Assembly: GCA_944332725.1 (NCBI GenBank)
Contig: CALVKO010000005.1
Span: 1-44,347, forward strand
DNA length: 44,347 nt
From: an uncultured Bacilli bacterium
Lineage (GTDB): Bacteria; Bacillota_I; Bacilli_A; RF39; UBA660
Direction: 5' to 3'
Under the pieces are notes generated by a model, which was not told the DNA's origin, did not search any database, and saw only the letters and a list, made by a program, of their open reading frames with translations. Numbering within the stretch: the stretch's first letter is position 1; the number at the start of each line of letters is the position of its first letter. The translations under genes were made by a program, and so were the position numbers. Positions 1 to 44,347 of the stretch are shown here, one piece after another.

Positions 1-882
1 ATATTCATCTTTTAATTTTTGATTTGAAATATGAGTATATATTTGTGTAGTAGATAATGAACTATGACCTAACATTTCTTTAATACTGACAATATCAGCC
101 CCTCTATCAAGTAAATGTGTAGCAAAAGAGTGCCTTAAAGTATGAGGAGAAAATTCTGTTTTAATATTTTTTTTAATAGCGATTTCTTTTACTAATTTAT
201 AAAAACTTTGACGTGATAATTTTTTACCATGATTATTTAAAAATAAATAATCTGTATTTGCTTTAAGTAATGAGGGACGATATTCTAAAATGTATTTTTT
301 TAAATAATATATTGCATAATCACCAATTGGAATAATTCGTTCTTTACTACCTTTGCCTAAAGTTCTAATTAGATCACTTTCTAAATCAATGTCGTTTAGT
401 TTTAAATTAACTAATTCGCTTACACGAAGACCTGTTGCATACATTAATTCTAACATTGCTTTGTTACGGTAACTATATTTATCAGTCAAATCAACATCTA
501 ATATTTTTTTCACTTCATCTACGGATAAAACTTTAGGTAAACTTTTTCGTAATTTAGGTACTTCTAAATATTCCATTGGATCAGTCACAAACCGATTTGA
601 TAATACTAAAAATTTATAAAATGTTCTTAGAACAGATACATTATGATTAATTGAACTAGTAGATAATTGTTGTTCTCTTAAATATTTAGTATATTCCATT
701 ATATCTTTTCTTTTAATATTGTTAATATTTAAATCTTTTTTACTTATATATTTATAATATTTATATAAATCATTCATATAGGAATTAATTGTCTCATTAT
801 TATATTTTTTATCGATTAATAAATAAGTTTTAAATTCTAAAGCTTTATTATTAAATTCATCTTTATTTGGAATAAAATTCAT
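1..882 (-). CDS. Tyrosine recombinase XerC/XerD family, 3' end outside window
   Basis: Site-specific tyrosine recombinase, probably the chromosome-dimer resolvase or a close paralogue. The reading frame is open from an ATG at 882 (Shine-Dalgarno GGTGAT upstream) to the window edge, giving 294 codons with no stop, so only a few C-terminal residues are missing. The N-terminal SAM-like core-binding domain covers about residues 10-95. The catalytic domain shows ATGLRVSEL (Arg near 148), LGKGSKER (Lys), HTLRHSFATH (His-x-x-Arg near 246), LGHSS, and IYTHIS with the nucleophilic Tyr near 279. All catalytic residues are therefore present. It is divergent from rarA. XerC cannot be separated from XerD by eye, and a phage-type integrase is less likely because the protein is compact and Xer-like throughout. 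Confidence 0.9.
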   Translation of the reverse strand, partial: MNFIPNKDEFNNKALEFKTYLLIDKKYNNETINSYMNDLYKYYKYISKKDLNINNIKRKDIMEYTKYLREQQLSTSSINHNVSVLRTFYKFLVLSNRFVTDPMEYLEVPKLRKSLPKVLSVDEVKKILDVDLTDKYSYRNKAMLELMYATGLRVSELVNLKLNDIDLESDLIRTLGKGSKERIIPIGDYAIYYLKKYILEYRPSLLKANTDYLFLNNHGKKLSRQSFYKLVKEIAIKKNIKTEFSPHTLRHSFATHLLDRGADIVSIKEMLGHSSLSTTQIYTHISNQKLKDEY

Positions 883-956
883 ATTATCACCAATATAATT
901 ATATCACACTCTATTAATTTTTTAATAAATTTGATAAAATAATATTGGTGATTTTT

Positions 957-2168
957 ATGGAACCTTTAGCGCATATTCTAAGGCCAACTAAATTAGATGA
1001 TATAGTTGGTCAAAAACATTTAATTGGTGAAAATAAAATACTAACTAATTTAGTTAAAAACAAAAAGTTATTTTCAATGATTTTATATGGTAAACCTGGT
1101 ATTGGTAAAACTAGTATTGCTACGGCTATTGTAAATGAGTTAGGCTATAAATATATTTTATTAAATGCCGTTATAAACAATAAAAAAGATTTTGATGATG
1201 CTATTAATGAGGCAAAATACAACAATGAATATATTATCATTATGGATGAAATTCATAGATTGAATAAAGATAAACAAGATTTATTATTACCTTATTTAGA
1301 GAATGGATTAATTACTTTAATAGGTATGACTACATCTAATCCATATCATAAAATTAATCCCGCCATTAGAAGTAGATGTCAAATATTTGAATTAAAAGAA
1401 TTAAATGATGAAGATATTAAAGAAGCCTTATTTAAAGGTATTAAATATTTAGAAGATATAAAAATAGACGATGAGTCAATTAATTATATTATTAGATTAT
1501 CTGGTGGGGATTTAAGATTTGCTTATAACTTATTAGAAGTAGCATATTATTCTAGTAGTAATAAAATAGTAAGCGTTGAACATATTAAGAAAATAAATAA
1601 TAAACCGGTATTTTTTCACGATAAAAACGAAGATGGACATTATGATGTCTTATCAGCTTTTCAAAAATCAATTAGAGGTAGTGATGTCAATGCTAGTTTA
1701 CATTATTTAGCACGATTAATCGAAGCAGAAGATTTAGATAGTATTTATCGGCGAATGACTGTAATTGCTTATGAAGATATTGGATTAGCCAATCCTTCGA
1801 TGGGACCTAAAGTAGATGCTTGTATCAATGCTTGTGAACGATTAGGATTACCTGAAGCTAGAATTCCTCTTGCTACAGTTGTAGTTGAGTTAGCATTATC
1901 ACCTAAATCAAATTCAGCTCATATTGCTTTAGACAATGCCTTATTAGATATTAGAAATGGTAATACGGGAAATGTTCCTAATCATATTAAAACAACTTCA
2001 AAAGATTATAAATATCCACACGATTATCCTAATGCTTTTGTTAAACAGCAATATTTGCCTGATAAAATTAAAAATCGTAAATATTATATCCCTAAAACAA
2101 CAAGTAAATATGAGACAACTTTAAAAAACATATATGAAAAGTTAGAAAAATTGCAAAAAAATGATTGA
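957..2168 (+). CDS. rarA: Replication-associated recombination protein A (RarA/MgsA)
   Basis: AAA+ ATPase of the clamp-loader-like RarA/MgsA/WRNIP1 family, acting at stalled replication forks. From the ATG at 957 the protein is 403 aa, the normal family length. Walker A GKPGIGKTS is at residues 45-53 and Walker B IIIMDEIH at 93-100. A sensor-type TTSNPYHKINPAIRSRCQIFE stretch follows, and the C-terminal MgsA tetramerisation domain carries AYEDIGLANPS and HIALDNALLDI. An in-frame TTG twelve bases upstream (945) is possible, but the GGTGAT Shine-Dalgarno lies between the two and favours the ATG. It is followed directly by a terminator hairpin that overlaps its stop codon. Confidence 0.93.
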   Translation: MEPLAHILRPTKLDDIVGQKHLIGENKILTNLVKNKKLFSMILYGKPGIGKTSIATAIVNELGYKYILLNAVINNKKDFDDAINEAKYNNEYIIIMDEIHRLNKDKQDLLLPYLENGLITLIGMTTSNPYHKINPAIRSRCQIFELKELNDEDIKEALFKGIKYLEDIKIDDESINYIIRLSGGDLRFAYNLLEVAYYSSSNKIVSVEHIKKINNKPVFFHDKNEDGHYDVLSAFQKSIRGSDVNASLHYLARLIEAEDLDSIYRRMTVIAYEDIGLANPSMGPKVDACINACERLGLPEARIPLATVVVELALSPKSNSAHIALDNALLDIRNGNTGNVPNHIKTTSKDYKYPHDYPNAFVKQQYLPDKIKNRKYYIPKTTSKYETTLKNIYEKLEKLQKND

Positions 2169-2195
2169 GTTAATTTCAATCATTTTTATTTTTTT
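2158..2195 (+). terminator. rarA terminator, possibly bidirectional
   Basis: Stem ATGATTGA / TCAATCAT (2161-2168 and 2176-2183) with a 7-nt loop, then a T-rich tract. An A-run precedes the stem, so it may also stop the converging deacetylase transcript. It overlaps the rarA stop codon. Confidence 0.8.
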
Positions 2196-2205
2196 AAATT
2201 AGTTA

Positions 2206-3564
2206 TTATTTTTTCATACTAAAATATGAAGTTTCTGTATCTAAAGTAATACCTCTTAGTTTCGCCATCTCTGTAATTGTAACAAAAGCATATCCTTGTT
2301 TTTGTAATTCTTCCATAGCAAGTAATGCACCTTCGACAGAAGATTTATATATATCGTGGACTAATACAATAGCACCATCGTGAGCGTGTTCAATAATTTC
2401 ATTAGCCACTCTATTTTTATCTTTATATTTCCAATCTAAAGGATCAACATTCCATAAAACAATATTCATATTAGCAAGTTCTTTACCATGATAAGTTAAG
2501 TTACCATAAGGTGGTCTTAATAAAGTTGGAGTTTTACCAATTGCTTCTTTTATCGCATCATTGGATTTTTTTAATTCTTCCATTAAAGCAGTATCACTTA
2601 ATAAATTTAAATTACGATGGTTATATGTGTGGCTACCAATATCATTTCCTTCTAAATAGGCTCTTTTAATTGTTTCTTTATTGTTTTCTACCCTACTTCC
2701 TAAAACGAAAAATGTCACTTTCGCATCGTATTTATCTAAATTATCTAATAAATAATTAGTATTAGTTTCACTAGGACCATCATCAAATGTAAATGCTATT
2801 AATTTTTTATCTTGAAATTTACTTAAATCTCTAGTTTCAGGAATAATGTTTATAACTTCTGTTTCTTTACTTATTCCACGATATTCTTCTTTTAGTAAGT
2901 CATTAATTTCTTCATAAGGTATTGTTATTTTTATTTCTCCATCTGCCCAAGAAGCAACTTGATATGGAGGAAATAATATTTCTAGGCCTTCATCTTTAAA
3001 ATTAAAATGTCTATAATTATCGATTGTTGGATCAGTTCCTTTTTTAACCCATAATTCATCAAACTTTTTATCTTCCAATTTTAAAACATAATAATAAGCG
3101 ATGCTAGATAATTTTTTAAATGATTCTTCATCTTTAAAGAAGTATTTTAAATCAACAAATTCTTTTGTTTTATTGTCATAATATAAACTTGTATCATCTC
3201 TAGTATAATGCGCTCCTCCAGTATATGCAAATGTTAACATATAAACATGAGTAATATCTTTATAATCATTTACATTAACACTCAAATTAAAATCATATTT
3301 AGGCTGTTCAATATCTTCTACCTCTTTAACATTATTAAGAAAATTTTCTTTTTGATAATCAATATATTCATTTATTTTATTCATAATTTTCTTATTTTCT
3401 ATATTTGGATAATCTATTTTTAAATCATAAGTGTCTGTACTTTCTAAAATATGATTTTCATCTTTTTTAGTAAGTCCTTTTACAATAAAAACACTACTTA
3501 TTAAAACTACTAAACTTAAACTTAATACTAGCACTTTTCCTTTTCTATTTAATCTTCTTTTCAT
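2206..3564 (-). CDS. Membrane-anchored polysaccharide deacetylase, PdaC-like
   Basis: Predicted peptidoglycan or polysaccharide N-deacetylase of carbohydrate esterase family 4. An N-terminal membrane anchor (about residues 9-30, preceded by KRRLNRKGK) leads into an extracellular DUF4163/DUF3298-like domain (about 45-235, with TGGAHYTRDD and YQVASWADGEI). A C-terminal NodB homology domain follows. It shows the metal-site motifs TFDDGPS (near 258) and SHTYNHRN (near 310), then RPPYGN (near 351) and IVLVHD near the end. The same domain order is found in B. subtilis PdaC, which deacetylates peptidoglycan MurNAc. The substrate here is inferred. Start ATG at 3564 has an AGGAGGT-type Shine-Dalgarno. 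It converges on rarA. Confidence 0.88.
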   Translation of the reverse strand: MKRRLNRKGKVLVLSLSLVVLISSVFIVKGLTKKDENHILESTDTYDLKIDYPNIENKKIMNKINEYIDYQKENFLNNVKEVEDIEQPKYDFNLSVNVNDYKDITHVYMLTFAYTGGAHYTRDDTSLYYDNKTKEFVDLKYFFKDEESFKKLSSIAYYYVLKLEDKKFDELWVKKGTDPTIDNYRHFNFKDEGLEILFPPYQVASWADGEIKITIPYEEINDLLKEEYRGISKETEVINIIPETRDLSKFQDKKLIAFTFDDGPSETNTNYLLDNLDKYDAKVTFFVLGSRVENNKETIKRAYLEGNDIGSHTYNHRNLNLLSDTALMEELKKSNDAIKEAIGKTPTLLRPPYGNLTYHGKELANMNIVLWNVDPLDWKYKDKNRVANEIIEHAHDGAIVLVHDIYKSSVEGALLAMEELQKQGYAFVTITEMAKLRGITLDTETSYFSMKK

Positions 3565-3618
3565 ACATACCTCCTACTAATATTATGTTTTTAAACAACA
3601 TTACTTTCTAGTATATCA

Positions 3619-3680
3619 AAAAAAATAATATAAGCAATATTCTTATATTATTTATATATTATTTTACAGTTAATTTGACA
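3619..3680. repeat. Flanking direct repeat, copy A (with terminator hairpin)
   Basis: 62-bp sequence repeated at 10786-10847 in the same orientation, with three mismatches (59/62 identical). It contains an 11-bp inverted repeat (AATAATATAAG at 3624-3634, CTTATATTATT at 3642-3652) with a 7-nt loop. On the minus strand this is followed by eight T residues, so it acts as an intrinsic terminator for leftward transcripts such as the CRISPR array. The identity runs beyond the hairpin through AGTTAATTTGACA. The two copies bracket the complete CRISPR-Cas locus. Confidence 0.9.
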
Positions 3681-3691
3681 AAATAAATTAT

Positions 3692-3901
3692 TTAAAAATT
3701 ATCTAATGGAGGATGTCCATTTATCATAAGTACATTTTGTATAATATTTTCATCAACTTTAAATATTTCACATACACGTTTTTTAACTTCATCATCTTTT
3801 AATAATTGATTATAAAAATTATTTCTAAATTGTTTTATTATTTAAGATTCGATTTCTATTAAATCATCTATAGTATTTGCGTTCATTATTATTTCTTTCA
3901 T
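3692..3901 (-). pseudogene. Small ORF interrupted by an in-frame TAA
   Basis: Between the distal end of the CRISPR array and direct repeat A. From an ATG at 3901 with an AGGAG Shine-Dalgarno, a single frame reads through 69 sense-like codons to a TAA at 3692. Codon 20 (3842-3844) is itself TAA. The predicted pieces are MKEIIMNANTIDDLIEIES and IIKQFRNNFYNQLLKDD..., ending in INGHPPLDNF. The family is not recognised. It may be a decayed accessory gene, or a sequencing error at one base. The array transcript would run straight into it. Apart from this ORF and repeat A, nothing else is seen between the deacetylase gene and the array. Confidence 0.5.
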
Positions 3902-3936
3902 TTAATTTTCTCCTACTTTTATATACAATATGTTTA

Positions 3937-5225
3937 GTTTTATATTATTCAAATTTTACAGTATCCTAAAACACTCCGGCAGTGCCGTATCCAAGAGCGT
4001 CAGTTTTATATTATTCAAATTTTACAGTATCCTAAAACTTCATATCTAGTATATTTCTTACCTTCGTAGTTTTATATTATTCAAATTTTACAGTATCCTA
4101 AAACATTGGTATAGTAGCATTAATTAAATCGCATGTTTTATATTATTCAAATTTTACAGTATCCTAAAACCAAAAATCATGCCATTTACAATGCAAATAA
4201 GTTTTATATTATTCAAATTTTACAGTATCCTAAAACAAATTTAATGGACGAACTATTGAATTAGATGTTTTATATTATTCAAATTTTACAGTATCCTAAA
4301 ACCAAAAACGCAATAAAAAAAAGTCAACTGAAGTTTTATATTATTCAAATTTTACAGTATCCTAAAACACTTGAACCTCCGTTTCCTCTGTTGTCATTGT
4401 TTTATATTATTCAAATTTTACAGTATCCTAAAACAGTACTTCTTTTACTTTTAACAACATAAAAGTTTTATATTATTCAAATTTTACAGTATCCTAAAAC
4501 TATACTAGATGAATATGTAGTTAATAAAAGTTTTATATTATTCAAATTTTACAGTATCCTAAAACTGTTATATGGGCTAGTAATTAAAAGGAGAAGTTTT
4601 ATATTATTCAAATTTTACAGTATCCTAAAACATCTCAAGAAGAAATACAATTACTTGAACAGTTTTATATTATTCAAATTTTACAGTATCCTAAAACCTT
4701 CTAATTCTACTCCGTTTATCTTCATAAGTTTTATATTATTCAAATTTTACAGTATCCTAAAACAAGTCTGCTTTCATAACCATTAGTCATTATGTTTTAT
4801 ATTATTCAAATTTTACAGTATCCTAAAACAACAAAGAAGGAGTACAAACTGCCCAACAAGTTTTATATTATTCAAATTTTACAGTATCCTAAAACCATAT
4901 ATTTATTCAGGGGAAACAATATAGCGTTTTATATTATTCAAATTTTACAGTATCCTAAAACAATACATTGATTACAATACATTAATACATAGTTTTATAT
5001 TATTCAAATTTTACAGTATCCTAAAACGAAAGTTCTTATTACGCAAGATTACAAGAGGTTTTATATTATTCAAATTTTACAGTATCCTAAAACGTAACTG
5101 GGCATTCGTAGCATACCCAGAAAGTTTTATATTATTCAAATTTTACAGTATCCTAAAACTTTATTTAGAAAGGGTGAAAAAATGGCTTTGTTTTATATTA
5201 TTCAAATTTTACAGTATCCTAAAAC
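3937..5225 (-). CRISPR. Type II CRISPR array, 20 repeats and 19 spacers
   Basis: Twenty identical 36-bp repeats. On the plus strand each begins GTTTTATATTATTC and ends CAGTATCCTAAAAC. All spacers are 30 nt except one of 29 nt (4501-4529). Transcription is assigned to the minus strand for three reasons: the tracrRNA is on that strand and its anti-repeat is complementary only to the minus-strand repeat; a strong minus-strand promoter ends 3-4 nt before the first repeat (5225); and direct repeat A supplies a leftward terminator beyond the last repeat. In the crRNA sense the repeat starts GTTTTAGGATACTG. The newest spacer should be 5160-5189, next to the csn2-like gene. Even the distal repeat (3937-3972) is undecayed, which suggests an active array. 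No spacer was seen to match elsewhere in the window by eye. Confidence 0.98.
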
Positions 5226-5235
5226 CTATAAATTA

Positions 5236-5264
5236 ATTATATCATTATAATTATAGATTGGCAA
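5236..5264 (-). promoter_or_regulatory. CRISPR array promoter embedded in the csn2-like gene end
   Basis: Minus-strand -35 TTGCCA (5259-5264), 17-bp spacer, and -10 TATAAT (5236-5241) within TGATATAAT, an extended -10. The expected start is about 5229, only 3-4 nt before the first repeat. The -35 lies in the last codons of the csn2-like gene and the stop codon is in the spacer. There is almost no classical leader. Confidence 0.75.
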
Positions 5265-6126
5265 TAAAAGATTTAATAATATCGTTAATTTCGTTAGGGT
5301 AAAATATCGTTTGATTTAATTTGTACATCTTTTTCAATAAAAATGCTATTATTAATAATGTTTCATTAGTAATTTTAATTTTAGATAAAGAAATACAATT
5401 TGTGAAATAAAATTTTAGCCAATGTAAAATAGATTCCTTTTTAAAATTAATTGGCCAATTTTTTTCTAAATAATCCAAAATGATTTCGAAATCAAGATTT
5501 TTATAAAAATTATTTGTTATAAAAATGTTATTATTATTCATTTCAATATTTTTGTTAATATCAAAAAATATAACATTTTTAAATTTATTATTGATTAAAA
5601 AATTATTTGAATTAAAAAATATTATTATTGTTTTGTTTAAATTATTATTAATAATGTATTCTAACATATAACTTATTTTTTCTATTGGATTATCTATAAT
5701 TGGTATTATTTCTAAACAATTTGAAAAAATTTTTAATATATTTTCAGAAGAATTAATATTCATATTAATATTACATTTTTTCAAATAATTTGAAAAATAT
5801 GTTTTCAAATATTCACTTAAATCAGCTATATCAGTAATATTATCTAATAAATACAAATTTAAATAATCGAATAACAACGAATTTTTTTTATATTTTATAC
5901 TTTCCAAAATTGTTTGTATATCCATAAGATTATATAATATATAATCTTTGTTATTAATAATTTTGTCACCGATTTTAACATTTAAATCTTTATTTTTTTC
6001 GTTTATACATTCATCAAAAAATCTATAAAAATTTAATATATCTATGTAATTTTCATAAATTAAATTATTGTATGAAGTTATTAATATATTTTCATTATTT
6101 AATACAAGTTCTTTAATTAACATCAC
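5251..6126 (-). CDS. Csn2-like type II-A adaptation protein (divergent)
   Basis: Position, size and layout fit Csn2, the ring-forming DNA-end-binding protein that works with Cas1-Cas2 in type II-A spacer acquisition. The 291-aa product is Asn/Ile-rich. It shows NNLIYENYIDILNFYRFF, a helical middle part, and KTIIIFFNSNNFLINNKFKNV followed by IFITNNFYKNLD, which resembles the hydrophobic strands and acidic tail of Csn2. About 80 extra residues follow (from FEIILDYLEKNWP), so it is longer than S. pyogenes Csn2 (about 220 aa) and nearer the longer Csn2 variants. No enzymatic motif is visible. It overlaps the end of cas2. Start is GTG 6126 or ATG 6123; AGGAG lies very close upstream, so the exact start is uncertain. 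Family assignment rests mainly on context. Confidence 0.7.
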   Translation of the reverse strand: MMLIKELVLNNENILITSYNNLIYENYIDILNFYRFFDECINEKNKDLNVKIGDKIINNKDYILYNLMDIQTILESIKYKKNSLLFDYLNLYLLDNITDIADLSEYLKTYFSNYLKKCNINMNINSSENILKIFSNCLEIIPIIDNPIEKISYMLEYIINNNLNKTIIIFFNSNNFLINNKFKNVIFFDINKNIEMNNNNIFITNNFYKNLDFEIILDYLEKNWPINFKKESILHWLKFYFTNCISLSKIKITNETLLIIAFLLKKMYKLNQTIFYPNEINDIIKSFIANL

Positions 6127-6454
6127 TCCTAAACACTACCAATTCATTATTACCAACTATAGTTTCATATTTATTTTTTTCTCCTCTTAAATATATTAAT
6201 TCAGAAAATTGTTTTTCAGTTATTTTAAACAATATAATATTACCAATATCAGGAATTATATTTTTTAATTTATTATGAATTTGATTAAAATTACTATCAT
6301 TTTGAACAATTTTGACATAAACAGAGTATTGAAGCATATAGAATCCTAATTTTTTTATATCATTATGAAATTTATTATAAATTTTTTGCTCTATCTTTTC
6401 ATTAGTAGGAATGTCATAAATTAAAATTATTCTCATTTGTCGATATAAATTCAT
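6113..6454 (-). CDS. cas2: CRISPR-associated protein Cas2 (type II-A-like)
   Basis: Small ferredoxin-fold dimer that forms the Cas1-Cas2 integrase with Cas1. The 113-aa product contains MRIILIYDIPTNEK (Asp of the beta-1 strand), GFYMLQYSVYVKI, and ITEKQFSELIYLRGEKN. The last resembles the corresponding segment of streptococcal type II-A Cas2. The ATG at 6454 overlaps the cas1 stop as ATGA, which suggests translational coupling. An internal ATG seven codons later (MRIIL) matches the usual Cas2 N-terminus and is an alternative. It overlaps the csn2-like gene by 14 bp. Confidence 0.93.
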   Translation of the reverse strand: MNLYRQMRIILIYDIPTNEKIEQKIYNKFHNDIKKLGFYMLQYSVYVKIVQNDSNFNQIHNKLKNIIPDIGNIILFKITEKQFSELIYLRGEKNKYETIVGNNELVVFRSDVN

Positions 6455-7329
6455 TTTAATTCAGGAAATTTCAATTTACTTATATCCCCTACTAATAAAT
6501 AATTAAAAATTGATTGTAAATATATAATTATACTATTATGGATTTTGTATTCTTTTCCATCTATTTTAACTATTTCATTTAAAATATTTACTAATTTTTC
6601 TTTGAAATCTGATGAAAAATATTTACAATCTAATAATAAATTGTATACATAATAATCAATTATTGGTCTATATACTTCTATTAAATCGTCTGATAAATTA
6701 AATTGATTGTATTCACTACAATGATTTATTCCCATAGCTGTAATATACCCTAAACTAACTATTTCTTGACTTATCTTTGATCTTATAATTTGATAGCTAT
6801 AATTTAAAGAATAATTAATTATATCTTCATTAAATCTTTTAAAATCACTACCAAATAATTCTTTAAAGTAAATTCTACTAGTTAATCCTTCTCTATTTGT
6901 TATATCATTTAATTTCACATCATTGAAAAAATTAATTAGCATTTCAATTTTATCTTTTTTATTATGATTTATTAAAGTATAAATTTGATTTTTAATTTTT
7001 TGTTTAACAATTATTGTCCACAAATTTACTTTATACTCATTTTTCCAATTTATTTGATTTTTAATGTTCTTAGAAGATCTAGAATGATTATAGAGTGTTT
7101 CTAAGCAACCAATAGGCATATGGGAATTATTTGTAATTACTACATTTATACCTCTTTCACATAATGAAGATAATAATTTTAAAGTTATATTGCACCTTAA
7201 ATCATCAATTATAATTGTATTTATTTCATCTAAATTTATCCAATATTTTTCTTCACAATGAATAACGATATTATTTAAATCTAAATATAATTTTGCCGGT
7301 TTATCTATTAATATAGTTCTAAAAGACAT
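6451..7329 (-). CDS. cas1: CRISPR-associated integrase Cas1 (type II)
   Basis: Metal-dependent integrase that inserts new spacers with Cas2. The start MSFRTILIDKPAKLYLDLNN closely parallels the type II-A Cas1 N-terminus (MSWRT...), so I use the ATG at 7329 (292 aa) rather than an in-frame GTG at 7347. Expected active-site segments are present: RIYFKELFG (Glu near 156), MGINHCSEYNQFNL (His near 202), and DDLIEVYRPIID (acidic residues near 215-220). No Shine-Dalgarno precedes the ATG. The bases immediately upstream are the U-tract of the tracrRNA terminator, so cas1 should be expressed only from transcripts that read through it. It overlaps cas2. Confidence 0.93.
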   Translation of the reverse strand: MSFRTILIDKPAKLYLDLNNIVIHCEEKYWINLDEINTIIIDDLRCNITLKLLSSLCERGINVVITNNSHMPIGCLETLYNHSRSSKNIKNQINWKNEYKVNLWTIIVKQKIKNQIYTLINHNKKDKIEMLINFFNDVKLNDITNREGLTSRIYFKELFGSDFKRFNEDIINYSLNYSYQIIRSKISQEIVSLGYITAMGINHCSEYNQFNLSDDLIEVYRPIIDYYVYNLLLDCKYFSSDFKEKLVNILNEIVKIDGKEYKIHNSIIIYLQSIFNYLLVGDISKLKFPELK

Positions 7330-7334
7330 ATAAA

Positions 7335-7482
7335 CAAAAAAGACCACGAATATATCGCAGTCTCGGGTTCCTCATAAAGAGTAATAATAGGAAACCCTGT
7401 AAAAATTGAGTAATATAAAACTTTAAATAAGATATAGGTTTTCTTATTTAGATACTGTAAAATTTAAGTAATATAAAACTCA
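7335..7482 (-). ncRNA. tracrRNA with two tandem anti-repeats
   Basis: Lies between cas9 and cas1 on the minus strand, about 148 nt. The first anti-repeat (7451-7479) pairs with the minus-strand CRISPR repeat over 29 nt with one mismatch and one G-U, then continues UAAA after a one-base gap. A hairpin follows (AAATAAGA / TCTTATTT). A second anti-repeat-like copy (7397-7421) begins with the same GTTTTATATTACT and diverges after ACAG. The next hairpin is GGGTTTCCT / AGGAACCC with one bulged T. The RNA ends with a terminator stem (AGACTGCGA / TTCGTGGTCT, with G-U pairs, 7341-7363) and a run of six T. A promoter precedes the first anti-repeat. Ends are predicted from promoter and terminator. Confidence 0.88.
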
Positions 7483-7488
7483 ATTATA

Positions 7489-7517
7489 ATATTACAGCAA
7501 TTTTTTTATTTTGTCAA
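7489..7517 (-). promoter_or_regulatory. tracrRNA promoter overlapping the cas9 stop codon
   Basis: Consensus -35 TTGACA (7512-7517) whose TGA is the cas9 stop codon, a 17-bp spacer, and -10 TAATAT (7489-7494) preceded by TG. Expected start near 7482, three bases before the first anti-repeat. Confidence 0.65.
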
Positions 7518-10500
7518 TCCCTTACTCTTCTTTTTTTATTTCCTAAAACATCTACATCATAAATTATTATTTCTTTATCATTTTTAGTAAAATATGAACT
7601 GAATTTAAAAACAAGTTTGTCATTAGTTTTATCATAATAACTATAATAATCAGATATAATTGTTCCATCTTTTTTTATTACATCAACACAATCACCGCAA
7701 TATATATTATCAATAAATTTTAATTTTTTATTTCCTATTAATTTATTATAAATCATTTTATAATATTCATTATTTTCATCAATTTTATCATTTTTAACAC
7801 ATATTTTATTAATTGGCAAAAATACATATTTTTTATTTTCTTCATCATAAAATATTTGAGTACAAATTTGCGTTAAACCATTGTAACCTATAAGTGTTTT
7901 ATCTTTTTTATTAATATTTTTTTTATTAATCAGATATGGATCATTAATCGGAGTATAATATCTTAATGTTTTTACAAATGCAGAGTTTTTATTATTTTGT
8001 CTTATCCCATAGTGTACACCTGCAATGCCATTTTTATTATATTCTCCTATTTCAATTAAATAATTTATAAAAGGATTCCCATTAATTCCTTTATATTGAT
8101 AATAAATATCTTTTAATTTTTTAAATAATTTGTAATCTTTTTCTTGACATAACAACACCATTTTTTTATCATTTTCATCAAATAATGATTCAAATTTATC
8201 AATTCCTATACTATTTTTATCGGCAAATAACAAATCACTATAAATATCAACTTGCTCTATTTTGTAATAATTTTCTTCTTTTCTTATAATTTTGTATAAA
8301 TTAGCATTTGCATATGTACCTTGAAAAGTTTTATCTACTTGTAATGATTTTCTAATATTATTATCATCGATTGTTTTAATTTCATCGATATTTTTAGATA
8401 TATCAATATTGTCAATTATGTCATTCATTTTACTGATTTTAGTATAACCATTATTTATCCAAAACTTTTTATCATTTTGAGATTCTAACACTATCTTACC
8501 ATATTCAGTATTGATTATTGAAGTTAAAATAGATGCATCAACTGCATGATGAAATAAAGTATTTCTGTCTTTTTCTAAGTCATATTTTTTTCTAATTTCA
8601 CTAGTTATTTTACCAGAAGTAGAAAATGTTTTTATTATATTTTTATTGTCATTATAATTATTTAAAAGATTAATTTGCTTTATTAACTCTGTTGTTGCAT
8701 AAGCAGTATCTCTTAAATTACGATTAAAAAATCTAATTTTATATTTATCCAAAATATTTTCATTTAAAAAGTTTTCTTTTTTTTCATCACTAATTTTTAA
8801 ATTATCAATTCTTTTTTTAAATTCATCATATATATTTTTTCCTTTTAAATATTCATAAGGTGACCGATTACCTTTATGTTCATTACAATCGTGACAACAA
8901 GCAGTTTTATTTTCAAATGAATTATCAAAAGTAATACTTCTTGGCAAAATATGATCAATATGAATATTATCCCAAGATGTAAAATCTTTAGTTAGTGGTG
9001 TTCCACAATAAGGACAAACACCATTTACTTCTTTAAATAGCATATATTTTTCAATTAATTTATAATTTTTTATATCACCAAGTTCTTTAATTGCAGCACT
9101 GTGTAATTCTTTTTGAAGTTTCTGAGATTTAGTAATTATTTTTTGCTGAAGTTCAGTATTTACTTCCTTAGTTGACTCAATAGCAATAATTTCGGGATAT
9201 ATTTTTTCTTCTTTAATAATAGCGTTAATAATTTTAATTGCTTGTCGTAATGTTTTTTTTACTTGTGGTGAAGCAATAATATTATCAATATGCTTAGGCT
9301 CTAATAAAACTAATTCTCGAGTTTGATTAGTATAATTTTTTTTGAAATATAGTAAAGCTTCTTCGTCATAATTTAATTTTCTTCTTATTTTAGAAAAATT
9401 ATCTTCATATTCTAGCATATCATCAATAGCTTTAATTAATACTTTTTCTGATAATCTATGATATTTTAAATAACTAATTCTTTTTCTACGAATTTCTTTA
9501 AATATATCAAAAAAACTATCATCAAAATTATATTCATCACTTAAATTATTATTTACAAAATTTGTAAATTCTAAAATTCCAGGTGTAAAAGTTAAATAAT
9601 AAACAATTTTGTTATATAACTCAATGTTTTCCATCCAACTTGTATCATGATTTAATTTAATAAATTGTTTTTTAATATATATGTAATGTTCAAATATTTT
9701 TAATTCTTCATCACTATATCCTTTAACAATATCAAAATTAATTTTTAAAACTTTTTCAATTATTTTTTTTAAAGACATTTCATTATATTCTAAAGAATAG
9801 TTTAATATAGCTTCGATACCTTTTCTATTTAATTTATAAGAATCTTTATCTTTTTTAAAAAATTCATTTAATAAATTATCGCTAACAAAATAAAGATTTA
9901 TTAACAAATTAATAGCATTAAATTTTTCAGAATAATAATTTAAAATTGGTGCTTTTTTATCATTAATTGCAATTTCACAATTTCCAATTAAATCTTCAAA
10001 TAAATATTCTTCATAATATGGATTTTTTCCTTTATTTTGCATATAATTTTCAACATCTTTTTGATTTTTAAATCTTCCATAAGGTGTAGTAACTAAATTC
10101 TTACCACCTCCAGGTCCTTCCCAAAAAGTTCTTTTTCTAGAAATAATATTTATTATATTTGATATTATGTCATTGGTTAATTCAGGATAATAGTTTTTTT
10201 GTGTAGATAATATTTGTTTAATTTCTCTTAAATTATCTTTATTCAAAACTAATTTATTCATATTATGATATTTATTTATATCTTTTAACATTTCCATATA
10301 ATATTCACACGGAAATTTTCCATCTAAAGAAATAAATTCTAATTTTGTTTTAGAGTCATCATTTTCATCAAATGGAATATATCCACGATTAGTACAAAAA
10401 TAAAATAAAATATTTGTAATATCTTGTTTAGATATTTGATTACTCAAACCATTACATCTCGTATAAATCATTTTTGTATCTAATGTATTATCTGTGGGAA

Positions 10501-10717
10501 AATTAATTTGATCTAATATCTTTTTAATATCCTTAATACGATTTTTCTTTCTTTTTCTTAGTCTTCTTCCAGCACGAAAACTTCTTCTATCACTTGCATC
10601 ACTACTTTCATTAAAAACTCTAACGCCATAATTTACAATACTATTGTTATCTAAATCATAAATAGACCACCCAATATTTTTAATTCCTAAATCTAATCCT
10701 ATAGCATATTTCTGCAT
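7514..10717 (-). CDS. cas9: Cas9 RNA-guided DNA endonuclease (compact, 1067 aa)
   Basis: Effector nuclease of the type II system. At 1067 aa it is close in size to S. aureus Cas9 and type II-C enzymes and much shorter than S. pyogenes Cas9. RuvC-I is MQKYAIGLDLGIKNIGW with Asp9. An Arg-rich bridge helix follows (RRSFRAGRRLRKRKKNR, about 45-60). RuvC-II is IIAIESTKEVN (Glu near 513). The HNH domain carries CPYCG, HIDHILPRS (near 587), and CCHDCNEHKGN, so it has a zinc-type Cys2-Cys2 set around the catalytic site. RuvC-III is FHHAVDAS (near 722). All nuclease residues are intact. The C-terminal third is the expected wedge and PAM-interacting region, and PAM preference cannot be read from it. 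ATG has a GGAGAG-type Shine-Dalgarno and its own promoter. Confidence 0.98.
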   Translation of the reverse strand: MQKYAIGLDLGIKNIGWSIYDLDNNSIVNYGVRVFNESSDASDRRSFRAGRRLRKRKKNRIKDIKKILDQINFPTDNTLDTKMIYTRCNGLSNQISKQDITNILFYFCTNRGYIPFDENDDSKTKLEFISLDGKFPCEYYMEMLKDINKYHNMNKLVLNKDNLREIKQILSTQKNYYPELTNDIISNIINIISRKRTFWEGPGGGKNLVTTPYGRFKNQKDVENYMQNKGKNPYYEEYLFEDLIGNCEIAINDKKAPILNYYSEKFNAINLLINLYFVSDNLLNEFFKKDKDSYKLNRKGIEAILNYSLEYNEMSLKKIIEKVLKINFDIVKGYSDEELKIFEHYIYIKKQFIKLNHDTSWMENIELYNKIVYYLTFTPGILEFTNFVNNNLSDEYNFDDSFFDIFKEIRRKRISYLKYHRLSEKVLIKAIDDMLEYEDNFSKIRRKLNYDEEALLYFKKNYTNQTRELVLLEPKHIDNIIASPQVKKTLRQAIKIINAIIKEEKIYPEIIAIESTKEVNTELQQKIITKSQKLQKELHSAAIKELGDIKNYKLIEKYMLFKEVNGVCPYCGTPLTKDFTSWDNIHIDHILPRSITFDNSFENKTACCHDCNEHKGNRSPYEYLKGKNIYDEFKKRIDNLKISDEKKENFLNENILDKYKIRFFNRNLRDTAYATTELIKQINLLNNYNDNKNIIKTFSTSGKITSEIRKKYDLEKDRNTLFHHAVDASILTSIINTEYGKIVLESQNDKKFWINNGYTKISKMNDIIDNIDISKNIDEIKTIDDNNIRKSLQVDKTFQGTYANANLYKIIRKEENYYKIEQVDIYSDLLFADKNSIGIDKFESLFDENDKKMVLLCQEKDYKLFKKLKDIYYQYKGINGNPFINYLIEIGEYNKNGIAGVHYGIRQNNKNSAFVKTLRYYTPINDPYLINKKNINKKDKTLIGYNGLTQICTQIFYDEENKKYVFLPINKICVKNDKIDENNEYYKMIYNKLIGNKKLKFIDNIYCGDCVDVIKKDGTIISDYYSYYDKTNDKLVFKFSSYFTKNDKEIIIYDVDVLGNKKRRVRD

Positions 10718-10737
10718 AAATCACTCTCCATACATAA

Positions 10738-10767
10738 ATTATAGCATATATGAAGAAAAAATGGTAA
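10738..10767 (-). promoter_or_regulatory. cas9 promoter
   Basis: Minus-strand -10 TATAAT (10738-10743) within TGCTATAAT (extended -10), and a weaker -35 TTACCA (10762-10767) at 18-bp spacing. It lies between direct repeat B and the cas9 ATG, so cas9 is transcribed independently of the upstream HTH/HNH pair. Confidence 0.6.
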
Positions 10768-10785
10768 TATTTGGAAAAATAAAAT

Positions 10786-10847
10786 AAAAAAATAATATAA
10801 GCAATATTCTTATATTATTTATTCATTATTTTAAAGTTAATTTGACA
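10786..10847. repeat. Flanking direct repeat, copy B (with terminator hairpin)
   Basis: Second copy of the 62-bp direct repeat found at 3619-3680, same orientation. The hairpin arms are 10791-10801 and 10809-10819, and seven T residues follow on the minus strand. It starts a few bases after the stop codon of the HNH-like gene and would end that transcript. Confidence 0.9.
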
Positions 10848-10855
10848 ACTATTAT

Positions 10856-11254
10856 TCATCTTTTTAATACTCTTATTTTATATTCATCTTTAATTAAAAA
10901 TTCATCTTTTACATTTTTTTTAAATTGATTTTCATATTCAAATTCACATAGTATTTCATCTATCAATTTTATATTATTTATATCTAAATAACCTTTAATG
11001 TTCATATTAATCATTTCACTTGTTATGTAACAAAATTTCAAATAATCAAATTTTTCAATTAAATGCAGGTATGTATGCGATCTTCTAACTAAAATTGCTC
11101 CATTTTCGATTGTATATGTTCCGCCAAGTTTATTAGGAATAATTAGATGATGAAATGTAAAAATATCATTATGTTGTAATGAATAACCCATAAAATCATA
11201 CCCTAATTCTCTTAAATTAAATTCACGAATCATTATTTTAGTTATTGTTCTCAT
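10856..11254 (-). CDS. Small HNH-like protein
   Basis: 132-aa protein of unknown role with an HNH/beta-beta-alpha-metal-like signature: TFHHLIIPNKLGGTYTIENG (about 33-52), then ILVRRSHTYLHLIEKFD. The FHHLI ... NGAIL ... H-x-YLH pattern matches the layout of a small HNH fold, with His pairs as possible metal or catalytic ligands. The CxxC zinc knuckles of Cas9-type HNH domains are absent. It begins 5 bp after the HTH gene and has no visible Shine-Dalgarno, so translation is probably coupled. Whether it is a nuclease, a toxin-like protein or a DNA-binding protein is not shown by sequence alone. It ends beside direct repeat B. Confidence 0.6.
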   Translation of the reverse strand: MRTITKIMIREFNLRELGYDFMGYSLQHNDIFTFHHLIIPNKLGGTYTIENGAILVRRSHTYLHLIEKFDYLKFCYITSEMINMNIKGYLDINNIKLIDEILCEFEYENQFKKNVKDEFLIKDEYKIRVLKR

Positions 11255-11259
11255 AAATA

Positions 11260-12030
11260 TTAACTAGCAACTTTTCTTGATTGAATTTCTGCTATTTTTT
11301 CAAACACTTCAGTAGCGTTATTTTCATTAATTTCAGTATATCCTAACTCTTTTAATGCTTGAACTTTAACTGTATTTAATTCCATTGTACGACTCATTTT
11401 TTCTTCAATTTTATGTTCAATTTGAGCAACAAATCTTTCGTGAGAAGCAGCTAACTTAGTTTTAGATGCACCTCCACCATTATATAATGAAAATGCTGAA
11501 AATAAAATACTTTCAAATGTGAATTGTTGTTCTTCATCAAAAACAAATTCCATTGGTTTCGTAAAACCTGCTGCTTTAGAAACATAACCCAAAATATATT
11601 TTAACTCCTTAGAATTATCGATTGATTGTAGATAGTGATATAAATATAATAAAATATAATATCCCTCATTATCATTTTCATCCTCAACTCGTTCTTTTAA
11701 TAATTCAATAATATCTTGTAATAATATTTTTTGTTTTTTACCTAAGCCCTCAAAATCAATACTATTTTCACTTTCTGAAGATTTAGACAAAGAATTTAAT
11801 CGATCATCTACTTCATATATATAATCAGTTGTCACTTTTAATTTTGAAATTTCTTCTGCTGATTTAACTCCCAATAAATTTAATAATAATACTTTTTTAT
11901 CTTTTGGCCATTTATTAATGCTATCTAATTCCAAATAATTGTATATCATTTGTCTAGATACTCCTAAAAATTTTGCTAACTTTACTTTAGAAATGCCAAG
12001 TTCATGTAATAATTCATTTAATTTATTCAT
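11260..12030 (-). CDS. XRE-type helix-turn-helix protein with helical C-terminal region
   Basis: 256-aa protein. The N-terminal Cro/CI-type HTH is clear: ELGISKVKLAKFLGVSRQMIYNYL (about 10-33). The rest is mostly helical and charged, with a Ser/Glu linker (SLSKSSESENS), a hydrophobic central segment (YYILLYLYHYLQS), FSLYNGGGASKTKLAASHERF, and a Glu/Lys-rich end. It probably binds DNA and may control its own operon with the HNH-like gene downstream. Start ATG 12030 has a strong GGAGGG Shine-Dalgarno. Its biological target is not known. A conserved chromosomal regulator and a mobile-element regulator are both possible. Confidence 0.72.
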   Translation of the reverse strand: MNKLNELLHELGISKVKLAKFLGVSRQMIYNYLELDSINKWPKDKKVLLLNLLGVKSAEEISKLKVTTDYIYEVDDRLNSLSKSSESENSIDFEGLGKKQKILLQDIIELLKERVEDENDNEGYYILLYLYHYLQSIDNSKELKYILGYVSKAAGFTKPMEFVFDEEQQFTFESILFSAFSLYNGGGASKTKLAASHERFVAQIEHKIEEKMSRTMELNTVKVQALKELGYTEINENNATEVFEKIAEIQSRKVAS

Positions 12031-12051
12031 TTTATTAACCCTCCTACAATA

Positions 12052-12079
12052 ATTTTACCACATTATTGTCGAAAGTCAA
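12052..12079 (-). promoter_or_regulatory. Promoter of the HTH/HNH-like operon
   Basis: -35 TTGACT (12074-12079), 16-bp spacer, -10 TAAAAT (12052-12057) in TGGTAAAAT, an extended -10. The Shine-Dalgarno and ATG of the HTH gene follow within about 25 bp. Confidence 0.6.
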
Positions 12080-12099
12080 GCGTAAAGTAAAAGTATATG

Positions 12100-12135
12100 A
12101 AAAAAAGTAAATTATTTGCTTTTAATAATTTACTT
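12100..12135 (-). terminator. Rubrerythrin operon terminator
   Basis: 12-bp perfect stem AAGTAAATTATT / AATAATTTACTT (12105-12116 and 12124-12135) with a 7-nt loop, then a T-run on the minus strand. The stem includes the rubrerythrin stop codon. Confidence 0.88.
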
Positions 12136-12661
12136 TTTTCAATTCAAAATAACTTTGTGGATGTTCACATACAGGGCAAACTTTAGGTGCAGTTTTACCA
12201 AAATGTACATGACCACAGTTACGACAAATCCACATTTCTTCTGTACCTTTATTAAATACTGTTTCGTTTTTAACATTTTCTAATAAAGCCCTATATCTTT
12301 CTTCATGATCTTTTTCTATTTTAGCTACACTTTCGAATAAATATGCTATATGGTCAAATCCTTCTTCTTTAGCATCTTTAGCAAATCCTGCGTACATATC
12401 AGTCCATTCATAATTTTCTCCATTAGCAGCATCTTCTAAATTTTCCATAGTGCTTGGTACACTACCTCCGTGTAATAATTTAAACCATATTTTAGCGTGT
12501 TCTTTTTCATTTCCTGCTGTTTCTTCAAATATAGCAGCAATTTGTTCAAATCCATCTTTCTTAGCCTTAGAAGCATAATAAGTATACTTATTTCTTGCTT
12601 GTGATTCTCCAGCAAAAGCAGCCATTAAATTTTGTTCTGTTTTACTTCCTTTTAATTCCAT
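12122..12661 (-). CDS. rbr: Rubrerythrin
   Basis: Non-haem di-iron peroxide reductase, a cytoplasmic oxidative-stress enzyme common in anaerobes. The ferritin-like four-helix domain (about 1-135) has the iron ligands in [25 protein letters not shown], and [14 protein letters not shown]. The C-terminal rubredoxin domain (about 143-179) has CRNCGHVH and [15 protein letters not shown] at 12661 (179 aa) is chosen because AAGGAAG lies just upstream of it; the frame extends 8 codons further without a better site. It starts 3 bp after the perR-like stop, so the two genes form an operon with regulator first and peroxidase second. Confidence 0.95.
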
Positions 12662-12663
12662 AA

Positions 12664-13029
12664 TTAATTCTTCCTTTCCATACATTCATAACATATTCCT
12701 TTTAAAACAACATCATTATTTAATACTTTGAAATTATAATTATCCATTATCATTTTATCAATATTTAATAATCCAATATCAATTATTTTATTACATTTAA
12801 TACAACACAAATGACAATGATCAGTATTTTTATCAAATCTATCAGTTTCTAATGAAATTTTTTTAATTATATTATTTTCTACTAAACTATTTAGATTACG
12901 ATAAACTGTACCTAAACTTATATCTGGTATTTCTTTTTTTACTTCTACATAAATCATATATGCCGTTGGATGATTGCAACTATTATTTATAATTTCAAGT
13001 ATTTTTTGTCGTTGTTTAGAATATTTCAT
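12664..13029 (-). CDS. perR: Fur-family peroxide regulator (PerR-like)
   Basis: 121-aa Fur-superfamily repressor. The winged-helix DNA-binding domain (about 1-80) contains [32 protein letters not shown]. The C-terminal dimerisation domain has [14 protein letters not shown] and [11 protein letters not shown], two CxxC pairs forming the structural zinc site. PerR is preferred over Fur or Zur because rubrerythrin follows in the same operon and the upstream operator has the 7-1-7 AAT-N-ATT core of Per boxes. ATG 13029 has GAGG five bases upstream, while an in-frame GTG at 13035 lacks a well-placed site. Expected signals are H2O2 and Fe/Mn. Confidence 0.85.
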
Positions 13030-13039
13030 GTTCACCTCA

Positions 13040-13060
13040 AAGTAGTAATCATTCCTACTT
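13040..13060 (-). promoter_or_regulatory. Fur-family operator (Per-box-like palindrome)
   Basis: 21-bp palindrome on the minus strand: half site AAGTAGGAAT, central G, half site ATTACTACTT. The arms are complementary at 9 of 10 positions. It sits immediately downstream of the -10 box, over the expected +1 to +21, where a bound repressor would block transcription. The central AAT-N-ATT matches the Per-box core, although the outer arms differ from the B. subtilis consensus. Confidence 0.75.
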
Positions 13061-13067
13061 CTATTTA

Positions 13068-13096
13068 ATTATATAATATTTATTTTTCAATGTCAA
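13068..13096 (-). promoter_or_regulatory. perR-rbr promoter, perfect consensus
   Basis: TTGACA (13091-13096), exactly 17 bp, TATAAT (13068-13073). The -35 lies inside the last codons of the upstream DUF1003 gene. A promoter of full consensus strength with an operator at +1 fits a tightly repressed, strongly inducible operon. Confidence 0.88.
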
Positions 13097-13589
13097 TATT
13101 ATTTTCTTCTAATTTTTTAATTATTTTTCGTTGGTTGGATATAATTACTTCAATATGATCATGAAGTTGTTCTAGAATGAGTTCGCTTTTCAAATCAACA
13201 CGATAATCATTTTGATTTCTTAAACTATCTTTTTTAGCCTGTCTATTTTGGCTCATCATAATAATAGGGGCTTGTAAAGCAGCTATACAAGATAGTAATA
13301 AGTTTAACAATATAAAAGGATATGGATCAACATTATCCCATAAATATACATTTAATAATATCCATATAATTAAAAATAAAGTAAAGCCAATAATAAAATA
13401 CCAACTACCAGCTATATTTGTGATTGTATCCGCTACTTTATCGGAAAATTTTAAATTATTTTTATCTAATTTGTCGACATCGACAGCAATAGGTTGATCA
13501 AATAATAATTCCATCAATTCTTCTTCATCGATTTCTTCTTTATTTTTTAATAACATTCTAACTATTTCTTTTTTCTTACTCTTATCCAT
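13080..13589 (-). CDS. DUF1003 membrane protein
   Basis: 169-aa protein of the DUF1003 family, function unknown. The family core is clear: DKVADTITNIAGSWYFIIGF, then two membrane segments (about 58-77 and 88-108) around NVYLWDNVDPYPFILLNL. After them comes the conserved cytoplasmic stretch APIIMMSQNRQAKKD, followed by LRNQNDYRVDLKSELILEQLHDHI. The N-terminal 45 residues are acidic and probably cytoplasmic. Its 3' end carries the -35 of the perR promoter. No operon partner is evident. Confidence 0.85.
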   Translation of the reverse strand: MDKSKKKEIVRMLLKNKEEIDEEELMELLFDQPIAVDVDKLDKNNLKFSDKVADTITNIAGSWYFIIGFTLFLIIWILLNVYLWDNVDPYPFILLNLLLSCIAALQAPIIMMSQNRQAKKDSLRNQNDYRVDLKSELILEQLHDHIEVIISNQRKIIKKLEENNIDIEK

Positions 13590-13645
13590 AAACTCACCTT
13601 CCTACAATATAAATTATACTTTATATTTATTAAAAAAACAAGAAA

Positions 13646-13669
13646 AAAAGATTCAAACTTGAATCTTTT
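13646..13669 (-). terminator. Redoxin gene terminator
   Basis: Stem AAAAGATTCAA / TTGAATCTTTT around a 2-nt centre, with a T-run on the minus strand. It overlaps the end of the redoxin gene. Confidence 0.8.
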
Positions 13670-13895
13670 AAGCTAATAATAATTTTTTAATTTCTCTTAT
13701 AGACAACACCTTTCCTTGACTAACTATTTGGCCATTAATTACAAGACCTGGAATGTTTTTAATTCCATATTTATTTTTAGATGAATCATCTAATTTGTCA
13801 ATAACTGCATTACAATTTATTTCTTCAACAGCTTTATCAACCATTTTAGATAACTTCATACCATTACTACAATTAGTTCCAATTATCTTAATATT
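13668..13895 (-). CDS. Small thioredoxin-like protein (TM0996/MTH895 type) with a non-canonical start
   Basis: The first usable ATG is at 13859 and gives 63 aa, but the frame is open upstream and encodes the missing first strand and active-site loop: NIKIIGTNCSNG directly before MKLSKMVDK. The full product of about 75 aa matches the small redoxin family, with cis-Pro in IPGLVINGQIVSQGKV. The active site is C-x-x-G, not C-x-x-C. A good GAGGTGAG Shine-Dalgarno lies upstream of the extended form, but at the proper distance the codon is ATA (about 13893-13895), with ATT two codons later. No ATG, GTG or TTG exists between the upstream stop and Met13859. Either AUA/AUU is used, or the start codon has mutated. 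Confidence 0.65.
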   Translation of the reverse strand, partial: NIKIIGTNCSNGMKLSKMVDKAVEEINCNAVIDKLDDSSKNKYGIKNIPGLVINGQIVSQGKVLSIREIKKLLLA

Positions 13896-14033
13896 TATAT
13901 TCTCACCTCGTTTCTATATTCATTATAAAAAAAGAATATAGAAATTATGTGTTAGATTCATGGGAAAATATGGTAACTAAATGTATAGACTATTTAATTA
14001 AAATTTGGTAAAATTATATTTAGAGGTGTAACG

Positions 14034-15095
14034 ATGACAAATGAAATTATAATAAAAATATTACTTGTTACTTTTGCTTGTTATTTATTTGTATACTTAA
14101 CTGTTCCTATTGTAAAAAAAATAGCAGAACATATAGGTGCAATGGATATTCCTGATAAAAGAAAAGTTCATAAAACACCTATTCCAAGATTAGGAGGACT
14201 TGCTATATTCTTAGGATTCTTATTTGGTTATATGGCCTTTTGCCAACCAAACGATTTAATGAATTCAATATTTATTGGCAGTTTCATCATAATAATTACT
14301 GGAATGATTGACGATATTAAGCCATTAGATGCGAAAATAAAATTAATAGGACAATTTCTAGCAACTTTGTCGGTTGTAATATATGGTAACATTTTATTAT
14401 CAAGTATTAGCGCTTTTGGAATATATATTAATTTTGGCATATTTGCTTATCCAATTACAATAATATTTATTTTATCTTTTATTAATTGTATGAATTTAAT
14501 AGATGGATTAGATGGCTTGGCTGCTGGCATTAGTAGTATCTTCTTTTTAACAGTTGGATGTATTGCTGTATTTAAAAGTTCACAAGGATTAAATTTTATA
14601 TTATGTTTTATAATGTTAGGTTGTTGTTTAGGATTTTTAACCTATAATCGTCATCCTGCTTCGATATTTATGGGTGATACTGGATCTATGTTCTTAGGAT
14701 ATATTATAAGTATAATTGCACTATTGGGATTTAAAAATGTAACAATGACTTCTATAATTATACCATTTGCGATATTAGCCATTCCATTTTTAGATACTAT
14801 CTTTGCTATCATAAGAAGATATTTAAAAAATGAAAAAATTACTAAGCCTGATAAATTTCACATTCATCATCAATTATTAAATATGAAATTTTCTCATCAA
14901 AAAACAGTAAGAATTATTTGTTTAATAGATGCTTTATTTGCATTTACTTCTATTGTATATGTATTAGTGGATAGACAACTTGGATATGTAATGTATGGTA
15001 TATTAATGCTATTAGTTTTGTTATTTGTTTTAAATACAAACGTTGTAATAGAACATAAAAAAAGTATTTTTGAAAAATTAAAAAGATCTAAATGA
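14034..15095 (+). CDS. tagO: Undecaprenyl-phosphate GlcNAc-1-phosphate transferase (TagO/WecA family)
   Basis: Polytopic membrane enzyme that transfers a HexNAc-1-phosphate from a UDP-sugar to undecaprenyl phosphate, the first step of wall teichoic acid and related polymers. The 353-aa protein has about 10-11 membrane segments. Family motifs: HKTPIPRLGGLAIFLGF (about 44-60), GMIDDIKPLDAKIKLIGQ (Asp pair near 92), NCMNLIDGLDGLAAGIS (near 150), MGDTGSMFLGY (near 212), and DKFHIHHQLL (near 275). ATG has a GAGGTG Shine-Dalgarno. It is the only rightward gene in this region and faces the yfhO-TagGH genes, with which it shares a terminator. Substrate specificity is inferred from context. Confidence 0.93.
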   Translation: MTNEIIIKILLVTFACYLFVYLTVPIVKKIAEHIGAMDIPDKRKVHKTPIPRLGGLAIFLGFLFGYMAFCQPNDLMNSIFIGSFIIIITGMIDDIKPLDAKIKLIGQFLATLSVVIYGNILLSSISAFGIYINFGIFAYPITIIFILSFINCMNLIDGLDGLAAGISSIFFLTVGCIAVFKSSQGLNFILCFIMLGCCLGFLTYNRHPASIFMGDTGSMFLGYIISIIALLGFKNVTMTSIIIPFAILAIPFLDTIFAIIRRYLKNEKITKPDKFHIHHQLLNMKFSHQKTVRIICLIDALFAFTSIVYVLVDRQLGYVMYGILMLLVLLFVLNTNVVIEHKKSIFEKLKRSK

Positions 15096-15103
15096 TCTTT
15101 TTC
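15081..15103. terminator. Bidirectional terminator between tagO and yfhO
   Basis: Stem AAAAGATC / GATCTTTT (15081-15088 and 15094-15101) with a 5-nt loop and T-runs in both directions. It includes the last codons of both convergent genes, which overlap by 8 bp. Confidence 0.8.
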
Positions 15104-16359
15104 TTTTGTTTATAAATTATTATAAAATAGCAACCAAAACCAATAATACTTAATAACATTCCAACTTTTTTTAATGGTGCTTCATATTCTATTTCTATAT
15201 GATGATTTCCTTTACTAATAGGAAAGCCTATAAACGATGTATTTACTTTTTCATAATCAGTTAAAACACCATCAACTTTTATTTTAAATCCTTTATCATA
15301 AGGTATTGATAAAGCAAAATATCCATCTTTTGTAACATCAATATCCCCTACTATATAATCTCCTTTTGTTTTATCTTTATCAAAAACAAATTCATCTACT
15401 TTATCATTTAGATTATCTACTAAACTATAATCCAATAAATAAAATTCAACATTTTCAATATCATAATTATTTTTTGTGAAAGTAATATTTAATTCATCAG
15501 TATCATAAATTGCATAATCAAAAGTATTATTATCTAAGTGATAGCGATAAGTTTCACAGGTTTTTCTATTATTGATACCATTTATATTAATAGCTAAATT
15601 ATTATTACTACAACTAGGATAATTACTAGTTGTAATTCTAATAAATAATATTTCATTTCCTAATTTATTTTTTAATTTAAGTTTTAATGATGCGTTTTTA
15701 TCAGCAATTATTCTATTATTATTTTTATCATATACTAAATTATTAGATTCAATTACATCGTAATCTAAATCTATTTTTTCAATATTTATTGTTTCATTAA
15801 CATTTTCATAATCTTCAACAACAATATTGTTTAATAGGTTTACCATTGTACTTGGATAATTTAATTCGTTAAATTGTTCATTTGTTATAATATCACTACT
15901 AGCATAACCTATTGGTAAAACATTATTATTTTTATATACTTTGACACCATTATCTTCGTTAATAATTTGACTATTAAAAGGTACTAAATCATCACTAATA
16001 ACATATTTTACGCCCATAAATGAATTAAATAATGGATTAATTGATTCATTGATAATTAAAGAATTTATACCAGCAAAATAATTGTTAGACACATTGAAAG
16101 CAAAATTTTTATATAAATAATTGCTTGTTGAAGAATATTGAGAAGTTTTAAAAATATTAATATTGGATATTAAATTCATAGTAACTGATGGAATATTAAA
16201 TTGGCTTAATCTATAATAATAATCATCATTTATGCTCAATTCATTTATTATATTATCATATAATAAATATTTATTATCTTCAAAATAATTTTTGTTAATA
16301 TAATTTTCTGTTTTATTAACATTGTAACTAAAATATAATAAAATAATAAATAAATATAA
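15088..16359 (-). pseudogene. YfhO-like protein, C-terminal part (frameshifted)
   Basis: C-terminal extracytoplasmic domain of a YfhO-family membrane protein. Typical features: DDYYYRLSQFNIPS, SQYSSTSNYLYKNF, FMGVKYVISDD, and VLPIGYASSD. A terminal membrane segment follows (VGMLLSIIGFGCYFIIIYK). A TTG at 16239 opens the longest start-to-stop frame, but the same frame is open without a stop from 16359. That part encodes YLFIILLYFSYN and then NKTENYINKNYFEDNKYLL, which continues the upstream ORF. The two halves together are about 830 aa, the normal YfhO length. In B. subtilis YfhO takes part in glycosylation of teichoic or lipoteichoic acid, which suits this cluster. Confidence 0.82.
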
Positions 16360-17560
16360 TTAATTTTTTTGGCCATTTAATAAATATCAAAAAAACTATA
16401 GTCAATAATAATAATTCTTTATAAACTTTTATAGCTGTAGTATATAATAAAACAATTAACATTACAAAAAATAATTTTTTGTAATTGATTTTATTTTTAT
16501 ATAACTTTTCAAAAAAATCACTTATAAAGACTATTATAATTGGTAATAAAGGAATTAATGATTTAGCATATATATATAAAGTACCATTTAAGATATAATT
16601 AAAAATAGGAAATGTAGCAAAGCATAATATAATGCTACCTAAAAATATATTTTCTTTTCTTTTAGAAATAGTATTATATACAATTGCTATAAAACTAACG
16701 GCACATAAACCTAAAGTATATCCACTATACAAAAAATAAGATAAAGATTTATTTGGTATAATTAAATCTGTATAATCAATTAGATCTCTTCCGCCAGTTC
16801 TACCACTAAACAGTGTATATGCTGTTGGCAATAAAACAAACATACCCATAATAATAGATATAAGAAAAGGATAAGTTAGTTTTATTATTTCTTTTAATTT
16901 AATTGGCTTATTATTTTTTATATGAATATAAATACAATAAATAAATAAGCCAAATAATGCACATATACTATAATAATAACTACTTATTATTATAAAAAAT
17001 AACGATATTATAAGTAAATCCATTTTCTTTTTATTAATTAATCTATCAATGCCAAATAATGATATAACGATAAATGGCATATAATTTATAAACATAATAT
17101 GTCTATGTGATTGAAATATTAATGGAGCTGATAACAGAAAAATTAAGCTGCTACTTAATGCAGTAATATAAGAAACTTTTTTTCTTAAATAAAAATACAT
17201 TAAAATAGAACTGCTAATAGGTATTAAACAACCGAAAAATTGAACAAAATCTATCATTTCTATAAATGGAAATAAAAATGACAAAAAAAGCATTGGAGAA
17301 AATAAACCATAATATAAAAAATTATAAATATTTTGTCCGCCACCCAAATTAAAAGCAAAATCAGGAAAAAAATCAAAAGTATCATAGAATAATTTTCTGA
17401 AATAGTCAGGTAAAACATAGTGCTGATTATACCAGTCCGTTGTAGATCCCCATAAATTATTATTCATAGTCATCATTAAAAAGATTGTAAAAAAAGAAAT
17501 AAGAATTAAACTTATAGCAAAAATATTTTGGTATTTTGAATTTTTTAATATCTTATTCAT
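16328..17560 (-). pseudogene. YfhO-like protein, N-terminal membrane part (frameshifted)
   Basis: 410-aa N-terminal part of a YfhO-family GT-C-like glycosyltransferase, with about 11-12 membrane segments. The first extracytoplasmic loop contains WYNQHYVLPDYFRKLFYDTFDF followed by FNLGGGQNIYNFLYYGLFSP, characteristic of the family. It ends prematurely at TAG 16328-16330 after WPKKLIIFIYYFIIF. One base gained or lost between 16328 and 16359, a tract of T and A only, would join it to the next frame. If the frameshift is real, teichoic acid glycosylation would be lost or phase-variable. ATG has AAAGGAC upstream, and the gene begins 4 bp after the TagH-like gene. Confidence 0.82.
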
Positions 17561-17564
17561 TGTA

Positions 17565-18299
17565 TCAGTCCTTTTTCATAAAATCTTCATAAGCACTTAT
17601 AACTTTTTCTGGATCACCAATTTGTTTAATTTTACCATCATGTAACCAAAGTACTTCATTACATAATTCTTTTAAGGTTCCTAAACTATGTGATACGATA
17701 ACAACAGTTCTATTTTCATCAGAAATTAATTCTTTCATTTTATTATAACTTTTTTCTTTAAACTTAACATCTCCTACACTAAAAACTTCATCTATCAACA
17801 TTATATCAGTTTCAAGAATAGCAGTTATAGAAAAAGCAAGTTTAGAGTACATTCCACTTGAATAACTTGATACCGGTTTATAAATAAATTTCCCTAATTC
17901 AGAAAATTCTATTATTTCATCAATTCTTTCTTTTATTTGATGTTCAGAAAAACCTAATAACATTCCTGATAAAAATATATTTTCGTAACCAGTTAATTTA
18001 TTTTGAAATCCAACACCAATCGATAACAATGATACAGAATTTCCATGTAAATCAATTGTACCAGAATCAGGAGAAAATATTCCTGCAATACTTCTTAACA
18101 TTGTAGATTTTCCACTACCATTTTTTCCTATTACACCTAATATTTTACCTTTTTCAACACTAAACGAAACTCCTCTAACAGCTTCAAAAATTTCTGATTT
18201 GTTTATTTTCATTTTTAATAAAGATTTTTTTATAGAAAAGCCTTTTAAAGTTCTATAACTTATATGTAAATCTTTAATAGTAATTGCATCTTTACTCAT
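17565..18299 (-). CDS. tagH: Teichoic acid export ABC transporter, ATP-binding subunit (TagH-like)
   Basis: Cytoplasmic ATPase of the Wzt/TagH/RfbE class that powers export of undecaprenyl-linked polymers. Walker A GKNGSGKST (near 58-66), signature SSYSSGMYSKLAF (near 143), Walker B DIMLIDEVFSVGD (near 164-176), and a switch His in VIVSHSLGT. The SSGM-type signature and EVFSVGD are typical of this family. At 244 aa it lacks the long C-terminal extension of B. subtilis TagH and any carbohydrate-binding domain. It overlaps the permease gene as ATGA, so the two are translationally coupled. Confidence 0.92.
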   Translation of the reverse strand: MSKDAITIKDLHISYRTLKGFSIKKSLLKMKINKSEIFEAVRGVSFSVEKGKILGVIGKNGSGKSTMLRSIAGIFSPDSGTIDLHGNSVSLLSIGVGFQNKLTGYENIFLSGMLLGFSEHQIKERIDEIIEFSELGKFIYKPVSSYSSGMYSKLAFSITAILETDIMLIDEVFSVGDVKFKEKSYNKMKELISDENRTVVIVSHSLGTLKELCNEVLWLHDGKIKQIGDPEKVISAYEDFMKKD

Positions 18300-19090
18300 T
18301 TTGTCACCTTCGCATAACTATTTTCATATTTTTGAATTGTTTTAATACCGATCATAGATAGAACAATACCAACAATTAACCATAACCCCAACATTCTATA
18401 ATTTACTATATGAGCATTTAAAAATGTTTTCCTAAATGAATCGATTATTAAAGCAATAGGATTAAGATTAACTAATATTCTATTATAAGGTGCCGGAATT
18501 CTAGTTGATATTGCATAAAATATACCGGACATATAGAATACTAATTTTAGACATATATTAGTAACATTACTTAAATCTTCAACAAAAACTCCAAAATGCA
18601 TTAAAATACAAGAAATACCAAATGATAATACAAATAATACAATTAAAACAGGCAAAAATTGCAAAATATATAAAGTATAAGGAACTTTAAATATAATCAT
18701 CATTATTAGTATTAATCCCCAAGATATAAACATTTTAAATAAATTAGTAAACATTTTAATTAAAACTAAAACATATTTAGGAATATATACTTTTGTAACT
18801 ATCGATTTATTGCTAGAAATTAGTTTTACACAGCCTGTAATATTGTTATTAAAGAAATTCCAAGCAGTTAATCCGATTAAAACAAATACAGGAAAATATT
18901 GCTCTTTTGTCTTAAAAACAACTTCAACCATAAATGTATATACTAACATAAAACACAATGGATCTAAAATCCACCATAACCAATTCAAATATGAATTAGC
19001 AACCTCTGCTTTTAAATTAGATTTTGTTGAATATAAAATATATTTAAAATATTTTTTTATATCATTAAAAAATTTTTTTATAGTAATCAC
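18296..19090 (-). CDS. tagG: Teichoic acid export ABC transporter, permease subunit (TagG-like)
   Basis: 264-aa ABC-2-type permease with six predicted membrane segments. It has the family stretch STKSNLKAEVANSYLNWLWW followed by ILDPLCFMLVYTFM (about 21-55), then FKTKEQYFPVFVLIGLTAWN and SFRKTFLNAH near the end. It pairs with the TagH-like ATPase and flips the finished polymer across the membrane. The GTG at 19090 overlaps its own Shine-Dalgarno (TAGAGGTG). A downstream ATA or ATT would be better spaced, and the same situation is seen in the small redoxin gene, so the exact start is uncertain. The function does not depend on this. Confidence 0.92.
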   Translation of the reverse strand: MITIKKFFNDIKKYFKYILYSTKSNLKAEVANSYLNWLWWILDPLCFMLVYTFMVEVVFKTKEQYFPVFVLIGLTAWNFFNNNITGCVKLISSNKSIVTKVYIPKYVLVLIKMFTNLFKMFISWGLILIMMIIFKVPYTLYILQFLPVLIVLFVLSFGISCILMHFGVFVEDLSNVTNICLKLVFYMSGIFYAISTRIPAPYNRILVNLNPIALIIDSFRKTFLNAHIVNYRMLGLWLIVGIVLSMIGIKTIQKYENSYAKVTK

Positions 19091-19092
19091 CT

Positions 19093-20850
19093 CTATTTTA
19101 AAAATTTATTTATAATTTTTTTATATGAAAAATCACGTACTATAATTTTTTTGTGACCAAAATTACAAATTAAATAATATTTCTTCTTATATACATTTGC
19201 TCCACTATTTATATATTTAACAAGTTTTAAAGCTTGTTTAAATTTGCGATGTTTTAAAGCATTATGAATTATTTTATAATTATATGACAAAATACGTATA
19301 TCAGAATTTTTAATTTTTCGATAATTGCATTTACTTGATATTTGCTTTATACATAAATTATGATTTGATAATTCGCCTAATAAAATTATATTGTTCTCTA
19401 TATTTGAAAAAAAGCCATTAAATTTTTTTACTAAATTTTCATTTTTATTTTTGCCAAAACCATAATAATTAATATTATCATTTGTAATCAAAAATTCATA
19501 ATTTAAATAATCATTATCAAATAAATTATTTTTTAAAGATTTTTTATACAATTTTTCCAAATCAATTTCAACTATGTAATGATGTAATTTATCTGATTCT
19601 ATTTTTTTATTATGTTTTTTTATATTACATAAATAATAACTATTATTTGTTTTTAAATAAACCTTAATAGGTCTATCCTTGACAAATAAAATAGGATAAA
19701 CAAATTTTATGTAAATTTTATTATGTTTTTTTATTATATTATTTATTTTGTATTTTTCTAAGTTATTTAATTCATATTTCATAGTTATATCAATATAATA
19801 ATTTTCATTTGTTAAAGAAAATAGTGCTAAAACTTTATTATCTGTTATTTTTATTTTATAATCATTATTAGATATTTTAGAATAAATAATCTCTAATTTT
19901 TCAATATCCAATCTGTCGTAAAATGCCTTAAGCAATAATAATTCTTTTATTTTCAAATTATTAATATACCTTTCATCATACCATTTTTTAACAACTTCAT
20001 ATAATTCATCAACCATTTCTTGTGTTGGTGAATTATTAATCAAATAAACAAGAGTTCTATAATTCATAGTTAATATTTTTTTTGATATTTCAAATTGAGA
20101 TTTATCATAATTATTATATTTAAGCAAAATATCATTAATTAATTTAAATGCAGCTATTCTTTTTTCAATCTTTAAAAAATTTTTGCTATTTTCTGATTTA
20201 CCTGAAGATAAATTTGTGCCATCATCTCTTTTTGTCCAATAATAATAATCATAATCACTAACAACCGAAATTTTATTAGCCAAAAAATATGATGTCAATG
20301 TAAAAATTGCATCTTCATACATAACATTACATGGGAAATAAATATTATTATCCCTTAAAAACTTAACGTTAAATAATTTCCATGGTCCTAAAGTTCGAAC
20401 AATTTTAGAATTATAGATATTCACACTTTCATAAGTTTTATCAAACATAGAAGTTGGTATTTCTTTTCTATTTGTTTTACCAATCTTTGCTAAAATAACA
20501 TCTGAGTGAAATTTTTTTATATGTTTGATTAATTTACTTATTGCTTCTTTGCCGAAATAATCATCAACATCTACAAAAAATATATATTCCCCTGAAGCGT
20601 GTTCAATTCCGTAATTTCTTCCTTTAGATGGTCCTCCGGAATTTTCTTGATGCATAATTTTAAAATTACTATATTTTTTTGCATATTCATCACAAACTTT
20701 TGATGAACCATCAGTTGAGCCATCGTCAACAACAATAACTTCAAAGTATTTTTTATCACATGTCTGATTAATTATTGATTCTAAACATTCATATAAATAT
20801 TTTTTTGCATTATAAGAGGTAACTAAAATTGTTATTTTATAATTTTTCAT
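19093..20850 (-). CDS. Family 2 glycosyltransferase with large C-terminal domain
   Basis: About 585 aa. The N-terminal GT-A domain (about 1-230) has KITILVTSYNAKKYLYECLE, VIVVDDGSTDGSS, SGGPSKGRNYGIEHASGEYI, and FFVDVDDYF with the DxD metal motif. The rest is a basic, Asn/Lys/Tyr-rich region with predicted beta structure, as in TarS/TarQ-type teichoic acid glycosyltransferases. Probably decorates the polymer or builds its repeat with a nucleotide sugar; donor and acceptor are unknown. I choose ATG 20850 (MKNYKITIL), the usual N-terminus, over GTG 20868. Neither has a convincing Shine-Dalgarno. The C-terminal half is even more AT-rich than its neighbours. Confidence 0.85.
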   Translation of the reverse strand: MKNYKITILVTSYNAKKYLYECLESIINQTCDKKYFEVIVVDDGSTDGSSKVCDEYAKKYSNFKIMHQENSGGPSKGRNYGIEHASGEYIFFVDVDDYFGKEAISKLIKHIKKFHSDVILAKIGKTNRKEIPTSMFDKTYESVNIYNSKIVRTLGPWKLFNVKFLRDNNIYFPCNVMYEDAIFTLTSYFLANKISVVSDYDYYYWTKRDDGTNLSSGKSENSKNFLKIEKRIAAFKLINDILLKYNNYDKSQFEISKKILTMNYRTLVYLINNSPTQEMVDELYEVVKKWYDERYINNLKIKELLLLKAFYDRLDIEKLEIIYSKISNNDYKIKITDNKVLALFSLTNENYYIDITMKYELNNLEKYKINNIIKKHNKIYIKFVYPILFVKDRPIKVYLKTNNSYYLCNIKKHNKKIESDKLHHYIVEIDLEKLYKKSLKNNLFDNDYLNYEFLITNDNINYYGFGKNKNENLVKKFNGFFSNIENNIILLGELSNHNLCIKQISSKCNYRKIKNSDIRILSYNYKIIHNALKHRKFKQALKLVKYINSGANVYKKKYYLICNFGHKKIIVRDFSYKKIINKFLK

Positions 20851-20943
20851 AAAACTTATACATACCACACATTGTTAATATAATTTTATAATATATAATT
20901 GTGTTCCTTTCTATTTTTTATTAAATTATAAATTAGACAAAAA

Positions 20944-23517
20944 TTACTTATTTTTATCTGTAAATTGTAAAATAGCATTATATATTCTTTCACAATTATT
21001 ATAATCATGAAAAGCGAAAAAATCATTTATTCTTTTATCATATTTTTTTTCTATTTTGCAATCATTGTCAATATATTTAATTAATGTATTTATTATTTCA
21101 TCATGTTCCTTACAAATTGGGCCAAATCCCATAGTATCGTATTTTAAAGCACCTTCTTCAAAACGTGGAGGTAATAATGTCGGATGATAATAAATTATAG
21201 GCTTATGCATATAAGCAAAGTCATATTGAATTCCTGAATAATCAGTAACCATTAATGCTGACTCAGTTAAAATTTTCTTATAACTGATATCACTTGTAGC
21301 TTGCATTAATATAACATAATCATTTTTATCATAATCATCTTGTTGTGCACTCATTGCAGGATGCAATAAAAAAATTATTTTATAATCATTTCTTTTTGCA
21401 CATTCAATTAATTCTTTGTCATTTATTAATGAATTATATATTTTAAAATAAATACTTTTTTTAAATTCTTCATTATATCCTTTAGGTAAATTCATATTCG
21501 AAGTACCAGAAACACTACGTCTCCAAGTTGGAGAAATTAAAATTTGTTTTTTTACATGAGATTTCATCATATCAAATCTAGCTAAGCCTGTCAAAGCTAA
21601 TTGATTATCTTCATATCCATAAATAGGTTCTTTTAAATGTTCAACTTCATAAATTGATGAGGTTGTATAAAACATTGTATTATCATATAGTCTATTTTGA
21701 ACTTCAGCATTTTTTTGAATTGTAAGTCCATGAGCTATACAAATAATATTAGCATTAAATAATCCTCTAAATGCTTTTTCTAATCTTTTGCCATATCCAC
21801 AAAATTTAATTATATCAGGATGAGTGGCAACAATATTTTCAGCATATAAACTAAATAGTTTATGTTTAATTGAATTAAATTTCAATAATTTTATACCTTT
21901 GTTTTTTAATCTATTATAGTCATAAGAATCTCTATTTATTACATAATAATGCAATATATTGTCATTTTTATTCATAGCATATTCTATTTGATGTTCTCCA
22001 TTATCATCAGCTTTATATAATTTATCAAAATATAGCCAAATTCGTTTTTTGCTATAAATAGGTTTTAAAATCCAATAAATTATTCTTAAAAATAATGTTT
22101 TAAATTTGTAAAAAAATGCAGATTTAATTAATAAGTCAAACATAAATATCATTTCATATATAAAATGAATAACAGCATTATTTTTTCTAAAAATTAGAAA
22201 ATTATTTTTATATTTTAAAATAATATTTTTATATTGCCAATAAGAATTTTTATATTTATTCGTTAATCTTGAAGCGGGTTTAATAAAACGTAATGGAAAT
22301 AAATATTTTCTGTTGCCAATTTGTAATAAAAATTGAATTTCTAATTTTTTTTCTTCAAATGGAATTTTAAATTGAAATGTATATTTTTTTGAAGTAGACA
22401 GCGCAAAAAATTTCGTTAAAGAATATATTCCAGTTTTTTGAAAATTAATTTTTTTACCATTTACCAATACATAAAAGTTATTAACTAAACATTCAAATAC
22501 ATTATGATAATTATAGTGAGCATCAATAATAATTTCATTTTGATTATAATTGAAAGCATCAATTTCAATAACATTACTATTTACATAAATTTTATCACTA
22601 TTTATAACAGTATAGATTCCATTATCATCAAAATCAACTTGAAAGTTCTTTATTTTATCTCTTAAGTAAAGCATTAAAAATTTAAAATCATATGAATTTT
22701 TTTTCTTATTATTAAAATAATCTATAGAAAAAATAATTTGTTTATCAATTAATTTTAATAATTCACCAATTTTAGAAAAAAATTCTTCTCTCTCTTTACC
22801 TATTAAAATTTCTTTATTCCTACTATTTTTATTCTCAAAAAATTTTTGAAATATAGAATAATATACTAATGATTGAGAATATTTATTTAATTTATTTTTG
22901 TATAATATTGGAATATAAATATTTTCAATAGAATAAGTATACCATTCTTTTTGATAACAACAAGATTTTTCTAGTTGATTTTCTGTAATTATTTTACAAT
23001 TTTTTAAATAATTTATCTCATATTTATTCAAATATTCTAATAATATTTGAATAACCACATCATAATCACAATTTGTTTCAATTATTCTCATATGCTTTAA
23101 AACAGAAGCCTTCAACACATATGATTCTATATGTGTTTCAAGATTAATATTATTTATTTTTTCTTTAGTATTTAGAAAGCTGTTACAATTTAAGCAATAT
23201 ACTTCCCTATTACTGATTTTTTTTAATATTTTAGTTAAAGTTTTTTTTGAAACAAATGAATTACTAAATTGAATATTGATATACTTTGTTTTTATTTGTT
23301 TTAAACTTATATCTAAACATTGATACAATGATTTTCCTACACAATCTAAAATAGTAAAATCATCATCATATTTTTTTAAATATTCTGTTACCGTACTATC
23401 ATTAATTTTATTTAAAATAATTAATTGAATATTTTTATTTTTACATATATTTACTAATTCATTTAATGATTTTTGATAACTGTTTGTTTCTAATATATAT
23501 ATAATTCCCAAATTCAT
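20944..23517 (-). CDS. Large two-part protein with C-terminal CDP-alditol phosphotransferase (TagF/TagB family)
   Basis: 857 aa. The C-terminal 380 residues are a TagF/TagB-family domain: VATHPDIIKFCGYG, NIICIAHGLTIQKNAEVQ (near 590), ALTGLARFDMM, ILISPTWRRS, LLHPAMS, and MVTDYSGIQYDFAYMHKPIIYY (near 760). This family transfers alditol phosphate from CDP-alditol to a growing polymer. The N-terminal 480 residues differ: a weak GT-A-like start (LGIIYILETNSYQKSLNELV) without a clear DxD, then a beta-rich region and an amphipathic basic helix before the catalytic domain. It follows the GatD-like gene after 14 bp. It is probably a polymerase of the cluster, and the alditol is not fixed by sequence. 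Confidence 0.85.
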   Translation of the reverse strand: MNLGIIYILETNSYQKSLNELVNICKNKNIQLIILNKINDSTVTEYLKKYDDDFTILDCVGKSLYQCLDISLKQIKTKYINIQFSNSFVSKKTLTKILKKISNREVYCLNCNSFLNTKEKINNINLETHIESYVLKASVLKHMRIIETNCDYDVVIQILLEYLNKYEINYLKNCKIITENQLEKSCCYQKEWYTYSIENIYIPILYKNKLNKYSQSLVYYSIFQKFFENKNSRNKEILIGKEREEFFSKIGELLKLIDKQIIFSIDYFNNKKKNSYDFKFLMLYLRDKIKNFQVDFDDNGIYTVINSDKIYVNSNVIEIDAFNYNQNEIIIDAHYNYHNVFECLVNNFYVLVNGKKINFQKTGIYSLTKFFALSTSKKYTFQFKIPFEEKKLEIQFLLQIGNRKYLFPLRFIKPASRLTNKYKNSYWQYKNIILKYKNNFLIFRKNNAVIHFIYEMIFMFDLLIKSAFFYKFKTLFLRIIYWILKPIYSKKRIWLYFDKLYKADDNGEHQIEYAMNKNDNILHYYVINRDSYDYNRLKNKGIKLLKFNSIKHKLFSLYAENIVATHPDIIKFCGYGKRLEKAFRGLFNANIICIAHGLTIQKNAEVQNRLYDNTMFYTTSSIYEVEHLKEPIYGYEDNQLALTGLARFDMMKSHVKKQILISPTWRRSVSGTSNMNLPKGYNEEFKKSIYFKIYNSLINDKELIECAKRNDYKIIFLLHPAMSAQQDDYDKNDYVILMQATSDISYKKILTESALMVTDYSGIQYDFAYMHKPIIYYHPTLLPPRFEEGALKYDTMGFGPICKEHDEIINTLIKYIDNDCKIEKKYDKRINDFFAFHDYNNCERIYNAILQFTDKNK

Positions 23518-23531
23518 ATTAACTCCTACTA

Positions 23532-24605
23532 TTAATAATTTTTCTTTTTCATTAAATTTTCATTACTATAAATTAATACTTTTCCATTCGGCTTTTTATC
23601 ATTTTTATAAAGTTCAAAGGCTGCACTAATATCTTCTAACAAATAACGATTATATATCATACTATCAGTAACTTTTAATTCTCCTGTATTAAATTTTTCT
23701 AAAGTTTTTAACCATTCAATACCAGGCCAAGGATATGAATAACTCATCCAAGAGCCAGTTAATTTAAATTCTTTACGATTTAATTGTTCCCACATTTTAG
23801 GAGTGAATGTTAAATCAGATGTTGGCGTTCCAACTAAACATATATTAGATCTATTACCAGAAATTTGAAAAGCTAATTGCATTAATTCGGCAGATCCTGC
23901 TGTTTCAAACACATAATCATATCCTCTATAATTTGTGAGTTTCATTAATTGTTCTAAAAAATCAGAATCTAAAGTACTTACAACATCAGTTGCTCCTAAT
24001 TTTAAAGAATTATTTAATTTTTCTTTATTTCGTCCTACAACGACAATCTTATTGGCACCTAAAATTTTAATCCATTGAATCATGAATGAGCCAATATTTC
24101 CTCCACCTAATATTACAACATTTTTACCTTTTTCATAATTTGTTAAATTTATTCCATGTAAAGCAACAGTTGATGGTTCAAAGAATGCTGCAGTTTCAAG
24201 TGATATATTGTCATTTATTTTAAATACATTTTTTTCATCTAAGACAATATATTCAGCCATGCTACCTTGTTGTCTAGAACCAACAAAACTATAATTTTTA
24301 CATAATGAATAATTACCTTTTTTACAATCTTCACATTGAAAACACGGAACTAATGGAATTCCAACAACATGATCGCCTACTGAAATATTTTTAACTTTTT
24401 TTCCAATTTCTTCAACTACTCCTGAAAATTCATGACCTAAAACAATTGGATAATTATGAGCGCCATTTTTCCATACACGAGTAATATCAGAACCACAAAT
24501 TCCAGTTACAGCAACTTTTATTTTTATACTATTATCAGATAATTTAGGCATTTCCAAATCATCATATTCAACTAAACCATTTTTTTTTACAATTCCTGCT
24601 TTCAT
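23532..24605 (-). CDS. Zinc-dependent alditol-phosphate dehydrogenase, GatD-like
   Basis: Medium-chain dehydrogenase/reductase, 357 aa, most like galactitol-1-phosphate 5-dehydrogenase (GatD), which interconverts galactitol-1-P and tagatose-6-P with NAD(H). Catalytic zinc ligands: Cys37 (GICGSD), His58-Glu59 (LGHEFSG), Glu143 (FEPSTVALH). Structural zinc: Cys88, Cys91, Cys94, Cys102. Rossmann motif GGGNIG at 167-172. The equivalent in ribitol teichoic acid clusters is TarJ, which belongs to the same superfamily and supplies ribitol-5-P. Here the neighbours suggest it works in the reducing direction to supply an alditol phosphate for the cytidylyltransferase. Its ATG overlaps the GatZ-like stop as ATGA. 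TarJ-like or sorbitol-P specificity is not excluded. Confidence 0.82.
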   Translation of the reverse strand: MKAGIVKKNGLVEYDDLEMPKLSDNSIKIKVAVTGICGSDITRVWKNGAHNYPIVLGHEFSGVVEEIGKKVKNISVGDHVVGIPLVPCFQCEDCKKGNYSLCKNYSFVGSRQQGSMAEYIVLDEKNVFKINDNISLETAAFFEPSTVALHGINLTNYEKGKNVVILGGGNIGSFMIQWIKILGANKIVVVGRNKEKLNNSLKLGATDVVSTLDSDFLEQLMKLTNYRGYDYVFETAGSAELMQLAFQISGNRSNICLVGTPTSDLTFTPKMWEQLNRKEFKLTGSWMSYSYPWPGIEWLKTLEKFNTGELKVTDSMIYNRYLLEDISAAFELYKNDKKPNGKVLIYSNENLMKKKNY

Positions 24606-25930
24606 TTTATAAACACCCCACTTATCATGTAATTATGTTTAACGGCATAATTATAATCTTCTACAATTGAAACAACAGCATCTTTAGTCAATTCATATGC
24701 ATCTGATTTTAATTTACCATCTCGAACTTTTATATATTGTAAAGGCATATATTGATGTAACATACCTAATGGAATACTAACATTTTTAAAATTATTAAAT
24801 AATTTTTCTTGTGCTGCTACAACTTTTGGCAATGAAAAATAATATCTACTTCTATCAGAAAAACTATATTTTCTAGCTATTTTTTTATCTTGCTCACTAC
24901 CATGATAATGTTTAACCCAATTATGATCATCTTCTAACATAACTTCTTCTAATGTTTCTATAAAATTAGCTCGTTTATTAGCATCACTAATTAATTCTTT
25001 TTCCATATAACTTAGTGCAAATAAAGCCTCTCTAACAGCAAAAGTTAATGCAGGCCCAACTTTTAAAATAGCAATTCCATCTTCAACCATTTCTTTTAAT
25101 TTAATTGGAGGTTGATAATCAGTGGAATGTCCCTCAAAAACAATATCAGGATATTTTTTTAATGTATCACATAATTTTATGGCATCTAATCTGTTATATA
25201 TATGCAATTCATTATTTCCAAATTCTACACCAGGTTGAACGACAATACCTATAATATGCTCCCAAGCACCATCTAATCCATGTTTTTTAAATATTTTTTT
25301 ATAAGTTAAAATAGTATTTTCAAAATCTTCTGGTGTCGTAACCTTAAGTCCTTCATCTTCCTGTGTTCCTCCAGGAATAGGAACTTCGCTACCTATTATA
25401 TATACTGGATGAACAGCATTCGGATTAGTTTTTAGTAAATCATTATACGCCTTTTCACACTCTTTATATAAAATAGCACCCCTTTCAGCTATTTTTTCAA
25501 CTGATAAAGGTTTATCAATCGGATCATCTCCTAATTTCATAGATGTATCCAAATGAACTTTAGTATAACCTGCCAAAACGCATTGTCTTACTAAAACCTT
25601 GGCTTTTGACATAGCGTCTTTTTCTGGTTCATCACACCAAGTAAGAGGTCCTAAATGATCTCCTCCTAAAACAATTTTACTTTTATCAAAATTAATTCTG
25701 TCAGCAATTTTATATACATAATCACGAAAATCTTCAGAAGTCATATCCATATAGCCACCATATTGATTAACTTGATTTGCCGTAGCTTCAATCAAAACAA
25801 TATCATCAAACCTTTTTGCTTGTTCCATTATAGCTTCAATAACAATTTTATTAGCACTGCAAAAAGAAGGAACACCACAATTAATACCTATTTTTCTTTT
25901 TTCTACCATATTTAATAAATTATTTTTCAT
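24602..25930 (-). CDS. GatZ/KbaZ family protein (tagatose-phosphate enzyme)
   Basis: 442 aa, full-length member of the GatZ/KbaZ/AgaZ family: GINCGVPSFCSANKIVIEAI, LIEATANQVNQYGGY, ILGGDHLGP-type (VLGGDHLGPLTW), KVHLDTSMKLGDDP, YIIGSEVPIPGG, VVQPGVEFGN, FEGHSTDYQ, and LKVGPALTFAVREALFAL. In E. coli GatZ is the non-catalytic partner of the tagatose-bisphosphate aldolase GatY, but no GatY is present here. A family member in Agrobacterium has been described as D-tagatose-6-P 4-epimerase (EC 5.1.3.40, from memory), which fits better: it would make tagatose-6-P from fructose-6-P for the GatD-like enzyme. Strong AAGGAG Shine-Dalgarno. Coupled to the next gene by ATGA overlap. Confidence 0.85.
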   Translation of the reverse strand: MKNNLLNMVEKRKIGINCGVPSFCSANKIVIEAIMEQAKRFDDIVLIEATANQVNQYGGYMDMTSEDFRDYVYKIADRINFDKSKIVLGGDHLGPLTWCDEPEKDAMSKAKVLVRQCVLAGYTKVHLDTSMKLGDDPIDKPLSVEKIAERGAILYKECEKAYNDLLKTNPNAVHPVYIIGSEVPIPGGTQEDEGLKVTTPEDFENTILTYKKIFKKHGLDGAWEHIIGIVVQPGVEFGNNELHIYNRLDAIKLCDTLKKYPDIVFEGHSTDYQPPIKLKEMVEDGIAILKVGPALTFAVREALFALSYMEKELISDANKRANFIETLEEVMLEDDHNWVKHYHGSEQDKKIARKYSFSDRSRYYFSLPKVVAAQEKLFNNFKNVSIPLGMLHQYMPLQYIKVRDGKLKSDAYELTKDAVVSIVEDYNYAVKHNYMISGVFIK

Positions 25931-25946
25931 AAGATCAACTCCTTAA

Positions 25947-26660
25947 TTATTTAAAATATACTTCGCTAACTTTTTTTATCAAATTCATATCACTTTGATA
26001 TGTTATTTTTAAATTAAATTCTTTTGTTTCTATAGCCTTCATTTTAATATTGTTTTTAAGAGCAATCGCACCAGCAGAAGTCAACTCATTTAATTTATCT
26101 TTCGAAGTATTTCTATATATATCAAAAATTTGTCCGAATCTAAATCCTTCAGGTGATGCTCCTGCTATAACTTTTGCTCTTGGAATAACTTGTTCTATTT
26201 CTTTAGTTTCTTCATTCATATAATAAGTCGTATCATATTGGAATTCCGCTAAAGTTGCTGCTCCATAATCTTTTATTGCATTAATAACTTTTTCAACACC
26301 TTCAGAATCAACAAATGGATGAGTTGCATCATACATCAAAACTATATCATTTTCTTTTGCAAAGTTATTAATCACATTAAGACCAGATAATATATCTTGT
26401 GATCTACCATTACCTCCAGTAATAATTTTATAAATTTTATCTATATTGGATTTTTCAATCCATTCCTTTGTATATTCAAGATATTTTGGATTGGTTATTA
26501 CCACAATATCATCTATACATTTTATCTTATTTAATTCTTTCAAAATATAAATAAATATTGGTTGTTCATTTATTAAATAAAACTGCTTTGGAATGTCAGT
26601 ACCAAAACGTGTGCCATTTCCAGCCATCATTAACAACAAAATATTTTTTGTCTCACTCAT
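25947..26660 (-). CDS. IspD/TarI-family cytidylyltransferase
   Basis: 237-aa CTP-dependent nucleotidyltransferase. The nucleotide loop is MMAGNGTRFGTDIPKQF (residues 11-27, with Arg18 and Lys25). ITGGNGRSQDILSGL, MYDATHPFVD (109-118) and VIPRAKVIAGASPEGFRFGQIF follow, with FNLKITYQSDMNLI near the end. The family contains IspD (CDP-methylerythritol) and TarI (CDP-ribitol). This copy departs from both at the substrate site: the usual DAxRP is DATHP, and the usual TPQ is SPE. First gene of an operon with the GatZ- and GatD-like genes, so the proposed product is a CDP-hexitol such as CDP-galactitol. TarI or IspD activity remains an alternative. Shine-Dalgarno GAGAGGTG. Confidence 0.85.
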   Translation of the reverse strand: MSETKNILLLMMAGNGTRFGTDIPKQFYLINEQPIFIYILKELNKIKCIDDIVVITNPKYLEYTKEWIEKSNIDKIYKIITGGNGRSQDILSGLNVINNFAKENDIVLMYDATHPFVDSEGVEKVINAIKDYGAATLAEFQYDTTYYMNEETKEIEQVIPRAKVIAGASPEGFRFGQIFDIYRNTSKDKLNELTSAGAIALKNNIKMKAIETKEFNLKITYQSDMNLIKKVSEVYFK

Positions 26661-26682
26661 TTACTACACCTCTCATAATAAA

Positions 26683-26711
26683 ATTCTAGCATTTTTACTA
26701 TTAAAAGTCAA
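26683..26711 (-). promoter_or_regulatory. Promoter of the cytidylyltransferase-GatZ-GatD operon
   Basis: -35 TTGACT (26706-26711), 17-bp spacer, -10 TAGAAT (26683-26688) in TGCTAGAAT (extended -10). Probably drives the whole leftward run down to yfhO, since the following genes are overlapping or closely spaced. Confidence 0.72.
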
Positions 26712-26736
26712 TGTTTTGTTATATTTAATAGTTATC

Positions 26737-26755
26737 TAAAAAAGAAGCTCTTTTA
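26737..26755 (-). terminator. Weak terminator after the TagB-like gene
   Basis: Short stem AAAAGA / TCTTTT with a 3-nt loop, then T-rich on the minus strand. It lies between the TagF/TagB pair and the promoter of the CDP-alditol operon. Modest support. Confidence 0.45.
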
Positions 26756-26765
26756 AATGAACCTC

Positions 26766-27881
26766 TCACATATATTTAGAAATCAATTCTACTATTTTTG
26801 TAGTACATTTTTCTTTTGGAATTGTAACATTTTTTTTAACAAATTGTTCAAACTTTTTATTATAAAAATTATTATTTTCTATCTCATAGATTATTTTTTT
26901 AGGATCATCAGTAAAAAGTAAACCTGTATCATGTTCTATATCAAAATTTAACTCTCTTTTAGCTTTATATTCGTTCCAATCATAAGCATACAAGTAAAGT
27001 GGTAATTTTAAAAGTCCTACTTCATAAATAATGCTTGAATAATCACATATAACATAATCAGCAACAAATAAAGCTTCAAAAGTAGATTCAAAATTTGTAA
27101 TAACTCTTTTATCTTCACATTTAATTGTATTAAATGGATGAGGTTTATACAATAAATTATATTTACTAAAATCAATCTCATTAATTAAATCTTGTATATT
27201 TTTACAACCATTCTGTTGCTTTTTTCTAAAAGTTGAACAATATAAAATGTTTTTTTTATTTTTTAATTGTGGGATTCTTTTGTAAAGTTTATCTTGTACT
27301 TGCTTTTTATAATTTTTGTCAAGCAACAAATCTACACGTGGCAATGGTATTTCTTTTACTATGTTTTTACTTATTCCAAAGCCTTCTTCAAAATCTTTTA
27401 TAAAACTAAAAGATGAAATCAAAACAATATTATAGTTTTGATGCATGTGCATTATTTTCGCTAATTGTGCTGTTGTTCCTTCTTCTTTTCCTATCATAGC
27501 ATATCCAAATTTTTTCATACTACCTATTGCATGCCAAATTTGAATAACAGTTAGTTTTTTTTTGTGTTTCAGTAAACTAATTACAATACAATATGAATCT
27601 AATATAACTACTTTAGAAGTAGCAATATGATACATTTGCCTAAACATATGAAAAATATATTTAAATTTATTATCAATTTTTTTAGTAAGAACGATAGTCT
27701 TATAATTTGGATATTTTTTGTTTAATTCTTCAATCAACAACTTAAAATCCAATGTTATTGAATTTGATTGTCTACTAACAAATGTAACTTTTTGCTTAGT
27801 AGGAAATAATTTTATAAAACTATAAATTATTTTTAAAATAAAAATACATATTTTTAAAATAAAATATTTTATTTGTTGCAT
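26766..27881 (-). CDS. CDP-glycerol/alditol phosphotransferase family protein (TagB-like)
   Basis: 371-aa TagB/TagF-family enzyme, about the size of B. subtilis TagB, which primes the teichoic acid linkage unit. An N-terminal hydrophobic and basic helix (FILKICIFILKIIYSFIKLF) should associate with the membrane. Family motifs: VIQIWHAIGSMKKFGYAMIG (near 113, with His), ILYCSTFRKKQQNG, LLYKPHPFNT, and DYVICDYSSIIYEVGLLKLPLYLYAYDW (near 280). The gene overlaps the end of the larger TagF-like gene by 13 bp and has an AAAGGAA Shine-Dalgarno, so they are co-transcribed. Whether it uses CDP-glycerol or the proposed CDP-hexitol cannot be told from sequence. Confidence 0.88.
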   Translation of the reverse strand: MQQIKYFILKICIFILKIIYSFIKLFPTKQKVTFVSRQSNSITLDFKLLIEELNKKYPNYKTIVLTKKIDNKFKYIFHMFRQMYHIATSKVVILDSYCIVISLLKHKKKLTVIQIWHAIGSMKKFGYAMIGKEEGTTAQLAKIMHMHQNYNIVLISSFSFIKDFEEGFGISKNIVKEIPLPRVDLLLDKNYKKQVQDKLYKRIPQLKNKKNILYCSTFRKKQQNGCKNIQDLINEIDFSKYNLLYKPHPFNTIKCEDKRVITNFESTFEALFVADYVICDYSSIIYEVGLLKLPLYLYAYDWNEYKAKRELNFDIEHDTGLLFTDDPKKIIYEIENNNFYNKKFEQFVKKNVTIPKEKCTTKIVELISKYM

Positions 27882-29509
27882 ATATCTTCATTCCTTTTTC
27901 CTAAAAGTATAAAATCTATTACCTGATCACTAGCAGTTTTTTTATTTTTTACACAATTATCAACTAAAAAATCTATTTTTTCTTTTTGACTATAATCTTT
28001 ATTATATAAACTTTTTAACAATTCTTCAAAAGTTTCACAAACTTTACCAGGAGCAACATCATCTATTGGTCTATGAACACCTCTAGTAGCTGAATAAATT
28101 GTTTTATCATATACATAAAATAAAACAGGTTTGTTTAATAATAGAAAATCATAAAAACACGACGAATAATCAGTAACTAAAACATCTGTAACATAAAATA
28201 AATCATTTAATTTATATTCCGACATATCATATATTAAATCTTTATATTCTTTTTTTATAGGTATATTTTGTTTTATAAAATGATGTTTCCCAAAAGTAAT
28301 AACTGAATTTGTTTTTTTACAAAATTCATAAAGTTTATCAAAGTCTATTTTATCATAATCATAATATGCGTTTTTTTGTGAACTGCCTCTATATGTTGGA
28401 GCAAAAGTAATAATTTTTTTATTTTTTAATTGTGGATATGATTTATAAAAATGTTCTTTTTTTTCATTTATTATTTTTTTGTCTAAAAAATTATCTAATC
28501 TTGGCATTCCAGTTGGTAATAATGCATCTTTTTCAATTCCCCAAACTTCGGAATAAATTTCTTTTAAATTTTCATTTCCTATTAAGCCATATGTATATTT
28601 TCTATGACATGATGTTGTAGGTCTTGGTGATCCTTCAATTCCAAACCTACCATATCCAACTAATTTAAATCCAAAGCCAGCATGCCAAGTTTGAATTAGT
28701 TTTGTTTTTTTATTTAAATTTAAAAATGAAAATATAGGGACATAATCATCAACAAAAATATAATCACTCTTTGCTATTTTTGTTAATACTTTTAACCATT
28801 CAAAAGGATTTTGTCTTTTTTTATCAAAAATATTTCTAAAACTATATGAAATTTTAAATTTTTTATCTAATTTTCTTTCTTTAATTCTTTTATCAATTGC
28901 TTCTAAATTATCCATTATTTTAATTCTGTTTTCTGACATAAATAAAATTCTTTTCCCTGTTTTTGGGGTAAAATGAGTTATAATTTGATAATACATATTT
29001 AACAAAAATTTTAGGAATGAAATTAATTTTATTTTAACTTTTTTTAACAATATTATTTTACCATTTTTTATACTTTGATTCATATAACTACTTAAAAAAC
29101 TTATATATATATATTCGTTATTCTCTATGCATGATATGTTCAATTTAAATGTTAAAACATAAGCATAAAGATCATGGCAATACCTAAAAACTCTAGATAA
29201 ATTTTCAATATTATTCATCAATTCATTAGATATATTATATCTAATAAAAAAATTATTATTAATTATTATTCTCCATTCTCCAGGAAATAATAAATTTCTT
29301 CCTTCAGCAATTGTTATATTTATTTTACATCTATATTTATTATCACCAATTTTTTTTGTTTCTAGTATATGTTCCTTTAAGATTTTATATTTTTTTTTAT
29401 CAATCATTGCAATTGATATTTGAATAGGTTTTATTGAAAAATATTCTATAAATAAATATGTTCTTTTCCAAAAAATATTAGTAATAATTGGCATTTCACT
29501 TTTATTCAT
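27869..29509 (-). CDS. CDP-glycerol/alditol phosphotransferase family protein (TagF-like)
   Basis: 546 aa. The N-terminal 170 residues form a predicted beta-rich domain (YRCKINITIAEGRNLLFPGEWRI) as in TagF/TarL-type polymerases. The C-terminal catalytic domain has KLIQTWHAGFGFKLVGYG (near 275), ALLPTGMPRLDNFLD, IITFAPTYRGSSQKNAYYDY, FGKHHF, and DVLVTDYSSCFYDFLLLNKPVLFYVYD (near 455). Start ATG 29509 has GAGAGGTGTAG upstream, the same leader sequence as the cytidylyltransferase gene. Probably a second primer or polymerase for the surface polymer. First gene of its operon. Confidence 0.88.
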   Translation of the reverse strand: MNKSEMPIITNIFWKRTYLFIEYFSIKPIQISIAMIDKKKYKILKEHILETKKIGDNKYRCKINITIAEGRNLLFPGEWRIIINNNFFIRYNISNELMNNIENLSRVFRYCHDLYAYVLTFKLNISCIENNEYIYISFLSSYMNQSIKNGKIILLKKVKIKLISFLKFLLNMYYQIITHFTPKTGKRILFMSENRIKIMDNLEAIDKRIKERKLDKKFKISYSFRNIFDKKRQNPFEWLKVLTKIAKSDYIFVDDYVPIFSFLNLNKKTKLIQTWHAGFGFKLVGYGRFGIEGSPRPTTSCHRKYTYGLIGNENLKEIYSEVWGIEKDALLPTGMPRLDNFLDKKIINEKKEHFYKSYPQLKNKKIITFAPTYRGSSQKNAYYDYDKIDFDKLYEFCKKTNSVITFGKHHFIKQNIPIKKEYKDLIYDMSEYKLNDLFYVTDVLVTDYSSCFYDFLLLNKPVLFYVYDKTIYSATRGVHRPIDDVAPGKVCETFEELLKSLYNKDYSQKEKIDFLVDNCVKNKKTASDQVIDFILLGKRNEDICNK

Positions 29510-29527
29510 AACTACACCTCTCTGATT

Positions 29528-29556
29528 AGTATATCAAAATTTTAATATTGTTTCAA
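29528..29556 (-). promoter_or_regulatory. Promoter of the TagF/TagB-like operon
   Basis: -35 TTGAAA (29551-29556), 17-bp spacer, -10 TATACT (29528-29533) in TGATATACT (extended -10). Confidence 0.72.
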
Positions 29557-29576
29557 TCATAATATTTATTTATGAT

Positions 29577-29601
29577 AAAAAAATGACTATAAATTAGCCA
29601 T
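29577..29601 (-). terminator. Terminator after the cohesin-like gene
   Basis: Stem AATGGCT / AGTCATT (one G-T pair) with a 7-nt loop followed by seven T on the minus strand; it overlaps the gene's stop codon. Confidence 0.75.
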
Positions 29602-31032
29602 TTCTTGTTCTGGTGTTTCAGAATCAGTACCTTTATTTTTCTTAGCTAACTTTTTAGCTAATTTTTTTTCTTTCTTTAACTCTTTTTTTGTTTTAATATC
29701 TAGCACATTATCTAATGTATTACTATTTACATCAATTATATTCATACGCATTGTCTTATCTAAAAAATTCTTTTGTTTTTTATTTTTATTAATTAGCAAC
29801 ACAATAAATATAACATAGGAAACAATTATAAATCCAAACATACCTATTAAAGAGTTAAAATAAAGATCATCATCAATAGTTACATCTTCATATCTTTGTA
29901 AAGTGTTTTCTTTAGAGTCATATTTATATAAACTTTTAGTACCATTTTCTAAATTTAAACCATATATTAACGGATATTCATAACCATCTTTTTTATATGC
30001 CGTTATAGTTTTATCACCAATAGCAATTGTTGTTTCGTTATATCCTTTTGGTATTAATGAACTATCCATATCTAATAATTGAATTGTTAAAGAATTAAAT
30101 TTAATTTCATTATATAATGTATATTCATTTTCATTTACTATATAAAAATTAATATTTCCTTCAGAATCTTTTAAACATATTAAAGTTATATTAGATAATT
30201 CATTATAGAAAGCAGGAACTTCCTTACCATTAATTAAAGTTGTCGTTTGTTTAAAATAATCATTTGGTTTTAGTAAAAATTCTTCTTCTTGTATAACATT
30301 AAAAGTATTATTATCTATTGTTACTTCAATTGGATCTAACTCTTTTACTATTGCATTTATAACATATGTTCTTGTATTACCTTTTTGGGCCGTTACAACA
30401 ATTTCTATTTTATTAGCACCTTTACTTACTTCTATTTCACCAGTACCTGATATACTAGATTTACTATCTTCCTTAGTAGCATTAACAACAATTTTTTTAG
30501 TATTTGGTTCTAATTCAATGGTATATTCTAATGTATCTTTATCAAATTTTGGACTTAATGTAGCTCCTTCTACTTCTAAATTAGATAAATAATCATTTTT
30601 ACTATAATTTGCTTCGGCTTGTTCTTGACTCATTATACTAACACTAGTACCACTTTTGTTTAAATTCATTTCACCATTCCAACCCATTACAGAAGCTGAA
30701 CTAACTGATATACTAGCAGTTCCTGATGCTTTTGCTTTAAAAGTATAAGTATATGAAGCCGTCTTTTGTTTTTCTGTCATATCTAATCCTACAACATGAA
30801 AATCATGATCTGATTTAACAAAGGATAATTTTGAAGTATCATATTTCAAATTAAATTCCCAATTAGCCATCGGCGTAGACGAAGATACAGTAACAGTTAC
30901 CGTAAAAGTATTACCAATAATTAAACTAGAACGATTAGTTGTAACTTTTATATTTGCAGTTGCTGCATCGGCTACTACAGGAATACAAAACGAAATAAAT
31001 ATTGTAAATAATAAAATTAAAATTTTTTTCAT
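29587..31032 (-). CDS. Membrane-anchored cohesin-like surface protein with cadherin-like domain
   Basis: 481 aa. Signal peptide (MKKILILLFTIFISFCIPVVADA). A cohesin-type beta-sandwich (about 25-135) has SLIIGNTFTVTVTVSSSTPM, NWEFNLKYDTSKLSFVKSD, and YTFKAKASGTASISVSSASV. A cadherin-like beta-sandwich follows (about 145-230: YLSNLEVEGATLSPKFDKDT, then TRTYVINAIVK), then a second beta-rich region. A membrane helix (about 395-418) and a Lys-rich cytoplasmic tail close the protein. It is 9 bp downstream of a glucosaminidase ending in a dockerin, so the cohesin probably holds that enzyme at the cell surface. The cohesin assignment is by pattern; the fold is well supported, binding is inference. 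Confidence 0.78.
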   Translation of the reverse strand: MKKILILLFTIFISFCIPVVADAATANIKVTTNRSSLIIGNTFTVTVTVSSSTPMANWEFNLKYDTSKLSFVKSDHDFHVVGLDMTEKQKTASYTYTFKAKASGTASISVSSASVMGWNGEMNLNKSGTSVSIMSQEQAEANYSKNDYLSNLEVEGATLSPKFDKDTLEYTIELEPNTKKIVVNATKEDSKSSISGTGEIEVSKGANKIEIVVTAQKGNTRTYVINAIVKELDPIEVTIDNNTFNVIQEEEFLLKPNDYFKQTTTLINGKEVPAFYNELSNITLICLKDSEGNINFYIVNENEYTLYNEIKFNSLTIQLLDMDSSLIPKGYNETTIAIGDKTITAYKKDGYEYPLIYGLNLENGTKSLYKYDSKENTLQRYEDVTIDDDLYFNSLIGMFGFIIVSYVIFIVLLINKNKKQKNFLDKTMRMNIIDVNSNTLDNVLDIKTKKELKKEKKLAKKLAKKNKGTDSETPEQEMANL

Positions 31033-31041
31033 TTATACCTC

Positions 31042-33285
31042 CTATTGTTTAATTTTATCGCCTAAGATATGTTTTTGAACATATAATAAATCGTGTAAGT
31101 CTATTTTGCCATCTTTATTTATATCCCCGGCTTTTAAATAAATACCAGATATATTAGATTTTTCTAATATTAATTTTTGAACTTCTAGTAAATCCGCTAA
31201 GGTTACATCACCAGATCCATCTAAATCACCAAGAATTAATATTTCATATATTTTAGTTTCTTCACCAATAGTAATAGTTAACTTATCACCTGTTGCAAAT
31301 GTAGTTGTTTTAACTTTACCATCTGCATCACTTAATGTTACAGTTGCTTGATTATTATATTTATAAATTTTATCTTTAAATGAATTATAAGTTGTTCCTA
31401 TTTCGATACCACTCATTATATTTCCATTTACTTTAACGCTTAATTGATCAATTACTTCATCTATTGTTGTAGGATTTTCTATTTCTTCAGTAATTTTATT
31501 AACATTTAATATATAAGTTCTTTTATCACCATTTTCAGCAGTAACAACAACATTCAATTTATTCATTCCATCATTTAAATTAATTGTTCCATTACCACTA
31601 ACCTTAGCCTTACTATTTACAGTAGTTGTTGTAATTTTAATACTACTATTTTTAGTATTGTAATCATAAGAAGTTATTTCACCATCAAAACCTGTAACAG
31701 ATTTACCATCTATTTTTAAACTAGATAACCAATTATTAGGATTTCCTTTATTTGGTTGAGCATAATTAGTTTCTTTCATATTATCATAAATTGGAATATA
31801 AAATACTATTGCTTCATCAATATCACCATTTTTGACATATGCCGAATAAGTTGTAGAAGATTCAGAATATGGTGCTTGAATGTTAGTCATATATTGATGA
31901 GTATTAATTGTACTATCTGATGCAGGATTAACATTAAATCTTTGAAAATATAAAGTTTGTTGACCACTTAATATATAATTATCTCCTAAATGAACTGATC
32001 CTTCCAAAATTGAAATATATGGATTATTCCATCCTCTTTTTTTAGCATAAATTAAACCATTAATAACTGCATCATTACCATTAGCCGCATACGCATTAAC
32101 ATTAAAGAAATTATAATATCCTTTATATCCAGAAACTGTACCAGACGCACTACCACTTGCTTTACCACCACTAATAACAACTTCTTGTTTTACTCTGGCT
32201 GCCAAAACATAAGGACTAACGCCCGAATATTGGCCTGCTTCAACAAATGTAGTTGAATATCTTTTATTTCCTCCATTATAACTAAATTTTCCAGACATGA
32301 ATGTTCCATTCAAAACTGATTGAACACCAGATTCATTTTGATAATCATGATAAGTTAAATCCTCAAACATAAATATTCTAGTTTCATTTAAAAAATTTCT
32401 AGGATCTAAATAATGAGCGACTATGCCTTCACTTGCTGCTTTCCATGAATCACCATCATATCCTTTCCAAGTATCAGTTCGCCAATTATAAGCACCTTCT
32501 TTAGTTGAACGCCAACCCTCATTACTTGTCCAAATTAAACTTTTAGAACCAGTTGCCTGTGCTTTTACTACCCTATCAAATTTTAAATTAGTATCGATAG
32601 CATAGAATTTCCAAGATGGATGATCTTCATGTAATTCTTTTAAATATTTTTGATAACTTTCTGGAAATTTTGCTAATTCTTTTTCATAATCATAATTAGG
32701 ATCAACAGTACTTTCAACTAATTCAACATATGTTGTACAAACATAACCATATCCAGTATCACTATCAGCATATGATATTTTATACCATTTTTTACTTCCG
32801 CAAGTATCTTTACTATTAGCTGAATCAACAGTATCTAATATTGTTACTACCCTACCATTTGCTAGTCCATCACTAATAGAACTATAACTTGTACTAGCGC
32901 CCTCTCTTACAATAACACCAATTTCAGAATTAATTTTACCTTTTAAATGCTCTGTAACAGGTGTACTTTCACGTTTTTCAATATAACTAGTACAAACATA
33001 ACCTTCAGTATAATCTTCTTGATTATATTCTATTTTATACCACTTTCCAGTTGCACAACCTGTAGAACTATCTTGAGTTGCTACTTCATCTAATATTTTA
33101 ACTACTTCACCTTCACCAAAGCCAGTTCCAATAACACTAAAATTAGTTCCTGCTCCACTTCTTACACGTACTCCCAAATTATTTTCAGTTTCAACAATGC
33201 CATAAACATTCGTAGCAGCAATCATAAATGGGAAAATTGATAATACAACACCTATTAGAATTAATAAGCAAATTAGTCGTTTCAT
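31042..33285 (-). CDS. Secreted glucosaminidase with SH3, cadherin-like and dockerin domains
   Basis: 747-aa cell-wall hydrolase. Signal peptide (about 1-25). Two bacterial SH3 domains follow (about 30-105 and 112-190; GVRVRSGAGTNFSVIGTG and GVIVREGASTSYSSISDG). Next is a glucosaminidase domain of the GH73 type (about 225-520) with AARVKQEVVISGG (catalytic Glu) and YKGYYNFFNVNAYA. A cadherin-like sandwich (about 540-620, NWLSSLKIDGKSV) precedes a type I dockerin (about 690-745). The dockerin has two calcium loops: DLDGSGDVTLADLLEVQKLI and DINKDGKIDLHDLLYVQKHI. Predicted to cut peptidoglycan glycan chains during growth or separation. A dockerin on an autolysin next to a cohesin-like anchor is unusual. 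Shine-Dalgarno AAGGTGATG; own promoter just upstream. Confidence 0.9.
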   Translation of the reverse strand: MKRLICLLILIGVVLSIFPFMIAATNVYGIVETENNLGVRVRSGAGTNFSVIGTGFGEGEVVKILDEVATQDSSTGCATGKWYKIEYNQEDYTEGYVCTSYIEKRESTPVTEHLKGKINSEIGVIVREGASTSYSSISDGLANGRVVTILDTVDSANSKDTCGSKKWYKISYADSDTGYGYVCTTYVELVESTVDPNYDYEKELAKFPESYQKYLKELHEDHPSWKFYAIDTNLKFDRVVKAQATGSKSLIWTSNEGWRSTKEGAYNWRTDTWKGYDGDSWKAASEGIVAHYLDPRNFLNETRIFMFEDLTYHDYQNESGVQSVLNGTFMSGKFSYNGGNKRYSTTFVEAGQYSGVSPYVLAARVKQEVVISGGKASGSASGTVSGYKGYYNFFNVNAYAANGNDAVINGLIYAKKRGWNNPYISILEGSVHLGDNYILSGQQTLYFQRFNVNPASDSTINTHQYMTNIQAPYSESSTTYSAYVKNGDIDEAIVFYIPIYDNMKETNYAQPNKGNPNNWLSSLKIDGKSVTGFDGEITSYDYNTKNSSIKITTTTVNSKAKVSGNGTINLNDGMNKLNVVVTAENGDKRTYILNVNKITEEIENPTTIDEVIDQLSVKVNGNIMSGIEIGTTYNSFKDKIYKYNNQATVTLSDADGKVKTTTFATGDKLTITIGEETKIYEILILGDLDGSGDVTLADLLEVQKLILEKSNISGIYLKAGDINKDGKIDLHDLLYVQKHILGDKIKQ

Positions 33286-33301
33286 ATCATCACCTTACAT
33301 A

Positions 33302-33331
33302 ATTATAACATTTTTCGACATATTTTGTATA
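33302..33331 (-). promoter_or_regulatory. Promoter of the glucosaminidase/cohesin operon
   Basis: -10 TATAAT (33302-33307) in TGTTATAAT (extended -10), with a poor -35 (TATACA at 18 bp). It lies between an orphan terminator and the gene's Shine-Dalgarno. Confidence 0.6.
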
Positions 33332-33361
33332 CTAAAAAATATCATTTACCACATTTTTACA

Positions 33362-33396
33362 CAAAAAAAAGAAAGCCGTAATCCTACGAGCTTTCT
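33362..33396 (-). terminator. Orphan terminator hairpin between divergent genes
   Basis: Stem AGAAAGC / GCTTTCT extended by CGTA / TACG with a single-base bulge and a 4-nt loop. Eight T residues follow on the minus strand. No ORF lies upstream on that strand; the only neighbour is the divergent pgsA start. It must end either a small RNA started around 33420 or antisense transcripts leaving the pgsA promoter region. Confidence 0.8.
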
Positions 33397-33474
33397 AAAT
33401 GTATCATATAGATACACTAAATTATATACTAAATAATAATAAAATATGATAAAATATAGAAAAAGGAGATAACT

Positions 33475-34230
33475 ATGATTAAAAATGCAATAAGTGAATT
33501 TAAAAAAGATAAAAAAGAATTTCAAAAAAAAATTAATCAAGCAAAAAGCAAAAAAGAAAAAATTAAACTTATGATTCCTAATATATTAACTAAATCAAGA
33601 ATTTTAGCTCCTGTTATTATTTTACCTTCATTTGTTTTCGGTAATTTTATAGGTGCTGCTATTATAGCTGGTATATTAGGATTAACCGATTGTTTTGATG
33701 GATTTTTAGCAAGAAAATGGCATGCTACTAGTAAATATGGACAAAAATTAGATGCAATAAGTGATAAATTATTTGCAGTAGGTATTTCAATTCCAATATT
33801 ATTAACTAATCCTTTAATGATAATTTCAACTATAATTTTAGAATTTGTAATTGGATATATAAATACAAAATCATATTTAAAAAATAATAATCCAAAATCA
33901 ACATTACTAGGAAAATTTAAAACAACTCTTTTATACATTTTATTATGTTATACATATTTAAAAAGTGCTGTTAATATACCAATAATTTTAATAGGTTTAA
34001 CAAATATATTACAATTTGCTACAGCAATCGAATATTATAAAATTGATTTAAAAAAAGATAAGAAAAAATCAGTTATAGTAAAAAATATACCTGATAAAGA
34101 ACAAAACAAATCCGAAAATTACGAAAAAATAAATAAAATAAGACAAGAAATTAACGAATATAAACATTTAAAAGAATCATTATTATCTAATGAAGAAGAA
34201 AAAATAAAAACAATGAATAAAACTTTATAA
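33475..34230 (+). CDS. pgsA: CDP-alcohol phosphatidyltransferase (PgsA-like)
   Basis: Membrane enzyme most likely making phosphatidylglycerol phosphate from CDP-diacylglycerol and glycerol-3-P. The CDP-alcohol phosphotransferase motif is complete: D-G-x2-A-R-x8-G-x3-D-x3-D in [18 protein letters not shown] followed by QKLDAISDK (about 77-103). About five or six membrane segments. The N-terminus (1-35) is a very basic cytoplasmic helix. A Lys/Glu-rich coiled-coil tail of about 60 residues follows the membrane part, longer than in typical PgsA. Shine-Dalgarno AAGGAG; -10 TGATAAAAT upstream. Another head-group alcohol is possible, since the family is broad. Confidence 0.85.
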
Positions 34231-34253
34231 ATACCAAAGCTTTTCATTGTTTT
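34207..34253. terminator. Bidirectional terminator between pgsA and mnmA
   Basis: 11-bp stem AAAACAATGAA / TTCATTGTTTT (34207-34217 and 34243-34253) with a large loop. T-runs occur on both strands. It contains the ends of both convergent coding regions, which overlap by 6 bp. Confidence 0.75.
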
Positions 34254-35322
34254 TTCTTACTTCCTTAATTATTCCGCCGCCTAAACATTGTTCGCCATCA
34301 TAAAATACACATGCTTGACCTGGTGTTACAGATTTAACTTTTTGTGGATATTTAACTAAGATATAATCATCAAAAAATTCTAATTCAACTTCATTGTCTG
34401 GTTGACGATATCTAAATTTTGCAGTACATTTATTAATTTTTTCATTACCCAACCAATTAATATCAGTTACAATGCACGAATCACTATATAAATATTCACT
34501 ATTGCCTAAAGATATATATAAAATATTTTTACTTAAATCTTTACCAACGACAAACATTCTATCTTCATAACCACCAATATTTAAACCTCTTCTTTGACCA
34601 ATTGTATAATACATTAAGCCTATATGTTTGCCAATAACTTCATTAGTTTCAATATTAACTATATCTCCTGGAGTATTAGGTAAATAATTTTCTAAAAATT
34701 TAGTTATATTTCTTTCACCAATGAAACAAATACCAGTTGAATCTTTTTTATTAGCAGTTATCAAATCATATTTACTAGCTATTTCTCTTACTTCTTTTTT
34801 ATTTAAATGACCTACTGGAAATAAAACCTTTTTTAATTGTTCTTTAGATACTTGTGATAAAAAATAAGTTTGATCTTTATTACTATCTACCCCTCTTAAT
34901 AATTTGCCATCAATCATTCTAGCATAATGACCAGTTGCTATATAATCCGCTCCTAATTTAATAGCTTCTTTTAAAAACGTATCAAATTTAATATATTTAT
35001 TACACATTATATCAGGATTTGGAGTTCTGCCTTTTTTTAATTCATCTAAAAAATAAGTAAATACATAGTCCCAATATTCTTTAACAAAATCTATTCTATG
35101 TAATGGAATACCTATTTTTTTACAAACTTCTAATGCATCATTATAATCTTGTTCTTGAGGACATATATTATTATTTAATGTAGGATTACCCAATATATCA
35201 TTATTTAAAGAAGCATCCCAATTTCGCATAAATAAACCAATTACTTCATATCCTTGTTCCTTAAGTAATATAGCAGCAACACTACTATCTACTCCACCTG
35301 ACATACCAACTACAACTTTCAT
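34225..35322 (-). CDS. mnmA: tRNA-specific 2-thiouridylase MnmA
   Basis: Adds sulfur to position 2 of the wobble uridine in tRNAs for Lys, Glu and Gln, using ATP and a persulfide carrier. The PP-loop GMSGGVDSS is at residues 6-14. The catalytic cysteines lie in [14 protein letters not shown] and [10 protein letters not shown], with YIATGHYAR between them. The C-terminal domain ends [20 protein letters not shown]. Start ATG 35322 (365 aa) has AGGTGA upstream; the frame extends three codons further without a better site. Full-length, all key residues present. Confidence 0.96.
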
Positions 35323-35344
35323 AAAATTCACCTAATTCATTATA

Positions 35345-35956
35345 TCACATAATAAAAGGAATAATCAATTTTATTAATTTAGGCATTAAAAATGTATCAT
35401 ATAAAGTCATCAATAAAGTAACAAACAATACTAATAAAAATATTTTCAAATATCTATTCATAACCAATTTAAAATCTAAACTTTGTTTTTTTAATATTAC
35501 ATATATTAGTTTAAATGAAAAACTCATTGCATACATCATTAGAAGTAATAAAAATAATAAATTAATAACTTGTCCAGGAAATACATATACCAGACTAAAT
35601 ATAATACCTTTTGCCTTAAATGTTTCTAAAACTGCCCCAATACTAAAACCTAAGATAAATGATTTACTAAAAAACATAATAACTATAATTGGTAAACCAA
35701 TTACAGAAATTCCTAATAACCATATTAATATGATATATGATAAATTAGAAAACAAATTATTTTTTAAAACAAATAAATAATCTAATTTATTATCTTTTAC
35801 ATTATTAGCAAAATCGTTTATATATTCTATAGTTAAATTTTTATCTGAACTATTTAAAATTGTAACTAATATCGACCCCATAGTTATTCCTATAATCATT
35901 AATACTAATAAAAATACAAATAATTTTCTATCTACTTTTATTTTTAGTTTGTCCAT
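35345..35956 (-). CDS. spoIIM: Stage II sporulation protein M homologue (SpoIIM)
   Basis: About 203-aa membrane protein with five predicted membrane segments, and the family pattern KNNLFSNLSYIILIWLLGIS (about 63-82), then IMFFSKSFILGFSIGAVLET, and FSLVYVFPGQVINLLFLLLL. In endospore formers SpoIIM joins SpoIID and SpoIIP in the peptidoglycan remodelling complex that drives engulfment. ATG 35956 has AGGTG at a good distance; an in-frame GTG at 35965 overlaps that site. It is 22 bp upstream of mnmA on the same strand. Its presence does not by itself show that the organism sporulates. Confidence 0.88.
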   Translation of the reverse strand: MDKLKIKVDRKLFVFLLVLMIIGITMGSILVTILNSSDKNLTIEYINDFANNVKDNKLDYLFVLKNNLFSNLSYIILIWLLGISVIGLPIIVIMFFSKSFILGFSIGAVLETFKAKGIIFSLVYVFPGQVINLLFLLLLMMYAMSFSFKLIYVILKKQSLDFKLVMNRYLKIFLLVLFVTLLMTLYDTFLMPKLIKLIIPFIM

Positions 35957-36043
35957 ATCTTTCACCTAATTAAGAATATTAAATTTTAATAAAAATATTC
36001 CTTTTTTATTAAAAATATAGTATAATTAACTAAGGTGATTGAA

Positions 36044-36133
36044 TTGAAGAGTGAAAAAGTAGGAAAAATAATGGCTATTGTTATGTTAGCAATTATGGTA
36101 ATATCAACATTAGCATCATTAGTTTTAATTTAA
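36044..36133 (+). CDS. 29-aa single-span membrane microprotein
   Basis: A very small gene that stands alone. TTG start with an AAGGTGAT Shine-Dalgarno, 30 codons to TAA. The product starts with the charged stretch MKSEKVGK and continues into one hydrophobic helix (IMAIVMLAIMVISTLASLVLI). A -10 TATAAT lies at 36021-36026 and a terminator follows immediately. With promoter, Shine-Dalgarno, ORF and terminator all in place within 140 bp, it is likely to be real. It resembles the short Firmicutes DUF4044-type membrane peptides in size and layout. Function unknown. It lies between spoIIM and spoIVB, on the opposite strand. Confidence 0.7.
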   Translation: MKSEKVGKIMAIVMLAIMVISTLASLVLI

Positions 36134-36157
36134 AAAGGGGAGTTATTCCTTTTTTTA
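36132..36157 (+). terminator. Terminator of the 29-aa microprotein gene
   Basis: Stem AAAAAGG / CCTTTTT with internal G-rich loop, followed by T-run; starts at the stop codon. Confidence 0.75.
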
Positions 36158-36171
36158 TTATGTTTTTAATT

Positions 36172-36194
36172 AAAAAAGAGGAAATATCCTCTTA
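36172..36194 (-). terminator. spoIVB terminator
   Basis: Stem AAGAGGA / TCCTCTT (36176-36182 and 36187-36193) with a 4-nt loop, then six T on the minus strand. It overlaps the spoIVB stop codon. Confidence 0.82.
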
Positions 36195-37154
36195 ATTTTC
36201 TCCTTCTTCTAACATTGTAGTAATAAATATACCATAACCTTTATGTGGATTATCAACAACGACATGGGTAACCGCGCCTATTATGTAGTCATCTTGAATA
36301 ATAGGTGAACCACTCATCCCCTGCACAATTCCATTTGTTTTTTCAAGTAATTCAGGATCAGTTATTTTAAATGATATATTTTTAGTATCCTGATTTTTAC
36401 TTATCTTAGTAATTTCAATTTCATATTCTTTTACTACATCATCTTCTAAAACAGTAAGAATTGTAGCTTTACCCTTTTTCACTTCATCAGGTTTAGCAAC
36501 TTTATAAAGTTTTGAATCATCAAATTCGTCAGTATAATTACCAAATATTCCTTTAATAGTATTCTCAAAAATGGTACCATTTATTTTTTCTGTATTTATT
36601 TGAGCATTCTTTTCACCTGGTGTACCATTAGAACTTGGTTCAATATCAGTTACCGTTGATTCATATATACTACCACCAGATATATCTAATATTTGGCCAG
36701 TTCTACTATCAATTATTTCGTGGCCTAATGCTCCAAATAATTTTGTATTTGGATCAATATAAGTTAATGTTCCAATACCTGTAATACTATCTTTAACATA
36801 GATACCTGTTTTATAAGTATCATTTTCTTTTGGTAAAGTTAAGGTAGTTGTTTTAATTTGATTATCTCTTACATAAGTTATATTTATATTACCATTACTT
36901 GCTTTAATTTTATTAGTCAAATCATAGATAGAACTAACTTTTTCATTGTTTATAGAAGTTATTCTATCACCTATTTGTAACCCTGCTTCACTAGCAATAT
37001 AAGTATCATTTACTTTGTAAAAACCAACTACCATTACACCGTCAGCCTTTAATTCAATACCGATATTCTCACCGCCAACATAAATGTAGTCTGAATAAGC
37101 TAAAGCAACACTTGGAATGAATAGAAGAAGAGAAATAAGTGCTTTTTTAAACAT
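36192..37154 (-). CDS. spoIVB: SpoIVB-type PDZ serine peptidase (family S55)
   Basis: 320-aa secreted or membrane-tethered peptidase. Signal peptide (MFKKALISLLLFIPSVALAYS). A PDZ domain (about 25-110) has GIELKADGVMVVGFYKV, AGLQIGDRITSINNEKV, and NINITYVRDNQ. The S55 peptidase domain (about 115-320) has FGALGHEIIDSRTG (His near 143) and GIVQGMSGSPIIQDDYIIGAVTH with the nucleophilic Ser near 280. In Bacillus SpoIVB passes through the forespore membrane and cuts SpoIVFA to trigger sigma-K activation. It is shorter than the Bacillus protein (about 425 aa), mainly at the N-terminus. With spoIIM nearby it suggests an ancestral or reduced sporulation programme. Confidence 0.9.
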   Translation of the reverse strand: MFKKALISLLLFIPSVALAYSDYIYVGGENIGIELKADGVMVVGFYKVNDTYIASEAGLQIGDRITSINNEKVSSIYDLTNKIKASNGNINITYVRDNQIKTTTLTLPKENDTYKTGIYVKDSITGIGTLTYIDPNTKLFGALGHEIIDSRTGQILDISGGSIYESTVTDIEPSSNGTPGEKNAQINTEKINGTIFENTIKGIFGNYTDEFDDSKLYKVAKPDEVKKGKATILTVLEDDVVKEYEIEITKISKNQDTKNISFKITDPELLEKTNGIVQGMSGSPIIQDDYIIGAVTHVVVDNPHKGYGIFITTMLEEGEN

Positions 37155-37230
37155 CAGACATCTCCTTTTCTAACATAGACTACATTTATATTATTCTCCA
37201 AAAACAACCATTTATAATTTACAATAATTA

Positions 37231-37686
37231 CTAGTTTAAAATTACAATTGATAAATTTAAAAATCCTGCAAAAATTAACCAAAATAAGTATGGAATATTC
37301 ATTATTCCTGCTATTTTAGTTATTCTATAAAATTTAATAATCATAATTATAACTAAAATAATTAACAATAAAATCCAAATAAAACCAAATAAATATAATT
37401 TAAATCCAAAAAATATTAAAGTCCAAAAAGAATTGACTAACAATTGAAAAAAATAAATTTTTATCGCATTTTTTTTATTATATCCATAACTTTCATAAAT
37501 AATATAAAGTGATATTCCCATTAATAAATACAAGATACTCCAAACAATTGGAAAAATATAGCCAGGAACATCGAATGCTTTATTTAAATTAACATACGAA
37601 TTACTACTTATAAATAAAGCAAAAAAACTACCAATAAAAAAAGTAATAATGATACATAATAATAATGATTTAAAATTAATTTTCAT
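37231..37686 (-). CDS. TspO/MBR family membrane protein
   Basis: 151-aa five-helix membrane protein. Characteristic TspO features: FDVPGYIFPIVWSILYLLMGISLYIIYES (about 38-66), QLLVNSFWTLIFFGFKLYLFGFIWILLL (about 80-107), and PYLFWLIFAGFLNLSIVILN at the end. The Trp and aromatic residues of the family porphyrin-binding pocket are present. TspO proteins bind tetrapyrroles or lipids and act in stress responses, but the role in anaerobic Firmicutes is unclear. Single gene, 76 bp downstream of spoIVB's promoter side. Confidence 0.88.
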   Translation of the reverse strand: MKINFKSLLLCIIITFFIGSFFALFISSNSYVNLNKAFDVPGYIFPIVWSILYLLMGISLYIIYESYGYNKKNAIKIYFFQLLVNSFWTLIFFGFKLYLFGFIWILLLIILVIIMIIKFYRITKIAGIMNIPYLFWLIFAGFLNLSIVILN

Positions 37687-37729
37687 TACATCACCATTAA
37701 TATTTTATTACTTTTAATATTTATTTATT

Positions 37730-38069
37730 CTATAAAAATTGTTTTAATTTTTCTACTGAAGACTCTTGCATATCAACATATTCTTGAACTAATTTGTGAA
37801 CTTTATCATCAATTTCCTTATGATTTAATAATTTTCTACCTTCAATAATTCCCATATTAGTTCCTTGAAGTAATAATTCTGCTATTTTAGAAGAACTATT
37901 ATCCATAAGAGTTTTCATCTCAACTCCATACCAAGTTAAAACTTTATTAACAACATTTGTTTCGTGTGGTTCTTTATCACTAGGATATAATTCATTTATT
38001 TTACAAGATATATTTTTATATTTTTCATATATTTAATTCGTCTAATACATTAATTTCGTTCTTATCCAT
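37730..38069 (-). pseudogene. Frameshifted gene of about 118 codons, unknown function
   Basis: A strong Shine-Dalgarno (GGAGGG) and ATG at 38069 begin MDKNEINVLDELNI, then TGA. The next frame, open from the same place, continues YEKYKNISCKINELYPSDKE, then HETNVVNKVLTWYGVEMKTL and a helical tail ending SSVEKLKQFL. The 62-aa reading that starts at the internal Met (37918) is only its C-terminal half. A single-base change in TTAAATATATGAAAAA (near 38025-38035) would restore one protein of about 118 aa. No family recognised; it looks like a soluble, mostly helical protein. The break may be genuine decay or a sequencing error. Confidence 0.65.
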
Positions 38070-38108
38070 AAATTCCCTCCACAATTAATTTGTGGATAAA
38101 TTATAAAA

Positions 38109-39080
38109 TTATTCATCATTTTTTTTAAAACTTTTTATAATTACTAAAATTCCAAATATAATAAATGATAATAAAATTAAATATAGCATTAAATCATCAA
38201 AATTAGATAATTTATATATTTCTATAATTGAAAATGTTCCTGTTACCATATATAAAATAGTTAAACCAGTTATTAAAAATGCAAATCCAATTAATAATGT
38301 TGCTATATCAATATTTAAATTAATAAATTTTTCTTTTATTTTAGGTGACATACTTATAACTATAATAAGTGGAATTATTATAGTTATAAATCCAGATAAT
38401 AATAATGCAATTGCACTATTACTACCTAATATAATTGCTTTGCTAGGATCATCTGGATTATATTTAATCGTCCTAATACTGCCTTCTTTTGGAATCACAT
38501 CAGTTCCATAATCAGTTGAAACAGTATATTCTTTATCTTTAACATTATAAGAATATATCAATTTATATGTTGTAGCAGATTCATCACTTTTATATATTTC
38601 ATAGTCAACAAAATATCCAATAGTTTCTACATAATTATTATTTTTAATTAAATCACTTATTCCTGAATATAACATAGTAAGTCCAATTAAAATAATTACA
38701 ATTAAAAATAGAAAAATTAACAGTTTATTATCTTTTCCAAGAAATTTGTTTTTTAATAAAATAACAACAAATAGCCAAAAAGGAATAAATCCTATTAATA
38801 ATGAATAATTTTTATTTGAAATAGCTGCCATTATAAATACAATTAAAAACGAAAACAAAAATGCAAAAATTCCTATAAAATATATTTTTTTAAATATCAT
38901 ATAATTTACATTTTCCCCTTTTAATATAAATATATTTTTTACAATGTCACCTGACATACAAATTATAAAAGGAAAAAATAGAATTGTAAAAATAATATCA
39001 TTAACTACTGAAATTAATAATAAAAGTAGAATTATAATAACTAATTCAACTATTAACTTATATTTTGCCCATTGTTTCAC
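38109..39080 (-). CDS. Multi-pass membrane protein with DUF3592-like domain
   Basis: 323 aa, function unknown. N-terminal half: about five membrane helices. The middle (about 165-225) is a DUF3592-type soluble domain: ETIGYFVDYEIYKSDESATT, then YKLIYSYNVKDKEYTVSTDY, and IRTIKYNPDDPSKAII. Three further helices follow. The N-terminal half does not match a family I know. Start is GTG at 39080 with GAGGAG upstream (GAGGAGATAATTGTG). No clear functional link with neighbours. Confidence 0.7.
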   Translation of the reverse strand: MKQWAKYKLIVELVIIILLLLLISVVNDIIFTILFFPFIICMSGDIVKNIFILKGENVNYMIFKKIYFIGIFAFLFSFLIVFIMAAISNKNYSLLIGFIPFWLFVVILLKNKFLGKDNKLLIFLFLIVIILIGLTMLYSGISDLIKNNNYVETIGYFVDYEIYKSDESATTYKLIYSYNVKDKEYTVSTDYGTDVIPKEGSIRTIKYNPDDPSKAIILGSNSAIALLLSGFITIIIPLIIVISMSPKIKEKFINLNIDIATLLIGFAFLITGLTILYMVTGTFSIIEIYKLSNFDDLMLYLILLSFIIFGILVIIKSFKKNDE

Positions 39081-39101
39081 AATTATCTCCTCTATTTTCT
39101 A

Positions 39102-39253
39102 TTAATATTTTTTACCAAGTTTTATATCTATGATTTTTTTATTGATATGAATAAGATAATCATAAACTATGTCTACATTTATTTTATTTTTGATAGTTCA
39201 ACTAATAATTTAGTATTTCTTGTAATATTTAAATAAATAATTGATATTTTCAT
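39102..39253 (-). pseudogene. Flavodoxin-like relic, frameshifted
   Basis: Starts 8 bp after the DUF1287 stop at ATG 39253 with an AGGT site. It reads MKISIIYLNITRNTKLLVEL then SKIK and a stop. The opening resembles the first strand and phosphate-binding loop of flavodoxins (ISIIYYSxTGNTKxLAE), with the loop Gly changed to Arg. The neighbouring frame continues NVDIVYDYLIHINKKIID and IKLGKKY to a stop at 39102. The total (152 bp, not a multiple of three) is far shorter than a flavodoxin, so it would be an internally deleted remnant. Weak evidence. Confidence 0.35.
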
Positions 39254-39261
39254 ATAATTAC

Positions 39262-39909
39262 CTAACTCATTCTGTAATGACCTACTATATCATTTCTATG
39301 TTCTAATATATCTTCTTCATAATATAATTGATATTTACTAGCATGATGAATCACAAACGGGATTCCTTTTTTATTTCTATTACTTGATATAATTCCAATA
39401 TGATTTTCAAATATAACGATATCTCCACCCTGCCAATTTTTTATATCATTTACATCCAAAGTTAAAGATATAGCATTATTTTTGAAAAATACTTTTAAAT
39501 TATCAACTCTTCTAAAATCAATATTTTTATCAATAACATCAATATTATATTGCTCTTTATTTATTTTTATATCTTCATTAACTAAATTCATCAAATCATA
39601 ACCAGCATTTAAAAGACCAAAAGTGACTACATCAACACAAGTACCATATCCATCATCTGGATAACCACTACCATAATATTTACTTTTATATTTAGGTTTT
39701 GTACTGATATATTCTTTTACGCTATTTAGTATATCAGTTTGATCATCTATTCCATCTTTATCCATATCAAAATCACTTATATAATATTCAATATTAAAAT
39801 AATTATTAGAGTATTTTTTATGAGGAATATAATTAAAAATATAAAGAAAATACAAAATTAAACATATTATTAAAATAATTATTGTAATTAAAAGTATTTT
39901 CTTTTTCAT
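39262..39909 (-). CDS. Membrane-anchored DUF1287 protein (NlpC/P60-like)
   Basis: 215 aa. One N-terminal membrane helix (about 3-27), then the DUF1287 domain: FDMDKDGIDDQTDIL (about 48-62), YYGSGYPDDGYGTCVDVVTF with the likely nucleophilic Cys (near 91), NIDFRRVDNLKVFF, WQGGDIVIFENHIGIIS with the likely His (near 173), and HRNDIVGHYRMS. DUF1287 is related to NlpC/P60 cysteine peptidases, so an action on cell-wall peptides is possible but unproven. Shine-Dalgarno GGAGGTAAAATA before ATG. Confidence 0.85.
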   Translation of the reverse strand: MKKKILLITIIILIICLILYFLYIFNYIPHKKYSNNYFNIEYYISDFDMDKDGIDDQTDILNSVKEYISTKPKYKSKYYGSGYPDDGYGTCVDVVTFGLLNAGYDLMNLVNEDIKINKEQYNIDVIDKNIDFRRVDNLKVFFKNNAISLTLDVNDIKNWQGGDIVIFENHIGIISSNRNKKGIPFVIHHASKYQLYYEEDILEHRNDIVGHYRMS

Positions 39910-39931
39910 TATTTTACCTCCATTGTCTTTA

Positions 39932-40336
39932 TTATATCACAATTTTAATATCTAATAAATTATCAAAATCTATTTTTTTATTATCTACTAAAATAATAAA
40001 TTTATTAACATTATCTATTTTTTTCACATTACCAATTATCGTTTCATAAGAACCACCTATTTTTTTATTATCAGGTATAAAATATGTAATGATTACTTCA
40101 GGTTTTTGTTTTATATTATCATTAATTAATTTAATATTTTTATTTAATATAAAATTTAGTTCTTCATCTAATTCTATTTTTTTACTAGTTATTCTTGCTT
40201 CTTCTTTAATAGCACTATCATATCCTTTTAAAGCTGCAAAAGGCGCAAATTGAACTGCTCTATTATGTAAAGACATAGGTTTTCTAGTATTAGAAACATG
40301 ATGAGGTAAATTTATAATATCATCATATTTATTCAT
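39932..40336 (-). CDS. YolD-like protein
   Basis: 134 aa. YolD family core: NLPHHVSNTRKPMSLHNRAV, then QFAPFAALKGYDSAIKEEAR (about 8-48), and a C-terminal beta-rich part (ETIIGNVKKIDNVNKFIILV). YolD proteins are almost always paired with UvrX/UmuC-like Y-family polymerases in Firmicutes and may regulate or assist them. ATG 40336 with GGAGGT upstream is preferred; the Shine-Dalgarno lies in the end of the polymerase gene and the two genes overlap by 8 bp. Confidence 0.85.
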   Translation of the reverse strand: MNKYDDIINLPHHVSNTRKPMSLHNRAVQFAPFAALKGYDSAIKEEARITSKKIELDEELNFILNKNIKLINDNIKQKPEVIITYFIPDNKKIGGSYETIIGNVKKIDNVNKFIILVDNKKIDFDNLLDIKIVI

Positions 40337-41825
40337 GATGACCTCCAATTTGTTTATTTCTTTCTATAGTAGTTGCACCATCTAATATATTCATACCTCT
40401 TAAAATAGAATTTTTACCATATTTATCTTTTAATTTTAACATCACTTTTATAATTTCTTTATCGTTTTGTTCTTGAATAATTTCTATTTCTTTTTTCTTT
40501 TGTGATTCTTCATAATTAGTAAATAAATCTATTTGTTCAAATGAAGGTTTTATTTTATTTTCATTAGTTAATTTATTTACCGACAAATTTAATTTTCTAA
40601 TTAATAACAATGGATTAGAAATTTTATCAAATAGTTTTATAAAATTTTCTCTAATAACTTTTGAAGAAGAAGTAAAATGATCTAAATTAATTGTTCCATG
40701 AGAATGTTTAGGCATTTTTCTACCATAAGAATCTACTATTATTTCGCCAAAATATTTATTAACAATATTAGGATTAGTTAAGTTTTTTATATCATAATGA
40801 ATAGTTAAGACTAATTGATTTGTGACTAAATTTTTATTTACTAAATCTAAAGCTAAATTATCAGCCATCTCACTTACAATCAATCTAGATTTTTTATTAT
40901 CATAAGGACAGTGCAATACTTGTCCAGAACTTAAACTAGTAGTAGTAGGCTTATAACTTTTAGCAATCTCGATAGTGCATGGCTCCCATCCCCAAGCATG
41001 ATCAATTAATAACTCAGCGTTTATTCCAAATAGTTTATATAATAACTCTTCATTATAATGAGAGCATCTTGCTACATCACCCATCGTAAACATATTATTG
41101 TTAGCAAGTTTATCAGCTATTCCTTTTCCTACTCGCCAAAAATCAGTTATTGGTTTATGATTCCATAATTCTTTTCTAAAAAGCATTTCATCTAAGTATG
41201 CCGTTCTAACACCAAATTCATTTGGTTTACTTTTTTTAGCAACTATATCCATTGCAACTTTAGCTAAAAACATATTTGTACCTATTCCTGACGTTGCAGT
41301 AATACCAGTTATATCATAAACTTCTTTTATTATTCTCGTTACTAATTCTTCTGGCGTACATTTATATAATTTTAAATAATTAGTTATATCAATAAAAACT
41401 TCATCTATCGAATAAACTAATATATCTTCTTTGGCAATATATTTTAAATAAATATTATATATTTTTGTACTATAATTTATATAATATGCCATTCTGGGTT
41501 GAGCAATAATTAAATCTAATTCTAAATTTGTATTGTTTTTTAATTCAGTATCAAAATATGATTTACCAATAAAATTTTTATAATTATTATTTCTTTTTCT
41601 TTCATAATTAATTTGTTTTATTTTTTGTTTAACTTCAAACAATCTTGCCCTACCACCTATTCTATATTGTTTTAAAGTTGGACTAACAGCTAAACAAACA
41701 GTCTTATCAGTTCTTGATTCATCGGCTACTACTAAATTTGTATTTAAAGGATCTAGTTTTCTTAAAACACATTCAACTGAAGCATAAAAACTTTTTAAAT
41801 CAATACAAGTATAAATTTTATTCAT
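40329..41825 (-). CDS. Y-family DNA polymerase (UvrX/UmuC-like)
   Basis: Translesion polymerase of about 498 aa. Palm motifs: YTCIDLKSFYASVECVLRKL (Asp7, metal ligand, with the Y-family steric-gate aromatic region) and VYSIDEVFIDITNYL (Asp-Glu near 141). Then GIGTNMFLAKVAMD and a helix-hairpin-helix thumb (GKGIADKLANNNMFTMGDVA). The little-finger domain follows (SLSSGQVLHCPY, LALDLVNKNLVTNQLVLTIH). The C-terminal 80 residues are linker-like with no obvious clamp motif that I can assign. ATG 41825 has GGTGA upstream. Operon with YolD, controlled by a LexA box. Confidence 0.92.
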   Translation of the reverse strand: MNKIYTCIDLKSFYASVECVLRKLDPLNTNLVVADESRTDKTVCLAVSPTLKQYRIGGRARLFEVKQKIKQINYERKRNNNYKNFIGKSYFDTELKNNTNLELDLIIAQPRMAYYINYSTKIYNIYLKYIAKEDILVYSIDEVFIDITNYLKLYKCTPEELVTRIIKEVYDITGITATSGIGTNMFLAKVAMDIVAKKSKPNEFGVRTAYLDEMLFRKELWNHKPITDFWRVGKGIADKLANNNMFTMGDVARCSHYNEELLYKLFGINAELLIDHAWGWEPCTIEIAKSYKPTTTSLSSGQVLHCPYDNKKSRLIVSEMADNLALDLVNKNLVTNQLVLTIHYDIKNLTNPNIVNKYFGEIIVDSYGRKMPKHSHGTINLDHFTSSSKVIRENFIKLFDKISNPLLLIRKLNLSVNKLTNENKIKPSFEQIDLFTNYEESQKKKEIEIIQEQNDKEIIKVMLKLKDKYGKNSILRGMNILDGATTIERNKQIGGHHE

Positions 41826-41841
41826 TACTATCACCAAATAA

Positions 41842-41863
41842 ATTATACTACGAACATTTGTTC
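41842..41863 (-). promoter_or_regulatory. SOS promoter: LexA box upstream of -10
   Basis: -10 TATAAT at 41842-41847. The Gram-positive LexA (DinR) box GAAC-ATTT-GTTC lies at 41852-41863, between the -10 and the expected -35 (TTTTAA, weak). Bound LexA would block RNA polymerase; expected control is DNA-damage induction of the polymerase-YolD operon. Confidence 0.88.
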
Positions 41864-41902
41864 TTTAAAATAGTTTCTTTTATATTGGTAAATATTTACA
41901 AA

Positions 41903-41929
41903 TAAAAAAAGGACTAATAAATTAGTCCT
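41903..41929 (-). terminator. Terminator after the ABC permease gene
   Basis: Perfect 9-bp stem AGGACTAAT / ATTAGTCCT (41910-41918 and 41921-41929), followed by seven T on the minus strand. It separates the ABC operon from the SOS promoter. Confidence 0.88.
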
Positions 41930-41959
41930 AAATTTTAAATTAATTCTTTTTCTCAAATA

Positions 41960-43540
41960 TTATTGTCTAATTTTAAAAGTTTTTGGTGCATATTTATAAG
42001 CAATAAACAAAGAAATTAACGAATATATGATACAAAAAGCACTCATTAATATACCAAAATATAAAGTTGGTATCTTTTCACCTATAAGATAATATGCAAC
42101 AAAATAAGTTAATGCTTGAACAACAGTATAAGTACTATTTTTTATTTCAGTATTTATGTTATATGGCTGTAAAAGATAATACATAACTAAATAATGAATA
42201 GAGAAAAATATTGACATAGCAATTATTGATATAAATATTATTAAGTAATTTAAATAATTATTTGTCCCGCCAGTTAAATATAAAAGAATTATAAATCCTA
42301 TTGCAATAGCTAAAGCTGGAATTAAATTAAGTAATATTAAAGTTTTCAGTCTTTCTTTAAATAGTCCTAAAATTACATTTGGAGTTCTATATATACGGTA
42401 TGTCAACATACTATGATCGCAATTCATAAACATTGCTTGGGTTATTGTTGTTCCCCTATTTAATGTGTACATTACAAATACAAAATATGGTAAATATACA
42501 AGTGGTAGATTATTTAAAATTTGTTTAAGATTAGGATTTACAATTATTATCATAAACAACATTAAAAATACGCCTATTATAATTATTGTTTGTTTTTTAA
42601 TTGCTTTTGTTAATATCTGACTATGTCTTTTCACAAATAATTCGTGAAAATATGCAAAACCAGTTTTATTACTTGTAATATCACCATTATATTCAATTTT
42701 TTTAGCAATATTTTCTTTAATTATTTTTGTACTATTTGCATTTTGTACAGCATAAACATTTTCATTTGTTAAAAGCACTTTATATATTTTTTTATATTCT
42801 TTAAATGATATTATTTCTCTTAATGCAACAATTCCAAATATAACACTTATTAAAAACATAACAATATAAATAATTTGATTAATTACAATATTTAAATAAG
42901 GTAATCCAAATCCTAACATTAAAAGTGAAGCAAGTAATATCCAAACTTTTTTAGTTGGTAAATTTTCATTTTTAACAACTCTCTTTTTTTTAAAATCTGG
43001 AATAGAAAATATACCTATTACAATAATTTTAATCATAGGTACAAATAACGGCATTGATATACAAATTAACAATGGAACATTTAATTTTAATCCAAATATA
43101 ATTGTGAATGGCATTAATCCTATTATAAGTTTTAATATTGAATAAAAATAATTTGTTATTGCATAAGTATTTGCATCCATATTCATTAAAACAATTGCAT
43201 AATATTTATCTTTAGTAGGATTTAGTAGGTATGTATTTAATATTCCACCTATTAAAGTTGAAAATACAAAAAGATGTAAAAATGTATCAACTTGATTTGT
43301 TTTATAAGCAAAAGTCATAGAACCAAGTGCTAACCAAACATATAATCCTTTCCATAAAAATGTTCCTATTATTTCAAATAAAATACTAATTATATTACCA
43401 AATATTTTTAAAAATTTGTTTTTATATAAACTATTAGGAAGTATTTTGTTTATTAATGGAAGACTTTTTAGAGAATATATAATACTATTAACACGATATG
43501 TATTTTTTAATTTAAAGGATGTAATAAAAGTCTTTAACAT
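41960..43540 (-). CDS. ABC transporter permease (large, 12 membrane segments)
   Basis: 526 aa with about 12 predicted hydrophobic segments, no signal peptide, and a cytoplasmic loop near the middle (KLFKEYKKIYKVLLTNENVY-type region). It begins two bases after the ATPase gene, with GGAGG upstream, so the two form one exporter. It resembles large ABC-2-type permeases with duplicated six-helix halves. Motifs do not reveal the substrate. Peptide, drug or lipid export are all possible. Confidence 0.72.
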   Translation of the reverse strand: MLKTFITSFKLKNTYRVNSIIYSLKSLPLINKILPNSLYKNKFLKIFGNIISILFEIIGTFLWKGLYVWLALGSMTFAYKTNQVDTFLHLFVFSTLIGGILNTYLLNPTKDKYYAIVLMNMDANTYAITNYFYSILKLIIGLMPFTIIFGLKLNVPLLICISMPLFVPMIKIIVIGIFSIPDFKKKRVVKNENLPTKKVWILLASLLMLGFGLPYLNIVINQIIYIVMFLISVIFGIVALREIISFKEYKKIYKVLLTNENVYAVQNANSTKIIKENIAKKIEYNGDITSNKTGFAYFHELFVKRHSQILTKAIKKQTIIIIGVFLMLFMIIIVNPNLKQILNNLPLVYLPYFVFVMYTLNRGTTITQAMFMNCDHSMLTYRIYRTPNVILGLFKERLKTLILLNLIPALAIAIGFIILLYLTGGTNNYLNYLIIFISIIAMSIFFSIHYLVMYYLLQPYNINTEIKNSTYTVVQALTYFVAYYLIGEKIPTLYFGILMSAFCIIYSLISLFIAYKYAPKTFKIRQ

Positions 43541-43541
43541 A

Positions 43542-44237
43542 TTATTCCTCCTTCAAAGCCTCTATAATTTTATTTTTAAATTTAGTATTATCCAAATCAT
43601 TTTTATCTATTTTTTCTAAAATCCCTTTATTTAAAATGACTATTTCATCGCATAAATCTAAAGCCAATTCCATAATATGTGTCGAAAAAATTATAATATG
43701 ATCTTTTTTAATACTTTTAAGCATTTGTTTCATCTCTTCTGCTACAACTACATCAAAAGATGTAAGTGGTTCATCTAATAACAAAATACTAGGGCTTGCA
43801 ATTATATTAACTAACATTTGCATTTTGTTTTTCATACCATGTGAATAATCCTTTAATAGCTTATCCCTATCTTCCCTATCTATTTTCATAAAATCAAAAT
43901 ATTCGTCAATAGTTTTTTCATTTTTAATTCTATTTTTATTTATTTCAATAAAAAATTTCAAAAATTCCCTTCCAGTTAAAAACTCTGGTACATTAGGGGT
44001 GGATAAAACATAACCAATATCATCTGATTCTATTTTTTTGAACTCCTTATCTTTTAAAAAGAATTTACCAGCATCAATAGGTAAATCTTCATTTAAACAA
44101 TTAAATAAAGTTGTTTTACCTGCTCCATTTCTACCTAATAAACCATATATTTTGCCTTTTTCAAATTCAAAATTTATGTCTTTTAAAACTTCTTTTTTTT
44201 CAAAATTTTTCTTTAATCCTTCAATTATTAACTTCAT
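43542..44237 (-). CDS. ABC transporter ATP-binding protein
   Basis: 231-aa nucleotide-binding subunit. Walker A GLLGRNGAGKTTLFN (about 33-47), signature YSHGMKNKMQMLVN (about 127-140; YSHGM in place of LSGGQ, common in ABC-2 exporters), Walker B SILLLDEPLTSFDVV (about 147-162), and switch His in IIFSTHIMELA. The loop containing DDIGYVLSTPNVPEFLTGRE is also typical of ABC-2 ATPases. First gene of the pair, with AAGGAG upstream. The last 110 bp of the window beyond it show no gene that I can support. Confidence 0.9.
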   Translation of the reverse strand: MKLIIEGLKKNFEKKEVLKDINFEFEKGKIYGLLGRNGAGKTTLFNCLNEDLPIDAGKFFLKDKEFKKIESDDIGYVLSTPNVPEFLTGREFLKFFIEINKNRIKNEKTIDEYFDFMKIDREDRDKLLKDYSHGMKNKMQMLVNIIASPSILLLDEPLTSFDVVVAEEMKQMLKSIKKDHIIIFSTHIMELALDLCDEIVILNKGILEKIDKNDLDNTKFKNKIIEALKEE

Positions 44238-44347
44238 AAATACTCCTTTAATAAATTACTATTTTATTTGATTATATCATACGGCAGACTATGTCCGCAA
44301 CCTAACTATTTTAATTTTCAAAATAAAAAGCAAACTTCCTCTTGAAA

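Follow-up and report, generated by a model that had tools for sequence, protein, structure and literature searches.

We propose that three adjoining genes of the window (the whole 44,347-nucleotide stretch of DNA analysed, from an uncultured Bacilli bacterium of the gut) probably form a CDP-galactitol biosynthesis cassette that feeds a teichoic-acid-like surface polymer. The genes encode an IspD/TarI-family cytidylyltransferase (CytT), a GatZ/KbaZ-family protein and a GatD-type zinc dehydrogenase. In the predicted route GatZ, judging from its E. coli homologues, would epimerise D-fructose-6-phosphate (F6P) at C4 to D-tagatose-6-phosphate; the GatD-type dehydrogenase would reduce this to galactitol-1-phosphate, the reverse of the catabolic direction; and CytT would join galactitol-1-phosphate to CMP from CTP, giving CDP-galactitol. 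TagF857, a neighbouring Glyphos_transf protein, would then transfer galactitol-phosphate into the teichoic-acid-like polymer, which may be started by a TagO-type enzyme and exported by TagGH. This same series from fructose-6-P to CDP-galactitol had been drawn in the initial annotation, and comparative evidence, the swapping of cassettes in the source family included, supports it. The product should be a CDP-hexitol, with galactitol the most likely one; we infer both the galactitol stereochemistry and the placing of reduction ahead of cytidylyl transfer.

The three-gene block and its surroundings

CytT (25947..26660, minus strand, 237 aa; PF01128, E 3e-27) is followed by GatZ (24602..25930, minus strand, 442 aa; PF08013, E 2e-165, 551 bits against a cut-off of 26.7) and by the GatD-type dehydrogenase (23532..24605, minus strand, 357 aa). 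The domain matches bear out the initial annotation, which had read these as three tightly coupled genes; of the spacing it gave, the ATGA overlap of the GatZ and GatD-type genes stood, and the supposed 17-bp gap between CytT and GatZ was measured as 16 nt, with AAGGAG ahead of the GatZ start. The TagF857 gene begins 14 nt past the end of the GatD-type gene. Upstream of the trio, a promoter-like site (26683..26711, minus strand; TTGACT-17-TAGAAT with an extended TG, from a consensus scan) is well placed, just behind a terminator-like hairpin (26742..26767, minus strand) in the interval between TagF371 and the trio. The block had been credited with a strong promoter of its own; the placing of the site agrees with this, but its strength is unproven, the scan being no better than shuffled background (187 promoter-like matches in the region, versus 181 expected in shuffles of this AT-rich DNA).

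The grouping of the three genes is not chance, because it is repeated in the genomes of other bacteria, gut bacteria among them. The trio was found in Clostridia and Bacilli loci, every time near a LicD or Glyphos_transf gene, as the anticipated conservation with phosphotransferase genes would have it; a cytidylyltransferase and reductase tied to Glyphos_transf or LicD phosphotransferases, the broad kind of arrangement in question, are thus seen both in the window and in its relatives.

All of the polymer genes said to surround the trio (three CDP-alditol phosphotransferase-like proteins, TagGH and TagO) are present by domain matches. The three PF04464 proteins, all on the minus strand, are TagF857 (20944..23517), whose motifs indicate a degenerate N-terminal GT2 domain beside the Glyphos_transf domain, TagF371 (26766..27881) and TagF546 (27869..29509; nearest NCBIfam model TarL, below cut-off). 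Also on the minus strand are a TagG-like ABC permease (18296..19090; PF01061), a TagH-like ABC ATPase (17565..18299; PF00005, the best NCBIfam models being teichoic acid export ATPases, below cut-off) and a GT2 glycosyltransferase (19093..20868; PF00535, E 2e-37). The TagO-type (Glycos_transf_4) lipid-linked initiating transferase (14034..15095, plus strand; PF00953, E 1e-38) lies about 8.4 kb from the trio.

One polymer chassis in the source family carries TarIJ, TagD, CytT+SDR or CytT+GatZ+GatD cassettes, the CytT+SDR pairs occurring on it in two relatives, and because cassettes interchange on this one chassis a CDP-hexitol role is supported for the trio. The TagF857 of the window groups with the TagF857s of CytT+SDR loci (100/100), a clustering by hexitol cassette, and we propose that it is a hexitol-phosphate transferase. 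TagF371 and TagF546 belong to the shared chassis, and homologues of TagF371 adjoin several cassette types; TagF371 was rejected as an alditol-specific transferase because its tree does not follow cassette type.

The reductase and the order of the reactions

The best NCBIfam model for the dehydrogenase was that of galactitol-1-phosphate 5-dehydrogenase (NF007642, E 3e-94), reached with 316 bits against a 550-bit cut-off, and because the cut-off was missed we write GatD-type and not GatD. Its best PDB match was E. coli GatD (4a2c, E 1e-75; next match, 3e-40), and it keeps a GSWM[SN]YS-type motif and the structural-zinc cysteines, which are GatD motifs that TarJ lacks. The GatD-type proteins of the trios group apart from catabolic ones in the tree. 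From these features the enzyme is proposed to be a tagatose-6-phosphate reductase giving galactitol-1-phosphate.

An alternative that we consider unlikely, and the one that fares best of those weighed, has the other order: CytT would make CDP-6-D-tagatose from tagatose-6-P and the dehydrogenase would reduce the nucleotide-linked ketose, which would yield either CDP-galactitol or the epimer at C2, of the talitol/altritol type. There is a precedent in C. jejuni HS:5 CDP-glucitol synthesis, in which F6P is itself the substrate of the PF01128 enzyme and the resulting CDP-6-fructose is then reduced by an SDR (PMC10918830); the CDP-6-glucitol of that study, an isomer of CDP-galactitol, gave m/z 566.06 in negative mode. 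Archaeal loci lend this order further weight. Six Methanobrevibacter-type (Methanobacteriaceae) genomes have CytT-GatZ with an SDR in GatD's place, and a search of five of the six gave no GatD orthologue; the archaeal CytT falls in the trio CytT clade, while the SDR resembles the C. jejuni reductase 8v4g and has CytT-paired SDRs as its nearest plasmid relatives. In Methanobrevibacter, on our favoured reading too, the SDR, replacing GatD, would probably reduce CDP-6-tagatose after cytidylyl transfer; but both UDP-glucuronate decarboxylases and 8v4g are among the PDB matches of this SDR. Against applying the same order to the bacterial trios, their reductases are GatD-type with GatD motifs, and the known GatD reaction acts on a phosphate ester.

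GatZ and the cytidylyltransferase

GatZ proteins have long been annotated as aldolase chaperones. An aldolase subunit was rejected here because no GatY partner adjoins the trio and the single class II aldolase detected in the source genome is of the fructose-bisphosphate type, scoring above the curated cut-off and encoded on a different contig. The tagatose-6-P 4-epimerase activity conjectured earlier for GatZ has since found a firmer footing: E. coli GatZ and KbaZ are F6P/T6P C4-epimerases, the proposed metal/catalytic residues of E. coli GatZ being C20, E44, D87, H88, E171, H257 and K279 (PMC11907403), and the window GatZ keeps all seven (C24, E48, D91, H92, E182, H268, K290). We accordingly put it forward as a candidate fructose-6-phosphate/tagatose-6-phosphate C4-epimerase. 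The seven positions were identical in 66/66 sequences compared and were useless for discriminating biosynthetic from catabolic GatZ proteins. CytT-linked GatZs do form a clade (97/95) with 0 of 52 other GatZs inside it, as judged from a tree of related, non-independent sequences.

It is improbable that GatZ serves some role other than F6P epimerisation, with GatD reducing F6P directly, in which case CDP-mannitol or CDP-glucitol would come from a different reductase. Such cassettes are known (PMC10918830), and the CytT+SDR pairs of the two relatives sit on the same chassis as the trio; but GatZ stays beside CytT in bacteria and archaea though the reductase differs, so that GatZ is likely needed, and CytT lies outside the SDR-paired clade and has a GatD-type partner. 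More doubtful still is a galactitol/tagatose catabolic unit, GatZ-GatD, placed fortuitously inside a polymer cluster. GatZ-GatD pairs of catabolic appearance, without CytT, do occur in other Clostridia; but the trio GatZ and GatD each stand apart from the catabolic groups, CytT adjoins GatZ in most loci, and galactitol catabolism was rejected because no gatY/kbaY, galactitol PTS or kinase was detected adjoining the cassette in any locus examined, bacterial or archaeal. The expectation that relatives would show no tie to gatY or a PTS held throughout those loci but not in a distant E. coli plasmid relative, in which a CytT with the same motifs is coupled to gatZ and gatD; this relative also carries gatY, without a PTS.

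CytTs of the trio kind group together in a clade (100/99) from which TarI, IspD and the SDR-paired CytTs (plasmid proxies standing in for HS5.18 and Mnp1) are separate, and they carry changes where TarI and IspD are conserved; an SDR adjoins such a CytT in the archaeal loci only, and in none of the bacterial trios. The predicted structure of the window CytT has a TarI-like fold (pLDDT 85) with TarI as top fold match, and the protein scored 119 bits with the TarI model NF001183 (cut-off 166) and 126 bits with the IspD model TIGR00453 (cut-off 181). Its partner is a GatD-type reductase and not TarJ, and in one locus (L002) CytT adjoins a separate TarI-TarJ-TagD set. The MEP pathway requires IspF, which was absent from 58/58 family genomes searched, source genome included; IspD-family matches occurred in only 13 of the 58. 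The two functions that the initial annotation had set against its own reading, TarJ/TarI-like specificity and IspD activity, are both disfavoured: a CDP-ribitol product was rejected on the CytT clade, the reductase type and the TarIJ of L002, and an IspD role on the missing IspF. That CytT makes CDP-ribitol or CDP-methylerythritol beside incidental Gat neighbours is the least probable reading of all, for it has the fold family and the TarI fold match in its favour but must overlook this clade, these genomes and the fact that neither pathway has a role for GatZ. We propose instead that CytT is a galactitol-1-phosphate (or tagatose-6-phosphate) cytidylyltransferase.

Comparison with known CDP-alditol systems

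On balance we favour the wider view that a biosynthetic GatZ epimerase allows CDP-galactitol, a new activated alditol, to be built de novo from F6P; that a CytT-GatZ core is common to gut Firmicutes and Methanobrevibacter, two unrelated reductases having been recruited to it independently; and that it feeds galactitol-phosphate surface polymers. A search for CDP-galactitol, galactitol phosphate and galactitol teichoic acid, confined to open-licence PMC literature, returned nothing relevant. If the proposal is true, a further type of CDP-alditol supply cassette joins those for glycerol, ribitol, mannitol/glucitol and arabinitol, GatZ proteins gain a biosynthetic role, and galactitol-phosphate polymers are predicted on gut bacteria and methanogens. 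Cassette swapping within one bacterial family is also a natural experiment in which the adaptation of phosphotransferases to one alditol or another can be followed.

The trio shares GatZ, GatD and the intermediates tagatose-6-P and galactitol-1-P with E. coli GatZ/KbaZ and the gat operon, whereas it is proposed to run biosynthetically, lacks an adjoining PTS, kinase or GatY, and has cytidylyltransferase and polymerase partners. With the clusters for glycerol or ribitol wall teichoic acid (TagO, TagGH, TagF/TarL) the locus has in common the initiating enzyme, the exporter and the Glyphos_transf proteins; in contrast to them, no TagD was found in the source genome, which is 71% complete, and TagF857 lies in a hexitol-linked clade. 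Closer in chemistry are HS5.18/HS5.17 of C. jejuni (CDP-6-glucitol) and Mnp1/Mnp2 of S. pneumoniae (CDP-mannitol), in which a PF01128 enzyme serves a CDP-hexitol route from F6P and to which the archaeal CytT-GatZ version is further linked by its related SDR; unlike the trio, these have no epimerase, the bacterial trio has GatD instead of an SDR, and SDR-paired CytTs, as far as the plasmid proxies compared in place of HS5.18 and Mnp1 represent them, fall in a separate clade. The TarI-TarJ CDP-ribitol cassette likewise couples a reductase to an IspD-fold cytidylyltransferase, supplies a CDP-alditol to TagF/TarL-type transferases, and occupies the same chassis in the source family; the trio differs from it in adding the putative GatZ epimerase, in having a GatD-type in place of a TarJ reductase, and in a CytT that belongs to its own clade with other motifs.

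The trio and its proposed route

The three genes lie on the minus strand at the positions previously assigned to them, and Pfam and NCBIfam concur with the names given: the IspD/TarI-family cytidylyltransferase CytT (25947-26660), the GatZ/KbaZ-family protein GatZ (24602-25930) and the GatD-like dehydrogenase (23532-24605). The gap between CytT and GatZ, reported as 17 bp, measured 16 nt. The strong promoter proposed for the trio is well placed, behind a terminator-like hairpin, but its match is at chance level in AT-rich DNA. TagF857, a Glyphos_transf protein of the polymer cluster, starts 14 nt past the GatD-like gene, with a GT2 gene 75 nt beyond it and then TagG and TagH (ABC exporter); based on the spacing between genes, the trio and TagF857 probably form a single transcription unit.

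GatZ would convert fructose-6-P to tagatose-6-P, the GatD-type enzyme would convert this to galactitol-1-P, CytT would form CDP-galactitol, and TagF857 would transfer from it to the polymer. The first step is proposed from the published activity of homologues, and the later ones from family specificity and gene context. E. coli GatZ and KbaZ, for long annotated as aldolase chaperones, turn fructose-6-P into tagatose-6-P in cells, and a zinc retro-aldol mechanism (His88, His257, Glu171, Asp87) was proposed from modelling (PMC11907403). The window GatZ keeps all seven residues named in that study (C24, E48, D91, H92, E182, H268, K290); because these are also kept in 66 of 66 homologues, they indicate competence, not direction. 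Among solved structures, the GatD-type dehydrogenase comes closest to the galactitol-1-P dehydrogenase of E. coli (4a2c, E 1e-75; next 3e-40), although it scores under the curated threshold for this assignment. CytT is predicted to have a TarI/IspD fold, with TarI the top match.

Several other features were observed in the window. Downstream of TagH, the YfhO profile is matched at its two ends (2-315 and 499-835) by two adjacent ORFs (15088-17560), a YfhO-type membrane protein that is split or interrupted. The polymer cluster is adjoined (29587-33285) by one secreted protein of SH3/cadherin-like/dockerin type and one protein of cohesin/cadherin-like type, and homologues of the dockerin-type and cohesin-type proteins lie beside a TagO-type gene in another family member (L122, 15985-19001). 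A compact type II system (3871-10717) has a CRISPR-like array, whose 19 register copies are spaced at 66 nt apart from one step of 131, beside a Cas1 gene (6451-7347), a small ORF (6113-6454), an unassigned 291-aa ORF (5251-6126) and a 1067-aa HNH/RuvC protein of the Cas9 kind (7514-10717).

Recurrence in other genomes

Conservation was assessed by a genome scan together with surveys covering about 1,200 genomes, and the outcome was clearly divided. The recurrence with polymer genes that the initial annotation proposed to look for was found in other bacteria, every bacterial trio having a LicD or Glyphos_transf gene within it or nearby. The three genes occur together in the window and in loci L002, L003, L004, L005, L006, L007, L019 and L021 (in L021 the genes, and in L019 CytT, are split into several ORFs); L005 is the same locus as L029 of G214, from the window's own family, where a full GatZ was present in only 2 of 291 genomes. 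The remaining GatZ genes of Clostridia and other Bacilli in the surveyed genomes had no CytT neighbour, and their nameable neighbours were GatD, KbaY, PTS, AgaS or kinase genes. GatZ was found in 6 of 139 Methanobacteriaceae genomes, in all six with CytT adjacent and an SDR gene close by; no GatD orthologue was found in the five of these that were searched. Methanobrevibacter-type archaea (L008, L009, L011, L012, L014, L088) carry CytT-GatZ plus the SDR, with LicD genes in most. These loci point to a teichoic-acid-like chemistry in pseudomurein archaea.

GatZs partnered with CytT, bacterial and archaeal, form one clade (branch supports 97/95) with none of 52 other GatZs inside. CytTs of the trio/archaeal kind likewise fall into a single clade (100/99) that is separate from TarI, IspD and SDR-paired CytTs and is marked by THP instead of the conserved arginine (ARP/VRP) of IspD and TarI, GASPE instead of TPQ, and TS[AG]GA instead of TDAC. 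Trio GatDs keep the GatD motifs and group apart from catabolic GatDs with weaker support (81/99). Deep placements were not relied upon because several rows have long branches.

No PTS, kinase or GatY gene was detected adjoining the bacterial and archaeal cassettes, but E. coli plasmids do link a gatY to the set, a tie that the initial annotation had named among its possible refutations. LR890578.1 (L094, 4847-11537) and another plasmid (L098, 16557-23259) carry an IS1-riddled block of Glyphos_transf, CytT, gatZ, gatY and gatD, in which no PTS genes were seen. The block is rare: besides LR890578.1, a single genome among 5,426 complete genomes of E. coli had all of it. Its CytT carries most motifs of the trio clade, and its gatD scores slightly below the curated cut-off. 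Since the plasmid GatZ is of the enterobacterial type, the coupling apparently arose independently, and such repeated coupling of CytT with gat enzymes supports the proposed chemistry.

Alternative step orders and substrates

The archaeal SDR suggests that in archaea the ketose is activated before reduction, as in PMC10918830: its nearest plasmid relatives are CytT-paired SDRs (29-39% identity, against about 29% for UDP-glucuronate decarboxylase types), and it is similar to 8v4g, the CDP-6-fructose reductase of C. jejuni. PDB matches to UDP-glucuronate decarboxylases are, however, equally good, so this order is a lead, and one that bacterial trios may also follow. Ribitol or glycerol as the CytT substrate is argued against by L002 (7977-16516), where GatZ-GatD-LicD-CytT runs straight into separate TarI, TarJ and TagD genes, putting three CDP-alditol supply systems together. 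The own genome, 71% complete, showed no TagD, second IspD-family protein or GatY-type aldolase, absences that are weak alone. An MEP (IspD) role for CytT is argued against by the lack of IspF in all 58 family genomes searched, own genome included, and for the same reason the MEP pathway is very probably out of use in the family.

TagF857 and supply cassettes

Of the 291 genomes of the window's family, 31 gave homologues in a search with TagF857; the closest (53%) belongs to G214, which besides the window's own genome was the sole one there found to carry the trio. The family loci with TagF857 share homologues of TagF371, TagF546 and TagF857, often plus TagGH; their CDP-alditol supply genes vary, being TarI+TarJ in L121, L122, L128 and L129, TagD in L125, CytT+SDR in L115 and L116, and the trio in the window and L029, with none recognisable in several others. 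TagF857s beside the trio and beside CytT+SDR form one clade (100/100), including one without a recognised cassette, and stand apart from those beside ribitol or glycerol cassettes; the TagF371 tree does not track cassette type. In this hexitol clade the N-terminal GT2 domain (window 20944-22400) is degenerate, having lost its DGS and DxD motifs, but looks intact in the relatives linked to ribitol/glycerol cassettes; the transferase domain carries a HGLTIQ..QNR motif of its own, to which L116 conforms less closely. These findings point to TagF857 as the putative hexitol-phosphate transferase.

Among 5.39 million open papers, with subscription journals mostly outside the search, CDP-galactitol did not appear, nor did anything relevant on galactitol phosphate or on a teichoic acid with galactitol. 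CDP-glucitol and CDP-mannitol are covered by PMC10918830, where galactitol and tagatose are both unmentioned. The trio is best placed within a known kind, the CDP-alditol supply cassettes, as a proposed CDP-galactitol version.
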